Source: Micromonospora cathayae (GTDB taxonomy: Bacteria; Actinomycetota; Actinomycetes; Mycobacteriales; Micromonosporaceae). From it: a stretch of 64,000 nt of DNA. The position numbers were made by a program, and so were the translations under genes. The notes beneath the pieces are model-generated. The model saw only the letters and a list, made by a program, of their open reading frames with translations, was not told where the DNA came from and searched no databases. This document shows positions 1 through 64,000 of this stretch, one piece after another; position 1 is the first letter of the stretch; the number at the start of each line of letters is the position of its first letter. Where the stretch lies: the NCBI RefSeq assembly GCF_028993575.1, contig NZ_CP118615.1, positions 4,183,001 to 4,247,000 on the forward strand. The letters are read 5' to 3'.

Positions 1-58
1 CGCGGACTACGCTCAACGTGACACCGGAGCACGTTGGGCGAGCGGAGCGGGCAGGTCG

Positions 59-1576
59 ATGAGCGTACGACGGATCATGGGCACCGAGGTCGAGTACGGA
101 ATCTCCGTGCCCGGTCAGGCCGGAGCCAACCCGATGGTCACCTCGTCGCAGGTGGTCAACGCCTACGGCGCACGGCCCGAGCTCAACCGGGGCGGCCGGG
201 CGCGCTGGGACTACGAGGAGGAGTCGCCGCTGCGCGACGCCCGCGGCTTCACCTACTCCGGGGCGGCCTACGACCCGGCCGAGGCGCTCGCCGACGAGGA
301 CCTGGGACTGGCCAACGTCATCCTCACCAACGGCGCACGGCTCTACGTCGACCACGCCCACCCCGAGTACTCCACCCCCGAGGTGACCACCCCGCGTGAC
401 GTGGTGCGCTGGGACAAGGCGGGGGAGCGGGTGATGGCCGAGGCGGCCCGCCGGGCGGCCACCATCCCCGGCACCCACCCGATCCACCTGTACAAGAACA
501 ACACCGACAACAAGGGCGCCAGCTACGGCGCGCACGAGAACTACCTGATGCGCCGCCAGACGCCGTTCGCCGACATCGTGGCGTACCTGACGCCGTTCTT
601 CGTCACCCGGCAGATCGTCTGCGGGGCCGGGCGGGTCGGCATCGGCCAGGACGGCGGCCAGAGCGGCTTCCAGATCTCCCAGCGGGCCGACTTCTTCGAG
701 GTCGAGGTGGGGCTGGAGACCACCCTCAAGCGGCCCATCATCAACACCCGGGACGAGCCGCACGCCGACGCCGACAAGTACCGCCGGCTCCACGTGATCA
801 TCGGCGACGCCAACCTGTCGGAGATCTCCACGTACCTGAAGGTCGGCACCACCGCCCTGATCCTCACCATGATCGAGGAGAAGGCCCTCACCCCGGACCT
901 GGGCATCGCCGACCCGGTCAGCGAGCTGCGCGCGGTCAGCCACGACCCGACGCTGACCCACCGGATGCGGCTGCGCGACGGGCGACGGCTCACCGCCCTG
1001 GACGTGCAGTGGGCGTACTTCGAGCGGGTGAAGTCCTTCGTGGACGACCGGTACGGCGCCGACGCCGACGAGCAGACCCTCGACGTGCTGGACCGCTGGG
1101 AGAACGTGCTGGACCGGCTGGGCCGCGACGTGATGCTCTGCGCCGACGAACTGGACTGGGTGGCGAAGCTGCGGCTGCTGGAGGGCTACCGGGAGCGCGA
1201 GAAGCTCGGCTGGGGCTCGCACAAGCTCCAGCTCGTCGACCTGCAGTACTCCGACGTCCGGCCGGAGAAGGGCCTCTACCACCGGCTGGTGACCCGGGGG
1301 TCGATGAAGACGCTGCTGACCGACGAGGAGACCCGGACGGCGATGACCGAGCCGCCGGAGGACACCCGGGCCTACTTCCGGGGCCGCTGCCTGGCCCAGT
1401 ACGCCTCCGAGGTGGTCGCCGCGAGCTGGGACTCGGTGATCTTCGACGTGGGCCGGGAGTCCCTCGTCCGGGTGCCGATGATGGAGCCGGAGCGGGGCAC
1501 CCGGCGACACGTCGGCGAGTTGTTCGACCGGTGCGCCAGCGCGAAGGACCTGCTGGAGACGCTGACCGGCGGCTGA
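59..1576 (+). CDS. dop: Pup deamidase/depupylase Dop
   Basis: Dop deamidates the C-terminal Gln of Pup to Glu and also removes Pup from tagged proteins, in the cytoplasm. The 505-residue protein opens with GTEVEYG (residues 8-14), the nucleotide-binding signature of the Dop/PafA carboxylate-amine ligase-like family. The catalytic Asp is probably Asp98 in [10 protein letters not shown]. An inserted loop, roughly residues 40-75 (with [14 protein letters not shown]), has no counterpart in PafA at 5423 and fits the known Dop loop; this separates Dop from the ligase. It lies 93 bp upstream of pup, which has its own Shine-Dalgarno sequence. The family and the position before pup make the call firm. 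The 58 bases before it show nothing complete. Confidence 0.97.
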
Positions 1577-1669
1577 GCCGTCAGCCATCGGCGAAAGCGG
1601 GCCGCGTGACCGGTTTTCGTCGGCCCCGCGAGGTAAGTTTCTGGCAGGCGATCGTGGAGGAGGCACCAG

Positions 1670-1885
1670 ATGGCTACCCGTGACAGCGGCGGTCAGTCCC
1701 AGTCGGGCAAGGCCCGTCAGGGCGAGGAGATCGAGGACGTCACCACCGAGGCGAACCCGGAGGTCGCCGAGCGGCACGCCGAGATCACCGAGGACGTCGA
1801 CGACCTGCTCGACGAGATCGACTCCGTCCTGGAGGAGAACGCCGAGGAGTTCGTGAGGGGTTACGTGCAGAAAGGAGGTCAGTGA
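1670..1885 (+). CDS. pup: Prokaryotic ubiquitin-like protein Pup
   Basis: Pup is the 71-residue protein tag joined by its C-terminal Glu to lysines of proteasome substrates. The sequence is acidic and low in complexity, has the coiled-coil-forming stretch DVDDLLDEIDSVLEENAEEF used to bind the proteasomal ATPase, and ends in GGQ. The terminal Gln must be deamidated by Dop before PafA can ligate it, consistent with both enzymes nearby. A strong Shine-Dalgarno sequence (GGAGGAGG) precedes the ATG, and TAAGTT at 1634-1639 could be its -10 box, giving a leader of about 30 nt. The next gene is not prcB but an HNH endonuclease starting 21 bp downstream. Confidence 0.97.
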   Translation: MATRDSGGQSQSGKARQGEEIEDVTTEANPEVAERHAEITEDVDDLLDEIDSVLEENAEEFVRGYVQKGGQ

Positions 1886-1906
1886 TTATTCTGGGGTAAA
1901 TCGGAC

Positions 1907-2593
1907 ATGGGATTGCCTCTGGATGATCACGACGGCCAACGTCGCTGCCGTGACTGCGGGGTGTGGAAGCCGCTGGAGGACTTCTGTGCCAGCAGCAAGC
2001 GTCCCAGCGGGCGCGGCAGCTGCTGCAAACCGTGCTTCAACCAGCGCTCGAAGGCCAGCTATGCGAAGCGTTCGAGGGAGAAGCACGGTCGGGAGGTGAC
2101 ACCTCGCCGGACCGTTCCCGAGGGACAGAAGTTCTGCGCTGACTGCGGCACCGTCAAGTCCCTGGCGGATTTCCCCCGCAACCGCTCCGACAGCACGGGA
2201 TACGCGACGTACTGCAAGCCTTGCCACAACACGCGGACCCGTGAGGTCAAGGAAAGGCTCTACGGCGGCAATCGGGAGTACCACCTGCGGCGGCGGTACG
2301 GCATCGGCCGGCGGGAGTTCGACGAGCTGCTGGCCGAGCAGGGCGGCGTCTGCGCGATCTGTGGCGCGTCCGGGCCGCAATATGTGGACCACGATCATCG
2401 CACCGGGTGGGTGCGCGGGATACTCTGCTTCAACTGCAACGGTGGTCTTGGTCAGTTCCGTGACGATCAGTCACGGCTGGCCGGGGCGATCACGTACCTG
2501 AGAGGAACCACGTGGCAGCGGGTTTTGATCCATCCGGGCGTCTACCAGATGTGTTCACCAACGCGGGGACGTCCTCCTTCACCCAGTTCCTGA
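1907..2593 (+). CDS. Endonuclease VII-type HNH (His-Me finger) nuclease
   Basis: This 228-residue protein combines zinc ribbons with a T4 endonuclease VII-like HNH nuclease. Two N-terminal CxxC...CxxC modules are visible (CRDCG...CCKPCF and CADCG...YCKPCH). The nuclease core has CAICG, then [15 protein letters not shown] and CFNCN, matching the recombination endonuclease VII family (His-Me finger with structural Cys4 zinc). It sits between pup and prcB, and its last 82 bp run inside prcB in another frame, so the C-terminal tail (GTTWQRVL...GVY) and the PrcB propeptide share DNA. No clear Shine-Dalgarno is seen; translation may be coupled to pup, 21 bp away. Family membership is clear. Substrate, and any link to pupylation or DNA repair, are unknown. 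Confidence 0.85.
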
Positions 2594-3351
2594 GTCGGGT
2601 GGCGCCGGAGCTGCTCCCCGGCCGACGGCCGCTGCCGCCGGGCATGGCCGCCGACCTCGCGCCGCACGCCACGACCATCGTGGCCATCACGGCCGTCGGG
2701 GGTGTGGTGATGGCCGGCGACCGGCGGGCCACCATGGGCAACCTGATCGCCCAGCGGGACATCGAGAAGGTGCACCCCGCCGACGCGTACTCGCTGGTCG
2801 GTATCGCGGGCACCGCGGGCATCGGCATCGAGCTGATGCGACTGTTCCAGGTGGAGCTGGAGCACTACGAGAAGATCGAGGGCGCGATGCTCTCGCTCGA
2901 CGGCAAGGCCAACCGGCTGGCCGCGATGATCCGGGGCAACCTGGGCGCGGCGATGCAGGGGCTGGCGGTGGTCCCGCTGTTCGCCGGGTTCGACCTGGCC
3001 GCGCCGGACCCGGCCGGCGCCGGGCGGATCTTCAGCTTCGACGTGACCGGTGGCCCGTACGAGGAGACCGGCTACGACGCGATCGGCTCGGGTTCGATCT
3101 TCGCCCGGTCGGCGCTGAAGAAGCGGTTCCGGGCCGGGCTGTCCATCGACGAGGCGACCCGGCTGGCGGTCGAGGCGCTCTACGACGCCGCCGACGACGA
3201 CACCGCCACCGGTGGCCCGGACCTGACCCGCCGGATCTACCCGGTGGTGATGACCGCGACGGCGGAGGGGACGCACCGGTTGACCGCCGAGGAGACCGCG
3301 GCCATCGCCGAGGGCGTGGTCCAGGGCCGGATGGAGAACCCGGGCGGCTGA
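2512..3351 (+). CDS. prcB: 20S proteasome beta subunit
   Basis: PrcB is the catalytic beta subunit of the actinobacterial 20S proteasome. Of 279 residues, about the first 53 form a propeptide. Mature PrcB should start at Thr54 in HATTIVAI, the N-terminal nucleophile threonine. The active-site Asp (AGDRRA) and Lys (IEKVHP) follow at the expected spacing. The GTG start at 2512 lies inside the upstream HNH gene and is preceded by GAGAGG. The propeptide text ([11 protein letters not shown]...SSFTQFL) supports this start over a later one. It is followed 66 bp later by prcA. Confidence 0.97.
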
Positions 3352-3417
3352 CCGCCGTAACCGGATTCAGCAGCAACCAGCAGCCGTCAGCACAGTGCGC
3401 TAAGGAGAACCACCGTC

Positions 3418-4266
3418 GTGGCCATGCAGTTCTACGCCTCGCCCGAGCAGATCATGCGCGACCGCTCCGAGCTGGCCCGCAAGGGCATCGCCCGGGGGCG
3501 CAGCGCGGTGGTCCTGAGTTACGCCGGTGGGGTGCTCTTCGTCGCGGAGAACCTCTCCAGTGCCCTGCACAAGGTCAGTGAGATCTACGACCGGATCGGT
3601 TTCGCCGCGGTCGGCAAGTACAACGAGTTCGAGAACCTGCGGCGGGCCGGGGTACGGATGGCCGACCTGAACGGGCTCAGCTACGACCGGCGGGACGTCA
3701 CCGGCCGGGCGTTGGCGAACGCGTTCGCGCAGACGCTGGGCGCGATCTTCACCGAGCAGTCCAAGCCGTTCGAGGTGGAGATCTGCGTGGCCCAGGTGGG
3801 GGCCAGCGCCGAGCAGGACGAGCTGTACCGGCTCACCTACGACGGGTCGGTGACCGACGAGCCGGGTCGGATGGCGATGGGTGGGCAGGCGGAGGCGATC
3901 TCCGGGGTGCTCAAGACCGATCACCGGCCGGAGATGTCGCTCGGCGAGGCGGTGAAGGTCGCGGTGAAGGCGCTGGGCAGCGTCGGTGGCGAGGGTGGCG
4001 CGGCGCGGACGATCGCCGCCAACCAGCTCGAGGTGGCGGTGCTGGACCGGAGCCGGGTGGGCCGCACCTTCCGCCGGATCACCGGCGCGGCGTTGACCGC
4101 GCTGCTGGACGGTGGGGAGGAGCCGGCCGGGGTGGGCCGTGGCGACACGGCGAAGCCGCCGGCGGCTCCGGCCGGCAAGCCGACCACGTCGGCCGGTTCG
4201 GCGGACCTGGAGGGTCAGGCGCCGGACACGCCCACCGAGGCGAGCACCGGCGAGTCCCAGCCGTGA
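3418..4266 (+). CDS. prcA: 20S proteasome alpha subunit
   Basis: PrcA forms the outer rings of the 20S proteasome and gates substrate entry; it has no catalytic Thr. The 282-residue protein begins [22 protein letters not shown], the gating N-terminus and H0 helix seen in this family, and carries the [19 protein letters not shown] core. The tail after about residue 235 is low in complexity and Pro/Ala/Thr rich, as is common for actinobacterial PrcA. A Shine-Dalgarno (AAGGAG at 3402-3407) precedes the GTG start; the in-frame ATG at 3424 is the alternative. The gene ends 25 bp from the stop of the convergent rfbB-like gene. Confidence 0.97.
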
Positions 4267-4291
4267 CGGCACCGGGCGGCCGGTCGACTGG

Positions 4292-5269
4292 TCAGGAGCG
4301 TCGTTTCAGCGGCTCCCACCAGGCGCGGTTCGCCCGGTACCAGGCGATCGTGTCGGCGAGCCCCCGGTCCAGGTCGACGCCGGGGGCGTAGCCGAGTTCC
4401 CGGCGGCTGCGGGTGGGGTCGAGCGCGTACCGCCGGTCGTGGCCCTTGCGGTCGGCGACCGGCCGGACCCGGCTCCAGTCGGCCCCGCAGCCGGCCAGCA
4501 GCCGGCCGGTGAGGTCCCGGTTGGTCAGCGCGGCGGTGCCGGGCAGGTGGTAGATCCGGCCGGGTCGGCCGTGCCGCTGGGCGAGCACGACGCCGTGGCA
4601 GTGGTCGTCGACGTGTATCCAGTCGCGGACGTTGCCGCCGTCGCCGTAGAGGGGCACCCGCTCGCCGTCGAGCAGGTTGGTGACGAACAGCGGGATCAGC
4701 TTCTCCGGGTACTGGTACGGGCCGTAGGTGTTGGAGCCGCGGGTGACGACCACGTCGAGGCCGTGGGTGCGGTGGTAGGCCAGGGCCAGCAGGTCGGCGG
4801 CGGCCTTGCTGGCCGAGTACGGCGAGGACGGGTCCAGCGGGGCGTCCTCGGTCCAGGTGCCGGTGTCGATGGAGCCGTACACCTCGTCGGTGGAGATCTG
4901 CACGAACCGCCGGACCTGGTGCCGCAGGGCGGCGTCGAGCAGGAGTTGGGTGCCGAGCACGTTGGTGTCGACGAAGGCGGCGGCCGCGGTGATGGAGCGG
5001 TCCACGTGCGACTCGGCGGCGAAGTGGACGATCAGGTCGTGTCCGGCGACGGTGGCGTCGACCAGGCCGGCGTCGCGGACGTCGCCCCGGACGACCCGTA
5101 GCCGGGGGTCGGTGCGGACGGGGTCGAGGCTGCCCTCGGTGCCGGCGTAGGTGAAGGCGTCCAGGACGGTGACGCCGGTCGGGACGGTGTCCGGTTCGGC
5201 GCCGGTGAGCAGCCGCCGGACGTACGCCGAGCCGATGAAGCCGGCGCCGCCGGTGACGAGGATCCTCAC
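4292..5269 (-). CDS. rfbB: dTDP-glucose 4,6-dehydratase (RmlB/RfbB family)
   Basis: This NAD-dependent extended short-chain dehydrogenase converts dTDP-glucose to dTDP-4-keto-6-deoxyglucose, the entry point for dTDP-rhamnose and deoxysugars. The 325-residue protein shows the Rossmann motif GGAGFIGS near the N-terminus, the catalytic STDEVYG with Thr-Asp-Glu, and the YSASK Tyr/Lys pair. It stands alone, without rmlA, rmlC or rmlD nearby, inside the proteasome locus, and points away from pafA. A -10-like TAGAGT at 5279-5284 lies 9 nt upstream of the GTG, so transcription may be close to leaderless. The reaction is well supported; the pathway served cannot be read from this window. Confidence 0.9.
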   Translation of the reverse strand: MRILVTGGAGFIGSAYVRRLLTGAEPDTVPTGVTVLDAFTYAGTEGSLDPVRTDPRLRVVRGDVRDAGLVDATVAGHDLIVHFAAESHVDRSITAAAAFVDTNVLGTQLLLDAALRHQVRRFVQISTDEVYGSIDTGTWTEDAPLDPSSPYSASKAAADLLALAYHRTHGLDVVVTRGSNTYGPYQYPEKLIPLFVTNLLDGERVPLYGDGGNVRDWIHVDDHCHGVVLAQRHGRPGRIYHLPGTAALTNRDLTGRLLAGCGADWSRVRPVADRKGHDRRYALDPTRSRRELGYAPGVDLDRGLADTIAWYRANRAWWEPLKRRS

Positions 5270-5410
5270 GGTCAGCCCACTCTACGCGGGCGGTGGTGGC
5301 GGTGCCGCCGGGTCGCCGCAACTGCGGTGACCGGCGCGGATGGTGCCCGTCCGGCGACCGGCTGCGACAATGCGGGGCTCGTGCGCTGCCCAATCCGGGC
5401 TCCGGGGGGC

Positions 5411-5416
5411 TAATGT
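5411..5416 (+). promoter_or_regulatory. pafA -10 box, leaderless start
   Basis: TAATGT lies 6 nt before the pafA ATG at 5423, with no Shine-Dalgarno between. The expected transcription start falls on or next to the start codon, the usual layout of actinobacterial leaderless mRNAs. No good -35 is visible. Confidence 0.6.
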
Positions 5417-5422
5417 CTCATC

Positions 5423-6781
5423 ATGGAGCGGCGAATCTTCGGTATCGAGACCGAGTACGGCGTCACCTGCACGTACCGGGGGCAGCGGCGGCTCTCGCCC
5501 GACGAGGTCGCGCGTTACCTCTTCCGTCGGGTGGTGTCGTGGGGCCGGTCGAGCAACGTCTTCCTGCGCAACGGCGCCCGGCTCTACCTGGACGTGGGTT
5601 CGCACCCGGAGTACGCGACGCCGGAGTGCGACTCGGTGGTGGACCTGGTGGCGCACGACCGGGCCGGTGAGCGGATCCTGGAGGGTCTGCTGGTCGACGC
5701 GGAGAAGCGGCTGCACGACGAGGGCATCGCGGGCGAGATCTACCTGTTCAAGAACAACACCGACTCGGCGGGGAACTCGTACGGCTGCCACGAGAACTAC
5801 CTGGTCTCCCGGCACGGTGAGTTCGGGCGGCTGGCGGACGTGCTGATTCCGTTCCTGGTGACCCGGCAGTTGATCTGCGGGGCGGGGAAGGTGCTGCAGA
5901 CGCCGCGCGGCGCGGTGTACTGCCTCTCCCAGCGGGCCGAGCACATCTGGGAGGGGGTGTCGTCGGCGACCACCCGGAGCCGGCCGATCATCAACACCCG
6001 GGACGAGCCGCACGCCGACGCCGAGCGGTACCGCCGGCTGCACGTGATCGTCGGCGACTCCAACATGAACGAGGTCACCACCCTGCTCAAGGTGGGTTCG
6101 GCGGACATCGTGCTGCGGATGATCGAGGCCGGGGTGGTGATGCGGGACCTCACCCTGGAGAACCCGATCCGGGCCATCCGGGAGGTGTCGCACGACATCA
6201 CCGGCCGGCGGAAGGTGCGGTTGGCCTCCGGCAAGGAGGTCAGCGCGCTGGAGATCCAGCAGGAGTACCTCGCCAAGGCGACCGAGTTCGTGGAGCGGCG
6301 TGGCGGCGACCAGACCGCCAAGCGGGTGGTGGAGCTGTGGGGCCGGGTGCTGCGCGCGGTGGAGACCGGTGACCTGGAGCCGGTGGCCCGGGAGATCGAC
6401 TGGGTGACGAAGCTCCGGCTGATCGAGCGGTACCAGCGCAAGCATGACCTGCCGCTGTCGCATCCCCGGGTCGCCCAGATGGACCTGGCGTACCACGACC
6501 TGCGGCGCGGCCGGGGCCTGTACGCGCTGCTGGAGCGGCGTGGCCAGGTGGACCGGGTGACCACGGATCCGGAGATCTTCGAGGCGAAGGAGACGCCGCC
6601 GCAGACCACCCGGGCGCGGCTGCGCGGCGAGTTCATCCGGCACGCGCAGGAGAAGCGGCGCGACTTCACCGTCGACTGGGTGCACCTGAAGCTCAACGAC
6701 CAGGCGCAGCGCACCGTGCTGTGCAAGGACCCGTTCCGGGCGTACGACGAGCGGGTGGAGCGGCTGATCGCCAGCATGTGA
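5423..6781 (+). CDS. pafA: Pup-protein ligase PafA
   Basis: PafA uses ATP to phosphorylate the Pup C-terminal Glu and join it to substrate lysines. The 452-residue protein has the GIETEYGV nucleotide-binding signature (residues 7-14) and the catalytic Asp57 in [11 protein letters not shown]. It lacks the long insertion that marks Dop at 59-1576. The remaining blocks ([32 protein letters not shown]) are shared by both. It is divergent from rfbB and has its own leaderless-type promoter, so it is probably transcribed separately from dop-pup-prcBA. A strong hairpin follows the stop codon. Confidence 0.97.
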
Positions 6782-6787
6782 CCGTCG

Positions 6788-6825
6788 GGGCGTTCCGGCC
6801 GGCCCGGGGGTCGGCCGGAGCGCCC
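6788..6825 (+). terminator. Hairpin after pafA
   Basis: A 14-bp stem (6788-6801 with 6812-6825) with one G-T wobble and a 10-nt loop begins 6 bp after the pafA stop. There is no T-tract, as is frequent in high-GC actinobacteria. It probably ends pafA transcription before the next promoter (TAGGCT, 6829-6834). Confidence 0.6.
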
Positions 6826-6843
6826 GGGTAGGCTGGCCGGACC

Positions 6844-7023
6844 ATGGCCTATTCATCACCTCCCGATCCTGAGCGCCTGACCTGGGTCGAGCGTCGGCGC
6901 AACAAGATCCGTGACGAGATCGCGGCGAACCGCCGTGGCGAGTACACCGTGCCGACCTGGGTGTTGACGCTGGCGTTGCTGGCGATGGTCGGCGGCTGGG
7001 TGGCGCTGGTCTACTTCGCCTGA
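6844..7023 (+). CDS. Small single-pass membrane protein
   Basis: A 59-residue open frame starts ATGGCCTATTCA and ends TGA. The N-terminal half is charged (ERLTWVERRRNKIRDEI). One hydrophobic segment near the C-terminus (VLTLALLAMVGGWVALVYFA) would place the protein in the membrane with a cytoplasmic N-terminus. A TAGGCT -10 box lies 9 nt upstream. Third codon positions are G/C rich, as in neighbouring genes, which supports coding. It follows pafA on the same strand. I do not recognise a family and infer no function beyond membrane insertion. Confidence 0.65.
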   Translation: MAYSSPPDPERLTWVERRRNKIRDEIAANRRGEYTVPTWVLTLALLAMVGGWVALVYFA

Positions 7024-7137
7024 CGGTCGCCCGCCTGTGCGGGCCGCCCGGCCTCACCGCCGGTGAGTGGCCCGACGGCCGGGGGCGGCGGGGTCGTGCC
7101 GGACCGGCCGTCGTTCGGGCCCTACCCGGGGTGGCGG

Positions 7138-8223
7138 TCAGCCGGCGAGGCGGGCGGCGTGCCGGCCGGCTGCGGCGGCGGCCAGGAAGTACGCGTGGTC
7201 GGCGTCGAGGCCCCGTCCCATCGTCGACAGCGGCACCACGCTGGCGCGCAGCGCGGCGTCCAGTCCGTCGGTGTCGACCCGGACGATGCGGTGCCGGCCG
7301 GCCAGCGGCGCGGTCGCCGCGTCCACCTGCGCGGCCAGCTCCGGGTCGAGGCCGTCCGGGACGACCAGGTCCGCCGGGGCGAGCGCGACCCGCCCGTACG
7401 CGGTCAGGCTGTGGTGGGAGACGCCCTGGTGCCGGGGGCGGGGGTCGGCGGCGGAGATCCGCAGTGATCCGACCGGCCGGCCGCCGAGGGCGGCCACGGC
7501 GTTGACCGCCTCGCCGACCGCGACACCGGAGTAGCCCCACCGGGTGCCGGTGCCGAGGTTGCCGGGACCCTGGGCGACGATGGCGACGTCGGCGTGCAGC
7601 ACGTGCCGGGCGGCGAGCAGCCCGGTGTGCAGGGTGCTGGCCTCCAGGTCGCCGCCGAACGCCTGACCGACACTGATCGTGCCGACCAGGTGTCCGCGCA
7701 GTCCGGCCAGGGTGCGGGAGAACCAGGCGGGCAGGGCCCCGCCGTCGGTGAGCAGGTACGCGACCCGGCGGTCGGGGGCATCGGCGTGCACGCCGGCCAG
7801 GATCGCCGGCAGGGCCGAATGCAGGTCGGCGGTGACCACCGGCAGGCCGGCCAGGTCGTCGGCGTCGGCCAGCAGCGCGTGGTGCGGGGACGCCTCCTCG
7901 TCGACGCCGAGCAGGATGGGTTGCAGCGGGGTGTAGCGGGCCTTGACCAGGTGTCCCGCCGCGCGGGTGCCGGCGTCGGCCGGCGGGTCCGGTGGCAGTC
8001 GGTCGGGCAGGGCGACCACCAGGGCGTACCCGCCGGTGCCGAGGCCCATCAGCAGCGCGCCGGCGTTGAGCAGCACCCGGTCGCCGGGCTGCGGGTGGCC
8101 GACCAGTTCGGGGTAGGCCAGCGCGCGCATGCTGGCCCCGTCGGGCAGGGCGACGTCGAGTTCCGTCGCGCCGTGCCACTGCCGCCGCAGGGCGGTGACC
8201 GTTCCCGTCCGCCATCGCACCAT
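7138..8223 (-). CDS. DUF3866 family protein
   Basis: A 361-residue protein resembling the actinobacterial DUF3866 family, whose function is not known to me. It begins VRWRTGTVTALRRQW and has Gly-rich blocks (NAGALLMGLGTGGYALV, QGPGNLGTGTRWGYSG) and a conserved HQGVSHHS segment. There is no signal peptide or clear membrane segment. It lies downstream of the cation-efflux gene on the minus strand (70-bp gap) but has its own -10-like TAGCGT at 8232-8237, 8 nt before the ATG, so it may be independently and leaderlessly transcribed. It is convergent with the small membrane-protein gene. Confidence 0.75.
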   Translation of the reverse strand: MVRWRTGTVTALRRQWHGATELDVALPDGASMRALAYPELVGHPQPGDRVLLNAGALLMGLGTGGYALVVALPDRLPPDPPADAGTRAAGHLVKARYTPLQPILLGVDEEASPHHALLADADDLAGLPVVTADLHSALPAILAGVHADAPDRRVAYLLTDGGALPAWFSRTLAGLRGHLVGTISVGQAFGGDLEASTLHTGLLAARHVLHADVAIVAQGPGNLGTGTRWGYSGVAVGEAVNAVAALGGRPVGSLRISAADPRPRHQGVSHHSLTAYGRVALAPADLVVPDGLDPELAAQVDAATAPLAGRHRIVRVDTDGLDAALRASVVPLSTMGRGLDADHAYFLAAAAAGRHAARLAG

Positions 8224-8293
8224 GACCGGAAACGCTATCGGGCGTCGCCGGTGTGCCTCGCGTCCGGGTCGGCTGCGGGGGTGTCGCCGCTGG

Positions 8294-9310
8294 TCACGGT
8301 GGCGGTGGCGTCCGGTCGGGGTCCGGTGGTGGCGGTGGTGGCTGGTCGGGGTCCTGGATGTGCCGGGCGTGGCCGGTCACCCCGGGCAGCGACCGGGTCG
8401 GGTCGAGGAAGACGTACCGGATCTCCGGGTACCGGCCGGTGAGCCGGCGTTCGGCCTCGTCGGCGGCGGCCTCGATGTCGGCGCCGGTCGCGTCGTCGGC
8501 GAAGTCGACCTTGGCGGCGACCAGGATGTCGTCCGGGCCGAGCTGCATGGTGAGCAGGGTGTCGATCCGGTGCACGGTGGGCAGGCCGACGAGTTCGTGT
8601 TCGATCTCGTGGCGCATCCGCTTCGGTACGGCCCGGCCGACCAGCAGCGAGGTGTTGCTGTGCGCGAGGATGCCGGCGACCACCAGCAGCAGGACGCCGA
8701 TCAGGATCGAGGCGACGCCGTCGTACAGTTCGTCGCCGGTCAGCTCGGACAGGCCGACGCCGAGGGCGGCCAGGAGCAGGCCGATCAGGGCGGCGCTGTC
8801 CTCGAGGAAGACCGCTTTGACGGTGGTGTCGGCGGTCATCCGCAGGAACCGGTGCGGGGTGGTGCGCCAGCGGCGGGACTCGCGGCGCACCTGACGTACC
8901 GCCCGCGCCAGGGACACCGACTCGATGGCGAAGGAGATCGCCAGCACCACGTACGAGACCAGGTAGTTGCCGCTGTGCTCGTGGACGAGGATGGTGGTGA
9001 CGCCGTGGGTGATGGCGAAGCCGGCCCCGGCGACGAAGGTGAACAGGGCGGCGAGGAACGCCCAGACGTAGCTCTCCTTGCCGTACCCGAAGGGGTGCCG
9101 GGGGTCGGCGGGCCGGGCGCCCCGGCGCAGCGCGGCGTAGAGCAGCACCTCGGTGGTGGTGTCGGCGACCGAGTGGGCGGCCTCGGAGAGCATCGCCGCA
9201 GACCCGGACAGCAGGCCGGCGATCAGTTTGGCGACGGCGATGGCGAGGTTGGCGGCCCCGGCGACGACGACCGTGCCGACGCTCTCCGTCCGGGGTGCCG
9301 TCTGGGCCAT
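8294..9310 (-). CDS. Cation diffusion facilitator family transporter
   Basis: A 338-residue integral membrane protein of the cation diffusion facilitator (CDF) family, which exchanges divalent metals such as Zn2+ for protons. Hydrophobic segments fill the N-terminal two thirds. The metal-site motif SEAAHSVADTTTE supplies the HxxxD pair; the second pair sits in FLEDSAALIGLLL, where an ED-SAA arrangement resembles the SLC30A9-like subgroup rather than classical CzcD. A cytoplasmic C-terminal domain (residues 230-310) is followed by a Pro/Asp-rich tail. TAGGGT at 9317-9322 lies 6 nt before the ATG, indicating a leaderless transcript. The metal cannot be told from sequence. Confidence 0.88.
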   Translation of the reverse strand: MAQTAPRTESVGTVVVAGAANLAIAVAKLIAGLLSGSAAMLSEAAHSVADTTTEVLLYAALRRGARPADPRHPFGYGKESYVWAFLAALFTFVAGAGFAITHGVTTILVHEHSGNYLVSYVVLAISFAIESVSLARAVRQVRRESRRWRTTPHRFLRMTADTTVKAVFLEDSAALIGLLLAALGVGLSELTGDELYDGVASILIGVLLLVVAGILAHSNTSLLVGRAVPKRMRHEIEHELVGLPTVHRIDTLLTMQLGPDDILVAAKVDFADDATGADIEAAADEAERRLTGRYPEIRYVFLDPTRSLPGVTGHARHIQDPDQPPPPPPDPDRTPPPP

Positions 9311-9424
9311 GGGCTCACCCTACGGTCGGCGGTCGTGGTTCGCGGTCGGAGCGGGACGGCCGGCCGGTGACCTGCGGCGGGGCGGCACGTCCGCGTGGGT
9401 GCGTGCCCGCCGCGGTGGGGCTGC

Positions 9425-9430
9425 TAGCGT
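9425..9430 (+). promoter_or_regulatory. pafB -10 box, leaderless start
   Basis: TAGCGT ends at 9430. An ATG at 9432 is too close to be transcribed from this box, whereas the in-frame GTG at 9438 lies 7 nt after it, matching other leaderless starts in the window. This box decides the pafB start used here. Confidence 0.55.
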
Positions 9431-9437
9431 CATGCAC

Positions 9438-10436
9438 GTGTCGCGGACCCGCACCGAACGCCTGGTCAACCTGGTGATCTGCCTGCTCTCCACGCGACGG
9501 TTCCTGACCGCCGCGCAGATCGCCGCGACCGTGCCGGGCTACGAGCACGATCCGGAGGACGTCCGTGACCACGAGGCGTTCCAGCGCAAGTTCGAGCGGG
9601 ACAAGGCCGAGTTGCGGGAGCTGGGGGTGCCGTTGGAGACCGGCACGGCCAGTGTCTTCGACACCGAGCCGGGGTACCGGATCGCGCCCCGGGAGTACGC
9701 GTTGCCCGACATTCCGTTGGAGCCGGACGAGGCCGCCGCGGTGGGCATCGCCGCGCGGCTCTGGCAGCACGCCGGGCTGGCCGCCGCCGCCTCGTCGGGG
9801 CTGGCGAAGCTGCGGGCCGCCGGGGTGGACGTGGACCCGCAGGCCACCCTCGGGTTGGAGCCGATGGTCACCGTCGACCCGGCGTTCGCGCCGCTGACCG
9901 CCGCCGCCCGGGACCGCCGCGTGGTCACCTTCGACTACCGCACCCGGGACGGTGACGCGCCGGCCGCCCGCCGGCTCCAGCCGTGGGGGGTGGTCTGCTG
10001 GCGGGGCCGGTGGTACGTGGTCGGTCACGACCTGGACCGGTCCGCCACCCGCTGTTTCCGGCTGTCCCGGGTGGTGGGCGCGGTCCGGGTGACCGGGCGT
10101 CCCGGCGCGTACACCCCGCCGGAGGGGGTCGACCTGATGAGTCACGTGGCCCGGTTCTCCGGGCCGGTGGAGCGGACCGGCCGGGCCACCGTGCTGGTCG
10201 TTCCCGGTCGGGCCGCCGGGCTGCGCCGGTGGGCGGTGGGCAGCACCAGCGGCCCGGACGGGGACCGGCTGGTGCTGCCGTACGCCGACCCGGAGTCGCT
10301 GGCCGGCCAACTGGTCGGGTACGGCCCGGACGTGCGGGTGCTGGACCCGCCGGAGGTGCGGGACGCGGTCATCCAGCGGTTGAAGGAGATCGCGGCCCGG
10401 CACGACGAGGTCGCGTTGAGCGGAGGTGCCCGGTGA
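9438..10436 (+). CDS. pafB: WYL-domain transcriptional regulator PafB
   Basis: PafB forms, with PafC, the heteromeric WYL-domain activator of the LexA-independent mycobacterial DNA-damage response; the names come from the proteasome accessory factor locus. From the GTG at 9438 the protein has 332 residues: an N-terminal winged helix (RTERLVNLVICLLSTRRFLTA), then a WYL domain with WGVVCWRGRWYVVGHD and a FRLSRVVG strand, and a C-terminal WCX-like extension. An in-frame ATG at 9432 would add two residues but overlaps the promoter context. It overlaps pafC by 4 nt (GTGA), so the two are translationally coupled. Confidence 0.92.
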   Translation: MSRTRTERLVNLVICLLSTRRFLTAAQIAATVPGYEHDPEDVRDHEAFQRKFERDKAELRELGVPLETGTASVFDTEPGYRIAPREYALPDIPLEPDEAAAVGIAARLWQHAGLAAAASSGLAKLRAAGVDVDPQATLGLEPMVTVDPAFAPLTAAARDRRVVTFDYRTRDGDAPAARRLQPWGVVCWRGRWYVVGHDLDRSATRCFRLSRVVGAVRVTGRPGAYTPPEGVDLMSHVARFSGPVERTGRATVLVVPGRAAGLRRWAVGSTSGPDGDRLVLPYADPESLAGQLVGYGPDVRVLDPPEVRDAVIQRLKEIAARHDEVALSGGAR

Positions 10437-11443
10437 CCCGTACCGCCACCCGGCCGGCGGGGTCGCGCGCCTCGGCCGACCGGCTCGCCCGGCTGCTGAA
10501 CCTGGTGCCGTACCTGCTGGCCCGGCCGGGCATCGAGATCGCCGAGGCGGCGGGGGACCTCGGGGTCAGCGAGCGGCAGCTGCGGGAGGACCTGGAGCTG
10601 TTGTGGGTGTGCGGGCTGCCCGGTTACGGCCCGGGTGACCTGATCGACATGGCGTTCGACGGGGACCGGGTCACCATCACCTACGACGCCGGCATCGACC
10701 GGCCGCTGCGGTTGACGCCGGACGAGGCGTTGGCGCTGGTGGTGGCGTTGCGGATGCTGGTGGAGACGCCGGGCGTGGCGAACCGGGAAGCGGTCGAGCG
10801 GGCCCTCGCCAAGATCGAGAACGCGGCGGGTGACCTGGTCGGCGCGCCGGTGGCGGTGCAGCTCGCCGGGGACACCGAGCGGGCGGAGACGTTGCGCGCG
10901 ACGGTGGAGCGGGGCCGGGCGTTGCGGATCACCTACTACACGGCGGCGCGGGACGAGACCACCGAACGCACCATCGACCCGCTGCGGATGCTGTCGGTGG
11001 GTGGCCGGGCGTACGTGGAGGCGTGGTGCCGCCGCGCCGAGGCGGTACGGATGTTCCGCGCGGACCGGATCGACGCGGTCACCGAGCTGGACGAGCCGGC
11101 GGTGGTGCCGCCGCAGGCCCGCGCGCACGACCTGACCGGCGGGGTGTTCCGTCCCGCGCCGGACCTGCCGCTGATCACCCTGCGGATCGGGCGCGGGGAG
11201 CGGTGGATCACCGAGTACTACCCGTGTGAGCGGGTCGAGGCGGGGGAGGGGGACCGGTGGCTGGTGTCGCTGCGGGTCACCGACCTGGGCTGGGCCCGTC
11301 GTTTCGTGCTGGGCCTCGGGCCGGAGGTGACCGTGGTCGCCCCGGCCGAGCTGGCCGAGCAGGTCCGCGCCCAGGCGGTCGCCGCCCTGGACGCGTACGC
11401 GTCGCCGGCCCCCGCGTCGCCGGAGCCGGCCCCGGCCCCGTAG
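10433..11443 (+). CDS. pafC: WYL-domain transcriptional regulator PafC
   Basis: Partner of PafB; 336 residues from the GTG that overlaps the pafB stop. An N-terminal helix-turn-helix (LARLLNLVPYLLARPGIEIAEAA...LGVSERQLREDLELLW) is followed by a WYL domain (RTIDPLRMLSVGGRAYVEAWC, FRADRI) and a WCX-like C-terminal domain. WYL domains are known to sense nucleic acids; in mycobacteria PafBC is reported to respond to single-stranded DNA. A longer frame upstream is antisense-like filler within pafB and is not used. The C-terminus is Ala/Pro rich. Confidence 0.92.
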   Translation: MTRTATRPAGSRASADRLARLLNLVPYLLARPGIEIAEAAGDLGVSERQLREDLELLWVCGLPGYGPGDLIDMAFDGDRVTITYDAGIDRPLRLTPDEALALVVALRMLVETPGVANREAVERALAKIENAAGDLVGAPVAVQLAGDTERAETLRATVERGRALRITYYTAARDETTERTIDPLRMLSVGGRAYVEAWCRRAEAVRMFRADRIDAVTELDEPAVVPPQARAHDLTGGVFRPAPDLPLITLRIGRGERWITEYYPCERVEAGEGDRWLVSLRVTDLGWARRFVLGLGPEVTVVAPAELAEQVRAQAVAALDAYASPAPASPEPAPAP

Positions 11444-11570
11444 TCCGCGACGGTGGGCCCCGGGCGTCGGTGCCGGAGCCGGCGGTGCCGGTCGACGTGA
11501 CGACGGCCCCCGGGGTGTCGGTTTCGGGGCGTCGGCCTCGGCCGCGCGGGCGGGGGAGCCGGCCGGGCAG

Positions 11571-11576
11571 TAGGCT
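11571..11576 (+). promoter_or_regulatory. -10 box of small membrane protein gene
   Basis: TAGGCT lies 7 nt before the GTG at 11584. No Shine-Dalgarno lies between, so the transcript would be leaderless. This supports the GTG start of the following gene. Confidence 0.5.
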
Positions 11577-11583
11577 GACCGCC

Positions 11584-11832
11584 GTGTTGAAGTGGATCCT
11601 GCTCGCGGTGGTGCTCGTCCCGCTGGTCGTGTTCGGCCTGGCCGTCCGGCCGGTGCTGGCCCGGCTGCCCCGGCTGCGGCGGGCCGCGCTGGCCCTGCAG
11701 CGGCGGCAGGAGGAGGCGATGACCCTGGCGGCCACCGCCGAGGTGCTCCAGGAGCGGGCCGAGGTGTTGCAGCGCCAGCTCGCCACCACCCAGGAGCGGC
11801 TCGAGGTGATCAAGGCGCGGCGCGGCGGCTGA
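11584..11832 (+). CDS. Small membrane protein with coiled coil
   Basis: An 82-residue protein. An N-terminal hydrophobic segment ([22 protein letters not shown]) forms one membrane anchor, followed by basic residues and a Gln/Glu-rich amphipathic helix ([25 protein letters not shown]) likely to be a coiled coil in the cytoplasm. It lies between pafC and tatA on the same strand, with its own leaderless promoter. The family is unknown to me. Its size, anchor-plus-coil form and position beside tatA recall Tat accessory proteins, but sequence does not support calling it TatB. Confidence 0.65.
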
Positions 11833-12031
11833 GCAGCGTCCCGGCTCCTCGTCGGTGGCTCGAGAGCTGGGGAAACGGCCGGTCAGGGCGGTTGACGCGA
11901 CACGGCGGGTTGGTCAAGACTTCACCGGCCGGCCCGTACAACCAGCGGACCGGTGGGTGGCGGAACCCCTCGGCGCACGTACGATGGGCTGCGACACACC
12001 ACCCGGACACACAGAGCGACTGGAGCTTCCC

Positions 12032-12391
12032 ATGGGTGCCCTCAAGCCGTGGCACATCGCCGTACTCGTGGTCGTGCTGATCCTGCTCTTCGGTGCGAAG
12101 CGGCTCCCCGACGCGGCCCGCTCGCTGGGCCGTTCGCTGCGGATCATCAAGGCGGAGACGAAGAGCCTGCAGGACGACGACCGCGACCTGGCCGAGAAGG
12201 CGGACGCGCAGGCCGGCTACCAGCCGCTGCCGCCGAACGCCACGCCGGCCCAGCAGGCGCCGTACGCCGGTCAGGCCCAGCAGGCTCCGTACCACCCGGG
12301 GCAGCCGCAGCAGGCCCCGTACCAGGCCGCGCCGCAGCAGCCGGTCGCGCCGCCGGTCATCGACCCGGTGCAGCGCGTCCGCGAGAACTGA
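12032..12391 (+). CDS. tatA: Sec-independent translocase subunit TatA
   Basis: TatA polymerises to form the passage for folded proteins with twin-arginine signal peptides. The 119-residue protein shows the expected layout: a short N-terminal membrane helix ([20 protein letters not shown]), the FGxKRLPD hinge, then an amphipathic helix ([17 protein letters not shown]). The C-terminal half is a Gln/Ala/Pro-Tyr repeat region (QQAPY repeated), longer than usual but typical of actinobacteria. It is followed 18 bp later by tatC. A TACGAT -10-like sequence near 11980 would give a leader of about 45 nt. Confidence 0.95.
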
Positions 12392-12409
12392 CCGGGAGGC
12401 CGGTCCATC

Positions 12410-13360
12410 GTGGCCTTCGGTCTCCGCAAGCGCGGCCCGAGCAAGTTCCAGCAGGCCGCCGACGGTTCGATGACGTTGATCGAGCACGTCCGCGAGCTAC
12501 GTAACCGGCTGTTCCGGGCATCGGTGGCGATCCTGGTGGGGTTCGGTTTCGGGCTCTGGGCCGCCGGCCCGGTGTTGAACCTGCTCCGCAAGCCGTACTG
12601 TGACCTGCCGAAGTTCCAGGAACCGGGGGTCACCTGCGACTTCGTGCAGCTCGGTCCGGCGGACCTGTTCCTGCTCAACCTGAAGATCGGTCTCTGGGTC
12701 GGGCTGATCATCGCCGCTCCGGTCTGGCTCTACCAGCTGTGGGCGTTCATCGCCCCCGGTCTGCACCGGCACGAGCGGCGGTACGCGTACATCTTCACCG
12801 GGCTGGCGGCCCCGCTGTTCGCCGCCGGCGCGGTGCTGGCGTTCTTCGTCACCTCGAAGGGCCTGGAGTTCCTGCTCAACGTGGCGGGCAGCGAGGTCAC
12901 CACGACGTTGGACATCACCCGGTACGTCTCGTTCGTCACGAACCTGATCCTGCTGTTCGGGGTGGCGTTCGAGTTCCCGCTGGTCGTGCTGATGCTCAAC
13001 TTCGTCGGGTTGGCGAGCGGCCGCAAGCTGTTGAGCTGGTGGCGGGTGGCGGTGTTCCTGTTCTTCGCCTTCTCGGCGGTGGTCACCCCCACCCCGGACC
13101 CGTTCGGCATGACCGCCCTGGCGATCTGCCTCTGCCTGCTCTACTTCGCCGCCGTCGGGGTCGCGTTCCTCAACGACAAGCGCAAGGGGCGCGGCAAGGA
13201 GGTCTACGCCGGGATCGCCGACGACGAGGTCTCGCCGCTGGAGTTCGACCGTGACCCGGTGACCGCCGGTGACCGGGTGGAGAGCGCCGCGCCGATCGCC
13301 GGTCCGGAGCCGGTGGCCGCGCCGGCCCCGATCGACCGTCGCTACGACGACATGACCTGA
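12410..13360 (+). CDS. tatC: Sec-independent translocase subunit TatC
   Basis: TatC is the polytopic receptor for twin-arginine signal peptides. The 316-residue protein begins with charged residues and MTLIEHVRELRNRLFRA, the family's N-terminal signature with the signal-binding Glu, and contains about six membrane segments, including FIAPGLHRHERRYAY before the third. It starts with GTG 18 bp after tatA. The extension after about residue 245 is hydrophilic and variable. A terminator-like hairpin follows. One probable Tat substrate is in this window (36117-37103). Confidence 0.96.
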   Translation: MAFGLRKRGPSKFQQAADGSMTLIEHVRELRNRLFRASVAILVGFGFGLWAAGPVLNLLRKPYCDLPKFQEPGVTCDFVQLGPADLFLLNLKIGLWVGLIIAAPVWLYQLWAFIAPGLHRHERRYAYIFTGLAAPLFAAGAVLAFFVTSKGLEFLLNVAGSEVTTTLDITRYVSFVTNLILLFGVAFEFPLVVLMLNFVGLASGRKLLSWWRVAVFLFFAFSAVVTPTPDPFGMTALAICLCLLYFAAVGVAFLNDKRKGRGKEVYAGIADDEVSPLEFDRDPVTAGDRVESAAPIAGPEPVAAPAPIDRRYDDMT

Positions 13361-13380
13361 CCCGTCCGGGTCGATCGACA

Positions 13381-13411
13381 CGACGCCGCTCCCGTTCCGG
13401 GGGCGGCGTCG
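13381..13411 (+). terminator. Hairpin after tatC
   Basis: A 13-bp stem (13381-13393 with 13399-13411) with one wobble and a 5-nt loop lies 20 bp after the tatC stop. There is no T-tract. It probably ends the tatAC transcript. Confidence 0.55.
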
Positions 13412-13416
13412 TCGTC

Positions 13417-13580
13417 GTTCACCGGCAGGGGACCGGCTCAGGTCGGCGTGGTCACCGTTCCCCGGGCTCGATCCGGCGTCGTTACCTTTCCCGGGCTCGG
13501 TCCGGCGTCGTCGCGGTTCCCGGCTCGGGCCGGCGTCGTCGCCGTTCCCGGCAGGGGACCGGCTCGGGCCGGCGTCGTTG
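13417..13580. repeat. Imperfect tandem repeat, about five units
   Basis: Between tatC and the glucanase gene, a GC-rich unit containing GGCTCGGxCCGGCGTCGTCG and (C)GTTCCC recurs about five times at 28-40 bp spacing, with a GGCAGGGGACC variant at both ends. With the hairpin before it and the promoter after it, this fills the 330-bp gap 13361-13690. No coding signal is seen in it. Confidence 0.6.
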
Positions 13581-13600
13581 CCCTCCGCCACCAGGTGGAA

Positions 13601-13643
13601 TTGACAGGCGCTCATGTCTCACGGATGCTGAGAGAGCGCTCTC
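13601..13643 (+). promoter_or_regulatory. Glucanase promoter with LacI-type operator
   Basis: TTGACA at 13601-13606 and GATGCT at 13624-13629 form a -35/-10 pair with a 17-bp spacer. A perfect 12-bp palindrome, GAGAGCGCTCTC (13632-13643), covers the expected transcription start. Its GAGCGCTC core is that of actinobacterial LacI-family sugar-regulator operators (CebR-type). Repression relieved by a beta-glucan oligosaccharide is the likely logic, by inference. Confidence 0.6.
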
Positions 13644-13690
13644 ACGGGTCCGTCCCGGCCCGTCGCGTCCCCCAACTGGAGGCCCGACCG

Positions 13691-15442
13691 ATGAGCATCC
13701 GTTCCCGATGGTGGGCAGCGCTGGCCGCGCTCGCCCTGGCCGGCACCGGCTCGGTGCTGGCCGTCACCCCGCAGGCCGGCGCGGTCGGCCCCGACCTGCT
13801 GCCGCTCACCGTCACCAACCAGACCGGCCGGGCCGACGCCGTCCACCTGTACGTGCTCGGCACCAACCTGACCACCGGCCGCCTCGGCTACGTCAACGCG
13901 GCCGGTACCTTCACCCCGTGGCCGCCCGGCGGCTCACCGCCCACCCCGGCACCGGACGTGTCCATTCCCGGCCCGGCCAACGGCGGCACCACCACCCTGC
14001 GCATCCCGCGTAACCTCTCCGGCCGGGTCTACCTGGCCCTGGGCCAGAAAATCAGCTTCGCGCTGACCCCGGACGGGCTGGTCCAACCCGCGCCCTGGGC
14101 GGCCGGTGACCCCAACCGGGACGTGCTGTTCGACTGGTCCGAGTTCACGTACAACGACGCCGGGCTCTGGCTCAACAGCTCCCAGGTGGACATGTTCGCC
14201 GTGCCGCACGCGGTCACCGTCACCGGCGGCGACGGCGTCACCCGCCGTACCGGGGACCTGCGCGCCGGCGGCCGGGACGCGGTCATCGGCGCGGTCCGCG
14301 CCCAGCCGGGCTGGTCCGGCCTGGTGCACACCCGCGCCGACGGCACCGTGCTGCGGGTCCTCGCCCCCGGCAAGGCCGCCGACGCCGGCCTGTTCAGCCG
14401 CACCTACCTGGACCCGTACATCGCGTCGGCGTGGAACGCCTACACCACCCGGACGTTGACCGTGGTGCCGTTCACCGACCGGCCCGACGTGCGGTACCTC
14501 GGCCGTACCTCGGGCACCGTCATGACCTTCACCGACACCGCCGGCCGGCAGGTCGCCTCGTTCAACCGGCCGTCCAGCGCCGACGTGTGGGGCTGCGACG
14601 GGGCCCTGCACGCCCCCAACGACCAGGTGGTCGGGCCGATCGCCCGGACCCTGTGCGCCGCCCTGCACCGCTCCACCCTCGGCACCCTCGACGTGCAGCC
14701 CAGCGGCGGTCCGGCCGACTTCTACCGGGGCGACATCACCAACCACTACTCCCGGATCGTCCACCAGAACATGGTCGACGGTAAGGCGTACGGGTTCGCC
14801 TTCGACGACGTGCTGGCCCAGGAGTCGCTGGTGCACCACGGCGACCCGCGCGGCGCCGGGATCGTCCTCACCCCGTTCGGCGCGGGCGGCCCGGTGCCGT
14901 CGCCCACCCCGACGGCCACCGCCAGCCCCACCGCCCCGCCGTCGCCCACCCCGACCACCCCGACCGAGCCATGGCGGGCCACCCGGTACCTGCAGAGCGG
15001 CGGTGGGCTCGCCGGCAGCGCCGCAACGGCCGGCAGCGTCACCCTGGCGGCGGCCGGCGGCAACCACGACGGCACCCCCACCAACCCGCAGGTGTTCACC
15101 GCCCGTGGGCTGCACGCCCGCTACCAGGGCGGAGCCACCACGTTCCAGCTCGCCGTCGACGCCGCCACCGCCGTCGGCAACGGGGTGCAGGCCCGGGTGT
15201 CGTACGACCTGACCGGCGACGGCACGTACGACCGGGTGGAGACGTACCACTACTTCGCCACCGACCCGGTTCCCGGCTTCGAGACGTACCGGCACACCCA
15301 GGGGCTCCGGTCGGCCACCGGCACCCTGGGGAACCTGGTCGGCGGCACGGTACGGGTGGAGGTGTGGAACGCCATCGGCGGCGCGGCCAGCACCGTCGGC
15401 GTCGGTGACCGCTCCACGGTCACCCTCCCGTACGCCGGCTGA
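13691..15442 (+). CDS. Secreted GH64 beta-1,3-glucanase with C-terminal binding domain
   Basis: A 583-residue secreted enzyme. A signal peptide occupies about residues 1-35 (SRWWAALAALALAGTGSVLA, cleavage near AGA). The GH64 catalytic domain (about 38-405; FDWSEFTYND, NSSQVDMFAVP, DVWGCDGAL, FYRGDITNHYSRIVH) is typical of laminaripentaose-producing beta-1,3-glucanases. A Pro/Thr linker (about 410-435) joins a C-terminal domain (about 437-583) resembling the CBM56-type modules often fused to GH64. The start is ATG 13691, with GGAGG 8 nt upstream. The promoter carries a LacI-type operator. It would degrade fungal or algal beta-1,3-glucan outside the cell. Confidence 0.88.
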   Translation: MSIRSRWWAALAALALAGTGSVLAVTPQAGAVGPDLLPLTVTNQTGRADAVHLYVLGTNLTTGRLGYVNAAGTFTPWPPGGSPPTPAPDVSIPGPANGGTTTLRIPRNLSGRVYLALGQKISFALTPDGLVQPAPWAAGDPNRDVLFDWSEFTYNDAGLWLNSSQVDMFAVPHAVTVTGGDGVTRRTGDLRAGGRDAVIGAVRAQPGWSGLVHTRADGTVLRVLAPGKAADAGLFSRTYLDPYIASAWNAYTTRTLTVVPFTDRPDVRYLGRTSGTVMTFTDTAGRQVASFNRPSSADVWGCDGALHAPNDQVVGPIARTLCAALHRSTLGTLDVQPSGGPADFYRGDITNHYSRIVHQNMVDGKAYGFAFDDVLAQESLVHHGDPRGAGIVLTPFGAGGPVPSPTPTATASPTAPPSPTPTTPTEPWRATRYLQSGGGLAGSAATAGSVTLAAAGGNHDGTPTNPQVFTARGLHARYQGGATTFQLAVDAATAVGNGVQARVSYDLTGDGTYDRVETYHYFATDPVPGFETYRHTQGLRSATGTLGNLVGGTVRVEVWNAIGGAASTVGVGDRSTVTLPYAG

Positions 15443-15473
15443 CCACGGGACAGCCGGCCGGCACCCGGTCGGC

Positions 15474-15479
15474 TAGCGT
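15474..15479 (+). promoter_or_regulatory. Lipid-kinase gene -10 box, leaderless start
   Basis: TAGCGT lies 7 nt before the GTG at 15487. The earlier in-frame GTG at 15478 overlaps this box and would not be transcribed, so 15487 is preferred. Confidence 0.5.
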
Positions 15480-15486
15480 GCTCGCC

Positions 15487-16416
15487 GTGACCGCGCACGA
15501 TCACCCGCCCGCCCCGCCGCCCGACGCCCCGGTGGCCGTCCTGGCCAACCCGACCGCCGGGCGGGGGCGGCACCGGGACGTGCTGCCCCGGCTGCTGGAC
15601 CGGCTCGGCACGGCCGACCGGCCGGTCCGGCTGCTCGGGGCGACCACCCCGGAGCAGGCCGAGGCGGCCTGCCGGACGGCGGTCGCCGACGGCGCGGCGG
15701 CGGTGCTGACCGTCGGCGGCGACGGCACCGTGCACCGGGCGGTGCAGGCGGTCGCCGGCACCGTGGTCGGTTTCGGGCCGGTGCCCGCCGGCACCGGCAA
15801 CGACTTCGCCGCCGACACCGGCTTCCCGGCCGACCCGCTCGCCGCCATCGAGGTGATCGTGGCGGCGCTGCGGGCCGGCCGGAGCCGCCCGGTGGACCTG
15901 GCCCGGATGACCGGCGCCGACGGCACGGTCCGCTGGTACGGGGCCGTCCTGGCGGCCGGCTTCGACGCCGTCGTCAACGAGCGGGCCAACCGGATGCGCT
16001 GGCCGCGCGGCCCCCGCCGGTACGACCTGGCCATCGTGGCGGAGCTGGCCCGGCTGCGGCCCCGCCGGTACACGCTGCGGCTGGACGGCGAACCGCAGGA
16101 GGTCGACGCGGTACTGGTCGCGGTGGGCAACACCGCCAGCTACGGCGGCGGCATGCGGATCTGCCCGGACGCGGACCCCACCGACGGGCTGCTCGACGTG
16201 GTGGTCGGTGGGCGGTTCGACCGGCGCACCCTGATGCGGGTGAAGCCGCACATCTACCGGGGCAGCCACGTCCGGCACCCGCTGGTGCGCAGCTACCGGG
16301 CCCGGACCGTGGAGCTGGCCGCCGAGGGCATCACCACGTACGCCGACGGGGAGCGGTCGCTGCCGCTACCGGTGACCGTCACCGCCGTACCGGCCGCGCT
16401 GCGCCTGCTGCGCTGA
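15487..16416 (+). CDS. Diacylglycerol kinase-family lipid kinase
   Basis: A 309-residue cytoplasmic or membrane-associated kinase of the DAGK catalytic family (YegS/DgkB-like), which phosphorylates diacylglycerol or a related lipid. The N-terminal NPTAGRG loop, the nucleotide-binding VGGDGTVHRAV and the PAGTGNDFA motif are all intact. The C-terminal half (DAVLVAVGNTASYGGGMRICPDADPTDGLLDVV) is the lipid-binding beta-sandwich. It is alone on the strand between the glucanase and the convergent HAD gene. The substrate is not resolved from sequence. Confidence 0.88.
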   Translation: MTAHDHPPAPPPDAPVAVLANPTAGRGRHRDVLPRLLDRLGTADRPVRLLGATTPEQAEAACRTAVADGAAAVLTVGGDGTVHRAVQAVAGTVVGFGPVPAGTGNDFAADTGFPADPLAAIEVIVAALRAGRSRPVDLARMTGADGTVRWYGAVLAAGFDAVVNERANRMRWPRGPRRYDLAIVAELARLRPRRYTLRLDGEPQEVDAVLVAVGNTASYGGGMRICPDADPTDGLLDVVVGGRFDRRTLMRVKPHIYRGSHVRHPLVRSYRARTVELAAEGITTYADGERSLPLPVTVTAVPAALRLLR

Positions 16417-16486
16417 CCCGCCACCACCGGGAGCGCCGGGCCGGTCAGCCTGGCGTGCCCTGCCAGCCCGGCCGGTCGGCACCGGG

Positions 16487-17245
16487 TCAGGCGCGGACCA
16501 CCAGGTCGAGGACCGCGCCGAGACCGTTCGGCTTGCCGGCGTCGGCGGCCGGCAGCACCAGCACCGCACAGCCGGCGTTGACCGCTCCCGCGTCGGCAGG
16601 GGTGTCGCCGACCATCAGGCTCCGCTCCGGGTCGACGCCGAGCATCCCGCAGGCGCGCAGGAAGATCCCCTGGTCCGGCTTGCACCGGCCCACCTCGTAG
16701 GAGAGGACGAAGGCGTCCACCAGTCCGGTCAGCCCCCAGGCGTCGAAGAGCGGTCGCAGGTCGAAACCGATGTTGCTGACCACCGCCACCTTCACCCCGG
16801 CCGCCCGGAGCGCCGTCAGGGTGGGCGCGGTGTCCGGGTACGGCACCCAGCCGTCCGGACCCAGCACCCGCTCGTAGAGGGCGTCCGCGAAGCCGTCGAT
16901 GCCGGCCTCCACGGTGCCGGCCAGACCGGTGTACGCGGCCCGGTGCGCGTGCGGGTAGAGGTCACGGTCGGCCCACACCTCGGCCAGCCGGGGCGGCACC
17001 CGGTGCGGCAGCGGCCCACCGGCCCGCCCGGCGGTGAGCAGCCGGTCGGCCAGGATCGTGGCCCGCATCCGTTCCAGGGTCACCCCGCAGCTCGCCGCGG
17101 CGGCCAGCACCCACTCCCGGGCGTCCTCCACCTGCGCCAGGGTGCCGTGGAAGTCGAACAGGACGGCCTCGACCCGGCGTCGGGGCACCGCCTGCGGGTC
17201 GGTGGCGTGGGCGCGGGGGTCGGGCGCATGGGCATGATCCGGCAC
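16487..17245 (-). CDS. HAD-superfamily hydrolase
   Basis: A phosphatase-like haloacid dehalogenase hydrolase. Motif I DFHGTL carries the nucleophile Asp (the usual +2 acid Asp is replaced by His), motif II is VVSNIG, motif III Lys is in RCKPDQGIF, and motif IV is VGDTPADAG. A helical cap lies between motifs I and II, so subfamily I. An upstream GTG at 17254 overlaps the -10 box TAGGGT (17253-17258). The GTG at 17245, 7 nt after that box, fits a leaderless start and is used here (252 residues). The DxH variant of motif I is unusual and could alter hydrolysis. It is divergent from helY; the substrate is unknown. Confidence 0.82.
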   Translation of the reverse strand: MPDHAHAPDPRAHATDPQAVPRRRVEAVLFDFHGTLAQVEDAREWVLAAAASCGVTLERMRATILADRLLTAGRAGGPLPHRVPPRLAEVWADRDLYPHAHRAAYTGLAGTVEAGIDGFADALYERVLGPDGWVPYPDTAPTLTALRAAGVKVAVVSNIGFDLRPLFDAWGLTGLVDAFVLSYEVGRCKPDQGIFLRACGMLGVDPERSLMVGDTPADAGAVNAGCAVLVLPAADAGKPNGLGAVLDLVVRA

Positions 17246-17318
17246 GCCGTGCACCCTACCGACCGGCCCGCGGCGGCCTGCGGGACGGCCTTGCCGGGTG
17301 CCCCGGGCGGCGACGCAT

Positions 17319-17324
17319 TAATCT
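17319..17324 (+). promoter_or_regulatory. helY -10 box, leaderless start
   Basis: TAATCT lies 7 nt before the helY ATG at 17332 with no Shine-Dalgarno between them. Confidence 0.5.
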
Positions 17325-17331
17325 TGGTGGC

Positions 17332-20118
17332 ATGTCGAGCCCCGCCGAGCGGTACGCCGCGGCGCGCCGCCGGGCCGCGCAGGCCTCCCTCTTCCCGGCT
17401 CTTGACGAGTTCGCCCTCGACCTGGGGTTCGACCTCGACGACTTCCAACGCGAGGCGTGCCAGGCCCTGGAACGGGGCAGCGGGGTGCTGGTCTGCGCCC
17501 CGACCGGGGCCGGCAAGACCGTGGTCGGCGAGTTCGCCGTACACCTGGCCCTGCGCGGCACCCCGGCGCGGCCGGCGGACGCCGACGCGCCCCGCCGTAA
17601 GTGCTTCTACACCACGCCGATCAAGGCGCTGTCGAACCAGAAGTACCACGACCTGGTCGACCGGTACGGGGCCGAGCAGGTCGGGCTGCTCACCGGCGAC
17701 AACGCGATCAACGGCGACGCGCCGGTGGTGGTGATGACCACCGAGGTGCTGCGGAACATGCTCTACGCCGGCTCGGCCACCCTCGAGGGCCTGGCGTACG
17801 TGGTGATGGACGAGGTGCACTACCTCGCCGACCGGTTCCGGGGCGGGGTCTGGGAAGAGGTGATCATCCACCTGCCCGAATCGGTGACCCTGGTCTCCCT
17901 CTCGGCGACCGTCTCCAACGCCGAGGAGTTCGCCGACTGGCTGGTCACCGTGCGCGGCGAGACCGCCGTGGTGGTCAGCGAGCACCGGCCGGTGCCGCTG
18001 TGGCAGCACATGCTGGTCGGCAAGCGCATGTTCGACCTGTTCCACGACGCCGACGCGGCCCGCAAACACGACGTGCACCCCGAGCTGCTCCGCTACACCC
18101 GGGACACCCTGCGTCGCCTGGAACTGGGGGAGGGGCGCAGCGCCGGCCCCGGCGGCGGACGGCGTGGCCCGCGCTGGCGGGGGCCGCTGCGGCCGGACAT
18201 CGTCGACCGGCTCGACCGGGAGGGCCTGCTCCCGGCGATCCTGTTCATCTTCAGCCGGGCCGGCTGCGCCGCCGCCGTCCAGCAGTGCCTGGCCGCCGGG
18301 CTGCGGCTGACGTCCCCGGAGGAACGCGCCGAGATCCGCCGGGTGGTCGAGTCCCGGGTCACCGCCATCCCCGGCGAGGACCTGACCGTGCTCGGCTACT
18401 GGGAGTGGCTCGACGGCCTGGAGCGCGGGCTGGCCGCCCACCACGCGGGCATGCTGCCGGCCTTCAAGGAGGTCGTCGAGGAGCTGTTCGTGCGGGGCCT
18501 GGTCAAGGCGGTGTTCGCCACCGAGACCCTGGCGCTGGGCATCAACATGCCGGCCCGCTGCGTGGTGCTGGAACGGCTCGTCAAGTACAACGGCGAGGCC
18601 CACGTCGACCTGACCCCGGGGGAGTACACGCAGCTCACCGGCCGGGCCGGCCGTCGGGGCATCGACGTCGAGGGGCACGCCGTGGTGGTCTGGTCGCCGG
18701 AGACCGACCCCCGGCACGTGGCCGGGCTGGCGTCGACCCGCACCTATCCGCTGCGGTCCAGCTTCCGGCCGTCGTACAACATGGCGGTCAACCTGGTCGG
18801 CACGGTCGGCGCGGAACCGGCCCGGGAGCTGCTGGAGTCGTCGTTCGCGCAGTTCCAGGCGGACCGGTCGGTGGTCGGGCTGGCCCGGCAGGTGCAGCGC
18901 AACACCGAGACCATCGAGGCGTACGGCGCGGAGGCGGCCTGCCACCACGGCGACTTCGACGAGTACTTCGCGCTGCGGGTGGCGATCGGCGACCGGGAAC
19001 GGGCCATCGCCCGGCAGGGGCAGACCCAGCGCAAGGCGGCGGCCGTCGCCGCCCTGGAGCGGCTGCGGGTCGGTGACGTGATCCGGGTGCCGTCCGGGCG
19101 GCGGGCCGGGCTGGCCGTGGTGCTCGACCCGGCCACCGGTGGCTTCGGCGAACCGCGTCCGCTGGTGCTCACCCAGGACCGCTGGGCCGGGCGGATCAGT
19201 CCCGGGGACTTCACCACGCCGGCCGAGGTGCTGGCCCGGATCCGGGTGCCGAAGCACTTCAACCACCGCTCCCCGGCCGCCCGGCGGGACCTCGCGGCCG
19301 AGGTCGCCGGCACTGGACTGGACCGCCACGGCGGCCGGCGCGGTGGCCGGTCCCGGCAGGCCGCCGGCGAGGACCGGCAGCTCACCCAGCTCCGCTCCGA
19401 GCTGCGCCGGCACCCCTGCCACGCCTGCCCGGAGCGGGAGGAACACGCCCGCTGGGCGGAGCGCCGCCGGCGGCTCGAACGCGACACCGACGAGCTGCGG
19501 CAGCGGGTGGCCGGGCGGACCGGCTCGCTGGCGCGCACCTTCGACCGGATCGTCGCGCTGCTCACCGCGCGCGGCTACCTGGGCGCCGACGGTGCGGTCA
19601 CCGACGCCGGCCGGATGCTGGGCCGGATCTGGACCGAGGCGGACCTGCTGGTCGCCGAGTGCCTGCGCCGGGGCGTCTGGGACGGGCTCTCCCCGGCCGA
19701 GCTGGCCGCCGCCGTGTCGGTGGTGGTCTTCGAGGCCCGGCGGGACGTCGACGAGCGGGCGTCGGTGCCGCGTGGTCCGGTCGCCGACGCGGTCGACGCC
19801 ACGCTGAAGCTGTGGAGCGAGATCGAGTCGGACGAGGCGGCCCGGGGGCTCAGCGTCACCCGGGAGCCGGACCTGGGCTTCGTCTGGCCGATCTACCGGT
19901 GGGCCCGGGGCGAGGCGCTGGCGAAGGTGCTCGGCAGCGGCCACGAGCTGGACGGCGAGATGCCGGCCGGGGACTTCGTCCGCTGGGCGCGTCAGGTGGT
20001 CGACCTGCTCGGGCAGCTCGCCGACTCCGGCGGGGCGTCGACCGAGCTGCGCGCCACCGCCCGGCAGGCCATCGGTGCCGTCAACCGGGGCGTCCTGGCG
20101 TATCACACCACCGGTTGA
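17332..20118 (+). CDS. helY: Ski2/Mtr4-like DEAD/DEAH-box helicase HelY
   Basis: A 928-residue superfamily 2 helicase of the Ski2/Mtr4 type, probably acting on RNA. Motifs in order: DFQREACQ (Q-like), APTGAGKT (Walker A, about residue 57), TPIKALSNQK (Ia), DEVHYL (Walker B), LSATVSNAEEFADW (III), AHHAGMLPAFKE (IV) and QLTGRAGRRGID (VI). The C-terminal part holds a short Cys pair (HPCHACPEREEH) and a helical DSHCT-like domain (about 770-928). Length and motifs match M. tuberculosis HelY, which in that genome also follows tatC. A strong intrinsic terminator follows. Confidence 0.93.
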   Translation: MSSPAERYAAARRRAAQASLFPALDEFALDLGFDLDDFQREACQALERGSGVLVCAPTGAGKTVVGEFAVHLALRGTPARPADADAPRRKCFYTTPIKALSNQKYHDLVDRYGAEQVGLLTGDNAINGDAPVVVMTTEVLRNMLYAGSATLEGLAYVVMDEVHYLADRFRGGVWEEVIIHLPESVTLVSLSATVSNAEEFADWLVTVRGETAVVVSEHRPVPLWQHMLVGKRMFDLFHDADAARKHDVHPELLRYTRDTLRRLELGEGRSAGPGGGRRGPRWRGPLRPDIVDRLDREGLLPAILFIFSRAGCAAAVQQCLAAGLRLTSPEERAEIRRVVESRVTAIPGEDLTVLGYWEWLDGLERGLAAHHAGMLPAFKEVVEELFVRGLVKAVFATETLALGINMPARCVVLERLVKYNGEAHVDLTPGEYTQLTGRAGRRGIDVEGHAVVVWSPETDPRHVAGLASTRTYPLRSSFRPSYNMAVNLVGTVGAEPARELLESSFAQFQADRSVVGLARQVQRNTETIEAYGAEAACHHGDFDEYFALRVAIGDRERAIARQGQTQRKAAAVAALERLRVGDVIRVPSGRRAGLAVVLDPATGGFGEPRPLVLTQDRWAGRISPGDFTTPAEVLARIRVPKHFNHRSPAARRDLAAEVAGTGLDRHGGRRGGRSRQAAGEDRQLTQLRSELRRHPCHACPEREEHARWAERRRRLERDTDELRQRVAGRTGSLARTFDRIVALLTARGYLGADGAVTDAGRMLGRIWTEADLLVAECLRRGVWDGLSPAELAAAVSVVVFEARRDVDERASVPRGPVADAVDATLKLWSEIESDEAARGLSVTREPDLGFVWPIYRWARGEALAKVLGSGHELDGEMPAGDFVRWARQVVDLLGQLADSGGASTELRATARQAIGAVNRGVLAYHTTG

Positions 20119-20173
20119 CCGTCACCTGGAGTAGTTGCCTGTCGACAATCGACGCATCGCACGGTCATCACCA

Positions 20174-20207
20174 CAGCACCCCCCGAGTTGTCGGGGGGTG
20201 CTGTTTT
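20174..20207 (+). terminator. Intrinsic terminator after helY
   Basis: A perfect 13-bp stem (20174-20186 with 20191-20203), GTTG loop and TTTT tail. This is the most classical rho-independent terminator in the window; it ends helY transcription before the MHYT gene. Confidence 0.85.
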
Positions 20208-20282
20208 GCCTGGTAGGGACGTCCCCGATCATTGTTTCGGCGGGTGTGGCCCGCCGCTAGCCGCGCTGGGGAGAGGGTCGCC

Positions 20283-21161
20283 GTGGCAAACATCAATCAC
20301 TTTGAGTACGGATGGATCACGCCCGCGCTCAGCTACGCCCTGTCCGTGCTCGGTTCGTTCCTCGGGCTGGTCTGCGTCGGCCGGGTCCGCGCCGCCCCCG
20401 CCACCGGCCAGCGGATCTGGTGGGGCGTCCTCGCCGCCTGGGCGATCGGCGGCACCGCCATCTGGACCATGCACTTCATGGCGATGCTCGGCTTCGGCGT
20501 CGAGGGCACCCGGATCCGGTACGACGTGCCCCTCACCGTGGCCAGCGCGGTCATCGCCGTCGTCGCGGTCGGCATCGGCCTGGTCATCGTCGGCACCGGC
20601 CGGGTCACCGCGCCACGCATCCTGGTCGGCGGCCTGTTCACCGGGGCCGGGGTGGCCGCCATGCACTACACCGGCATGGCGGCGATGCGGCTCAACGGTG
20701 ACCTCGGCTACGACACCACCCGGGTGGTGCTGTCGGTGGTGATCGCCGTGGTGGCCGCCACCGCCGCGCTCTGGCTGGCGGTGACCGTACGCCGGCCGGC
20801 GGCACTGATCGGCTCGGCCCTGGTGATGGGGATCGCCGTCAACGGAATGCACTTCACCGGGATGAGCGCCCTGTCGGTGCACCTGCACGCCGAACGCGGC
20901 GACGTCTCCGGCGCGGGGGTGAGTACCCTGCTCGTGCCGATCGTGCTCGCCGTCATCTTCGTGGTGGTCGGACTGGTGTACGCGCTGCTCGCCGCGCCGA
21001 CCGACGAGGACCGGGCCGGGGCGGCGTACCTGGACGCGCGCCGGGAACCGGCCCCGGCCATCGTGCCGCCGCCGGCCGAGCCGGACCCGGTCGGCCTGCG
21101 GGCCCGCTCCACGCTCGGCCAGCCGGGCACCCCGTTCCCGCGCCGCCGCGCGGAGGACTAG
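20283..21161 (+). CDS. MHYT-domain integral membrane sensor
   Basis: A 292-residue protein with seven hydrophobic segments and three MHYT-type motifs: TMHFMAML, AMHYTGMA and GMHFTGMS. In this family the Met/His residues are proposed to bind copper or a gas-sensing metal at the outer membrane face. It has no attached GGDEF, EAL, kinase or HTH domain, only a Pro/Arg-rich cytoplasmic tail after about residue 235, so any output must be through a partner. GGGGAGAGGG precedes the GTG start. It lies downstream of the helY terminator and is convergent with the exonuclease gene. Confidence 0.85.
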   Translation: MANINHFEYGWITPALSYALSVLGSFLGLVCVGRVRAAPATGQRIWWGVLAAWAIGGTAIWTMHFMAMLGFGVEGTRIRYDVPLTVASAVIAVVAVGIGLVIVGTGRVTAPRILVGGLFTGAGVAAMHYTGMAAMRLNGDLGYDTTRVVLSVVIAVVAATAALWLAVTVRRPAALIGSALVMGIAVNGMHFTGMSALSVHLHAERGDVSGAGVSTLLVPIVLAVIFVVVGLVYALLAAPTDEDRAGAAYLDARREPAPAIVPPPAEPDPVGLRARSTLGQPGTPFPRRRAED

Positions 21162-21297
21162 GCCCCGGCTGTCGAGCCGCTGCCGGCCTGCTGCCGGACC
21201 GTCACCGCTCCCGCTGCGGTTGCCGTGACCGTGCCGGGACCGCTACCGCTGCCGGGCCGGAGGCTGCGACCGGTGCCCGGCCCGGGACCGCTGCTGC

Positions 21298-21322
21298 CGG
21301 TGCCGGGGCCGGCCCGGCACCG
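21298..21322 (-). terminator. Hairpin after exonuclease gene
   Basis: A perfect 10-bp stem (21298-21307 with 21313-21322) with a 5-nt loop directly follows the minus-strand exonuclease stop and may serve both convergent genes. There is no T-tract. Confidence 0.45.
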
Positions 21323-21323
21323 C

Positions 21324-22247
21324 TCAGGGGTGACCGGCGAGGACGTCGACCAGCCGCCGCACCGCCCCGGCCAGGTTCCACCGCTCCGCCAACTCCAGCA
21401 GGGCGTCCGGGTCGACCGGCGCGGCCGGCAGGTCGGTGACCAGCGACGGGAGCGGCACGTCCCGGGCCACCCGGACCACGGTCGGCGCGACGGCCAGGTA
21501 GTCCCGGGCCGCGTCGAGCTTGCCGCGCAGCCCCGGGGCGAACCCGGAGGCCGGGTCGTCGAGAGCGGCGAGGATGCCGGCGATGCTGCCGTACCGCTCG
21601 ATCAGCCGGGCGGCGGTCTTCTCACCGACCCCGGGCACGCCCGGCAGCCCGTCGCTGGGGTCGCCCCGCAGCGCCGCGAAGTCGGCGTACCCGCTGGCCG
21701 GCACGCCGTACTTGGCGCGGACCACCGCGTCGTCGCAGTCGTCGAGCTTCGCCACGCCCTTGCCGACGTACAGCAGCCGCACCGGCCGGGTGTCGTCGAC
21801 GACCTGGAACAGGTCCCGGTCACCGGAGACCACCTCGACCGGGGCCGGCTGGGTGGTGGCGAGCGTACCGAGCACGTCGTCGGCCTCGTAGCCGGTGGCC
21901 CCGACCGCCGGGATGCCGAACGCGGCCAGCAGGTCGAGGATCACCGGCACCTGGGGGCTGAGCGTGTCCGGCACCACCTCGCCGCCGTCGCCCTCCGGGG
22001 CGACCCGGTGCGCCTTGTACGACGGCAGCAGGTCAACCCGCCACTGCGGCCGCCAGTCGTGGTCGAACGCACACACCATCCGGTCCGGCCGGCGGGTCCG
22101 GACCAGCGTGCTGAGCATGTCCAGGAAACCGCGTACCGCGTTGACCGGACTGCCGTCGGGGGCCTTCGCGGCGGATTCCGGGACGCCGAAATACGCCCGG
22201 AAGTAGAGACTCGGGGCATCGATGAGCAGAAGGGGTCGCTGTGCCAC
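21324..22247 (-). CDS. Stand-alone 5'-3' exonuclease (PolA N-domain type)
   Basis: A 307-residue homologue of the 5'-3' exonuclease/flap endonuclease domain of DNA polymerase I, without a polymerase domain. Metal-binding acidic blocks are visible: LLIDAPSLYFRAYFG, CAFDHDWRPQWR, GYEADDVLGTLA (two Asp) and VSGDRDLFQVV. The helix-hairpin-helix GLPGVPGVGEKTAARLIERYG binds DNA. It likely processes RNA primers or flaps in repair. CAGGCT (22254-22259) lies 6 nt before the GTG start, suggesting a leaderless transcript. From what I recall, M. tuberculosis carries a similar gene near helY, consistent with ancestral gene order. Confidence 0.9.
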   Translation of the reverse strand: MAQRPLLLIDAPSLYFRAYFGVPESAAKAPDGSPVNAVRGFLDMLSTLVRTRRPDRMVCAFDHDWRPQWRVDLLPSYKAHRVAPEGDGGEVVPDTLSPQVPVILDLLAAFGIPAVGATGYEADDVLGTLATTQPAPVEVVSGDRDLFQVVDDTRPVRLLYVGKGVAKLDDCDDAVVRAKYGVPASGYADFAALRGDPSDGLPGVPGVGEKTAARLIERYGSIAGILAALDDPASGFAPGLRGKLDAARDYLAVAPTVVRVARDVPLPSLVTDLPAAPVDPDALLELAERWNLAGAVRRLVDVLAGHP

Positions 22248-22344
22248 GGGAACAGCCTGGCACAGCCGTGCCGACGACGGGAGGGCGGCACGCGCGGCGG
22301 CCGTCGCGTCCGGCTCCGATGTCCCGGACCCGGTACACCGCGAC

Positions 22345-22470
22345 GGCCGCCGCGACGGTGTCGCCCGCGCCGCGCCGGCCGCCGTGACGATGGCACCCGT
22401 GACGGTGTCACCGGGGCCGTGCCGGCCGCCGCGACGGTGGCACCCGCGCCGCGCCGGCCGCTGTCGCGGT
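22345..22470. repeat. Imperfect GC-rich repeat upstream of exonuclease
   Basis: A unit containing GCCGCGACGGTGxCxCCC and GCGCCGCGCCGGCC occurs about three times at roughly 45-bp spacing, with the GACGGTGxCACC element repeated within it. It fills much of the 249-bp gap between the exonuclease start and the exporter stop. No coding signal or operator is recognised. Confidence 0.45.
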
Positions 22471-22496
22471 GACGGTCACCCGGCGGCCGGGTGGGC

Positions 22497-23774
22497 TCAG
22501 TGCGCCGCGCCGGCCACCGGTACCGGGTCGAGGGCGCCGAGCCGGGCCGGTCGGACCACCACCAGCAGCACGACCACCGCGCAGACCATGCCACCGGCCA
22601 CCACCAGCGCCATCGCCACCGCACCGGTACCGAGCACGCCGACCAGCGGGGCGGCCACCGCACCCGTTCCGAACTGCACCGCACCCAGCAACGCCGACGC
22701 GGTGCCCGCCGCCTCGCCGTGCCGGGACAGGGCCAGCGCGGGCGCGTTCGGCATCGCCAGACCGGCGGCGGCGAGCACCACCCACAGCGCGGCCAGCAGC
22801 GCCGGCAGCCCACCGAGACCGGTGACCGCGAAGGCGAGCAGTACGGTCGCCGCCACCGTGCCGGCGACCAGCGAACTGACCAGGATCCGTTGCGGGGTGT
22901 ACCGGCGCAGCAACCGGACGTTCAACTGGGTGGCGACGATCAGGCCGACCGCCCCCGCCCCGAACGCCAGCCCGAACTCCTGCTCGTCCAGGCCGTACTG
23001 CCCCTGCATGACGAACGACGATCCGGCCACGTACGCGAAGAGCGCGGCCATGGCGAGGCCGGCGACCAGGACCAGGCCGACGAAGGTGCGGTCCCGCAGC
23101 AGCGCGCCGTAGGTCCGCAGGGTGGCGACCGGTCCCGCGCTGCGTCGCAGCGCGACCGGAAGGGTCTCCGGCAGACCCAGCGCCGCGACGACGAGCAGTA
23201 CGACGCCGAACACCGCGAGCACGACGAAGATCCCCCGCCAGTTCGTCCAGCCCAGCACCCCGCTACCCAGGGTCGGTGCGAGAATCGGCGCGACACCCAT
23301 CACCAGGATCAGCCGGGAGAAGAGGGTGGCGAAGGCCGCCCCGCTGAACAGGTCCCGGACCACGGCCATGGCCACGACCGCCGCGGCGGCGGTGCCGAGC
23401 CCCTGGAGGACACGCAACGCGCCGAGCACCTCGATGTTCGGCGCCATCACGCACAGCACCGAGGCGAGCACGTGCAGGGCCACCCCGGCCAGCAGCGGCC
23501 GGCGACGGCCGAAGGCGTCGGAGAGTGGACCGATCACCAACTGCCCGAGGGCGAGACCGGCCAGGGTGCCGGTGAGGGTGAGCTGTACCTGCGCCGAGGT
23601 GATCCGCAGGTCGTCCACGATCGACGGGAGCGCGGGCAGGTACATGTCGATGGTCAACGGCCCGATCGCGATGAGCGAGCCGAGGACGAGCACGAGCCGG
23701 AGCCGCTGGCGGCCGTCCATCAGCTCGCCCGGTGAGGCCACCGGCGTCGGTGGCGGGACGGTGTGCGTCTTCAT
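22497..23774 (-). CDS. MFS drug-resistance transporter, Bcr/CflA type
   Basis: A 425-residue, 12-helix major facilitator of the Bcr/CflA (DHA1) drug-efflux group, proton-driven. The N-terminal block SLIAIGPLTIDMYLPALPSI is the group's signature with the Asp in helix 1. LGQLVIGPLSDAFGRRRPLL is MFS motif A. The protein ends close to the predicted last helix. TATGAC about 35 bp upstream on the minus strand could be the -10. It stands alone, divergent from nothing nearby; substrates are unknown. Confidence 0.88.
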   Translation of the reverse strand: MKTHTVPPPTPVASPGELMDGRQRLRLVLVLGSLIAIGPLTIDMYLPALPSIVDDLRITSAQVQLTLTGTLAGLALGQLVIGPLSDAFGRRRPLLAGVALHVLASVLCVMAPNIEVLGALRVLQGLGTAAAAVVAMAVVRDLFSGAAFATLFSRLILVMGVAPILAPTLGSGVLGWTNWRGIFVVLAVFGVVLLVVAALGLPETLPVALRRSAGPVATLRTYGALLRDRTFVGLVLVAGLAMAALFAYVAGSSFVMQGQYGLDEQEFGLAFGAGAVGLIVATQLNVRLLRRYTPQRILVSSLVAGTVAATVLLAFAVTGLGGLPALLAALWVVLAAAGLAMPNAPALALSRHGEAAGTASALLGAVQFGTGAVAAPLVGVLGTGAVAMALVVAGGMVCAVVVLLVVVRPARLGALDPVPVAGAAH

Positions 23775-23920
23775 CCGGCACCGTCCCTCTGATCTTGTGG
23801 GGTCATATCTGCGACCAAATGCCCTCGGCCGCCCGGCATTCCCGTCGCGGGGTGGAGGTGCGCAGGCTCACATCGCGCACGCTACCGGTTGACCGGCGCT
23901 CCGGGCGCTGATCCCGGCGG

Positions 23921-25798
23921 TCATCCGGCCGCGCATTCGTACCGGAAGAGGGTCCGGCCCTGGGTGGGGGTCGGCTCGGTGATGTTGATGACGGCGGTCT
24001 CCGTGGTGGAGCCGACCCCGTTGAACGCCCACTTCAGGTGCAGGGTCACCGTGCGCTGCCCCCGACCGACCCGCTGGGTGAGCAGACCGCCCGGCTCCGC
24101 CCCGCCCCGCAGCCACTGGTAGGTGATGCTGCCGGCCCGGCCGTTCGTCTCCACCGTCGCCACCACGTCCACGGTGACGTCGCACCGGTCGCCGGGCGGC
24201 TCGGCCACGGCCACCCGGACCGAACGGATCTCCAGCGGACTCATCCGCTGCCAGACGTACAGCCCGACCGCGACCAGCAGGGCGAGCGTGAGCAGCGACG
24301 ACAGGATCGACCCGAGCAGCCGCCACCGGCTGCGGCGGGGAGGGACCGGGACCGGCGTGGGCCGGTGCCAGGCCGGTGCCGTGGGCGGCGTGGCCGGCAC
24401 CCCGGGGCCGAAACGCACCTCCCCGGCGGAAGCTGTCGGTCCGGCGTGTGCCGTCGGTCCCGCCTGCGCCGTCGGCCCGGCGGCGGTCGGCTCGTACCGG
24501 CCGGTGGGTGTCCCCGCCCCGGCCGGGGGACGGGTGGTCCCACCGGCCAGCCGGAGCGGAGCGGTGGGTTCCGGGCCGGTGGTCGGCGCGTACCGGCCGG
24601 TCGGTTCCGGGATGGTGGTCGGCACCCGGGTGGACCGGTACGGGTCGACCGGCGGGGACATGGACAGGGCGCTGGTCGGTGCCTCGTTCGGTAGGACCGT
24701 GGTCGGCTCCTCGGTCCCCGGCCGCTGGGGCGGGAACGACCCGAACGGAAGCGCCGTGGTGGCCGCCTCGTGGGTCGGTGGCGTGGCGGCAGCCGGTGGC
24801 GTGGCGGCGGCGAACGCCTCGGTCGGCACCGCCACCGTGGAGATCGACTCGATCGGGACCGTCGTGGTGGGCACCGCCCGGGTCGGGAACGCGTCGGAGA
24901 ACGGCTCGGCGGTGCGCCCGCCGGTCGGGACGGCGCTGGTGGGGATCGCCTCGGTGGGGAGAGCGCCGACCGGGATGGCTTCGGTGGGCGGCGCACCGTA
25001 CGTGGTCGGCTGCGCCGGTGCGGGGGCGGCCGGTGCGGCCTGGGGGTGCGGCGGCCAGGGGCCCACCCCGGCGGTGGCCGCCGTGGCGGCGGTGCCGGTG
25101 GACCGCTGGTGGGCGGCCACCGCGGCGGCCAACGTCCCGTGCGCGCCCGCCCCGACCCGGAACGGGCCCTCCCGCAGCTCCCAGACCGCCCGGGTCAGGT
25201 CGTCCACGCCCCGGTCGGCGCAGCGCAGCAGCAGGTCGGCCTCGGGTTCGGGACCGCACCACCGGGCCACCAGCCAGCGGACCAGTTCCGCCCACGCCCG
25301 CCGGTCCGTGGCCGGGTCGGTGGGCACCCCGTGCATCGCCGGCAGCAGCCCGGTCTCGGTGAGGGTCACCGCGCCGGTGCCGCTCACCGCGACGGTACGG
25401 CCGTGCACCGCGCCGTGCCCGAGCCCGGCGGTGTGCAGGGTGGCCAGGGTACGGGCGCTCTCCGCCGCGATCGTCGCCACCGCGCCCAGGTCCAGGCCGG
25501 TCTGCGCCACCTCCGCCAACTCGGAGAGCGTCGGGCCCGGAACCCGGCCGGCGACCAGCCACAACGCGCCGTTGTGCCGGATCGGTGCGGTGGTGTTCAG
25601 CAGGCCGCCGTGGCGCAGCCGGTCGACGGCGGTGGTCGCCGCCGCCAACCGGTCCGCCAACGCCGGATCGGTGGAGGCGACCCGCAGGACGAGCTGCTCC
25701 ACGCCGTCCGGCGTCCGGGCCCGCCACCAGGTGCCGCAGACGCCGGTGTGCGCCTGCCCGGTGATGCGTACGCCGTCGGGGAGGCTCGGCTGGGTCAT
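23921..25798 (-). CDS. Membrane-anchored protein pseudokinase
   Basis: A 625-residue protein with a kinase-like fold (about 5-260) that has lost catalysis: the VAIK lysine is replaced (LVLRVAS), the HRD...N loop reads HGAVHGRTV and the DFG is LTETG. A Thr/Pro-rich linker with repeated TEAIP/PTxA units (about 290-490) precedes one membrane helix (about 515-535, SILSSLLTLALLVAVGLYVW) and an extracellular Ig-like domain with paired Cys (RCDVTVDV...YECAAG). It lies 68 bp downstream of the active kinase gene in the same operon. The Thr-rich linker could be a phosphorylation target of that kinase (inference). No enzyme activity is expected. Confidence 0.8.
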   Translation of the reverse strand: MTQPSLPDGVRITGQAHTGVCGTWWRARTPDGVEQLVLRVASTDPALADRLAAATTAVDRLRHGGLLNTTAPIRHNGALWLVAGRVPGPTLSELAEVAQTGLDLGAVATIAAESARTLATLHTAGLGHGAVHGRTVAVSGTGAVTLTETGLLPAMHGVPTDPATDRRAWAELVRWLVARWCGPEPEADLLLRCADRGVDDLTRAVWELREGPFRVGAGAHGTLAAAVAAHQRSTGTAATAATAGVGPWPPHPQAAPAAPAPAQPTTYGAPPTEAIPVGALPTEAIPTSAVPTGGRTAEPFSDAFPTRAVPTTTVPIESISTVAVPTEAFAAATPPAAATPPTHEAATTALPFGSFPPQRPGTEEPTTVLPNEAPTSALSMSPPVDPYRSTRVPTTIPEPTGRYAPTTGPEPTAPLRLAGGTTRPPAGAGTPTGRYEPTAAGPTAQAGPTAHAGPTASAGEVRFGPGVPATPPTAPAWHRPTPVPVPPRRSRWRLLGSILSSLLTLALLVAVGLYVWQRMSPLEIRSVRVAVAEPPGDRCDVTVDVVATVETNGRAGSITYQWLRGGAEPGGLLTQRVGRGQRTVTLHLKWAFNGVGSTTETAVINITEPTPTQGRTLFRYECAAG

Positions 25799-25866
25799 CG
25801 GGTTCGGCCTTTCCGGCTGGTGGGGACGCGGCCACCGGTGGTGGCCGGGCGGATGGTCATCGGCGG

Positions 25867-27570
25867 TCAGCCCGGGGTGCAGAAGTTCTGGAAGGAGACG
25901 TACACCGTGCTGCCGGTGTTGGTGTTGCCGGCGGCGTCGGTGGCGCTCACCTCGACCGGGATCCGCTGGGCCAGCCGGGTCGGCCCGAACGACCCCAGGG
26001 TGCCCCGGTAGACCCCGCCCTTGAGGTGCGTCATCGTCACCGTGGAGCTTCCACCGTTGAACGTGTACCGGAAGCTGACCCGCAGCGCGCCGGCCGCCGT
26101 CCGGTCGTCCTCCACCGTGGCGGTGATCGCGCTGGTCGTCGGGCCGTACGGGCAGCCGCCCGGCTCGATCAGGGTCGGGCTGGCGGTGACCCCGCCGACC
26201 TTGGGCGGGCTGACGTCCGGTGGCGGCGGTGGGGTGGTGCTCACCAGCGGGCTCGGCGTCGGCGTCGGGGTGCGGCTCGGGGTCGGGGTGGGCGTCGGCG
26301 GCCGGGTGGTGGTCGGGGCGACGACGACCGGCGCGGTGGTGGTCGGGGTGACGCTCGGCGGCGCGGCCGACGGGGTCGGGGTGGGCGTGACCGCGTCGGG
26401 CGTGGGGGTCGGCGGGCCGGTCGGGTCCTTCGGGTCGTCGACCGGGGCCGCCGGGCCGGTCGCGGTCGCGTCCGGGTCCACGGCCATCGCGATCGGCTCG
26501 TCCCGGGCGGCGTAGCTGTAGCCGACGCCGCCGGTCGCCAGTACCGCCGCCACACCCCCGGCGACCAGGGCCTTGCGCGCCCAGCCCCGGCCCACCGAGG
26601 CGGTCCCCACGCTGCCGATGGCGGTGCCGAGAGTGGTGGTGGCCGTGCCGAGGCTGGTGGTGGCGACCGAGGTGCCGCCGTCGCTGGGGTCGTGTGACGG
26701 GAAGAGCAGCGCCAGCAGGGCCGCCCGCTCGGCGAGCCGGCTGCGGCCCCGCTCCTCCCACTGCGGCCCGTACGCGGCGACCGCCACCGACTCCAGCCAG
26801 TCGAGGAACGTCGCGGCCGGCTGCGGACGTTCCTCCGGCCGCTTCGCCATGCCGTGGCGCAGCAGGTCGTGCACGGACGCGGGGGCCGGTTCGGTGGGTA
26901 CCGGCGCGGACGCGTGCTGGTCACGCAGGTCCAGCAGGCCGGGGCCGGCGAACGGGGCGTGCCCGGTCAGGCACTCGTAGAAGACCGCGGTGGCGGCGTA
27001 GATGTCCGACGCCGGGGTGGCCGCCGCGCCCTGCCACTGTTCGGGGGCCATGTAGCGGGGGGTGCCGGTGACCGAGGCCCCGGCCTCGCGGCCGATCGGC
27101 ATGGCGATGCCGAAGTCCGCCAGTTTGCTCTCCCCGGCGGCGGTGACCAGCACGTTCTCCGGCTTGTAGTCGCGGTGCACCACGCCCCGGCTGTGCGCGG
27201 CGTGCAACCCGAGCAGCGAGCCCTTGAGCACGTACAGCGCCGACTCTGGCTCGGTGGGGCCGTTGGCGCGCAGCATCTGGCGCAGCGACACCCCGTCCAC
27301 CAGCTCCATCACGATGGCCGCGCCGTGCGGCGACTCCACGTACTCGTAGAGCCGGGCGACGTGCGGGTCGTCGATCGTGGCGAGGAGTTCGGCCTCGGCC
27401 CGGAACGCGGCCCGGAACGACGCGTCGTCGCCGACCTTGCCGACCAGGTACTTGATCGCGGTCCGGGTGCCGGTGGCGTCGTGGGCGGCGAGCACGACCC
27501 GGCCGGACGCGCCCGATCCGAGTTCGCGTAGGTGGGTGTAGCCGGCGACCTGCCAGTCGTGGACGTTCAC
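25867..27570 (-). CDS. Receptor-like Ser/Thr protein kinase
   Basis: A 567-residue Hanks-type kinase. The N-terminal kinase domain (about 10-270) keeps GSGASG, the VAIK-equivalent Lys (TAIKYLVG), HRDYKPENVL, DFG and the APEQ motif, so it should be active. A membrane helix (ARKALVAGGVAAVLATGGVGYSY, about 350) and a long Pro/Thr linker lead to an extracellular domain (about 450-567) with two Cys and SVEVSAT-type Ig-like strands; there are no PASTA repeats. GTG 27570 has GGAGG 8 nt upstream and matches the kinase N-terminus. The ATG at 27678 would add 36 Arg/Pro-rich residues encoded by a direct repeat, so it is rejected. The pseudokinase gene follows. Confidence 0.9.
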   Translation of the reverse strand: MNVHDWQVAGYTHLRELGSGASGRVVLAAHDATGTRTAIKYLVGKVGDDASFRAAFRAEAELLATIDDPHVARLYEYVESPHGAAIVMELVDGVSLRQMLRANGPTEPESALYVLKGSLLGLHAAHSRGVVHRDYKPENVLVTAAGESKLADFGIAMPIGREAGASVTGTPRYMAPEQWQGAAATPASDIYAATAVFYECLTGHAPFAGPGLLDLRDQHASAPVPTEPAPASVHDLLRHGMAKRPEERPQPAATFLDWLESVAVAAYGPQWEERGRSRLAERAALLALLFPSHDPSDGGTSVATTSLGTATTTLGTAIGSVGTASVGRGWARKALVAGGVAAVLATGGVGYSYAARDEPIAMAVDPDATATGPAAPVDDPKDPTGPPTPTPDAVTPTPTPSAAPPSVTPTTTAPVVVAPTTTRPPTPTPTPSRTPTPTPSPLVSTTPPPPPDVSPPKVGGVTASPTLIEPGGCPYGPTTSAITATVEDDRTAAGALRVSFRYTFNGGSSTVTMTHLKGGVYRGTLGSFGPTRLAQRIPVEVSATDAAGNTNTGSTVYVSFQNFCTPG

Positions 27571-27581
27571 CGTGCCGCCTC

Positions 27582-27641
27582 CAGGGAACCACCGCGTCCG
27601 GCCCGGACGGGCAGGGAACCACCGCGCCCGGTCGGGACGCG
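27582..27641. repeat. Two-copy 30-bp direct repeat upstream of kinase gene
   Basis: CAGGGAACCACCGCG starts at 27582 and again at 27612, with the following 15 bp also nearly matching. It begins 12 bp upstream of the kinase GTG (minus strand). It could be a duplicated regulator site or a simple tandem duplication. Confidence 0.6.
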
Positions 27642-27824
27642 CCGGGGGCCGACGCCGCCCGCCGGCCCCGGTGGACACCGGAGCACGGGTGACGACGACG
27701 GCGACGAGCGTACGGGGCCCCGGACCGGCCGGGGTACAGCCGATCCGTCAGTGCGGGGCGGCGAGTCGGGCAGCAGCACGACGTCACAGGTAGCAGACGA
27801 CGGCAAACGCGGGCCGGCGGCGGC

Positions 27825-28718
27825 TCACCGGGGCCGGCCCGGCGAGCCGGCGGGGATGCCCCGGGGCCGGTCCGGCCAGCCGGCCGGGATGCGCTCGAGG
27901 ACCCCGCCGGCGAACACGTCCCGCAGGCCGAGCGGCTTCAGGTGCACGTACCCGATGTGGCAGTCGCAGATGGCGTTCGGGCAGCCCCGGGGGGCCAGCG
28001 CGGTCCGCCACGAGCCGTCGTAGAGGTTGCCGATCGGGGCGGCGACGAAGTGGCAGCGGCGGACCGTGCCGTCGCCGTCCACCGACACCGCGGTCTCCCC
28101 GGCGTGGCAGGGCCGGTCCAGCGACAGGTGCGGGCGGACGCTGTACCCGAACAGCGGGTCCACGGCCGTCCACGCCGCCTCCTGCTCGGCGTCGTACCGG
28201 TGCCCGTCGGCGGCGTTGACCCACAGGTACACCCCGTCGGGCAGGGCGGCGCGCAGCGCCCGCGCCTCGGCCAGGTGCGCGGGCAGGCCGACCACCCCGA
28301 CCGAGAAGCGCACCCCCAGCTCACCCAGCCGTACGCAGCGGGCCAGGAACCGGTCCCGGCTCACCTGCCCCGGGTGGTACGTGGTCCACAGTGCCACCGT
28401 GTCCCGGTCGGCGTCGGCCAGCCAGTCGGGCCGGGCGGCCAGGTTGGTCTGGATCGCCACCCGCTCGACGTGCGGCAGGTGGGACAGCCGCACCATGGCC
28501 GCCCGGTACCAGCTCCGGGTCAGGCCCTCGCCCCACGGGGTGAACAGCACCGACAGCCGGACGTCGGTGGTGGCCTCCACCCAGCCGGTGAACCGGTCCA
28601 GGGCGGCCCGGTCGGCGCGCAGCAGCTCCGGCGGGTCGTGCCGCTTGGCGAACGGGCAGTACGGGCAGTCGTAGTTGCAGCTGGCCAGCGGGCCACGGTA
28701 GAGGATCGACAGGTTCAC
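27825..28718 (-). CDS. STM4011-family radical SAM protein
   Basis: A 297-residue radical S-adenosylmethionine enzyme, last gene of a five-gene operon. The CNYDCPYC motif supplies the CxxxCxxC 4Fe-4S ligands (about residues 14-21). The C-terminal part has further Cys/His (CHAGE, RRCHF, CPNAICDCH) that resemble an auxiliary cluster-binding SPASM-like region. It matches the family named after Salmonella STM4011 and sits in the same order with the STM4012-4015 partners. Its GTG overlaps the STM4012-type gene by 4 nt. The substrate and reaction are not known to me. The extreme C-terminus (GIPAGSPGRPR) is low in complexity. Confidence 0.85.
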   Translation of the reverse strand: MNLSILYRGPLASCNYDCPYCPFAKRHDPPELLRADRAALDRFTGWVEATTDVRLSVLFTPWGEGLTRSWYRAAMVRLSHLPHVERVAIQTNLAARPDWLADADRDTVALWTTYHPGQVSRDRFLARCVRLGELGVRFSVGVVGLPAHLAEARALRAALPDGVYLWVNAADGHRYDAEQEAAWTAVDPLFGYSVRPHLSLDRPCHAGETAVSVDGDGTVRRCHFVAAPIGNLYDGSWRTALAPRGCPNAICDCHIGYVHLKPLGLRDVFAGGVLERIPAGWPDRPRGIPAGSPGRPR

Positions 28719-30022
28719 CGCGGCGCGTACTCCGTCATCGCCCGCCGGACCGGCGCGGACACCAGCCACGGTCCGACCTGGTCGGAGCGGGCCAGTCCGG
28801 CGGCGGTGAGCCGGGTGCCGTCGTCGGTGGCCCAACCGCGCCGGGCCAGTTCGGCCAGTTCGGGGAAGTCGTCGGTGTGCGCGCTGCCGAACCGTTTCCG
28901 GTACGCCACCGGATCGAGGCCGTCGACCCGCAGCAGGGACTGGATCAGCCAGCGTCGCCGCTGCTCGGCGGCGTCGAGGGCGATGCCCACCTCGGCGTGG
29001 TCGAAGTCGTCCGCCGGGCGGGCCAGGTAGTCGTCGAGCACCGCCCGGACCTCGGTGACGCTGACCGCGTAGTCGAACGAGTAGTGCAGCGACGTGGTGT
29101 AGGACCGGGCGCCGCAGCCCAGCCCCACCATGCCGTCGTCCTGGCAGCAGTAGTCCGGCCCGTCCGGGGTGGGCACGTCGGCCCGGCGGAACTGCCGCAT
29201 CGACTCCTGCCGGTAGCCGGCCGCGTCGAGCACCGCCACCGCCTCGGTGTACCGGGCCAGCCGTTCGGCGTCCCAGTCGGCGCGGCTGTGCGCCCGCCGG
29301 CCCAGCCCGGTCAGCGGTCGCACGTACAGCGGGTACAGGTACAGCTCCTCGGGCCGCCAGCGCAGGGCGGCGTCCAGGCTGGCCCGCCACGACTCGGCGG
29401 TCTGCCCGTCGATGCCGTAGATCAGGTCGACGTTGAGCACCGGCGCGCCGGACGCCCGGATCGCGTCGAGGGCCCGTTCCACCTCGGTCCGCCGCTGCGG
29501 GCGGCCGGCGGCGCGGGCCTCGGCGTCCAGGAAGCTCTGCACCCCGATGCTGACCCGGGTGACCCCCCGTTCGGCCAGCACGGCCAGCCGGTCCGGGGTG
29601 GCGGTCGCCGGGGACGTCTCCACCGAGACCGGCAGCCCGGCCAGCGGCCCGCCGGCGGTCTCCTCGGCGATGTCGAACAGCTCGGTCAGCTCGCCCGCCT
29701 CCAGGTAGGTGGGGGTGCCGCCACCGAAGGCGGCCCGGACGAACCGGGCGTCACCGAGGGCGTCCCGGACCCGCCCGGCCTGCCGGCGCAGCTGGCCGAG
29801 GTAGGCCCGGACCTGCTCGGCGGGCGGGTTGGCCCGGGTGAACAGGTTGCAGAAGCCGCAGCGCATCTCGCAGAACGGCACGTGCAGGTAGAGGAAGAGC
29901 GCGTCGCGGGGCTGCCCGGCCCACACCTCCCGCAGCGCCGGTCGGGGCCGCAGCGGCCGGTACGCGGTCTTGTGCGGGTACGCGTAGAGGTAGCCCTGGT
30001 AGGGCGAGCCGTCGAGGGTCAC
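28715..30022 (-). CDS. STM4012-family radical SAM protein (HemN-like)
   Basis: A 435-residue radical SAM protein of the coproporphyrinogen III oxidase-like (HemN/HemW) superfamily. CEMRCGFC gives the CxxxCxxC cluster motif about residues 55-62, followed by the AAFGGGTPTYL and SVETSPATATPDRL strands of the SAM barrel and a C-terminal winged-helix-like region. A CCQDDG segment (about residue 298) marks this family. Haem synthesis is unlikely to be its role because it is embedded in the STM401x operon. Start is GTG 30022, overlapping the upstream gene by 4 nt. Confidence 0.86.
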   Translation of the reverse strand: MTLDGSPYQGYLYAYPHKTAYRPLRPRPALREVWAGQPRDALFLYLHVPFCEMRCGFCNLFTRANPPAEQVRAYLGQLRRQAGRVRDALGDARFVRAAFGGGTPTYLEAGELTELFDIAEETAGGPLAGLPVSVETSPATATPDRLAVLAERGVTRVSIGVQSFLDAEARAAGRPQRRTEVERALDAIRASGAPVLNVDLIYGIDGQTAESWRASLDAALRWRPEELYLYPLYVRPLTGLGRRAHSRADWDAERLARYTEAVAVLDAAGYRQESMRQFRRADVPTPDGPDYCCQDDGMVGLGCGARSYTTSLHYSFDYAVSVTEVRAVLDDYLARPADDFDHAEVGIALDAAEQRRRWLIQSLLRVDGLDPVAYRKRFGSAHTDDFPELAELARRGWATDDGTRLTAAGLARSDQVGPWLVSAPVRRAMTEYAPR

Positions 30023-30822
30023 GATGCTCCCGGGGGCAGGGTGAAGTGGGCGTACGGGACGGTCCAGACCACCTCGTGGCCGATCCGGTGGCCGGTGTGC
30101 CCGTCCTCGCCGTAGGCGGTGCCGTGATCCGAGCACATGATCACGAAGACCGGCCGGTCGCGGCGGGTGACCAGCGAGACGAGCCGGTCGACGCGCCCGT
30201 CGACGTACTCCAGGGCGGCGGCGTGGCTGGCCCGGCTGTCCTCGGCCGCGCCGGGCAGGTAGTGCCGGTTGGGTTGGTGCAGCGCGGCCACGTTGAGGAA
30301 GGTGAACAGCGGACGGTCGGCGGGCACCCGGTCGACGATCTCGGCCAGCCGGTCGAGCTGCGTGTCCAGGCAGTCGGGCGCGGTCACCCCGAAGCCGGCC
30401 TCCCAGTGCGCCTCGGCGAACCGGCCGGGCAGCACCGCGCCGAGCGGGCTGCGCCGGTTGAAGAAGCCCACCCCGCCCAGGCACACCGTGTGGTAGCCGA
30501 CGTCGGCCAGCGCGGTGGGCAGGTCGGGGGCGTCGAACACCCAGGTGTCCGCCCCGGCGGACTCGCTGCCCGGGAAGCGGGCCGCGAACAGCCGCGGGTG
30601 CGGACCCGGGCCGGTGGGGGTGGGCAGGAACCCGGCGAAGAACGCGTGGTGCGCGGCGTAGGTGAAGCTCGCCGGGGTGTGCCGGCGTTCCCACCGGCCG
30701 CCGGGCAGCAGTCGGGCCAACGCCGGGGTGCGCCCGGTCCGGGCCAGTTCGTCGGCCACGTCCCAGCGCAGCGTGTCCACGGTGACCAGCAGCAGGTCGT
30801 GGGAGCCGATCAGCTCACGCAC
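30019..30822 (-). CDS. STM4013-family alkaline-phosphatase-fold hydrolase
   Basis: A 267-residue protein of the alkaline phosphatase/sulfatase superfamily. It begins with the metal-site strand LLVTVDTLRWDVADELA (Asp, with the Thr nucleophile nearby) and ends with MCSDHGTAYGEDGHTGHRIGH, which carries the DHG and HxGH metal ligands. It resembles the STM4013/SEN3800-like family. There is no signal peptide, so it acts in the cytoplasm. It overlaps the STM4014-type gene by 13 nt and the STM4012-type gene by 4 nt. Phospho- or sulfo-ester hydrolysis is implied by the fold; the substrate is unknown. Confidence 0.83.
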   Translation of the reverse strand: MRELIGSHDLLLVTVDTLRWDVADELARTGRTPALARLLPGGRWERRHTPASFTYAAHHAFFAGFLPTPTGPGPHPRLFAARFPGSESAGADTWVFDAPDLPTALADVGYHTVCLGGVGFFNRRSPLGAVLPGRFAEAHWEAGFGVTAPDCLDTQLDRLAEIVDRVPADRPLFTFLNVAALHQPNRHYLPGAAEDSRASHAAALEYVDGRVDRLVSLVTRRDRPVFVIMCSDHGTAYGEDGHTGHRIGHEVVWTVPYAHFTLPPGAS

Positions 30823-31961
30823 GTCGCCTCCCGCCGCGCCCCGGCACCGACCGGCCAGGGGCCGTTCGCCCCGGCACCGGCCGGCCCCGGCCCGTTCGCC
30901 CCGGCTGTCGGACGCCAGCCGGCGAGCAGGGCGCGTACCTGCTCGGCGTAGGTGTCCCGGCCGTCGGCGAGGACCCCGGGCAGCAGGTCGCCGAACGCGT
31001 TGACCTCGGCCACCGCGTGCCGCGCCCAACCGGCCAGGAACATCAGGTCCACCGCGACGTGCAGCGTATCCGGGAAGCAGGCCGCCACCTGCTCGCAGGT
31101 GGTCATGGCCGCGGCCCAGTGGGCCGGGCCGGCCGCCGCGCGCAGCGCCGCCAGGTCGCCCCGGGCGTTGCCGAGGTGCAGGTTGGTGATCGGCCCCCGC
31201 CCGGCCCGGACCACCGCGTGGGTGGGGCGACCGGCCACCACCACGACCCGCAGGTCCACCACCCGGTCGGCGAGCCCGGCCTTGGGCAGCCACCGTTCCA
31301 CGTGCAGCCCCTCGGGGGCGAGCCGGTCGACGATCGCGGCCACGTCACCCTCGTCGGTGTAGCGCCGGACCCGCAGCGAGTTGAACAGCCGGCCGTCCTC
31401 GCGTTCCACCGGGGTGGTGGCGACGATCCGGGTGCCGTTGACCGCGAGGGCGAGCACCCCGGACGCCGACGAACCGTGCGCCGGCTTGACGAACACCCGC
31501 GTCCAGCCGGCCGCCCGCATCGCCGCCCGCAGCTCCGCGTACCCGGTGACCTCGGGCAGCGCCGGCGGCACCGGCACGCCGGCCGCGTCGAGCCGGGCGT
31601 GGCAGCGCCGCTTGTCGCACATGGTGACGATGTCGGCGGGCTGGTTGAGCAGGGTGGCCCCGCCCGAGGCGAGCCGGTCCAGGGCGCGGCGCAGCCCGGC
31701 GTGCCCGGCGGCCAGCCCGACGATCTCACCGTGCTCGGCCGGTGTGGCGGCCCCGCGCAGCAGCCGGTCGACCTCGGCGTCCTCGCCGGGGGAGTCGACC
31801 CGCACCAGGGTGTCCGCCGGTGGCGGGGCGGCCCCGGCGAGCAGGTCCCGCCAGGGCAGTACGGTCGGCGCGGCCAGCCCACCGGCCAGCGCCGCGTCGG
31901 TGAACAGCCGGACCCGACGGTTGCCGGGATTGCCGACCACGGTCAGCCGCACGTCGGTCAT
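30810..31961 (-). CDS. STM4014-family ATP-grasp protein
   Basis: A 383-residue protein with an ATP-grasp-like core: an N-terminal Rossmann-like part (VRLTVVGNPGNRRVRLF), MCDKRRCHARLDAAGVPVPP, the ATP-binding strand VFVKPAHGSSASGVLAL, and the metal-binding end with VDLMFL and AVAEVNAFGDLLPGVL. The arrangement resembles RimK-type ligases that join carboxylates to amines. The last 40 residues are Gly/Pro repeats. It belongs to the STM4014 family and is coupled by a 4-nt overlap to the LRR-like gene upstream. It may ligate something to a carboxylate; this is inference. Confidence 0.82.
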   Translation of the reverse strand: MTDVRLTVVGNPGNRRVRLFTDAALAGGLAAPTVLPWRDLLAGAAPPPADTLVRVDSPGEDAEVDRLLRGAATPAEHGEIVGLAAGHAGLRRALDRLASGGATLLNQPADIVTMCDKRRCHARLDAAGVPVPPALPEVTGYAELRAAMRAAGWTRVFVKPAHGSSASGVLALAVNGTRIVATTPVEREDGRLFNSLRVRRYTDEGDVAAIVDRLAPEGLHVERWLPKAGLADRVVDLRVVVVAGRPTHAVVRAGRGPITNLHLGNARGDLAALRAAAGPAHWAAAMTTCEQVAACFPDTLHVAVDLMFLAGWARHAVAEVNAFGDLLPGVLADGRDTYAEQVRALLAGWRPTAGANGPGPAGAGANGPWPVGAGARREATCVS

Positions 31962-32905
31962 TCCCCCACGGCGGTGTACCGGTAGACCTCGCCGTCGTCG
32001 TCCTCGTCGTCCTCGTCCGGCTCCTGCGGGTCGGAGACGTCCACGGTCACCCCGTCGAGCCGGGCGACCAGCCGCTGGGCGGCCTCCTCGGAGAGGTAGT
32101 GGTGGTACAGGTCGAGCTGCCGCAGGTGGGTCAGCGGCTGCCCGGTGAGCAGAGCCTCGGCCCCGGCGTCGGTCATGGTGCCCTTGGACAGGTCGAGCAC
32201 CTCCAGGCGGGGCACCACCGGCGCGGTCGCCACGGCGGCGGCGATCTCGTCGGCCAGCTCGGTGTTGCACAGCGCCAGGTGCCGCAGCGCGGGCAGCCGC
32301 TCCCCGGTCAGCACCGGCGCGAGGTCGGCCACGGTGGTGTCGCGGCCGTAGTCCTCCACGCCGAGCCACAGCTCCAGGTGGGTCAGGGCCGGCAGGTCGG
32401 ACCCGGCCACCCCGCCGACCAGCGCGGCCGGCAGGCCGCCGGACTCGAACGCCAGCTCGCGCAGGGCCGGGTGGCGCACCGGGCGCATCCGCAGCCCCTG
32501 CGCGCCGCGGACCCGCAGCACCTCCAGCGCCGGGTACGCCTCGACCAGCTCGGTGATGTCGCCGTGGCGGATCCAGGAGATCTCGCACTCCTCGTACGTC
32601 ATCTCGCCGAGGAACAGGGCCCGCAGCCCGGTGAGCCGGGGCGCGAGCGAGACCAGCAGGTCGAGCGGGGGCGGGGTGTCGTAGCAACTGCCCCACTGGC
32701 CGACGATCAGCGCCCGGATCGATCCGGGCGGCACCGTGGTCAGCAGCTTGTCCAGGATGCCGGCCAGTTCCTCCGGGGCGGAGTCGTAGTCCGGCGCCTC
32801 CACCCGCCAGGCCACCGCGGACGGGTCCGCCGGCAGCTCCGCCCCGGGGGCGAAGCGGACGACCGGCAGGCCGTCGAACGTCGTCACATGGCTGTTGATG
32901 GTCAC
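31958..32905 (-). CDS. STM4015-family LRR-like protein
   Basis: The first gene of the operon encodes 315 residues with leucine-rich repeat-like periodicity (LRALFLG, LEVLRVRG, LRELAFESGG, LTHLELWLG, LRHLALCNT, LEVLDLSKG, LRQLDLYHH). The C-terminus is a very acidic tail (DEDDEDDDGE) followed by VYRYTAVGE. It matches the STM4015 family and has no catalytic motif, so it may be a scaffold, adaptor or substrate of the enzymes encoded downstream. GTG 32905 has GGAGG 8 nt upstream. Function is unknown. Confidence 0.8.
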   Translation of the reverse strand: MTINSHVTTFDGLPVVRFAPGAELPADPSAVAWRVEAPDYDSAPEELAGILDKLLTTVPPGSIRALIVGQWGSCYDTPPPLDLLVSLAPRLTGLRALFLGEMTYEECEISWIRHGDITELVEAYPALEVLRVRGAQGLRMRPVRHPALRELAFESGGLPAALVGGVAGSDLPALTHLELWLGVEDYGRDTTVADLAPVLTGERLPALRHLALCNTELADEIAAAVATAPVVPRLEVLDLSKGTMTDAGAEALLTGQPLTHLRQLDLYHHYLSEEAAQRLVARLDGVTVDVSDPQEPDEDDEDDDGEVYRYTAVGE

Positions 32906-33606
32906 GCCAACCTCCGGCTCGGGATCTACGGCGACGGCACCGTAACAGCCACGACCGACATGGCATCCCGAAGCCGGGGCCGGACCGGTGGCAGCCCCGG
33001 TGACCTGGTCACCGGCGGTGCCGACCGGATGACGCTCCGAACTTTTGTTCACCTATCGAAAAGTATGAGCGCGGTTGACGAAAGGTCTGGACACCTCAGC
33101 GGTAGCTCAGTAGTGTCGAGTTCATCGATATGTTTCGGCGAGATGAAACCGCAGCGTAGGTAGCTCGCTCTCGACCGGCGTACCGGGCGGCGCAACCCGC
33201 CCCGGCGGCCGGTCCGTACCGGGGAGGCACCCCCGGGCAACGAGCATCCCCGAGACCACGCTGCGGACGGACGACCACCCGTGTCAGTGCCGCCACGGAC
33301 CGGGTCGATCCGACTCTCGGCACCCCGCCAGCTCCGCTGTCCCGTCCGACCCTGCGCGCGATCCGGCTCGCCGCAGGCCGTCACCCGCTGCCTTCCCATC
33401 GGACGGCCGTGGCCTCGACCGCCACGGCCGAAGGGCTCGTGCGGCCAGGAGGGGCCGCACGAGCCACGAGACCAGAGCTGGAACCCCACCGACCACGGCC
33501 CGCGACCCCGTACGACGACGGACGACAGCGTCCCACCACCCACGACACCGGCGCGGGGCGATCCACCCTGCCCGGATGTCCCCCGGCACCACGAAAGGGA
33601 CCCTCC
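32906..33606. other. Long divergent intergenic region
   Basis: About 700 bp without a convincing gene. The first 250 bp are less GC-rich and should hold the promoters for the STM4015-type operon (minus) and the cupredoxin gene (plus). A plus-strand promoter candidate is TGGACA (33088-33093), 17-bp spacer, TAGTGT (33111-33116), which would leave a leader of about 480 nt. Hairpins in that leader include GTTTC/GAAAC near 33134-33151, GGGCGG/CCGCCC near 33185-33202 and CCGGT/ACCGG near 33211-33224. I could not match these to a known riboswitch. Confidence 0.4.
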
Positions 33607-36096
33607 GTGAACGGACTTCGACCACCCGGCCGGCCCGCACCGGGCCGCCGGCCCCGATCCCAGGTGGCGGCGCTCGCCACCGTGGTCCTGTTACTGGTCA
33701 CCGCCGGTCTCGTCGGCGCGCCGGCGAACGCCCGACCGGTCGACCAGGAACGGGCCGCGCCGGCAGGCTCCGGTACCGCGTCCGGCACCGCACCACGGCA
33801 ACTCCAGGCCCAGGTGCTCACCTGGACCGCCGGCGACGACTTCCTCCGCTACCAGTCGGCACCCACCACGGCGGTGGCCGGCCCCACCACGATCGTGTTC
33901 GAGAACAGCGCCGCGACCGGCAACACCACCGGCATGCAGCACACCCTCACCTTCGACACCGGTGATCCGGCGTACAACAGCGACGTCGACCTGAACATCC
34001 TGGCCGACCCCACCGACAGCAACGGCGGACGCTGGACCGTCGACGTGGTGCTGTCCCCCGGGACGTACCGCTACTTCTGCGCGATCCCCGGACACGGCGC
34101 GATGACCGGCCTGCTCGTCGTCACCGACGGCGGATCGGACACCACCGCGCCGACCGCGTCGGCCGTGGTCTCCGGCGAACGGAACGACGACGGCGCGTAC
34201 CTCGGCGCGGCCACGGTGACCCTCTCCGCCGAGGACAGCGGCTCCGGCGTGGACCGCGTCGAGTACGCCGTCGACGGCGGAGCCTGGGGCACCTACTCCG
34301 CCCCGGTGACGGTGAACTCACCCGGTCAGCACACGGTGAGTTACCGGGCCACCGACAAGGCGGGTAACACGTCGGCGGCGCAGTCGGTGTCGTTCACGGT
34401 GGTGGAGCCGCCCGCCCCGGACACCACCCCGCCGACGGCGACCGCCGCCGTCACCGGTCAGCGCGACGACGACGGCGCGTACCTGGGTGCCGCCACCGTC
34501 ACCCTGTCGGCCACCGACACCGAGTCCGGGGTGGAGAAGGTCGAATACTCGCTGGACGGTGGTGCGTACGCGGTCTACTCGGCTCCGGTGACGGTGAACC
34601 AGCCGGGTCAGCACACGGTGAGTTACCGGGCCACGGACAAGGCGGGTAACACGTCGTCGGCGCAGTCGGTGTCGTTCACGGTGGTCGAGCCACCGGTGCA
34701 GGACACCACCCCGCCCACCGCCACCGCGGCCGTCACGGGCCAGCGGGACGACGGCGGGGCGTACCTGGGCAGCGCCACGGTCACCCTGTCGGCCACGGAC
34801 ACCGGGTCGGGCGTGGAGAACGTCGAGTACTCACTCGACGGTCAGCCGTACGCGACGTATTCGGCTCCGGTGGTGGTGAACCAGCCGGGTCAGCACACGG
34901 TGAGTTACCGGGCCACGGACAAGGCGGGTAACACGTCGGCGGCGCAGTCGGTGTCGTTCACGGTGGTGGAGCCGCCCGCGCCGGACACCACCCCGCCGAC
35001 GGCGACCGCCAGCGTGACCGGTCAGCGCGACGGCGACGGCGCGTACCTCGGCGCTGCCACGGTCACCCTGTCCGCCACCGACACCGGGTCCGGCGTGGAG
35101 AAGGTCGAGTACTCGCTCGACGGTGGAGCCTGGAGCACCTACTCCGCCCCGCTGACCGTGAACGCACCGGGTCAGCACACCGTGGGCTACCGGGCCACCG
35201 ACCGGGCGGGCAACACGTCGGCGGTGCAGTCGGTGTCGTTCACCGTCGTCGAGCCACCCGTCCAGGACACCACCCCGCCGACGGCGACCGCCGCGGTGAC
35301 CGGTCAGCGCGACGACGACGGCGCGTACCTGGGCAGCGCCACGGTCACCCTGTCCGCCACCGACGCCGGGTCCGGGGTGGACCGGATCGAGTACTCGCTG
35401 GACGGTGGGCCGTACGCGGTCTACTCGGCTCCGGTGACGGTGAACCAGCCCGGCCGCCACACGGTGAGCTATCGGGCCACGGACAAGGCGGGTAACACGT
35501 CGGCGGCGCAGTCGGTGTCGTTCACGGTGGTGGAGCCGCCCGCGCCGGACACCACCCCGCCCACCGCCACCGCCGCCGTGGCCGGCCAGCAGGACGACGA
35601 CGGCGCGTACCTGGGCAGCGCCACGGTCACCCTGTCCGCCACCGACGCCGGGTCCGGGGTCGACCGGATCGAGTACGCGCTCGACGGCCAGTCCTACGCC
35701 CGATACACGATGCCGGTCACCGTCAACCAACCCGGCCGGCACACGCTCAGCTACCGGGCGACCGACAAGGCCGGCAACACCTCCGGTACCGCCTCGGTGA
35801 CCTTCACCGTGGTGGCGAGCGGACCCGGACCGGCCTGCCCGGCACCCGACACCCGACCGACCGTGTGGCTGGGGACCGTGGACAGCGGCGTACCCAACCG
35901 TCCGGTCGACGGCACCTGCACCGTCAACGACCTCATCGAGGACGAGCGGACCTGGCCCAACCACGGCCAGTTCGTCGCGCACGTCAGCGCCGTCACCACC
36001 CACCTGCACCACCTCGGCGTCATCACCCACCAGGAGCACGGGCGGCTGATGAACGCCGCCGGCCGCTCCGGCGTCGGCAAGGGCGCCCGCAACTGA
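33607..36096 (+). CDS. Secreted cupredoxin with six Ig-like repeats
   Basis: An 829-residue exported protein. GTG 33607 (AAAGGGA upstream) gives a signal peptide about 20-50 (VAALATVVLLLVTAGLVGAP). A plastocyanin-type domain (about 70-178) has a probable type 1 copper site: His in MQHTLTF and Cys, His, Met in FCAIPGHGAM. Six tandem 94-residue Ig-like modules follow (about 178-739), each ending DKAGNTSxxxSVxFTVV. A terminal domain (744-829) with CTVNDLIEDERTW and NHGQFV is shared with the ThuA protein at 38409. It leads a run of secreted genes ending at 42443. Copper-dependent electron transfer or metal binding at the surface is the likely role. Confidence 0.82.
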   Translation: MNGLRPPGRPAPGRRPRSQVAALATVVLLLVTAGLVGAPANARPVDQERAAPAGSGTASGTAPRQLQAQVLTWTAGDDFLRYQSAPTTAVAGPTTIVFENSAATGNTTGMQHTLTFDTGDPAYNSDVDLNILADPTDSNGGRWTVDVVLSPGTYRYFCAIPGHGAMTGLLVVTDGGSDTTAPTASAVVSGERNDDGAYLGAATVTLSAEDSGSGVDRVEYAVDGGAWGTYSAPVTVNSPGQHTVSYRATDKAGNTSAAQSVSFTVVEPPAPDTTPPTATAAVTGQRDDDGAYLGAATVTLSATDTESGVEKVEYSLDGGAYAVYSAPVTVNQPGQHTVSYRATDKAGNTSSAQSVSFTVVEPPVQDTTPPTATAAVTGQRDDGGAYLGSATVTLSATDTGSGVENVEYSLDGQPYATYSAPVVVNQPGQHTVSYRATDKAGNTSAAQSVSFTVVEPPAPDTTPPTATASVTGQRDGDGAYLGAATVTLSATDTGSGVEKVEYSLDGGAWSTYSAPLTVNAPGQHTVGYRATDRAGNTSAVQSVSFTVVEPPVQDTTPPTATAAVTGQRDDDGAYLGSATVTLSATDAGSGVDRIEYSLDGGPYAVYSAPVTVNQPGRHTVSYRATDKAGNTSAAQSVSFTVVEPPAPDTTPPTATAAVAGQQDDDGAYLGSATVTLSATDAGSGVDRIEYALDGQSYARYTMPVTVNQPGRHTLSYRATDKAGNTSGTASVTFTVVASGPGPACPAPDTRPTVWLGTVDSGVPNRPVDGTCTVNDLIEDERTWPNHGQFVAHVSAVTTHLHHLGVITHQEHGRLMNAAGRSGVGKGARN
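34138..35823 (+). repeat. Six in-frame 282-bp tandem repeats
   Basis: Units start at 34138, 34420, 34702, 34984, 35266 and 35548, exactly 282 bp apart, each coding for one Ig-like module beginning DTTxPTA. Units two to five are the most alike; the first and last are the most diverged. Such arrays change copy number by recombination and are prone to assembly collapse. Confidence 0.9.
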
Positions 36097-36116
36097 ACCG
36101 AAGGGAAGAACCAGTC

Positions 36117-37103
36117 ATGGCAAGACACCGGATAGACCGGCGTGCGCTGCTGCGCGGGCTCGCCGGCTCCACGGTCGCGGTCAGCGCGGCCAGCCTCACC
36201 GGCCTGGTACCGGCCGCCGCCGACACCGGGTCACCGGCCGGCACGCCGGAGTCGGCGGGGCACCTGATCCCGCGCGGACACCTGGGCATCCAGCTCTACA
36301 GCGTCCGCGACAAGGTCACCCAGCTCGGGTTCGCGGCGGTCTTCGAGGAACTGTCCCGGATCGGCTACCGCGAGGTGGAGTTCGCCGGCTACACCCAGGG
36401 CGGCGTCGGGGCGATCACCCCGGAGCAGATCCGCCGCCTGCTCGACGACAACGGACTCAAGGCGGCCGGCAGCCACCGGGGACTCACCGACTTCCGGACC
36501 AACCTGGAGTGGGAACTCGACGTCGCGCAGACCCTGGGCCTGCCCGCCGTCGGCACCGCACAGGCCCCCACCGGCGACCGGACCATCGCCGGCTACCAGG
36601 CCGCCGCCGCGGAGTTCAACGCCTGGGGCGAGGCCGCCGCCGCCCGGGGGATCAAGCTCTACCAGCACAACCACACCATCGAGTTCAGCTTCGCCGTGGA
36701 CCGGCCGGACGTGCGGCTGTACGACCTGTTCCTGGAGCTGACCGACCCCCGGTACGTGTTCCTGGAGATGGACATCCTCTGGGCGTACGGCGGGGCCCGC
36801 AAGTACCCGGGGTTCCGGCCGGTCGACTACGTCAACGCCCATCCGCACCGGTACCCGCTGTTCCACGTCAAGGACGGCGTCCCACTGCCCGACCCGCAGC
36901 AGGGCAACTCCTACCTGGACGTGGAGTTCGGGGCCGGGGTCATCCCGTTCGCCGAGTTCTTCGGTGAGCTGCGCGGCGGCGGCCGGTTCGGGTACCTGTG
37001 GGAGCAGGACAGCGGCCCGGCCGCGCAACCCGCGCCGCCCGGCTCGCTGGGGGCCGCCGAGCGCAGCTACCAGCGTCTGGTCGACCTGCGGGGCACCCGG
37101 TGA
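36117..37103 (+). CDS. Tat-exported sugar phosphate isomerase/epimerase-like protein
   Basis: A 328-residue protein with a twin-arginine signal (RIDRRALLRGLAGSTVAVSA, cleavage near AAA at about 40) and a xylose isomerase-like TIM barrel (LGIQLYSVRDKV, YREVEFAGY, KLYQHNHTIEFSF, FLEMDILWAYGG, LFHVKDG). Glu, Asp and His residues at the strand ends are those that bind the metal in this family. It follows the cupredoxin gene by 20 bp (AAGGGA Shine-Dalgarno) and overlaps the oxidase gene by 4 nt. Members are often paired with ThuA/DUF1080 proteins in 3-keto-sugar metabolism, which fits this neighbourhood. The substrate is inferred only. Confidence 0.85.
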   Translation: MARHRIDRRALLRGLAGSTVAVSAASLTGLVPAAADTGSPAGTPESAGHLIPRGHLGIQLYSVRDKVTQLGFAAVFEELSRIGYREVEFAGYTQGGVGAITPEQIRRLLDDNGLKAAGSHRGLTDFRTNLEWELDVAQTLGLPAVGTAQAPTGDRTIAGYQAAAAEFNAWGEAAAARGIKLYQHNHTIEFSFAVDRPDVRLYDLFLELTDPRYVFLEMDILWAYGGARKYPGFRPVDYVNAHPHRYPLFHVKDGVPLPDPQQGNSYLDVEFGAGVIPFAEFFGELRGGGRFGYLWEQDSGPAAQPAPPGSLGAAERSYQRLVDLRGTR

Positions 37104-38341
37104 CCGCCGGCGGCGACCCGGCCGGTGGGCCGGCCGGCCAGCTGACCACCCCGGTCACCTCCCCGGTGTCCGGCCCGGCGGTCCGGCCCGAGCCGGCCGG
37201 CGCCAGCCGCCGCCGGCTGACGGTGGTGGCGGCGATCGTCCTGGCGACCGTGGTGGGGGCGGGCGGCATCGCCGTCGCCCGGGGCGTCGACCCCTTCTCC
37301 GCCACCCAACCCGAGGGCTGCGCCCGACCGGACCGCAGCATCCAGCTCTACGCGGTGGAGTTGCCCCGCGACGGCAACCAGATCCGGCTCGGCTACGGCC
37401 TCACCCCGCAGACGGCCTCCTACCCGGGGCCGACGATGGAGATGACCGAGGGGGAGTGCGTAGCGATCACCCTGCACAACCAGGTGCCGGTGGCGACCCT
37501 GGAACAGTTGCGCACCAACCCGGCCCACCCGATCGGGGTGTCGCTGCACGTGCACGGCGTCAAGTACACCCAGTCGTCGGACGGGACGGTGGAGAGCGCC
37601 TCGTACGTGGCCCCGGGGGAGTCCCGGACGTACACCTGGTTCGCCCAGAAGCGCGACCAGCGCACCGGCACGCCGGGCACCGCCGGCTACTGGTGGTACC
37701 ACGACCACGTGGTGGGTGGCCCGCACGGCACCCAGGGTCTCGGCGCGGGACTCTTCGGCGGGCTGGTCGTCCGGCGGCCGGGCGACCCGAAGCCGGACCG
37801 CACGTACGTGAGCGTCTTCGGGGACCGGCAGAGCATCAACCTGCGGCGGGGCGCGGCCACCGACACCTGCGACCGGGACAACCCGCAGCCCGGCCCGACC
37901 TGCCTGGTGGCCCGCAAGGGGGAGAAGGTCGAGTTCATCGTCGTCGGCATCGGCAACGACATGCACACCTTCCACCTGCACGGACACTCCTGGGCCGACA
38001 CCCGCACCGGGCTGGTCGCCAACGGGCAGCCGTTCGCCGACCAGGTGCCGATCATCGACAACAAGACCCTCGGGCCGGGTGACTCGTTCGGCTTCCAGGT
38101 GATCGCCGGCGACTCGGTCGGGCCGGGGCACTGGATGCTGCACTGCCACATGCAGTTCCACTCCGACGCCGGCATGTCGACGATGCTGCACGTCCTCGAC
38201 GAGAACGGCCGGATGCCGCCGCACGGCGGCCACCACCAGCCCGCCGCCGGCCCGTCGACCGGCGCGGTGCAGCAGCCGGCCACCGGCGGCGGCGCGGTGC
38301 AGCAGCCGGCTCCCGCCGGCGGCGCCCACCAGCACAACTGA
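37100..38341 (+). CDS. Two-domain multicopper oxidase
   Basis: A 413-residue exported or membrane-anchored oxidase. A hydrophobic segment at about 36-58 (LTVVAAIVLATVVGAGGIAVA) follows Arg residues. Domain 1 has LHVHGV and WWYHDH; domain 2 has HTFHLHGH and HCHMQFHSDAGM. Together these give the four His-rich copper-binding motifs for type 1, 2 and 3 copper sites, with T1 ligands Cys, His and Met. The size fits two-domain (small-laccase-like) enzymes that act as trimers. The C-terminus is a GAVQQPA repeat with His (HHQPA, HQHN). It is translationally coupled to the isomerase-like gene. The substrate may be phenolics or metal ions. Confidence 0.87.
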   Translation: MTAGGDPAGGPAGQLTTPVTSPVSGPAVRPEPAGASRRRLTVVAAIVLATVVGAGGIAVARGVDPFSATQPEGCARPDRSIQLYAVELPRDGNQIRLGYGLTPQTASYPGPTMEMTEGECVAITLHNQVPVATLEQLRTNPAHPIGVSLHVHGVKYTQSSDGTVESASYVAPGESRTYTWFAQKRDQRTGTPGTAGYWWYHDHVVGGPHGTQGLGAGLFGGLVVRRPGDPKPDRTYVSVFGDRQSINLRRGAATDTCDRDNPQPGPTCLVARKGEKVEFIVVGIGNDMHTFHLHGHSWADTRTGLVANGQPFADQVPIIDNKTLGPGDSFGFQVIAGDSVGPGHWMLHCHMQFHSDAGMSTMLHVLDENGRMPPHGGHHQPAAGPSTGAVQQPATGGGAVQQPAPAGGAHQHN

Positions 38342-38408
38342 CCCCGGTACCTCCCGCACCATCGCGCACCACCCCACCAGGTCCGCCTCAACCTGAAAAG
38401 GAGTCGAG

Positions 38409-41400
38409 ATGGCTCATCGACGCCATTTCCGCAGCTCCCCGTGGCTCGGACGGCTTTCCGCCGACCCACCGAACCCACCCACCGACCCGCGCCGCCCCGG
38501 CCTGCCCCGCCGGATCACCGCCCTCGCCGCCAGCGCGGCGCTCACGCTCGGCCTGCTGACCCTGCCCGCCCACGCCGCCGCGCCCGCGAAACCGGCACCG
38601 GCCGCCGCGGCGGTGAAGGTGCTGGTCTTCCACGGCCCGGTCGACCGGCAGGACGACCCGGTCGCCCGAGCCGCCGCCACGATCAGGGAACTCGGCTCGG
38701 CCAACGGCTTCTCCGTCGACACGTCGGCCGACCCGCAGGTGTTCACCGGCGGCAACCTGGCCCGCTACCGGGGCGTGGTGTTCCTGTCCGCCGACGGGGT
38801 GACTCTCGACGACGCCCAGGAGGCCGCCTTCCAGGCGTACGTGAAGGGCGGCGGCGGGTTCGTCGGCGTCCACGACGCGGCCCGCGCCCAGCCCGGCTCG
38901 TCCTGGTTCACCGGCCTGATCGGCACCCGCCCGGCCGCCAGCCTGCCCAACTCGGAGAAGGCGGTGGCCGCCACGGCGAGCGCCGAGAACCCGCCGAACG
39001 AGACCGCCGCGAAGGCCGTCGACCGGTCCACCAGCACCAAGTGGCTGACCTTCACCTCCACGGGGTGGCTGGCCGCCCGGCTGGAGAAGCCGGTCGCGGT
39101 GAAGCAGTACGCGCTGACCTCCGCCAACGACTTCCCCGGCCGCGACCCGAAGAACTGGACCCTCCAGGGCTCCACCGACGGCGCGTCCTGGACCGACCTG
39201 GACACCCGCACCGGGGAGACCTTCCCGCAGCGGTTCCAGACCCGGCAGTTCACCGTCGACAACACCACCGCGTACCAGCACTACCGGCTGAACATCACGG
39301 CCAACGCCGGCGAGAAGGACCTCCAGCTCGCCGAGCTGTGGCTGATCGGCCCGGACGCCGGACCCGCGCCGGACGCCACCGTGCAGCGCGCCACGGTCGA
39401 CCTCACCGACCGTCAGCACCCGGCCAACGACGGGTTGCCGCTCACCGTCACCCGCTCCGACCAGTGGATCAACTGGGACCCGAGCCCGGTCGGCCGGGTA
39501 CACACCCTCGCCCAGGTCGAGGAGGGCACCTACGACGCCGGGCTCAGCGGCAACGGCGCGTTCCACCCGGTCTCCTGGTGTCAGGACTACGACGGCGGCC
39601 GGTCCTTCTACACCGGGATGGGCCGTACCGAGGCGAGCTGGACCGACGACCGGCAGTTCCAGAGCCACCTGGTCGGCGGTATCCGGTGGGCCGCCGGCCT
39701 GGTCCGGGGCGACTGCCAGGCGACCGTCGCGGCGAACTACCGCATCGAGCGGCTGACCACCACCAACCAGGCGGGACAGCTCGACCAGATCGGTGAGCCG
39801 CACGGCCTCACCATCGCCGCCGACGGCACCGTCTTCTACATCGGCAAGGCCGCCTGCCCGAGCGGCCCGGTCGTGAGCTGGGACGACCCGAAGGTCGGCC
39901 TGGGCTGCGGCACCATCCACCAGTGGAAGCCGGACACCCGGCAGGTCAAGCTGCTCACCACCCTGCCGGTGATGGGCAACCGGGGCAGCGGCAACGAACT
40001 GGTCAAGAATGAGGAGGGCCTGGTCGGCATCACCCTCGACCCGACGTTCGCCGAGAACGGCTGGCTGTACGTCTACTGGATGCCGCACGAGTCGATCGAC
40101 CGGGTCAAGCGGATCGGCAAGCGGACCGTCTCGCGCTTCACCTACGACGCGGCGAAGCAGTCGATCGACCAGGCGACCCGCAAGGACCTGCTGGCCTGGG
40201 ACACCCAGATCCACAGTTGCTGCCACGCCGGCGGTGGGATGACCTTCGACGAGAGCGGCAACCTGTACGTCGGCACCGGCGACAGCAACTCCTCCGGCGG
40301 CTCCAACGGCTACTCCGGCAACAACTGGACCCAGGACTTCCAGGGCGTGTCGTTCCAGGACGCCCGCCGTACCTCGGGCAACACCAACGACCTCAACGGC
40401 AAGATCCTGCGGATCCACCCGGAGCCCGACGGGACGTACACCGTCCCCGCGGGCAACCTGTTCACCGGCCGGGAGTCCGGCGGCGGCAAGACCCGTCCGG
40501 AGATCTACGTGATGGGGGTCCGCAACATCTCCCGGATCGCCTGGGATCCGGTGAACGACTGGCTGACCGCCGCCTGGGTCGGCCCGGACGCGGGCGCGCC
40601 GAGCCCGGAGCTGGGACCGGCCAAGTACGAGACGGCCACCATCATCACCTCGGCCGGAAACCAGGGCTGGCCGTACTGCATGGGTGACCGGCAGCCGTAC
40701 CGGGACCGCAGCAACACCGACGCCACCGTGCTCACCGGCTGGTACGACTGCGACAACCTGAAGAACACCTCGCCGCACAATACCGGCCTGGTCGACATCC
40801 CGCCGGCCCGGGACAACATGATCTGGTACTCGCCGCAGGGTGGCGGCCCGGTCTACCCGGAGCGTGCCGACGGCAGCGGTCTGCCGACGTACCAGCTCGG
40901 CGAGGAGACGTTCACCCGGCCGTGGCTCAAGGGCGGCGGGCAGGCCGTGATGAACGGCCCGACGTACCAGCGCGAGACGGTCGACACCGACAGCGGGGTG
41001 GCCTGGCCGGCGTACTGGGACGACAAGTGGTTCATCGGGGACCAGTCCAACGCGAACAACCGGGTCGCGGTGACCGTCGACCCGGCGGCCGTCCCGACGC
41101 AGGGCCGGCCCGCGTTCGCCGAGGACCTGCGCAGCATCATCCGCTCCGGCAGCGGCGGCACCCAGCTCCAGTCCTGGATGGACGCCAAGTTCGGCCCGGA
41201 CGGCGCTTTGTACCTGCTCGACTACGCCGGCGGGTTCTTCAGCCTGCACGCCAACCAGAAGCTGATCCGGGTCGCCTACACCGGCGGTCCGGCCACGCCC
41301 AGGCCGCAGGACGCCGGGGTGCGGGCGGTCGCGGCGGGCCAGCCGAAGACGATCGCGTTCTCCAGCGCCCGGGTCGGCGGGGTGGCCTGGGAGTGGGACT

Positions 41401-42443
41401 TCGGTGACGGCAGCGCGCCGTCCCGCGAGGCCGACCCCACCCACACGTACGTCGACTTCGGCACCTACCAGGCGAAACTGACGGTGACCTACGCCGACGG
41501 GGAGAAGGCCACCGCCACCCTCGAGGTCGTGGTCGGTTGTACCGCCTCCGACGACCGGCGGACGGTGTGGCTGCTGGACGCCGACACGGGCGTGGCGAAC
41601 GCCCCGGTCGGTGGCGGGTGCACGGTCAACGACGTGATCGACGACGAGCGGACCTGGGCCAACCACGGCCAGTTCGTCAGCCACGTGAACGACGTGGTCA
41701 ACGCGCTGCGCGCCGACGGGGTGCTGGACAACCGGGCGGCGGCCACCCTGAACCGGGCGGCGGCCCAGTCGCCGATCGGCAAGGTCGGCGGATACCAGCC
41801 GATCTTCGACGGTACGGCGGCGTCGCTGGCGGACTGGCGGCAGGCGCCGACCGGGTCGTTCGCGCTGCGGACCGACGGCTCGCTGCGCAGCTCCGGCGGG
41901 CTCGGCCTGCTCTGGTACGCCGGGCAGGAGTTCGGTGACTTCTCGCTGAAGGTGCGGTTCCGGGACGTGTCCGCCGAGGGGGCCAACGGCAACAGCGGGG
42001 TGTTCGTCCGGTTCCCCGACCCGCGTACCCCGCTCGACCAGCGCCCCGAGGGAAGCTGCGGGACGCAGGGTTCGGCCCGTACCTCCCCGGCCTGGGTGGC
42101 GATCTACTGCGGCCACGAGATCCAGATCTACGACGGCACCGGTGGCGAACCCCAGAAGACCGGCTCGGTCTACAACTTCGACCCGGTCGGGCTGGAGCAG
42201 GCCCGCCCGACCCCGAAGGGGGAGTGGAACGACTACGAGGTCCGGGTGGTCGGCCAGCGCTACACGATCATCCGCAACGGCGTGGTGATCAACGAGTTCG
42301 ACAACACGCCGGGGAAGACGTCGTCGCGTCCCAGTGACCCGCCGACCGACCTGCGTCAGTTCCTCAGCGGCTTCGTCGGGTTGCAGAACCACGGCACCAG
42401 CGACCTGGTCGACTTCCGGGACGTCCGGGTCCGCGAGCTGTGA
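38409..42443 (+). CDS. Secreted ThuA/discoidin/sugar-dehydrogenase/PKD/DUF1080 protein
   Basis: A 1344-residue exported protein with at least six modules. Signal peptide about 34-58. A ThuA-like domain is split: its first half (about 67-180, VKVLVFHGP...GGFVGVHDAAR) and second half (about 318-440, HPVSWCQDYDGGRSFYTGMG) flank an F5/8 type C discoidin domain (about 184-315). A glucose/sorbosone dehydrogenase-like propeller follows (about 443-956, EPHGLTIAADG, HSCCHAGGGMTFD, GNQGWPYCMGD), then PKD (976-1043), the domain shared with the cupredoxin (1044-1124) and a C-terminal DUF1080 domain (about 1128-1344), a family tied to 3-keto-glycoside hydrolysis. AAAAGGAG precedes the ATG. It likely binds and oxidises or cleaves sugars outside the cell. 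Confidence 0.85.
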   Translation: MAHRRHFRSSPWLGRLSADPPNPPTDPRRPGLPRRITALAASAALTLGLLTLPAHAAAPAKPAPAAAAVKVLVFHGPVDRQDDPVARAAATIRELGSANGFSVDTSADPQVFTGGNLARYRGVVFLSADGVTLDDAQEAAFQAYVKGGGGFVGVHDAARAQPGSSWFTGLIGTRPAASLPNSEKAVAATASAENPPNETAAKAVDRSTSTKWLTFTSTGWLAARLEKPVAVKQYALTSANDFPGRDPKNWTLQGSTDGASWTDLDTRTGETFPQRFQTRQFTVDNTTAYQHYRLNITANAGEKDLQLAELWLIGPDAGPAPDATVQRATVDLTDRQHPANDGLPLTVTRSDQWINWDPSPVGRVHTLAQVEEGTYDAGLSGNGAFHPVSWCQDYDGGRSFYTGMGRTEASWTDDRQFQSHLVGGIRWAAGLVRGDCQATVAANYRIERLTTTNQAGQLDQIGEPHGLTIAADGTVFYIGKAACPSGPVVSWDDPKVGLGCGTIHQWKPDTRQVKLLTTLPVMGNRGSGNELVKNEEGLVGITLDPTFAENGWLYVYWMPHESIDRVKRIGKRTVSRFTYDAAKQSIDQATRKDLLAWDTQIHSCCHAGGGMTFDESGNLYVGTGDSNSSGGSNGYSGNNWTQDFQGVSFQDARRTSGNTNDLNGKILRIHPEPDGTYTVPAGNLFTGRESGGGKTRPEIYVMGVRNISRIAWDPVNDWLTAAWVGPDAGAPSPELGPAKYETATIITSAGNQGWPYCMGDRQPYRDRSNTDATVLTGWYDCDNLKNTSPHNTGLVDIPPARDNMIWYSPQGGGPVYPERADGSGLPTYQLGEETFTRPWLKGGGQAVMNGPTYQRETVDTDSGVAWPAYWDDKWFIGDQSNANNRVAVTVDPAAVPTQGRPAFAEDLRSIIRSGSGGTQLQSWMDAKFGPDGALYLLDYAGGFFSLHANQKLIRVAYTGGPATPRPQDAGVRAVAAGQPKTIAFSSARVGGVAWEWDFGDGSAPSREADPTHTYVDFGTYQAKLTVTYADGEKATATLEVVVGCTASDDRRTVWLLDADTGVANAPVGGGCTVNDVIDDERTWANHGQFVSHVNDVVNALRADGVLDNRAAATLNRAAAQSPIGKVGGYQPIFDGTAASLADWRQAPTGSFALRTDGSLRSSGGLGLLWYAGQEFGDFSLKVRFRDVSAEGANGNSGVFVRFPDPRTPLDQRPEGSCGTQGSARTSPAWVAIYCGHEIQIYDGTGGEPQKTGSVYNFDPVGLEQARPTPKGEWNDYEVRVVGQRYTIIRNGVVINEFDNTPGKTSSRPSDPPTDLRQFLSGFVGLQNHGTSDLVDFRDVRVREL

Positions 42444-42461
42444 CCTGATCCGACGGGGTCG

Positions 42462-42498
42462 GGCCCCGGGACGACGGCTGAGCCGTCGTCCCGGGGCC
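42462..42498. terminator. Bidirectional terminator
   Basis: A perfect 17-bp inverted repeat (42462-42478 with 42482-42498) with a TGA loop lies between the convergent ThuA-type gene and the subtilase gene, 18 bp after the former's stop. It should work in both directions. Confidence 0.75.
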
Positions 42499-42509
42499 TC
42501 GCGGTCACG

Positions 42510-44333
42510 TCAGCGGCTCAGCAGGTAGCTGTACGCGAAACCGCTGGGGTGGCAGACGTTGAGGTTGTTGCTGGACTGGCTGTAGCTGAACCCGGCCGGC
42601 ACCGAGCAGGCCCACAGCCCGACGACCGGTACCCGGATCCGGTAGGAGTACGCGAAGGAGCTGGGGTTGCAGACGTTGAGGTCGTTGGTCACCCGGTCGT
42701 AGGTGAAGCCGGCCGGCACCGAGCAGACGGTGATGCTGTCCGCCGGGGCCCGCAGCCGGTACGTGTACGCCCAGCCGCCGGGGTTGCACCGGTTCAGGTC
42801 GTTGGTCACCCGGTCGTACGTGTAGCCCGCCGGTACCGAGCAGGCCCAGGTGTTGTCCAGGTTCTCGGTCACGGCCCAGGAGAACGAGGTGCTGCCGGTC
42901 CGGCTGGCGGCGTCCCGGGCGGTGACCGTCACGGTGTAGGTGCTGGCCGTGGTCGGGGTGCCGGAGATCAGACCGGTCGAGGAGTTGATGGACAGCCCGG
43001 CGGGCAGCCCGGCCGCCGACCAGGTGTACGGGGCGGTGCCGCCGGACGCCGACATCTGGAGGCTGGTCGCCACGTTCCGCCGTGAGGTCTGGTTCCCGGG
43101 GTTGTTCACCTGCACGGTGTCCGGCGTGCCGCCGTTGACGAACAGCAGCCGGTTGGGGGAGCCGCTCCCCGGGTTCGTGATCTTGTTAGGGGTGGCGTTG
43201 GTGTACATGGTGCTGGCCACCTGGGCGGGGGTCAGCCCCGGGTTGTCGTTGAGGATCAGGGCTGCGGCACCGGCCACGTGCGGGGCCGCCATGGACGTTC
43301 CGCTGATCGTGTTGGCGGCGGTGTCGCCGCTGCTCCACGCGGACGTGATGCCCACGCCGGGGGCGAAGATGTCGGTGCAGGTGCCGTAGTTGGAGAACGA
43401 GGCGCGGTTGTCGGCGCTGTCCGAGGCGTTGACCGTGATCGCCTCGGCGACCCGGGCGGGGGTGAAGTTGCAGGCGTCGGAGCTGCTGTTGCCGGAGGCG
43501 ATGGCGTACACCACGCCGTCGGCGATGGACCGGCGGACCGCGTTCTCGACGGTGGCGTCGCTGCCCGACCCGCCGAGGCTCATGTTCGCCACGGCCGGTC
43601 CGGAGACGTGGTGGCCGGTGACCCAGTCGACGCCGGCGGCGACCGCGGCGAAGGACCCGGAGCCGGCGCAGTCGAGCACCTTCACCGCGACCAGGCGGAC
43701 GCCCTTGGCGACCCCGTAGGACGCGCCGCCGACGGTGCCGGCCACGTGCGTGCCGTGCCCGTTGCAGTCGGTGTTGTTGCCGTCCACGGTGTTGGTGCCC
43801 CACACCGCCCGGCCGCCGAAGTCGCTGTGCGTGGTGCGGATGCCGGTGTCGATGATGTACGCGGTCACTGAGGGCGCGGTACTGGGGTAGGTGTAGCTGC
43901 TGTCCAGCGGCAGGTTGCGCTGGTCGATCCGGTTCAGACCCCAGGACGGCGGGCTGGGTTGGGTGCCGGTGGCCCGGACGGTGGCGTTCTGCGCCACGTA
44001 CGCCACTCCCGGCTCGGCGGCGAGCCGGCGGGCGGCCTGCTCGCTGAGCCGGGCGGCGAAGCCGCGCAGGGCGTGCCGGTAGGTGTGTTCGACCTTCGCC
44101 CGGTACCGGGCGGCCAGGTTCCTGGTCCGGGTCTGCGCGTCGTCGGCGGTGACCTCGGTGTCGGCGTAGACGACCAGGTAGCTGCCGGGGATGGCGTCGG
44201 GATGGTGGGCGTTGCGGATCTCCCCTTCGGCGTACGCCGGGGTGACGACGGTGGCGGTCACGGCCAGCGTCGCCGTCGCTACGGCGGCGACCGCCGCGAG
44301 CCAGCGGCCCGGGCGTGGACGAGCCTTGCGCAT
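42510..44333 (-). CDS. Secreted S8 family serine protease (subtilase)
   Basis: A 607-residue extracellular protease. Signal peptide about 1-35 (AAVAAVATATLAVTATVV). An inhibitor I9 propeptide (about 48-120, GSYLVVYADTEVTADDA). A proteinase K-like S8 domain (about 130-400) with the triad Asp in YIIDTGI (about 160), His in GHGTHVAGT (about 194) and Ser in SGTSMAAPHVAGAAA (about 345). A putative-Ig/cadherin-like domain (about 405-490, GLPAGLSINSSTGLISGTP) follows, then three Cys-containing C-terminal repeats. GGGAGAA precedes the ATG. Likely a scavenging or processing protease. Confidence 0.93.
   Translation of the reverse strand: MRKARPRPGRWLAAVAAVATATLAVTATVVTPAYAEGEIRNAHHPDAIPGSYLVVYADTEVTADDAQTRTRNLAARYRAKVEHTYRHALRGFAARLSEQAARRLAAEPGVAYVAQNATVRATGTQPSPPSWGLNRIDQRNLPLDSSYTYPSTAPSVTAYIIDTGIRTTHSDFGGRAVWGTNTVDGNNTDCNGHGTHVAGTVGGASYGVAKGVRLVAVKVLDCAGSGSFAAVAAGVDWVTGHHVSGPAVANMSLGGSGSDATVENAVRRSIADGVVYAIASGNSSSDACNFTPARVAEAITVNASDSADNRASFSNYGTCTDIFAPGVGITSAWSSGDTAANTISGTSMAAPHVAGAAALILNDNPGLTPAQVASTMYTNATPNKITNPGSGSPNRLLFVNGGTPDTVQVNNPGNQTSRRNVATSLQMSASGGTAPYTWSAAGLPAGLSINSSTGLISGTPTTASTYTVTVTARDAASRTGSTSFSWAVTENLDNTWACSVPAGYTYDRVTNDLNRCNPGGWAYTYRLRAPADSITVCSVPAGFTYDRVTNDLNVCNPSSFAYSYRIRVPVVGLWACSVPAGFSYSQSSNNLNVCHPSGFAYSYLLSR
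42513..42852 (-). repeat. Three C-terminal Cys-pair repeats in subtilase
   Basis: Three in-frame units of about 38 codons, each of the form CSVPAGxxYxxxxNxLNxCxPxxxAYxY. Each carries two Cys about 19 residues apart, suggesting a small disulphide-bonded module, possibly a surface- or substrate-binding domain. Confidence 0.75.
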
Positions 44334-44592
44334 CGGAGTTCTCCCTCGTGGGGGCGGGTGCCGGCCGCCGGGGTGGCCGGGCGGGCCGGGGGACGGTGCG
44401 CCTTGCGCGTCGCCGAGCGGGAACGGTGCGCGAGCGCAGCTGCGACGCTAGGTACTACATAGACGTAAAGCAATGCTTGAAAGGTCGCGGTCTGTCGTCG
44501 ACAATCGATCACTTGTGGGTCTTGGGGGGCTGATCGCCCCGCCGTCGTGGCCGATATTGATAAGTGCGGCCGACGTCGATACCTTCTCCGGT

Positions 44593-45657
44593 ATGGCCCT
44601 CCCCACCGAACCGATCGGCAGCCTGCCCCGTACCCCCGAACTCCTCGCCGGCCTCGCCGACCACGCCGCCGGACGGCTGGACCGGGCCGGCCTCGACGCC
44701 CTCCAGGACCAGGCCGTCCGGGACACCATCGCCCGGCTGGAAGCCCTCGGCTCGCCCGTGGTCACCGACGGCGAGCAGCGCAAAGCCAGCTTCGCCACGT
44801 ACCCGCTCGACGGCCTCGACCAGCTCGCGCCGGACGGCGCGGTCATCCCGTTCGCCGACGGGCACACCCGGCAGCTGCCCCGGCTGACCGGCGGACCGTT
44901 CCGGTACGCCCAGCGTGCCGCGGACCATCTCCGGGCGGCGCAGCGGCACGCCACCGTACCGGTCAAGCAGGCGGTGATCGCGCCGTCCGCGCTGAGCCTG
45001 CTCTACCCCGCCGACGGCATCCCCGGCTACGACCGGGACGCCTTCCTCGACGACCTGGTCGACGAGGCCGAGGCGGACATCCGGGCCGCCCTCGACGCCG
45101 GCGCGCACGTGGTGCAGCTCGACTTCACCGAGGGCCGCCTGGCGGTGAAACTCGACCCGTCCAAGGGGCTGCTGGAGTCGTTCGTGGCGCTCAACAACCG
45201 GGTCCTGGACCGGTTCGACCCGGCCGAGCGGGCCCGGATCGGCGTGCACACCTGCCCCGGCGGCGACCAGGACTCCACGCACAGCGCCGACGTCGACTAC
45301 GCCGAGCTGCTGCCCAGCCTGTTCGCGCTGCACGCCGGAGTGTTCTACCTGCAACTCGCCAGCGAGCCCGACCCGGACCGGGTGCTGCGCACGGTCGCCG
45401 CGCACGCCCGCCCCGAGCAGCGGATCTTCGTCGGCGTGACCGACCCGATCGACCCGGTGGTGGAGACCCCGGAACAGGTCCGCGACCGGGTGCTGCGGGC
45501 CGCCGAACACCTCCCGCCGGAACGGCTCGGCACCTGCGACGACTGCGGTTTCGCGCCGTTCGGTGACGACCTGTCCACCTCCCGGGAGACCGCCTGGGCC
45601 AAGGTGCGGGCCCGCGTCGAGGGCACCGCGCTGGCCGCCGAACGTCTGGGGGTGTGA
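44593..45657 (+). CDS. MetE C-domain-like (cobalamin-independent methionine synthase II) protein
   Basis: A 354-residue protein matching the C-terminal catalytic barrel of cobalamin-independent methionine synthase, without the N-terminal half. PIGSLPRTPELL and VVTDGEQRKASF begin the barrel. Zinc ligands are probably the His/Cys of VHTCPGGD and the Cys of GTCDDCGFAPF. Such short homologues include methyltransferases and cleavage enzymes acting on related substrates, so methionine synthesis is not proven. TACCTT (44580-44585) lies 7 nt before the ATG, a possible leaderless start. It is divergent from the subtilase gene. Confidence 0.78.
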   Translation: MALPTEPIGSLPRTPELLAGLADHAAGRLDRAGLDALQDQAVRDTIARLEALGSPVVTDGEQRKASFATYPLDGLDQLAPDGAVIPFADGHTRQLPRLTGGPFRYAQRAADHLRAAQRHATVPVKQAVIAPSALSLLYPADGIPGYDRDAFLDDLVDEAEADIRAALDAGAHVVQLDFTEGRLAVKLDPSKGLLESFVALNNRVLDRFDPAERARIGVHTCPGGDQDSTHSADVDYAELLPSLFALHAGVFYLQLASEPDPDRVLRTVAAHARPEQRIFVGVTDPIDPVVETPEQVRDRVLRAAEHLPPERLGTCDDCGFAPFGDDLSTSRETAWAKVRARVEGTALAAERLGV

Positions 45658-45720
45658 CCGACCCGCCGATAGCGGGGCGGACGCGCGGCCGGTGACCGAC
45701 CGCCGGTAGCGGGGCGGACG
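45655..45720. repeat. Two-copy direct repeat before htpG
   Basis: A 28-29 bp unit (TGACCGAC...GGGGCGGACG) occurs at 45655-45683, overlapping the stop codon of the MetE-like gene, and at 45693-45720. It looks like a local duplication; no role is apparent. Confidence 0.6.
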
Positions 45721-45795
45721 GGTGACCCTGCCGGACGTCCGCCCCGACGGCTCGTATCCTTTCCGTCGACACCACCCGCACGGAAAGGAGTCGGC

Positions 45796-47712
45796 GTGAG
45801 CAACGGGGCCGAGACGCGCGAGTTCCAGGCCGAGGCACGTCAGCTGCTCCAGCTGATGGTCCACTCGATCTATTCCAACAAGGACGTCTTCCTGCGGGAA
45901 CTCGTCTCGAACGCGTCCGACGCGCTGGATAAGCTCCGGCTGGAGTCGATGGTCGACAAGGATCTCGACGTCGACACCTCCGACCTGCACGTCGAGATCG
46001 AGGTCGACCGGGAGAACCGCACCCTCACCGTCCGGGACAACGGCATCGGCATGTCCCGCGACGACGTGGTCGCCCTGATCGGCACGATCGCCAAGTCCGG
46101 TACCGCCGAGCTGCTGCGCAAGCTGAAGGAGTCCCAGGACGCCAACGCCTCCCAGGAACTCATCGGCCAGTTCGGCGTCGGGTTCTACGCCACGTTCATG
46201 GTCGCCGACCGGGTGGAGCTGCTGACCCGGCGGGCCGGGCAGACCGGCGGCACCCGGTGGGAGTCCACCGGCGAGGGCACGTACACCGTCGAGGCGGTCG
46301 ACGACGCCCCGCAGGGCACCTCGGTCACCGTGCACCTCAAGCCGGAGGACAGCGAGGACAACCTCTTCGACTACACCGCCGAGTGGAAGATCCGGGAGAT
46401 CGTCAAGCGGTACTCGGACTTCATCGCCTGGCCGATCCGGATGACGGTGCAGCGGCCCGGCGAGGAGGAGGGCACGACCACCACCGAGGTGCAGACCCTC
46501 AACTCGATGAAGGCCCTCTGGGCCCGCCCCCGCAACGAGGTCGACGAGGCCGAGTACAAGGAGTTCTACAAGCACCTCAGCCACGACTGGGTGGACCCGC
46601 TGGAGATCATCCACATGCGGGGCGAGGGCACCTTCGAGTACGAGGCCCTGCTGTTCGTGCCCAGCCACGCCCCGTACGACCTGTTCATGCGGGAGGGCAA
46701 GCGCGGGGTCCAGCTGTACGTCAAGCGCGTCTTCATCATGGACGACTGCGAGGCGCTCATGCCGGACTACCTGCGCTTCGTCAAGGGTGTGGTGGACGCG
46801 CACGACCTGTCGCTGAACATCTCCCGGGAGATCCTCCAGCAGGACCGGCAGATCCGGGTGGTGCGCCGCCGCCTGGTCAAGAAGGTGCTCGCCACCGTCC
46901 GGACCATGCAGACCGAGCAGCCCGAGCGGTACCGCACGTTCTGGACCGAGTTCGGCCGGGCCGTCAAGGAAGGACTCATCGACGACACCGAGAACCGGGA
47001 CACCCTGCTCGAGATCACCTCGCTCGCCTCGACCCACCACGAGACCGAGCTGACCACCCTCGCCGGGTACGTCGAGCGGATGAAGGACGGCCAGTCCGAC
47101 ATCTACTACCTGACCGGCGAGTCCCGGGCGATGATCGAGAACTCGCCGCACATGGAGGCGTTCCGCGCCAAGGGGTACGAGGTGCTGATCCTCACCGACC
47201 CGGTGGACGAGGTGTGGGTGGAACGCGTCGGCGAGTTCGACGGCCGGCCGCTGCGCTCGATCGCCAAGGGCCAGGTCGACCTGGACACCGAGGAGGAACG
47301 CAAGAGCGCCGAACCGGAGCGGGAGCAGCAGCGCAAGGACTTCGCCCCGCTGCTGACCTGGCTCGGTGAGCAGTTGACGGACGAGGTGCGGGAGGTGCGG
47401 CTGTCCAGCCGGTTGACCACCTCGCCGGCCTGCATCGTGGGTGACGCGCACGACCTGACCCCCACCCTGGAGAAGATGTACCGGGCGATGGGGCAGGATC
47501 TCCCGCCGGTCAAGCGGATCCTCGAACTGAACCCGACGCACCCGCTGGTCACCGGCCTGCGCAAGGCCCACGAGCAGGGCACCGACACCGAGGCGCTGAC
47601 CGAGACCGCCGAGCTGCTGCACGGCATGGCGCTGCTCGCCGAGGGCGGGGAACTGGCCGACCCGGCCCGGTTCACCCGGATCCTCGCCGACCGGCTCGCC
47701 CGGGCGCTCTGA
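45796..47712 (+). CDS. htpG: Hsp90 chaperone HtpG
   Basis: A 638-residue bacterial Hsp90, an ATP-dependent dimeric chaperone in the cytoplasm. The GHKL ATPase site is complete: [36 protein letters not shown] and [10 protein letters not shown]. The middle-domain catalytic Arg region is [12 protein letters not shown]. The C-terminal dimerisation domain is present at usual length. A Shine-Dalgarno AAGGAG precedes the GTG, with a TATCCT -10-like box about 40 bp upstream. I see no clear CIRCE or HAIR inverted repeat. Confidence 0.97.
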
Positions 47713-47719
47713 CCGGCCC

Positions 47720-47752
47720 GTCCGGGTGGGACCGCCCCGGTCCCACCCGGAC
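47720..47752. terminator. Bidirectional terminator after htpG
   Basis: A perfect 14-bp stem (47720-47733 with 47739-47752) and 5-nt loop lies between the convergent htpG and GerMN lipoprotein genes, whose stops are only 48 bp apart. Confidence 0.75.
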
Positions 47753-47760
47753 CCGCCAGG

Positions 47761-48390
47761 TCAGCGGGGCGTGATCATGGCGGAGTAGTCGGCGACGGTC
47801 AGCGGGCCGGTGGACAGGGAACCGTCGGCCCGGGGCACCCCGAGCCGTTCCCCGGCCTGCACGAAGATGACCCGGTCCACGTCGGGTCGGCTGGTCAGCG
47901 TGCAGACGATCTGCCCGAAGGCGAGCACCTCGTCGTTGCGCCCGGTGCCGGCCAACCGCTCGCCCACCTCCACGGTGGCCTCCCCACCCGCCACCCGGAC
48001 GCCGGTGACCACGTTCACCCCGGTCAGGGTGCTGGTCAGTCCCGCGCCGCGTTCCGCGCCGACCGGGCCGTCCAACAGCAGCCGGATCTGCTCGCGCGGC
48101 GTCTGCGGGATGCGGACCCGCCGGTCCACCAGGACCAGCCTGTCGTCGCGGACGTAGCACAACTGCTCGACCAGCGCGCCGGTCTCGGTCACCGCCGGGG
48201 CGGGGGAGCTGAGCGCCGGAAACGGACCCTGGGGCGGGGTAACCGTCCGGGGTTCGCGTTCCCCGGTGACCCCGCACCCGGCCAGCGCCAGCAGCCCGAC
48301 CAGCACGAGCAGCCCGGCCGCCGTGCCGACTGCCCTGCCGCCAGCCATGCCGGCCGCCGTCCGCCGCCGGGCCGGAGGGCCGGTCAGCAC
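47761..48390 (-). CDS. GerMN-domain lipoprotein
   Basis: A lipoprotein of 209 residues from GTG 48390, which overlaps the kinase stop, or 195 from ATG 48348. The signal LLVLVGLLALAGC ends in a lipobox (LAGC). The mature part has a sporulation/germination GerMN domain (LCYVRDDRLVLVDRRV, REQIRLLLDGP, GERLAGTGRNDEVLAFGQIV). It is the third gene of a response regulator-kinase-lipoprotein operon. This recalls mtrAB-lpqB and cseABC, where a lipoprotein modulates the sensor at the cell surface, but it lacks the propeller domain of LpqB. Sensor modulation is inference. Confidence 0.82.
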   Translation of the reverse strand: MLTGPPARRRTAAGMAGGRAVGTAAGLLVLVGLLALAGCGVTGEREPRTVTPPQGPFPALSSPAPAVTETGALVEQLCYVRDDRLVLVDRRVRIPQTPREQIRLLLDGPVGAERGAGLTSTLTGVNVVTGVRVAGGEATVEVGERLAGTGRNDEVLAFGQIVCTLTSRPDVDRVIFVQAGERLGVPRADGSLSTGPLTVADYSAMITPR

Positions 48391-49739
48391 CGGGGCTCCC
48401 GCAGCTCGACCCGGAACCGGGCGCCACCGCCGGGCCGGTCGTCCACCAGCGCCCGCCCGCCGTGGGCGGCGGCGTGCTGCGCCACCAGCGCCAACCCGAG
48501 TCCGGTGCCGTCGCTGCCGCCCCGGGCGTTGGCCCCCCGGCCCCGGACGAACCGGTCGAAGATCACGGTCCGGTCCTGCGGGTCGACGCCCGGCCCGTCG
48601 TCGTCCACCTCCACCCGGTACGTGCCGTCGCCGGCGCTGAGCCGTACCGCGCAGGGGCCGCCGCCGTAGCGGACCGCGTTGTCCAGCAGGTTGCCCAGGA
48701 GCTGCTCGACCCGCCGCCGGTCGACCAGCCAGGTGCCGGGGCCGGTGGCGGTGACCAGGTTCTCCGGTAGGCCCCGCCCCCGGCACACCTGCCGGGCCAG
48801 GTCGGCGACGGCCACCGGGGTCCGCTCGGCCGGCTGGTCGCTGCGGGCCAGTTCGAGCAGGTCGTTGACGAGCGCCTGGAACCGGGCGATCTCGTCGGTG
48901 ATCAGGTCCGTCGCGGTACGGGTCCGGTCGTCGAGGTGCTCCCGCCGCCGGTCCAGCACACTCGCCGCGGCGGCCAGGGTCTGCAACGGCGACCGCAGCT
49001 CGTGGCTGACGTCGGCGGCGAACCGGCGGTCCCGCTCCAACCGCCGGGACAACTGGTCGACCATGCTGTTGAACGAGGTGGTCAGCCGGGCCAGGTCCGG
49101 CTCGGTGGCCGGGTCCAACCGGGCGGTCAGGTCACCGGCGGTGATCTCCTCGGCGGCGTCGCTGACCGACCGCAGCGGTCGCAGCACGTACCGGGTGACG
49201 TGCCAGCCGATCGCCGCGCCGGCCGCGGCGGTGGTGACCGCGACGGCGGTGAGCACCAGGGCCACCGTCCGCAGCGTGTCCTCCAGTTCCTGGAGGTAGT
49301 CCACCTCGTAGAACGCGGTGGTGGCCGAGAGCGGCACCCCGACCACCACGGCCGGTTGCCCGTCGACCCGGATCCGCTGCACCGCCGGGGTGCCGTCGGC
49401 CACCAGGTCCTGCAAACGGGCGGGAATGCCGGTGGTGACACCGGCGTCCACGTTGCGGGCGTACCAGATGCCGTCGCGGCGCAGCACCGCCCGGCGGTTG
49501 CCGCCGGTGTCCAGGGACCGCAGCACCTCGATGACGTCGGGCCGGTCACCGGTCAGCCCGGACTGCACGATGGCGGCGTCGAAGTAGGCCGCCCGGACCG
49601 CGGTGCGTTCCCGTTCGGCCAGCAGCGAACTGCGGGTCAACTGGTACGACGCGAGCGCGATCGAGGTGGACAGCGCCAACGCGCCGGCGGCGAAGCCGGC
49701 GCTGACCCGGGTACGCAGACCGGCCCGTCGCATCGTCAA
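48384..49739 (-). CDS. Sensor histidine kinase
   Basis: A 451-residue membrane kinase. Two membrane helices (about 12-34 and 158-180) bracket an extracytoplasmic sensor region of about 120 residues. A HAMP domain (about 182-235, LRPLRSVSDAAEEITAGDL), HisKA with phospho-His in ADVSHELRSPLQTL and a GHKL ATPase (NLLDNAVRYGG, VDDDGPGV, GTGLGLALV) follow. It is coupled by a 4-nt overlap to the response regulator gene upstream and by 7 nt to the lipoprotein gene. The signal is unknown; cell-envelope stress is a reasonable guess from the operon type. Confidence 0.93.
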   Translation of the reverse strand: MTMRRAGLRTRVSAGFAAGALALSTSIALASYQLTRSSLLAERERTAVRAAYFDAAIVQSGLTGDRPDVIEVLRSLDTGGNRRAVLRRDGIWYARNVDAGVTTGIPARLQDLVADGTPAVQRIRVDGQPAVVVGVPLSATTAFYEVDYLQELEDTLRTVALVLTAVAVTTAAAGAAIGWHVTRYVLRPLRSVSDAAEEITAGDLTARLDPATEPDLARLTTSFNSMVDQLSRRLERDRRFAADVSHELRSPLQTLAAAASVLDRRREHLDDRTRTATDLITDEIARFQALVNDLLELARSDQPAERTPVAVADLARQVCRGRGLPENLVTATGPGTWLVDRRRVEQLLGNLLDNAVRYGGGPCAVRLSAGDGTYRVEVDDDGPGVDPQDRTVIFDRFVRGRGANARGGSDGTGLGLALVAQHAAAHGGRALVDDRPGGGARFRVELREPRC

Positions 49740-50419
49740 CGCTGCATCTTGTAGCCGAGCCCGCGCACGGTGACCAGGTGCCGGGGCGCGGCGGTGTCCG
49801 GCTCGATCTTCTGCCGCAGCCGGCCCACGTGCACGTCGACCAGCCGCTCGTCACCCACCGTGTAGCCCCAGACCCGTTCCAGCAGCTGCTGCCGGGACAG
49901 CACCCGCCCCGGATGTTGGGCCAGCTCGCAGAGCAGCCGGAACTCGGTACGGGTCACCGCGACCGGCGTACCCCCGAGCCGCACCTCACCCCCGTCGGGC
50001 CGGATCTCCAGGTCCCCGAAGACCAGCGTCGTCACCGTCGCCGGGTCGGTGCTGGCGGCGCGGGCGCGGCGCTTGAGGGCGCGCAGCCGGGCGGTCAGCT
50101 CCTTGATGGCGACCGGTTTGACCAGGTAGTCGTCGGCGCCGGCCTCCAACGCGGCGACGATGTCGTGCGTGTCGTCCCGGGCGCTGACCACGACGATGGG
50201 GACGTCGTCGCTGCGGCGGATCTCCCGGATGCACTCGAAGCCGTCGACACCGGGCAGCATCAGGTCCACCAGCACGGTGTCGGCCGGGTCGTCGCGCTGG
50301 GTGCGCAGCCCCTCCTCGGCGGTGGCGGCGCCCCGGGCCGCGTACCCCTCGTCCTCCAGCGCGAGCACCAGGGACAGCCGGATCCGGTCGTCGTCCTCGA
50401 TCACCAGCACTCCCGTCAT
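49736..50419 (-). CDS. OmpR/PhoB-family response regulator
   Basis: A 227-residue two-domain regulator: receiver (1-120) with VIEDDDR acidic pocket, phospho-Asp in VDLMLPGVDG, Ser/Thr in VVVSARDD and Lys in LVKPVA; then a winged-helix DNA-binding domain (about 130-225, RTEFRLLCELAQHPGRVLSRQ, VDVHVGRLRQKIE). It is first in the operon with its histidine kinase. ATG 50419 gives the normal receiver N-terminus (MTGVLVIEDD). A direct repeat 73 bp upstream may be its own binding site. Confidence 0.94.
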   Translation of the reverse strand: MTGVLVIEDDDRIRLSLVLALEDEGYAARGAATAEEGLRTQRDDPADTVLVDLMLPGVDGFECIREIRRSDDVPIVVVSARDDTHDIVAALEAGADDYLVKPVAIKELTARLRALKRRARAASTDPATVTTLVFGDLEIRPDGGEVRLGGTPVAVTRTEFRLLCELAQHPGRVLSRQQLLERVWGYTVGDERLVDVHVGRLRQKIEPDTAAPRHLVTVRGLGYKMQR

Positions 50420-50491
50420 CCCGCCATCATTGCGCGCCGGACCCGTTCGGCCGCAACCGCCCACCGGCCGCCCCGGCGGCGCGCTGGCTTT

Positions 50492-50507
50492 GTCACTGAT
50501 CCGTCAC
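50492..50507 (-). promoter_or_regulatory. Candidate OmpR-type direct-repeat operator
   Basis: GTCAC occurs at 50492-50496 and 50503-50507, 11 bp apart on the same strand. Direct half-sites at one helical turn are typical of OmpR/PhoB regulators. The site lies in the divergent region between the response regulator and STAS genes, so autoregulation is plausible. Confidence 0.45.
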
Positions 50508-50586
50508 ATGTTCGGGGAGAACCCGCCACACCCCTGCGGAAGGCTGGACGCCGGCTGACCCGCGACGACGATCGGGAGGTGCGGCG

Positions 50587-51168
50587 ATGGACGGGAGTGG
50601 ACGTGGCGACGGCGGTGAGCCGGTGACGGAGTTGGCCGAGATCGTCGTCACCGAACCCCTCGACCTGACCGGGGTACGGGAACTGGGCACGGTCATCGAC
50701 AGCATCCTGGCGCTGGGCCCGGCCCGGCTGGTGATCGACGTCTCGGCGTGTCCGCACGTCGACGCGGCGGGCATCGGGCTGCTGCTCGACACCCATCGGC
50801 GGATGTGGCGGATCGGTGGTCGGCTCGCGCTGCGGAACCCGACCCCCCGGATCCGGCGGCTGCTCCAGGTCGCCCGGGTCGACCAGGTCTTCCACGTGCT
50901 CGACGCGCCGTCGTCCCCCGCGCCCGCCGACCCCGTATCGTCCGGCCCCGCGGCCCCGCCGACCGCGCCGCCCGGCCCGGCGTCCGCCGGCCCCGCGCCC
51001 GCCGCCCCGGTGACCGCCGGCCCTCCCGCCGGCCCGGCGCTCGCTGGTTCCGGTGGTCCGGCGCTCGGCGGGTCCGGCGGCCGGGCCGGCGACGTTCCGC
51101 GCGCGGTGGCGGCGACCCGGGCCGCACGGGGCCGGGCCCGGGTCGTCGTCCCCGTCCACGCGCGGTGA
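50587..51168 (+). CDS. STAS-domain anti-sigma antagonist-like protein lacking the Ser
   Basis: A 193-residue protein whose N-terminal 105 residues form a STAS domain (ARLVIDVSACPHVDAAGIGLLLDTHRRM). In SpoIIAA-type antagonists the loop reads DSxG and its Ser is phosphorylated by the anti-sigma kinase; here it reads DAAG, so this switch residue is absent and the protein may be constitutively in one state. The remaining 85 residues are Pro/Ala/Gly-rich and low in complexity. GGGAGGTG precedes the ATG. Another STAS gene follows 62 bp later. Confidence 0.75.
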   Translation: MDGSGRGDGGEPVTELAEIVVTEPLDLTGVRELGTVIDSILALGPARLVIDVSACPHVDAAGIGLLLDTHRRMWRIGGRLALRNPTPRIRRLLQVARVDQVFHVLDAPSSPAPADPVSSGPAAPPTAPPGPASAGPAPAAPVTAGPPAGPALAGSGGPALGGSGGRAGDVPRAVAATRAARGRARVVVPVHAR

Positions 51169-51229
51169 GGCCGCCCACGACGTCGGGCCGCCGGCACCGC
51201 GGCCCGACCCCCCAACCGGCGGGTCCGGC

Positions 51230-51838
51230 ATGACCGTGGTACCCGGACTGCGCGCCGACACGGTCAACCTGATCTGCGACCACTGCGGGGACGCCGTGGA
51301 GGGGATCCCGGCCGTCCTGCCCGAGCCCGACGTGGTGTGGACCGTGATCGGCGAGCACGGCTGGGACGGCTCGCCCTTCGCGGTCGGACCGCACCGCTGT
51401 CCCGGCTGCATCGTGGCCACCCTGGTCACGCCGCCCGCCCCGGACGTCGACCCGGGTTCGCCCCCGCGTCCCGACCCGGACGGCTGGCGGGTGGACGTCG
51501 AGGAGATCGCGGGGGTACGCGTGCTCACCCCCGCCGGCGACATCGACGTGCTGGTCGCCGACGTGCTGCGGGAGGCGTTGACCACGGCGGTCACCGCCGA
51601 CCGGGACGTGGTGCTGGACCTGTCCCGGGTCGGGATGATCGACTCCACCGGGCTGGGTCTGCTGGTCCGCGCCCACCGCGACGCCCGGCAGCGGAACCGT
51701 ACGTTCTGCCTGGTGGCACCGTCCCGGTTCGTGCTCACCGTGCTCCACACGATGCGCCTGGACTCGGTCTTCCTGGTCTTCGACCACCGGACGCAGGCGC
51801 TGACCTGCCTGGCCGCCGAAACCACCCCGCGCGGGTGA
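51230..51838 (+). CDS. Zinc-ribbon/STAS-domain protein
   Basis: A 202-residue protein. The N-terminal half has two CxxC pairs (ICDHCG at about 17 and RCPGC at about 57) that suggest a zinc ribbon. The C-terminal half (about 90-195) is a STAS domain with LSRVGMIDSTGLGLLVRAH, which keeps the phosphorylatable Ser in DSTG, unlike the STAS protein upstream. Anti-sigma antagonist function is the family expectation. No partner kinase (RsbW-like) is seen in this window. ATG 51230 is chosen because the upstream frame is Pro/Arg-rich overlap with the previous gene. Confidence 0.72.
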   Translation: MTVVPGLRADTVNLICDHCGDAVEGIPAVLPEPDVVWTVIGEHGWDGSPFAVGPHRCPGCIVATLVTPPAPDVDPGSPPRPDPDGWRVDVEEIAGVRVLTPAGDIDVLVADVLREALTTAVTADRDVVLDLSRVGMIDSTGLGLLVRAHRDARQRNRTFCLVAPSRFVLTVLHTMRLDSVFLVFDHRTQALTCLAAETTPRG

Positions 51839-51908
51839 GGCCGGGCGCCCTCCGCTAGAAAGGGGCGAGAGGCGGGGTGACACCCCGGCGTCGGCGGAGG
51901 AGGCACCG

Positions 51909-53012
51909 GTGGAGATCACCGCGCGGGAGGCGCTCGCCTGGCGGATGGCGGGCCTGCTGCTCCGCCCCGGGGACGGCCCCCGCCCCGGTGACGTCGCCGG
52001 GGTGGTCGAGTGGTTCGGCGCGATGCAGGCCCAGGACGTCGCCAGCGGCCTCTGGTCGCTGGGTGTACGGCTGCCCGGCGCGACGGCCGACGACGTGCGG
52101 GAGGCGCTGGAGCGGCGCGAGGCGCTGCGGACCTGGCCGATGCGCGGCACGGTGCACCTGGTGCCGTCGCGGGACGCGCACTGGATGCTGGCGACGCTGG
52201 GGGAGCGGGCGCTGGCCGGGGCGGCCCGCCGCCGGGCGGTGCTCGGTCTGGAGGAGGCGACCGCCGACCGGGCGGTGGACGTGCTCGGCGCGGCGCTGGC
52301 CGGGGGCGGCCGGTTCACCCGGGACCAGTGCCGGCAGGCGCTCACCGCGGCCGGCGTCGACTGCACCGGCCAGCGCCTGTACCACCTGCTCTGGTACGCC
52401 AGCCAGCGCGGCGTGCTGTGCATCGCCCCGCACGTCGGCACCGAGCAGACGTTCGTGCTGCTGGACGAGTGGGTGCCCGACCCGCACCGGCCCGACCGGG
52501 AGGAGGCCCTGGGCATCATCGCGCTGCGGTACTTCCGTAGCCACGGCCCCACCACCCGGCAGGACTTCGCCGGTTGGACCGGGCTGACCGCCGCCGACGC
52601 CCGCCGGGGCATCGCGGTGGCCGGCGACGCGCTCGGCACGGTACGCGTCGACGGGGTGGACATGATCGTGTCGACGGCTCGTCGGGAGGCCGGGCCGCTG
52701 CCGCCGGTCGACGACTGGTGGACCCTGCCCGGCTTCGACGAGTACCTGCTCGGCTTCAAGGACCGTGCGCTGATGGTCGACCCGGCGCACCTGTCGGCGA
52801 TCATCCCCGGCGGGAACGGGGTGTTCCAGGCGACGGTGGTGCGGGGCGGGCGGGTGGTCGGCACCTGGAAGCGCACCGTCGGACGGAAGCAGACCACGGT
52901 CCGGGTCACCCCGCTGGTGGCTCTCGGGGCCGCCGAGCGGTCGCGGACCGAGCAGGCGTTCGGACCGTACGGGGCGTTCGTCGGGCAGCCGCTGCGCGTC
53001 GACTGGGCGTGA
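51909..53012 (+). CDS. Winged-helix DNA-binding protein, AlkZ/YcaQ-like
   Basis: A 367-residue protein resembling the HTH_42 / AlkZ superfamily of winged-helix DNA glycosylases. The early VEWFGAMQAQDVASGLWSL carries a QxQ(D) motif like the catalytic Gln pair of AlkZ/YcaQ enzymes that unhook interstrand crosslinks or excise alkylated bases. Later blocks are MRGTVHLVPSRDAHWML, GIIALRYFRSHGPTTRQDFAGW and LPGFDEYLLGFKDR. GAGGAGG precedes the GTG start. AlkZ homologues often give self-resistance beside genotoxin clusters; this one is 581 bp upstream of a polyketide cluster, but whether they are linked is unknown. Confidence 0.75.
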   Translation: MEITAREALAWRMAGLLLRPGDGPRPGDVAGVVEWFGAMQAQDVASGLWSLGVRLPGATADDVREALERREALRTWPMRGTVHLVPSRDAHWMLATLGERALAGAARRRAVLGLEEATADRAVDVLGAALAGGGRFTRDQCRQALTAAGVDCTGQRLYHLLWYASQRGVLCIAPHVGTEQTFVLLDEWVPDPHRPDREEALGIIALRYFRSHGPTTRQDFAGWTGLTAADARRGIAVAGDALGTVRVDGVDMIVSTARREAGPLPPVDDWWTLPGFDEYLLGFKDRALMVDPAHLSAIIPGGNGVFQATVVRGGRVVGTWKRTVGRKQTTVRVTPLVALGAAERSRTEQAFGPYGAFVGQPLRVDWA

Positions 53013-53593
53013 CGTGGCATTCGCTCCGAAAGGGACAGAAGCCGGTAATCGGCTACAGCTTTGTTGTCCGTCAATAGCTTGGTGATGTTACGGGCGACGG
53101 CTCAGTCTCTTGAAATGCCTGGTAGAAGTGCAATAGGGGTGGCCGTGCCCGAAGATCTGGGATTCATCCGTTCAGCTATTCCCATCGAAGTCATGATCGG
53201 TGTACGGTCAGTGGCGTGTCCGCAACCACATTCACGTACAGTAATCTAAGCCCTGGCGGTTCCGTCGGCGTCCGCAGGTCCGTTCGCAACCGGATCCGGT
53301 GCTGAGAGCCGTAGGAAAAGGGTTTCCAGTCCTTCCTGGTAGCTGAGCTACCCCGCCGGTCGGCGCATTCCCCGCATCCGTCGACCGGGTCACCGCGCGT
53401 TGTCACCATCCGTCAGGGGCGGCTCGGCACCGGCCGCCACGTCGACATCGACGTCGGCGCTTTCCCCTGGGCGAACGATGGATGTTTCCTGCGCGTTTCC
53501 CGCAGATGTGGCCGACGATGCGGCAGCGTGCCTTGGGCTGCTGTCGACATCAATTGTCTGAACTGTTTCCAGGACCTATGAACAGGCAGTTTC
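53013..53593. other. Intergenic region upstream of polyketide cluster
   Basis: About 580 bp of visibly lower GC than its surroundings, with no supportable gene. It should carry the promoter of the polyketide operon. A perfect 15-bp inverted repeat with one central base (GGTAGCT-G-AGCTACC, 53338-53352) is the clearest operator candidate. No clear Shine-Dalgarno precedes the ATG at 53594. Confidence 0.5.
53338..53352. promoter_or_regulatory. Inverted repeat, candidate operator
   Basis: GGTAGCT and AGCTACC flank a single G, a perfect 7+1+7 dyad in the cluster's presumed promoter region, 242 bp upstream of the first gene. The binding protein is unknown. Confidence 0.35.
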
Positions 53594-54709
53594 ATGACGC
53601 GTACCCTGTTACTGTTCGACGGTCTCGGTGGGCGGGTCGACACCCTGCTGCCCATGCTCGGCGAGCTGTACCGCAGGCCCGACAATCACCTCTACTTCCA
53701 CCAGGTCTGCACCGTTCTGGACGCCGTGACGGCGTACGTCGGCGACGAGGCCCGCACCGTACTGCCACCCGGTGGGCTCGCGTTGCGGACCTGGCTGGAA
53801 TCTCCGCTGGCACCGGAGACCCTGACCAACTCCGTCGTCGCCGGTGTCTGCGTACACGTGCTCCAGGTCTGTCACCTGCAACCCACCCGCGACCTGGTGG
53901 GTGACCAGGTGGTCGCGGCGCTGGGCCACAGCATCGGCCTGCAGGCGGCACTCGTCGCCGGCCTACGGCTGCGCCGGATGGACCGGTTCCTCGAGGTGGC
54001 GGCGGCTGCCCTGCGGCTGGTCGCGCTCAGCCTCGTCCGGGGCCACCAGGCGACCGACGGCACCACCGTCGGGCCCGAGCAGGCCGGCCGGTACCTGGCG
54101 CGGGACCGCCGGGGCGCGCCACCCGGGCCGATGGCCACCGTGACCGGCCTGCACCGGGACGACCTGACCGCCCTGCTGCGCCGCCACCAGGACACCGGCG
54201 GCCGGTCGCTGTCACTGTCGCTGGTCAACGCGCCCACCGCCCAGGTGCTCAGCGGCACCCCCGCCGAACTGCTCGACTTCTACTTCGCCCACCAGGACCA
54301 CTTCGCCCGGTCCGGGGTGGACTGGGCGTTCCTGCCGAACACCATCCCCTTCCACAGCGACCACCTGCTCCCGGCCGTCCGGCGGGTACGGCAGGACCTC
54401 GGGTTCGTCGGTCCGCTGCCCGGACCGGAGCAGCTCGTCCTGCCGGTGTACGCCACCGACACCCCCCGCAACCTGCAACACGCCACCGACCTGACCGACG
54501 AGTACCTGCACCAGGTACTCGTCCGGCCGGTCGAGTGGGAACGCGCCACCGCGTACGCGATCCGGGACGCCCGGGTGCAGCGGGTCGTGGACTGCGGACC
54601 GGGACCGGGCGCCCGCCGGTACGTCCGCGAGTGCCTGACCACCGGCGCGCGCAACCTGCGCTTCGAACCGGTCCACCGGTCGGCGCGACGTCGAGAGGAG
54701 AACACCTGA
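53594..54709 (+). CDS. FAS-I/SAT-type acyltransferase, stand-alone
   Basis: A 371-residue acyltransferase. The nucleophile is Ser113 in ALGHSIGLQAALVAG; the catalytic His is in IPFHSDHLLPA. The order of blocks LRTWLESP, GHSxG, PMATVTGLHRDDL, LSLSLVNAPTAQVLSGTP and PFHSDHLLPA follows the acyltransferase domain of type I fatty acid synthase and the starter-unit transacylase (SAT) of fungal polyketide synthases rather than FabD. As a free protein beside an AT-less synthase, it probably loads a starter or extender acyl group onto the carrier protein (inference). It is first in the operon, and its stop overlaps the next ATG (TGATG). Confidence 0.78.
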   Translation: MTRTLLLFDGLGGRVDTLLPMLGELYRRPDNHLYFHQVCTVLDAVTAYVGDEARTVLPPGGLALRTWLESPLAPETLTNSVVAGVCVHVLQVCHLQPTRDLVGDQVVAALGHSIGLQAALVAGLRLRRMDRFLEVAAAALRLVALSLVRGHQATDGTTVGPEQAGRYLARDRRGAPPGPMATVTGLHRDDLTALLRRHQDTGGRSLSLSLVNAPTAQVLSGTPAELLDFYFAHQDHFARSGVDWAFLPNTIPFHSDHLLPAVRRVRQDLGFVGPLPGPEQLVLPVYATDTPRNLQHATDLTDEYLHQVLVRPVEWERATAYAIRDARVQRVVDCGPGPGARRYVRECLTTGARNLRFEPVHRSARRREENT

Positions 54710-55551
54710 TGCACTGCCTACTCTTCCCCGGCCAGGGTGTGCAGCGCCGCGGCATGGGCGCGGAGCTGTTCGCCCGGTACCCGGAGCAGACCGCCCTCGC
54801 CGACGCGGTCCTCGGCTACTCGATCGAGGAACTGTGCGTCCGCGACCCGCACCGCCGCCTGCGCGACACCCGGTACGCCCAACCGGCGGTCTTCTTCGTC
54901 AACGCGCTGCTCGGGGCGGACCGGCTGGCCGAGTTCCCGGACCGCTACCGGTACCTGGCCGGGCACAGCCTGGGCGAGTACAACGCCCTGCACGCCGCCG
55001 GGGTGCTGGACCTGGCCGACGCGCTGCGACTGGTGCGCCGCCGGGCCGAACTGATGGCCGAGGTGACCGGCGGCGGCATGTCCGCGGTGCAGGGGGTGCC
55101 GGAGGCGTTCGTCCGGCGGGCGATCACCGAGACCGGCCTGGGCCGGGTGTACGTCGCCAACCTCAACGCCGACACCCAGACCACCATCGCCGGTGACCGT
55201 ACCGAGGTCGCCGTCGCCGGCAAGGCCATCGCCGTCCTGCCCGGGGCCCGGGTGGTGCCGATCAACGTCAGCGGCCCGTTCCACACCCCGCTGATGGCCC
55301 CCGCCGAGCGGGAGTTCCGCGCCGTGCTCGCCGACCAGACGTTCGCCCCGGCCGGCACGCCGGTGGTCTCCAGCGTCACCGGGGAGCTGTTCGACGTCGA
55401 CCGGGCGGCGGACCTGCTGGCCCGGCAACTGTCCGCGCCCGTCGAGTGGGTCCGCGCCGTCGGCACCCTGCGGGCCGCCGGCGTCACCGGCTTCGACGAG
55501 GTCAACGGGCAGACCCTGAGCGCCCTCGTGAACCGCATCGCACAGAGGTGA
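54709..55551 (+). CDS. FabD-type trans-acting malonyl-CoA:ACP acyltransferase
   Basis: A 280-residue acyltransferase of the FabD/trans-AT type (PksE/BryP AT-like). CLLFPGQGVQRRGMG is the N-terminal oxyanion block, Ser87 lies in AGHSLGEYNALHAAG, the catalytic His is in SGPFHTPLM, and the C-terminal ELLARQL...PVEWVRAV is conserved. The usual carboxylate-binding Arg is likely in RLVRRRAELM, consistent with malonyl specificity. It should supply malonyl units to the KS-KR-ACP protein encoded 9 bp downstream. GAGAGGAG precedes the ATG. Confidence 0.88.
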   Translation: MHCLLFPGQGVQRRGMGAELFARYPEQTALADAVLGYSIEELCVRDPHRRLRDTRYAQPAVFFVNALLGADRLAEFPDRYRYLAGHSLGEYNALHAAGVLDLADALRLVRRRAELMAEVTGGGMSAVQGVPEAFVRRAITETGLGRVYVANLNADTQTTIAGDRTEVAVAGKAIAVLPGARVVPINVSGPFHTPLMAPAEREFRAVLADQTFAPAGTPVVSSVTGELFDVDRAADLLARQLSAPVEWVRAVGTLRAAGVTGFDEVNGQTLSALVNRIAQR

Positions 55552-55559
55552 GGAACCCC

Positions 55560-58500
55560 ATGAACACGGACATCGCCGTCGTCGGTCTCTCGGTGGAGGT
55601 TCCCGGCGCCCGGGACCTGGACGCCTTCTGGCAGATCGTCGCCTCCGGCACCAGCCTGACCCGGCCCTTCCCGACCGACCGCCGCAGCAAGCTCGCCGAG
55701 TACATCCGCTACCTGCGCGCGGTCAGCGTCGACCCGGTGGAGGACACCGACCTGGAGTACCACAACGGGTCCTTCCTGGACACCGTGGACACCTTTGACT
55801 ACGCCGCCTTCGGGATGAACCCGCGCCAGGCCACCCTGACCGACCCGCACCACCGGATGGTGCTGCGGGCGATGTTCCTGGCCTTCGAGGACGCCGGCTA
55901 CTCCCGGGACCGGCTGCGGGGGAGCCGTACCGGGGTGTTCGTCGGGTTCGCGGTCAACCCCGGCTCCACGTACCTGGACTACATCTCCCGAATCGATCCG
56001 AGCGTCGGCCAGCAGGCCCTCACCGGCAACATCCCGACCATGCTGGCGAACCGGCTGTCGCACTTCCTGGACCTGCGCGGGCCGAGCCTGGTCGTCGACA
56101 CCGCCTGCTCGGCGACCCTGGTCGCGGTGCACCAGGCCAAGAACGCGCTGCTGGCCGGGGACTGCGAGATGGCGGTGGTCGGCGGGGCCCGGATCGTGTT
56201 CGCGCCGGTGAAGCACCCGCACAGCAACATCGGCATCGAGTCGTCCGACGGGGTCACCCGCACCTTCGACGAGGCCGCCGACGGCACCGGCTTCGGCGAG
56301 GGCTCCGGCGCGGTCGTGCTCAAGCGGCTGGACCGGGCGCAGGCCGACGGCGACCAGATCTACGCCGTCATCAAGGGCAGCGCGGTCAACCACGACGGCA
56401 ACACCGAGGGCATCACCAACCCGGACTCCGACTCGCAGGCCGAACTGCTCCGTACCGCCTGGCGCAACGCCGGGGTGGACCCGCGCAGCATCGGCTACCT
56501 GGAGGCGCACGGCACCGCCACCCGGGTCGGCGACCCGATCGAGCACGAGGGCATGAAGCGGGCCTTCGCCACGTACACCGCCGACCGGGGGTTCTGCGCG
56601 GTCGGCACGGTCAAGGCCAACGTCGGGCACCTCTTCGAGGGCTCCGGGGTGATCGGGCTGATCAAGGCGATCGCCGTGCTGCGGCAGCGGGCCATCCCGC
56701 CGCAGGCCAACTTCCACACCCCCAACCCCAGCCTCGACTTCGCCTCCGGTCCGCTGTACGTGTCGACCAGCCTGCGGCCCTGGGAGTCGCCGGACGGCCC
56801 GCGCCGGGCCGGGGTGAGCGCGTTCGGCCTGGGCGGCACCAACGCCCACGTGGTGCTCCAGGAGTACGTCGAGCCGGCGGCCGACCGGCCCGCCGACGAC
56901 GGTGGCCCGCACCTGTTCACGCTCAGCGCCGCCACCATCCGGTCGCTGACCGCGCTGGCCGACCGGTACGTGCGGTTCCTCGACGAACCCGCCGGCCGGG
57001 ACCTGCCCATCGCCGACATCTGCCACACCAGCCGGATCTCCCGCAGCTCGCACCGGCACCGGCTCGCCCTGGTCGTCACCGACCACGACGACCTGCGGCA
57101 CCAGCTCGTCGACGCGCTGGCCGACCGGCTGCCGGCGCTGCCGGACACCCCGCTCGCCGACCACGCCCGGGAGTACCTGCGCGGTGCCCCCGTCGACTGG
57201 CGGGCGTTGGCCGGCCCGGTCCCGCCCCGGGTGGTCCGGCTGCCCGGGTACGTCTTCGACGAGAGCCTGGCCTGGGTGGAGTTCCCCGACACCTGGCGGG
57301 ACCAGCTCTCCCTCGGTGCCGCCGAGGAGCGCCACCCGGTGACCCACGACGTGGAGTTCCAGCCCGCCCCGGCCCCCGCCGAGCTGGCCGCCACCGCGAC
57401 CGTGCTGGCCCTGGTCGACCCGGACACCGACGCGGAGGCCCTGCTCACCGCCGCCGGCCCGGGTGACCTACGGGTGCTGCGGCTGGGCGCGCCGGTCGAA
57501 CCGGACGGTCCGGTGTTCACCGCCGGTGACCCGGCCGGGTACGAGCGGATCGCCCGGCTGGTCGCCGACGGCGGCGTCACCCACCTGGTGCACGCGCTGG
57601 CCTTCGAGGCGGAACCGGCCACCGACATCCACGAGATCGACCGCCGCGTCGACAAGAACCTGCACAGCCTGTTCCGGCTCTCCCAGGCGCTGATGGCGGC
57701 CGGCGTCAAGGTCGACCTGACCGTGCTGACCCGCACCGCGGTCCCCGCCGCCGAGGGCGACCACCCGGCGGTCACCGAGAACGCCGCCCTGGTCGGCTTC
57801 GGCAAGGTGATCGGCCGGGAGTACCCGTACATCCGGGTCCGGCACCTGGACGTGGACCCGACGGTGCCACCGGCGGCGGTCCGCGCGGAACTGCTCTCCG
57901 GCGAGTACGGCCTGTTCCTGCTGCGCGGTGGGCAGCGGCTGCGGGAGGTGTTCGTGGAGGTCCCGGAGGTCGCCGCCGACGGGCCGCAGACCTACCTGAA
58001 GCCCGGCGGCACCTACCTGGTCACCGGTGGTACCGGCGCGCTCGGCCTGGCGGTGGCCCGGTTCTTCGCCGAACGCGAACCGAAGATCAACCTGGTGCTG
58101 CTGAGCCGTTCCGGTCTGCCGGCCCGGGACGAGTGGGACGACCTGCTCGCCACCTCCGCCGACAGCGCGGTGGCCGGTCGGGTGCGGGCGGTCCGCGAGA
58201 TCGAGGAGCTGGGCGCGACGGTGCAGGTCACCCCGGCCGACGCCGGTGACCCGGCGGCGCTGACCGCCGCGGTGACCGCGATCCAACGCGACCACGGCCG
58301 GATCGACGGCATCGTGCACGCCGCCGGCCTCCCCGGTGGCAGCACCCTGATGTTCCGGCAGCTCGACGACTTCGACGCGGTGGTACGGGTGAAGCTGCAC
58401 GCGGCGTTCCTGCTCGACCAGCTCACCCGGGCCGACCGGCCCGACTTCGTCGTGCACTTCTCCTCGGTGGCGTCGGTCTTCCCGGCCCCCGGCCAGGCCG

Positions 58501-59156
58501 ACTACGCGGCCGGCAACTACTACCTGGACGCGGTCGCCCGCGCCCAGGCCGGTCGGGACACCCACGTGGTCGCCCTGGACTGGGTGGCCTGGAAGGAGAT
58601 CGGCATGGCCGTCGACCACGGCACCGCCGGCGACACCATGTTCAAGGCGCTGCCGACCCGTACCGGTCTGGAGGTGATGGACGCGGCGCTGCGGTCGCGG
58701 CGGTCCCGGCTGTTCGGCGGTGAACTGCACTACCGGGGTGAGCTGATCCACCTGCTGCGCTCGTACGACGTGCCGCTGTCGGCCGACATCGAGACCAAGG
58801 TGGAACGGGAGATGCGGGCGCTGGACGAGCGGCTGCGCAGGGCGTCGGAGAAGATCCGGGCCAACGTGGCGGCCGTCGACGTGGAGCTGGTCGGCCGGGC
58901 CGACGGCGGGTACACCGAGGTCGAACAGTCGGTGGGCCGGTGCCTGGCGCTCGCCTTCGGTTTCCCCGAACTCGACGTCGAGGCCGACTTCTTCGACCTC
59001 GGCGGCGACTCCATCATGGCCGCCTCGGTGGCCAGCACCATCGCGGTCTGCCACGACGTGCAGTACGACGTCGCGGACCTGCTCGCCGACCGGACCATCG
59101 CCGAGATCGCGTACCACATCGAGGACCTCGTCGAGTTCGCCGACCGCGAGTCGTGA
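55560..59156 (+). CDS. Type I polyketide synthase KS-KR-ACP, AT-less
   Basis: A 1198-residue single module. The ketosynthase (about 1-440) is complete: Cys183 in VDTACSA, His317 in EAHGTAT and His357 in NVGHLFEG. Next comes a linker (about 450-600) like the remnant/docking region after the KS of trans-AT synthases, ending in RLPGYVFDE. A ketoreductase with structural subdomain (about 610-1060) has GGTGALG at 823-829, HFSSVAS and Tyr982 in DYAAGN, so it should be active. The carrier domain ends the protein, with phosphopantetheine Ser1151 in LGGDSIMAAS. There is no AT, DH, ER or thioesterase, so acyl groups must come from the two free acyltransferases upstream. A beta-hydroxyacyl-ACP is the expected product. 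Confidence 0.9.
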   Translation: MNTDIAVVGLSVEVPGARDLDAFWQIVASGTSLTRPFPTDRRSKLAEYIRYLRAVSVDPVEDTDLEYHNGSFLDTVDTFDYAAFGMNPRQATLTDPHHRMVLRAMFLAFEDAGYSRDRLRGSRTGVFVGFAVNPGSTYLDYISRIDPSVGQQALTGNIPTMLANRLSHFLDLRGPSLVVDTACSATLVAVHQAKNALLAGDCEMAVVGGARIVFAPVKHPHSNIGIESSDGVTRTFDEAADGTGFGEGSGAVVLKRLDRAQADGDQIYAVIKGSAVNHDGNTEGITNPDSDSQAELLRTAWRNAGVDPRSIGYLEAHGTATRVGDPIEHEGMKRAFATYTADRGFCAVGTVKANVGHLFEGSGVIGLIKAIAVLRQRAIPPQANFHTPNPSLDFASGPLYVSTSLRPWESPDGPRRAGVSAFGLGGTNAHVVLQEYVEPAADRPADDGGPHLFTLSAATIRSLTALADRYVRFLDEPAGRDLPIADICHTSRISRSSHRHRLALVVTDHDDLRHQLVDALADRLPALPDTPLADHAREYLRGAPVDWRALAGPVPPRVVRLPGYVFDESLAWVEFPDTWRDQLSLGAAEERHPVTHDVEFQPAPAPAELAATATVLALVDPDTDAEALLTAAGPGDLRVLRLGAPVEPDGPVFTAGDPAGYERIARLVADGGVTHLVHALAFEAEPATDIHEIDRRVDKNLHSLFRLSQALMAAGVKVDLTVLTRTAVPAAEGDHPAVTENAALVGFGKVIGREYPYIRVRHLDVDPTVPPAAVRAELLSGEYGLFLLRGGQRLREVFVEVPEVAADGPQTYLKPGGTYLVTGGTGALGLAVARFFAEREPKINLVLLSRSGLPARDEWDDLLATSADSAVAGRVRAVREIEELGATVQVTPADAGDPAALTAAVTAIQRDHGRIDGIVHAAGLPGGSTLMFRQLDDFDAVVRVKLHAAFLLDQLTRADRPDFVVHFSSVASVFPAPGQADYAAGNYYLDAVARAQAGRDTHVVALDWVAWKEIGMAVDHGTAGDTMFKALPTRTGLEVMDAALRSRRSRLFGGELHYRGELIHLLRSYDVPLSADIETKVEREMRALDERLRRASEKIRANVAAVDVELVGRADGGYTEVEQSVGRCLALAFGFPELDVEADFFDLGGDSIMAASVASTIAVCHDVQYDVADLLADRTIAEIAYHIEDLVEFADRES

Positions 59157-59163
59157 GCCCCCG

Positions 59164-60501
59164 ATGACGGACATGACCAGCGGGCCGGCGGTACGGCGCA
59201 TCGTCGGCTTCGCGCTGCCGCTCACCGCGGCCAACCTGCTCCAGCAGGGCTACCTGCTGGTCGACAGCATCGTCGTCGGCCGGTACGTCGGGGTGGAGGG
59301 GCTGGCCGTGGTGGGTGCCACCGGCCCGCTGTTCTACCTGCTGAACGCGATGTTCATCGGGCTGGGCACCGCGTTCACCATCCGGCTGGCGCACCTGCGC
59401 GGCGCCGGACAGCATGAGGACCGGCGGGCCGTCGTCCGCGCGCTGGCCCTCACCACGGTGGTCTGGTCGGTCGGCTGTGTCGCCCTGGCGACCGTGCTGG
59501 CCGGCCCGGCCCTGGCGCTGATGGGCATCCACGGCGACCTGGCGGCCGACGCGCAACGGTTCTTCGCGATGCTCTCCCTCGGCTTCCCGGGCATCTTCGG
59601 CTCCGCGGCGGTCAGCGCCTACTTCCGGGGCCTCGGCGACTCCCGGGCGGCCATGTGGGTGCAGGGCTTCGGCAGCGTGGTCAACGTGGTGCTGGTCTGG
59701 ATCCTGGTGGCGGTGCTCGACGCCGGGGTTTCCGGGGCGGCGCTGGCCACCGCGGCGGCGAGCACCCTGGCGCTGGTCGTCGGGCTCGCCCACGCGGCCC
59801 GCGTCCACCCGGTCACCGGCGGCCGGTCCACCCCGGCCGTCCGCCGGGAACTGACCGACGCGGTACGCCTCGGACTGCCGCTGGCCAGCCAGCACATCAT
59901 CCTCGCGGTGGGCATCATGGCGCTGGTCTGGGTGATCCAGCGCTACGGCGAGACGGTGATGGCGGCGTTCACGGTGGTGTCCCGGATCGAACTGTTCACC
60001 GGCATGCTGTTCCTGGACCTCTCCGGCGCGGTGACCGCGTTCGTGGCGCAGAACCTCGGCCACGGCGACCGGTCGCGGGCCCGGTACGGGCTGGTCCGCA
60101 CCCTCGGCCTGACCGTCGGGTTGTCCGTCCTGGTCGGGGCGGCGGTGATGCTGGCCCGGTCACCGATCGCCGCGCTGTTCACCGAGGACCCGGCCGCCCG
60201 CGCGCTCACCGAGCGGTACATCCTGATCATCTACCCGTTCCTGGCGCTGTACACGGTGATGGTGGTGGTGCACGGCTACCTCAACGGCGCGCGCCGGACC
60301 ACCGCCCCGCTGATCTGCACGGTCATCGCGTTCGTGCTGGTGCAGATCCCGGTCGCCTACCTGTTCCACGGCCCGTTCGGCATCGACGCCGTGATGTGGG
60401 CCCAGGTGGCCGGCTGGTCGGCCGGACTGGCGTACTCCCTGTTCTGTCTGCGGGACGTGTTGTTCTCCCGCCCCGCGCCGGCACTCGCCCCGGCGCGCTG
60501 A
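59164..60501 (+). CDS. MATE-family efflux transporter
   Basis: A 445-residue, 12-helix transporter of the multidrug and toxic compound extrusion family, usually Na+ or H+ driven. It begins IVGFALPLTAANLLQQGYLLVDSIVVGRYVG, the typical first two helices, and carries FGSAAVSAYFRGLGDSRAAM and the matching repeat in the second half. It starts 7 bp after the synthase stop and is followed 25 bp later by the condensation-domain gene, so it very likely exports the cluster's product. Confidence 0.9.
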   Translation: MTDMTSGPAVRRIVGFALPLTAANLLQQGYLLVDSIVVGRYVGVEGLAVVGATGPLFYLLNAMFIGLGTAFTIRLAHLRGAGQHEDRRAVVRALALTTVVWSVGCVALATVLAGPALALMGIHGDLAADAQRFFAMLSLGFPGIFGSAAVSAYFRGLGDSRAAMWVQGFGSVVNVVLVWILVAVLDAGVSGAALATAAASTLALVVGLAHAARVHPVTGGRSTPAVRRELTDAVRLGLPLASQHIILAVGIMALVWVIQRYGETVMAAFTVVSRIELFTGMLFLDLSGAVTAFVAQNLGHGDRSRARYGLVRTLGLTVGLSVLVGAAVMLARSPIAALFTEDPAARALTERYILIIYPFLALYTVMVVVHGYLNGARRTTAPLICTVIAFVLVQIPVAYLFHGPFGIDAVMWAQVAGWSAGLAYSLFCLRDVLFSRPAPALAPAR

Positions 60502-60526
60502 CCGTGCTCCCGAGAGGCGACCACGC

Positions 60527-61993
60527 ATGATCACCGAGAGCAGTGCCGAGTTCGAGTTCCACGGTGGCCGGGCCCGCAGCGCCCCCCTCGCGTGGGGACA
60601 GCAGGGCACCTGGGACGTCATCCGGCACTGGTACCCGGAGACCAAGCCGTTCTTCGTGCTCACCCGCTGGCTGCCGGTGCCGCTGCTGCTCGAACTGGGT
60701 GACGTGCTGGAGGAGTTGGCCGAGCTGATGCGCCGGCACGAGGCGCTGCGCACCCTGTACCACGCCAGCGAGCGCGGCGAGGTCACCCAGGAGGTGCTGC
60801 CCGGCGGGGTGGTCACCGTGGACCTGTACGACCGCCCCGCCGACGACCCGGTGAGCTTCACCGACATCGTCACCACCTGCGTCGAACGGGGCACCGCCAC
60901 CGGGTTCGACCACGAGCGGGAGGTGCCGATCCGGTTCGCCGTCGCGCTGCACGAGGGCATCCCGGTGCTGGTGGTGTTCGCGGTGTCCCACCTGTCGGCG
61001 GACTACCTCAGCGCCGACCTGCTCGCGGCGGAACTCAACGCCCTGCTGCGGGCCCGGGTGGACCGGGTCCCCGCCCCGCCGGCCCGGCCCGCCGCGCAGC
61101 CGGTGGACCTGGCCACCTTCGAACGGTCCCCGCAGGGCCAACTGCTCAACGTGGAGGCGATGCGCCACCTGCGGCAGCACCTCGACCGGATCACCCCCGG
61201 CCTGCTGCCGGCGCGGGCCACCCCGGTGACACCCCGGTTCCACCGGGGCGAACTGGAGTCCGACGCCATGCCGGTGGCGTTGCGGGCGGCGGCCCGCCGG
61301 CACCGCACCACCACGTCGGTCCTGCTGCTGGCGGTCAGTATGGCGCTGCTGGGCCGGTTCTGCCCCGGGCCGGTCCTGCCGCTGGACATCATGCAGAGCA
61401 ACCGGTCCACGCCGGAGCTGTTCCACACCGTGTCCAGCCTGAACCAGGCCGTCCGGACCGCCGTGGACCTGCCCGCCGTGACCTTCGCCGACCTGGTGGA
61501 GCGGGCGGCGCGGGTGATGGCGCAGGCCCGCGCGTACGCCCGGTACGACGGTCGGGCCGCCCAGCAGGTGATCGCCACGGCGGCCCGGTCGAGGGGCACC
61601 GACTTCGAACCGGGCTGCCAGTTCAACGACATGTGGTCCACGCTGCCCCGGCCGGCGGGCCGACCGGTCACGGACCCGGCGGAACTGGACCGGCTCGCCG
61701 CCGCGACGACGTTCGGCTGGCCGCAGACGGCCGACGCCGAGGGGATGGTGGTCTTCCTGGACGTCCGGGGCACGGCGGAACGGCTCCAGTTGTCGCTGAT
61801 GGCCGACACCGCGCTGCTGCCGCCCGACGACATCCGGGCGGTGCTGTTCGCCTTCGAGCGGGTCGCCATCGCCCTGGCGACCGGGGAGGTCACCCTCGCC
61901 GGGATGCACGCGATCCTCGACGGGTGCCGCACCGACCCTGCCGGACCGGGGGACCCGGCCCGCGCCGTCAGCGGGTCACCGACGACCCGCTGA
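60527..61993 (+). CDS. Stand-alone condensation-domain protein
   Basis: A 488-residue protein with the fold of NRPS condensation domains. The early PLAWGQQGTWDVI resembles the C1 motif (SxAQxR/LW), and the active-site motif HHxxxDG appears as SHLSADY: the second, catalytic His is kept (His155) and the Asp is kept, while the first His is Ser and the Gly is Tyr. C4/C5-like blocks (TTSVLLLAVSMALLGRFC, GCQFNDMW) follow. With no NRPS module nearby it probably transfers the acyl chain from the synthase ACP to a free amine or alcohol, giving an amide or ester and releasing the product (inference). It ends the operon; GAGAGG precedes the ATG. Confidence 0.8.
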   Translation: MITESSAEFEFHGGRARSAPLAWGQQGTWDVIRHWYPETKPFFVLTRWLPVPLLLELGDVLEELAELMRRHEALRTLYHASERGEVTQEVLPGGVVTVDLYDRPADDPVSFTDIVTTCVERGTATGFDHEREVPIRFAVALHEGIPVLVVFAVSHLSADYLSADLLAAELNALLRARVDRVPAPPARPAAQPVDLATFERSPQGQLLNVEAMRHLRQHLDRITPGLLPARATPVTPRFHRGELESDAMPVALRAAARRHRTTTSVLLLAVSMALLGRFCPGPVLPLDIMQSNRSTPELFHTVSSLNQAVRTAVDLPAVTFADLVERAARVMAQARAYARYDGRAAQQVIATAARSRGTDFEPGCQFNDMWSTLPRPAGRPVTDPAELDRLAAATTFGWPQTADAEGMVVFLDVRGTAERLQLSLMADTALLPPDDIRAVLFAFERVAIALATGEVTLAGMHAILDGCRTDPAGPGDPARAVSGSPTTR

Positions 61994-62058
61994 ATCCGGC
62001 AGGTGGCCGGCGTCGTCCGCTGACCTGGGCCCGGGTGGTCGTCGCCGGCTTCACCCGG

Positions 62059-62253
62059 TCAGTGCGACGAGCGGATCGACCGGGTGAAGGAAGCCCAGCT
62101 TCCGGAGATGAAGGTGAGGGCCGGACCAGCCGGGTCCTTGCTGTCGCGTACGGCGACGATGTCAGGGAGGTTGGTCGCGACCTCGACGCAGTCACCCCCG
62201 TTGCTGCCGCTGCGGGTGCTCTTGCGCCACTTGGCATCGCTGAGATCAACCAC
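62059..62253 (-). CDS. DUF397-domain protein
   Basis: A 64-residue protein with the DUF397 signature (AKWRKSTRSGSNGGDCVEVA, then IVAVRDSKDPAGPALTF). GTG 62253 has GGAGG 7 nt upstream and overlaps the broken HTH gene by 8 nt. In actinomycetes DUF397 proteins are encoded just after Scr1-type HTH/DUF5753 regulators and act with them in development or antibiotic control. Here the partner gene is frameshifted, so this gene may be an orphan. It is convergent with the end of the polyketide operon. Confidence 0.8.
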   Translation of the reverse strand: MVDLSDAKWRKSTRSGSNGGDCVEVATNLPDIVAVRDSKDPAGPALTFISGSWASFTRSIRSSH

Positions 62254-63026
62254 GGTGGACCTCCACATGGATCTTGCTGATCAGGTGCCTTGATTGTGTC
62301 TCATCGAGTGCCAGCTCATCGAGGCTCGTCCATGCCTTTTCATGGGCTGCGTACTCTTCCGGCCGGTCCAGGTAGAGGGCCCCCGTCCACGACTCGCAGT
62401 AGACCACCGATGGCTCCGGAGTGGTCCGCTTGTCGAGAGGGAAGTCGAGGATGACGAAGGTGCCCGCCTCCACACCCCGATGGAGGCCGGCTGGCAACGG
62501 GAGCACCCGCACGGAAACGTTGGGTAGCTCCCCGACATCCAGCAGGTGGCGAAGCTGATCAACCATGATGGCCGCGCTGCCTACCGTGCGGAGCAACGCT
62601 GCCTCGGCCAAGATCACTTCGAGCTTGGGCGGCGGCGGCAGCCTGCGGCGGAGAAGGGTCTGCCGTTGCAGGCGCACCTCGACCAGCCGCTCCCGCTCTC
62701 CCTCCGTCACCTCCTGCCGGTGCTGGTAGACCGCGAAGGCGTACGCGCGCGAGGTAGGAGTGCCACCAGCCGCTGGCCTTGGTCTGGGCGGCGAGGTTGG
62801 TCAGGGCGTCGGAGAGTTCGCGGGTGGCCCCGTACAACTCGCAGATGAAGCGGACGTCGACCGGGCGGACCGGACCGAGGCCGCTCTCGATGCGCCACAT
62901 CTTCTGCCGGCTGCACCGCAGGGCTTCGGCCGCGGCGTCCAGGGTGATCTGGGCTTCGATGCGCAGGTCCTTGAGGGCGCGCCCGAGTTGTCGTCGGGGG
63001 ACGGTGGATCCGGGGTCCTCGGCCAT
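62246..63026 (-). pseudogene. Frameshifted Scr1-type HTH/DUF5753 regulator
   Basis: The first part (from ATG 63026) encodes an XRE-type HTH (RRQLGRALKDLRIEAQITLD, CSRQKMWRIESG) and the following KASGWWHSY segment. From about 62755 the reading continues in another frame with AFAVYQHRQEV, then ERLVEVRLQRQTLL and the rest of a DUF5753-type ligand domain down to the stop at 62246. Between these, roughly 40 residues usual for the family (the segment up to LLQTEAYA) are missing. A deletion that also shifted the frame explains this best. The two fragments are unlikely to make a working regulator, though a sequencing error cannot be excluded. Confidence 0.7.
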
Positions 63027-63212
63027 GGGGTTCCTCTCGTGTCGATTTTGTTACATCGCGCCGCCACTGGTGGAACGTGGAATCGTCGCCCGGACAGGAG
63101 AGGAGGAACGGGCAGTCATGGCGTCGCGGTCGCTGCTTCGGACCTTACTGGAAAGTGCTCGGAGTCGCTATTTCCGTGCAATTCCCATGAGGTGTTACAA
63201 AGACTCGGCGCG

Positions 63213-63462
63213 GTTAGTACAAAAAGCTCGGTGTGGCGGGCGGCTCGGGCCGTCGGGTGCCGGTCCAGCTCGGTACGGACGTCCTCGACCGGGCGGTCCA
63301 GCGGCTCGGCACCCCGGGCGTCCGCCGACTCCCGTACCTCGGGGGTGACCTGGCGGGCGGCCAGGCGCTGCGCCGAACCGGTCGGATCACAAGGGGTGAC
63401 CCGCCGGCCGGCACCTCAGCCTGGCGTGCGCGAGCAGCATCATGTTGACGATGCCCTGAGCA
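63213..63462 (-). pseudogene. Degraded coding remnant
   Basis: Read on the minus strand, this stretch has strongly G/C-biased third positions in two adjacent frames. One gives AQGIVNMMLLAHARL, then stops; the next gives AQRLAARQVTPEVRESADAR and PLDRPVEDVRTELDRHPTAR without any start codon. This looks like a frameshifted fragment of a former gene of unknown family. Confidence 0.35.
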
Positions 63463-63493
63463 GAATTGCTCGCTTCCCGGTCTGTGCTGCCGG

Positions 63494-63499
63494 CAGGCT
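63494..63499 (+). promoter_or_regulatory. Methyltransferase gene -10-like box
   Basis: CAGGCT lies 6 nt before the ATG at 63506 with no Shine-Dalgarno, the same spacing as other probable leaderless starts in the window. Confidence 0.4.
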
Positions 63500-63505
63500 G
63501 GCGCA

Positions 63506-64000
63506 ATGGGCGCGGGTTTCAGCGGTGAGGTGGCGACGTACTACGCGAGGCACCGACGCGGTTACCCGCCCGAGGTGCTCGATGCCCTCGTCGGAGCGTT
63601 CGGCCTCGGCCCCGGAGACACGGTGGTCGACCTCGGCTGCGGCACCGGTCAGTTGAGCCTCCCGCTCGCCGCCCGGGTGGGGGCCGTCATCGGGGTGGAC
63701 CCGGAGCCGGACATGCTGGCCCTGGCCCGCCAGGCCGCCCACAACACCGCAAGACCCGACGCTGCAAGACCCGACGCCACGTGGCTGCTCGGTGATGACA
63801 GCGACCTGCCCGCATTGGGCCGGCTACTCGGCGACCGGATGATCGGCGCGCTGACCGTTGCCGTCGCCATCCACTTCATGGACCGCGACGCGCTGTTCAG
63901 GGCCGTCCGACCGATGCTGCGTCCAGGCGGCGGCATCGCCGTGGTCACCAACGGCGCACCGCTGTGGCTACAGGACGCCGAGTGGTCCCGGGTACTGCGC
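63506..64000 (+). CDS. Class I SAM-dependent methyltransferase, partial
   Basis: The first 165 residues of a methyltransferase cut by the window end. Motif I is VVDLGCGTGQLSLPLAA, followed by the acidic VIGVDPEPDML (adenosyl ribose-binding Asp/Glu), GDDSDLPAL and ALTVAVAIHFMDRDALFRAV, typical of the Methyltransf_11/25 group. An in-frame 15-bp direct duplication codes for ARPDAARPDA near residue 90. The substrate is unknown. Whether it belongs to the polyketide cluster upstream is uncertain, since the decayed region separates them. Confidence 0.82.
   Translation, partial: MGAGFSGEVATYYARHRRGYPPEVLDALVGAFGLGPGDTVVDLGCGTGQLSLPLAARVGAVIGVDPEPDMLALARQAAHNTARPDAARPDATWLLGDDSDLPALGRLLGDRMIGALTVAVAIHFMDRDALFRAVRPMLRPGGGIAVVTNGAPLWLQDAEWSRVLR

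Follow-up and report, generated by a model that had tools for sequence, protein, structure and literature searches.

A compact five-gene cassette with an AT-less polyketide module, a putative starter acyltransferase and a free condensation protein in Micromonospora cathayae and its relatives

Can one polyketide module without an acyltransferase domain, two discrete acyltransferases, an exporter and a lone condensation (C) protein form a complete pathway? The question is raised by five genes of Micromonospora cathayae. They lie in a window of 64,000 nucleotides (contig NZ_CP118615.1, positions 4,183,001 to 4,247,000), the window being the whole stretch of DNA that was analysed. The host genome, one contig of 7.2 Mb, has 36 matches to the KS family if weak and partial matches and that of the window itself are counted.

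The five genes share one strand (Table 1). The last base of AT1 is also the first of AT2, and the remaining gaps are 8 (AT2-PKS), 7 (PKS-MATE) and 25 bases (MATE-C). These open reading frame coordinates agree with an earlier sequence-only reading, which had described five same-strand genes with gaps of 25 bp or less, and Pfam confirms the AT-less KS-KR-ACP synthase, the MATE exporter and the lone C protein that it had named. A promoter and terminator scan gave nothing above chance (0 vs 0.2; 3 vs 1.9), so spacing alone speaks for an operon.

Table 1 Features of the cassette, in coordinates of the window.
Feature	Position	Strand	Details
AT1	53594-54709	+	371 aa; ORF
AT1 catalytic Ser113	53930-53932	+	
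AT1 Ser146	54029-54031	+	occupies the place of the malonate-binding Arg
AT1 catalytic His254	54353-54355	+	
AT2	54709-55551	+	280 aa; Acyl_transf_1 Pfam match
PKS (KS-KR-ACP, AT-less)	55560-59156	+	1198 aa; Pfam domains
PKS, alternative start	55548		GTG; gives 1202 aa
KS domain (ketoacyl-synt N and C)	55566-56714	+	PF00109 4e-61, PF02801 2e-37
KR domain	58008-58598	+	PF08659 1e-43
ACP domain	58938-59117	+	PF00550 5e-10; phosphopantetheine Ser1151 (LGGDS)
MATE exporter	59164-60501	+	445 aa; PF01554 2e-52; TIGR00797 214.5 bits, cut-off 147.4
C protein, free-standing	60527-61993	+	488 aa; PF00668 5e-11

The synthase appears intact. KS residues C183, H317 and H357, KR residues Ser968/Ser969, Tyr982 and Asn986, and the ACP serine are invariant at 22 of 22 loci. 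Pfam finds no PF00698 acyltransferase domain in the PKS of the window, the G[HY]SxG motif is absent from all 22 PKS proteins, and by reading of the table PF00698 occurs in only 1 of the 120 PKS relatives listed (of 6550 found). The nearest PDB entries to AT2 are DisD (8e-58), PksC (2e-57) and PksE (5e-57), with E. coli FabD at 5e-41. Together, the lack of PF00698 and these neighbours of AT2 bear out the proposed single-module, AT-less trans-AT logic. The malonate-binding arginine of the DisD motif RGELM corresponds to the arginine of RAELM in AT2, and the reading of AT2 as a discrete, malonyl-specific trans-acyltransferase is supported at the sequence level.

Nearest to the KS in the PDB are 7zma, PksL, PksJ and AT-less synthases. 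In this ranking of PDB sequences, PksL, PksJ and chains with AT-less in their names are among the top 13; the 14th, PikA1, is what we take to be the first recognised cis-AT sequence. 7zma was rejected as a very close relative; its score sums two KS domains (310 + 345 bits). The KR has no LDD motif just after HAAG. By the usual rules for KR domains this hints, weakly, at an L-configured alcohol.

The first acyltransferase is a different protein. AT1 of the window has no Pfam match at E <= 0.001, and its three partial NCBIfam matches fall far below cut-off. It carries GHSIG, a predicted structure model gives it an acyltransferase fold, and in model comparison this fold is nearer to the acetyl-transferase domain of fungal fatty acid synthase (FAS) than to FabD. 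An AT1 profile scores FAS at 3e-26, and DisD, PksC and PksE at only 7e-6 to 2e-4. Throughout the 57 aligned AT1 proteins the Ser-His pair is present and the malonate-binding arginine is absent. AT1 thus belongs with the acetyl-transferases of fungal FAS and lacks the arginine for malonate, so its most likely task is to supply the starter. A role for AT1 as another malonyl or extender acyltransferase was rejected on the same two grounds, the fold and the missing arginine. The claim of two separate acyltransferases therefore stands in that both are discrete, but they are not equivalent.

An invariant Arg149 in AT1 was considered as the malonate arginine and rejected, as it aligns to an arginine of FAS acyltransferases (yeast R309), which lies three residues past I306 and is conserved in the FAS acyltransferase sequences shown. 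An hhalign comparison of AT1 with AT2 opened gaps in the key helix and does not count as evidence here. The Pfam SAT family (PF16073) does not match AT1 of the window; among relatives it scores 33.4 at L059 (cut-off 22.8) and 21.5 at L066, and it is precomputed for 16 of the 54 AT1 homologues listed.

Tandem acyltransferases are common in trans-AT clusters, and large clusters contain pairs of an acyltransferase and an acyl hydrolase. AT1 might therefore be an editing acyl hydrolase, with the KS receiving its starter by another route. The absent malonate arginine suits this idea, as do two distant cassettes, described below, that manage without AT1. It is nevertheless improbable, given that the fold and profile group AT1 with the FAS acetyl-transferase and that a one-module synthase offers little to edit.

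The C protein has the motif S-H155-xxx-D159, with H155 and D159 each kept in 54 of 54 sequences, the window's own copy counted. Its structure model (pLDDT 90) resembles C domains of non-ribosomal peptide synthetases (NRPS), SgcC5 and the release C domain of enacyloxin. Judged by the size of an enacyloxin-type docking domain and by the first C motif, there is no room for such a domain N-terminal to C: the first C motif begins after only some 20 residues, and in the model the N-terminus already forms strands at 3-12 and 17-20.

Neither the cassette nor its order is peculiar to the strain. An AT1 match led to each of the 21 distinct loci, the window counted. L012 and L054 coincide and count once, which leaves 18 distinct loci of the C type including the window. 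These 18 of 21 loci, in Micromonosporaceae and Pseudonocardiaceae, keep the five genes in the same order, so the order is not due to chance and the layout is a recurrent family. Twelve of the further stretches (L045-L056), from relatives, show this arrangement, as do at least six loci in named genomes (Umezawaea, Saccharothrix, three Actinokineospora and Micromonospora humi). At the remaining three loci (L057, L058 and L059) no C gene follows MATE. Compared with the window, the 17 further C-type loci show identities of 45-80% for AT1, 69-91% for AT2, 69-92% for PKS, 67-90% for MATE and 50-84% for C.

The family is sparse. An AT1 match with E below 1e-60 was found in 17 of 354 family genomes, the next best reaching only 2e-7; many of the weak matches lie inside very long open frames, as acyltransferase domains of other synthases would. 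Loci from 16 of these 17 genomes were examined (the window and 15 others, G230 being left out). Sampled across the class, 394 genomes gave three with AT1 at E <= 1e-25. A class-wide PKS search scored two candidates per genome and missed G550, which does hold the cassette. Among the matches listed, the nearest named homologues of AT1 and PKS are from Micromonospora. Plasmid searches returned no close match among those listed, either with C (2 records, 30% covered) or with PKS (1284 records, below 60% identity).

Does the cassette belong to something larger? Called genes, rather than annotation, were clustered over 23 pieces: the 21 loci, the window and the 10 kb downstream of it. The five cassette families occur in 18 to 22 pieces each. 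The GC-based gene caller found AT1 in 18, AT2 in 20, PKS in 22, MATE in 21 and C in 19; since it missed some genes, the gene counts given here rest on tblastn. No sixth family is widely common to the flanks. The top one, helix-turn-helix-like by eye, occurs in 6 pieces from 4 genomes, and all others in at most 3 of 23. What sharing there is comes mostly from local synteny of near relatives (L012/L055, L049/L051/L052, window/L045), and a few matches are general families such as an AlkZ-like gene. As the flanks share no further family widely, the cassette looks complete and self-contained, and it is patchily distributed. Of the larger outside pathway that the sequence-only reading had named as its possible undoing there is no sign.

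The AlkZ-like gene (PF06224 in the window, 51909-53012; L047, 12934-14163) lies just 5' of AT1 on the same strand, but not so at L045, a near relative of the window. Downstream, small genes at 62059-62710 of the window and 5904-6794 of L060 are by eye DUF397-like and helix-turn-helix genes; three other genomes (L012/L054, L045 and L055) have relatives of the helix-turn-helix gene close to their cassettes.

A free C domain can link one assembly line to another, and the genome has 3 further C-domain gene matches, so C could join the polyketide to an NRPS product encoded elsewhere, with the cassette as one arm of a larger assembly. This is the remotest of the readings weighed: the cassette sits at unrelated sites, and no sixth family reaches more than 6 of the 23 pieces, a result that still allows for an NRPS beside a single locus.

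More distant cassettes shed light on the role of C. At ten of them (L058, L059, L066, L072-L078) another gene, here called X, adjoins the acyltransferases and C was not found; the stretches of L076-L078 end inside the PKS gene, and there a C gene or MATE may lie further on. The order X-AT1-AT2-PKS-MATE, with no C found, is seen at L058 and L059 (Micromonosporaceae) and at L066 (another family). That X stands in the place of C in these cassettes supports C as the likely transfer and release step, its release role having been proposed first.

X is about 346 aa long, and its aligned members share 35-51% identity with the copy at L058. In the family to which G550, the genome of L066, belongs (probably Streptomycetaceae), 12 of 394 genomes have X at E <= 1e-10. 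At 9 of the 11 other X loci it adjoins AT2 and PKS. MATE is seen at 6 of these 9, the other three stretches stopping within PKS. AT1 is present at 7 (L072-L078) and absent from two, L079 and L080, which have X, AT2, PKS and MATE; a dedicated starter transferase is thus not always needed. L082 has a weak X-like gene and no cassette. L081 (G801:C120:20300-38200) has X split, at 3985-10907, by about 6 kb with a 720-aa open reading frame that is serine recombinase-like by eye; AT1 follows the split X, and AT2, PKS and MATE were not found in that stretch.

Other neighbours vary. Beside MATE, L079 (11031-12611) and L080 (5287-6867) have a carboxyl transferase gene (PF01039; scan in L079), which perhaps supplies an unusual extender in these AT1-less cassettes. 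L066 and L072-L075 share a gene directly after MATE, a group 1 glycosyltransferase in the scans of L066 and L072, and their product may be glycosylated. L076-L078 share a family beside X, a LacI-type regulator in the scans of L076 and L078. L057 has AT1-AT2-PKS-MATE, and AT1 is flanked on its far side by a divergent C-like gene (28% identical).

A tree of 40 PKS proteins unites all 18 C-type loci in a single group (100/100), and the 12 X loci need 5 changes on the same tree, where midpoint rooting and long branches limit the reading. A single recruitment of C among the 18 loci would fit this grouping. Against it, the reference P0140 adjoins the C-type group and may share its source with the C homologue P0100 (39% identical), and L057 may be a second case.

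The five proteins largely travel together, as their distances over the 18 C-type loci correlate (Spearman 0.70-0.93). They do not change equally: median pairwise identity is 0.74 for AT2, 0.72 for PKS and 0.71 for MATE, against 0.50 for AT1 and 0.51 for C. The faster change of AT1 and C fits a varying starter and acceptor; it may also be plain relaxed constraint.

The pathway that probably results is a complete small one, with one extension, one reduction, transfer by C, and export. AT1 would take a starter acyl group, not a dicarboxylic one, from acyl-CoA and load it onto the synthase, and AT2 would place malonyl on the ACP. The KS would condense the two, and the KR would reduce the beta-keto group. 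From the ACP the free C protein would then pass the beta-hydroxyacyl group on to an acceptor drawn from general metabolism, a small amine or alcohol, and MATE would export the amide or ester. The analysis establishes gene content and order, their conservation, the intact active sites, the acyltransferase fold classes, the co-occurrence of the parts and the loci with X for C; every catalytic step, the single round and the nature of the acceptor we infer. No sequence feature of the cassette names the acceptor.

A KS-KR module without a DH could also iterate, extending several times before C releases a polyhydroxy chain. The KS-KR-ACP architecture is compatible with this, and an excerpt of PMC10308959 describes single-module type I synthases as generally iterative. 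Against iteration are the lack of DH or ER in the PKS and the mere five small genes, which make it rather unlikely, if less so than an editing AT1.

The single-round reading can be widened, more tentatively, to a group of autonomous, exchangeable acyl-transfer cassettes. These would have a fixed core of malonyl trans-AT, KS-KR-ACP and MATE, usually a free starter acyltransferase of the fungal-FAS type, and one of two or more unrelated transferases, C and X being those seen here, by which an acceptor of primary metabolism would receive its beta-hydroxyacyl group. The strongest divergence is in AT1 and C, on which the choice of starter and acceptor would depend.

If the cassette works as proposed, it is a very small complete trans-AT system, and its five proteins could be used to rebuild it in vitro. 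In it, a starter transferase of the kind found in fungal fatty acid synthases, standing free, accompanies a bacterial trans-AT module. The natural swap of a presumed release enzyme around one conserved module would be a model for exchanging starters and acceptors. Several actinobacterial families would, moreover, make metabolites that are still unexplored.

In the literature searched for this layout, as far as the texts were available, there is no characterised relative and no described product. Among the matches listed, Kribbella sp. CA-293567 has one AT1 (P0022) and two C homologues (P0061, P0072), perhaps from a double or rearranged cassette. In the available text of PMC9962454, region 14 of this genome is typed as TransAT-PKS, NRPS and Type I PKS, with kanamycin at 1% as best MIBiG match; that text writes TransAT nowhere else and gives no product for the region. 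Given the homologues and this sole mention, region 14 likely holds the cassette family.

Known systems resemble the cassette part by part. According to excerpts of PMC10318531 and PMC8430323, BtrH of butirosin biosynthesis is an ACP:aminoglycoside acyltransferase that acts together with BtrG. X, whose 12 aligned members all keep Cys26, Cys60, His142 and Asp160, is a possible functional analogue; unlike a clear homologue, it matches BtrH_N in 2 of 12 members and below the Pfam cut-off (best E 0.0063), and X is absent from the window.

The enacyloxin release C domain (6cgo, whose release function is given in its PDB title) and SgcC5 (4znm) share the C fold and HxxxD with the C protein, and are likewise free of an NRPS module. 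The cassette differs in having neither an NRPS nor an enediyne partner, and in lacking room for a docking domain.

AT1 resembles the acetyl-transferase domain of fungal FAS at 21-23% identity, but is free-standing, bacterial and part of a trans-AT PKS cassette. The SAT domain of CazM (4rpm) is by Z no closer to AT1 than FabD is.

The trans-AT synthases of bacillaene (PksC, PksL, PksJ) and disorazole (DisD) share the AT-less KS module and the discrete malonyl acyltransferase. The cassette differs from them in its single module, its lack of a thioesterase, a starter acyltransferase of another class and a free C protein.
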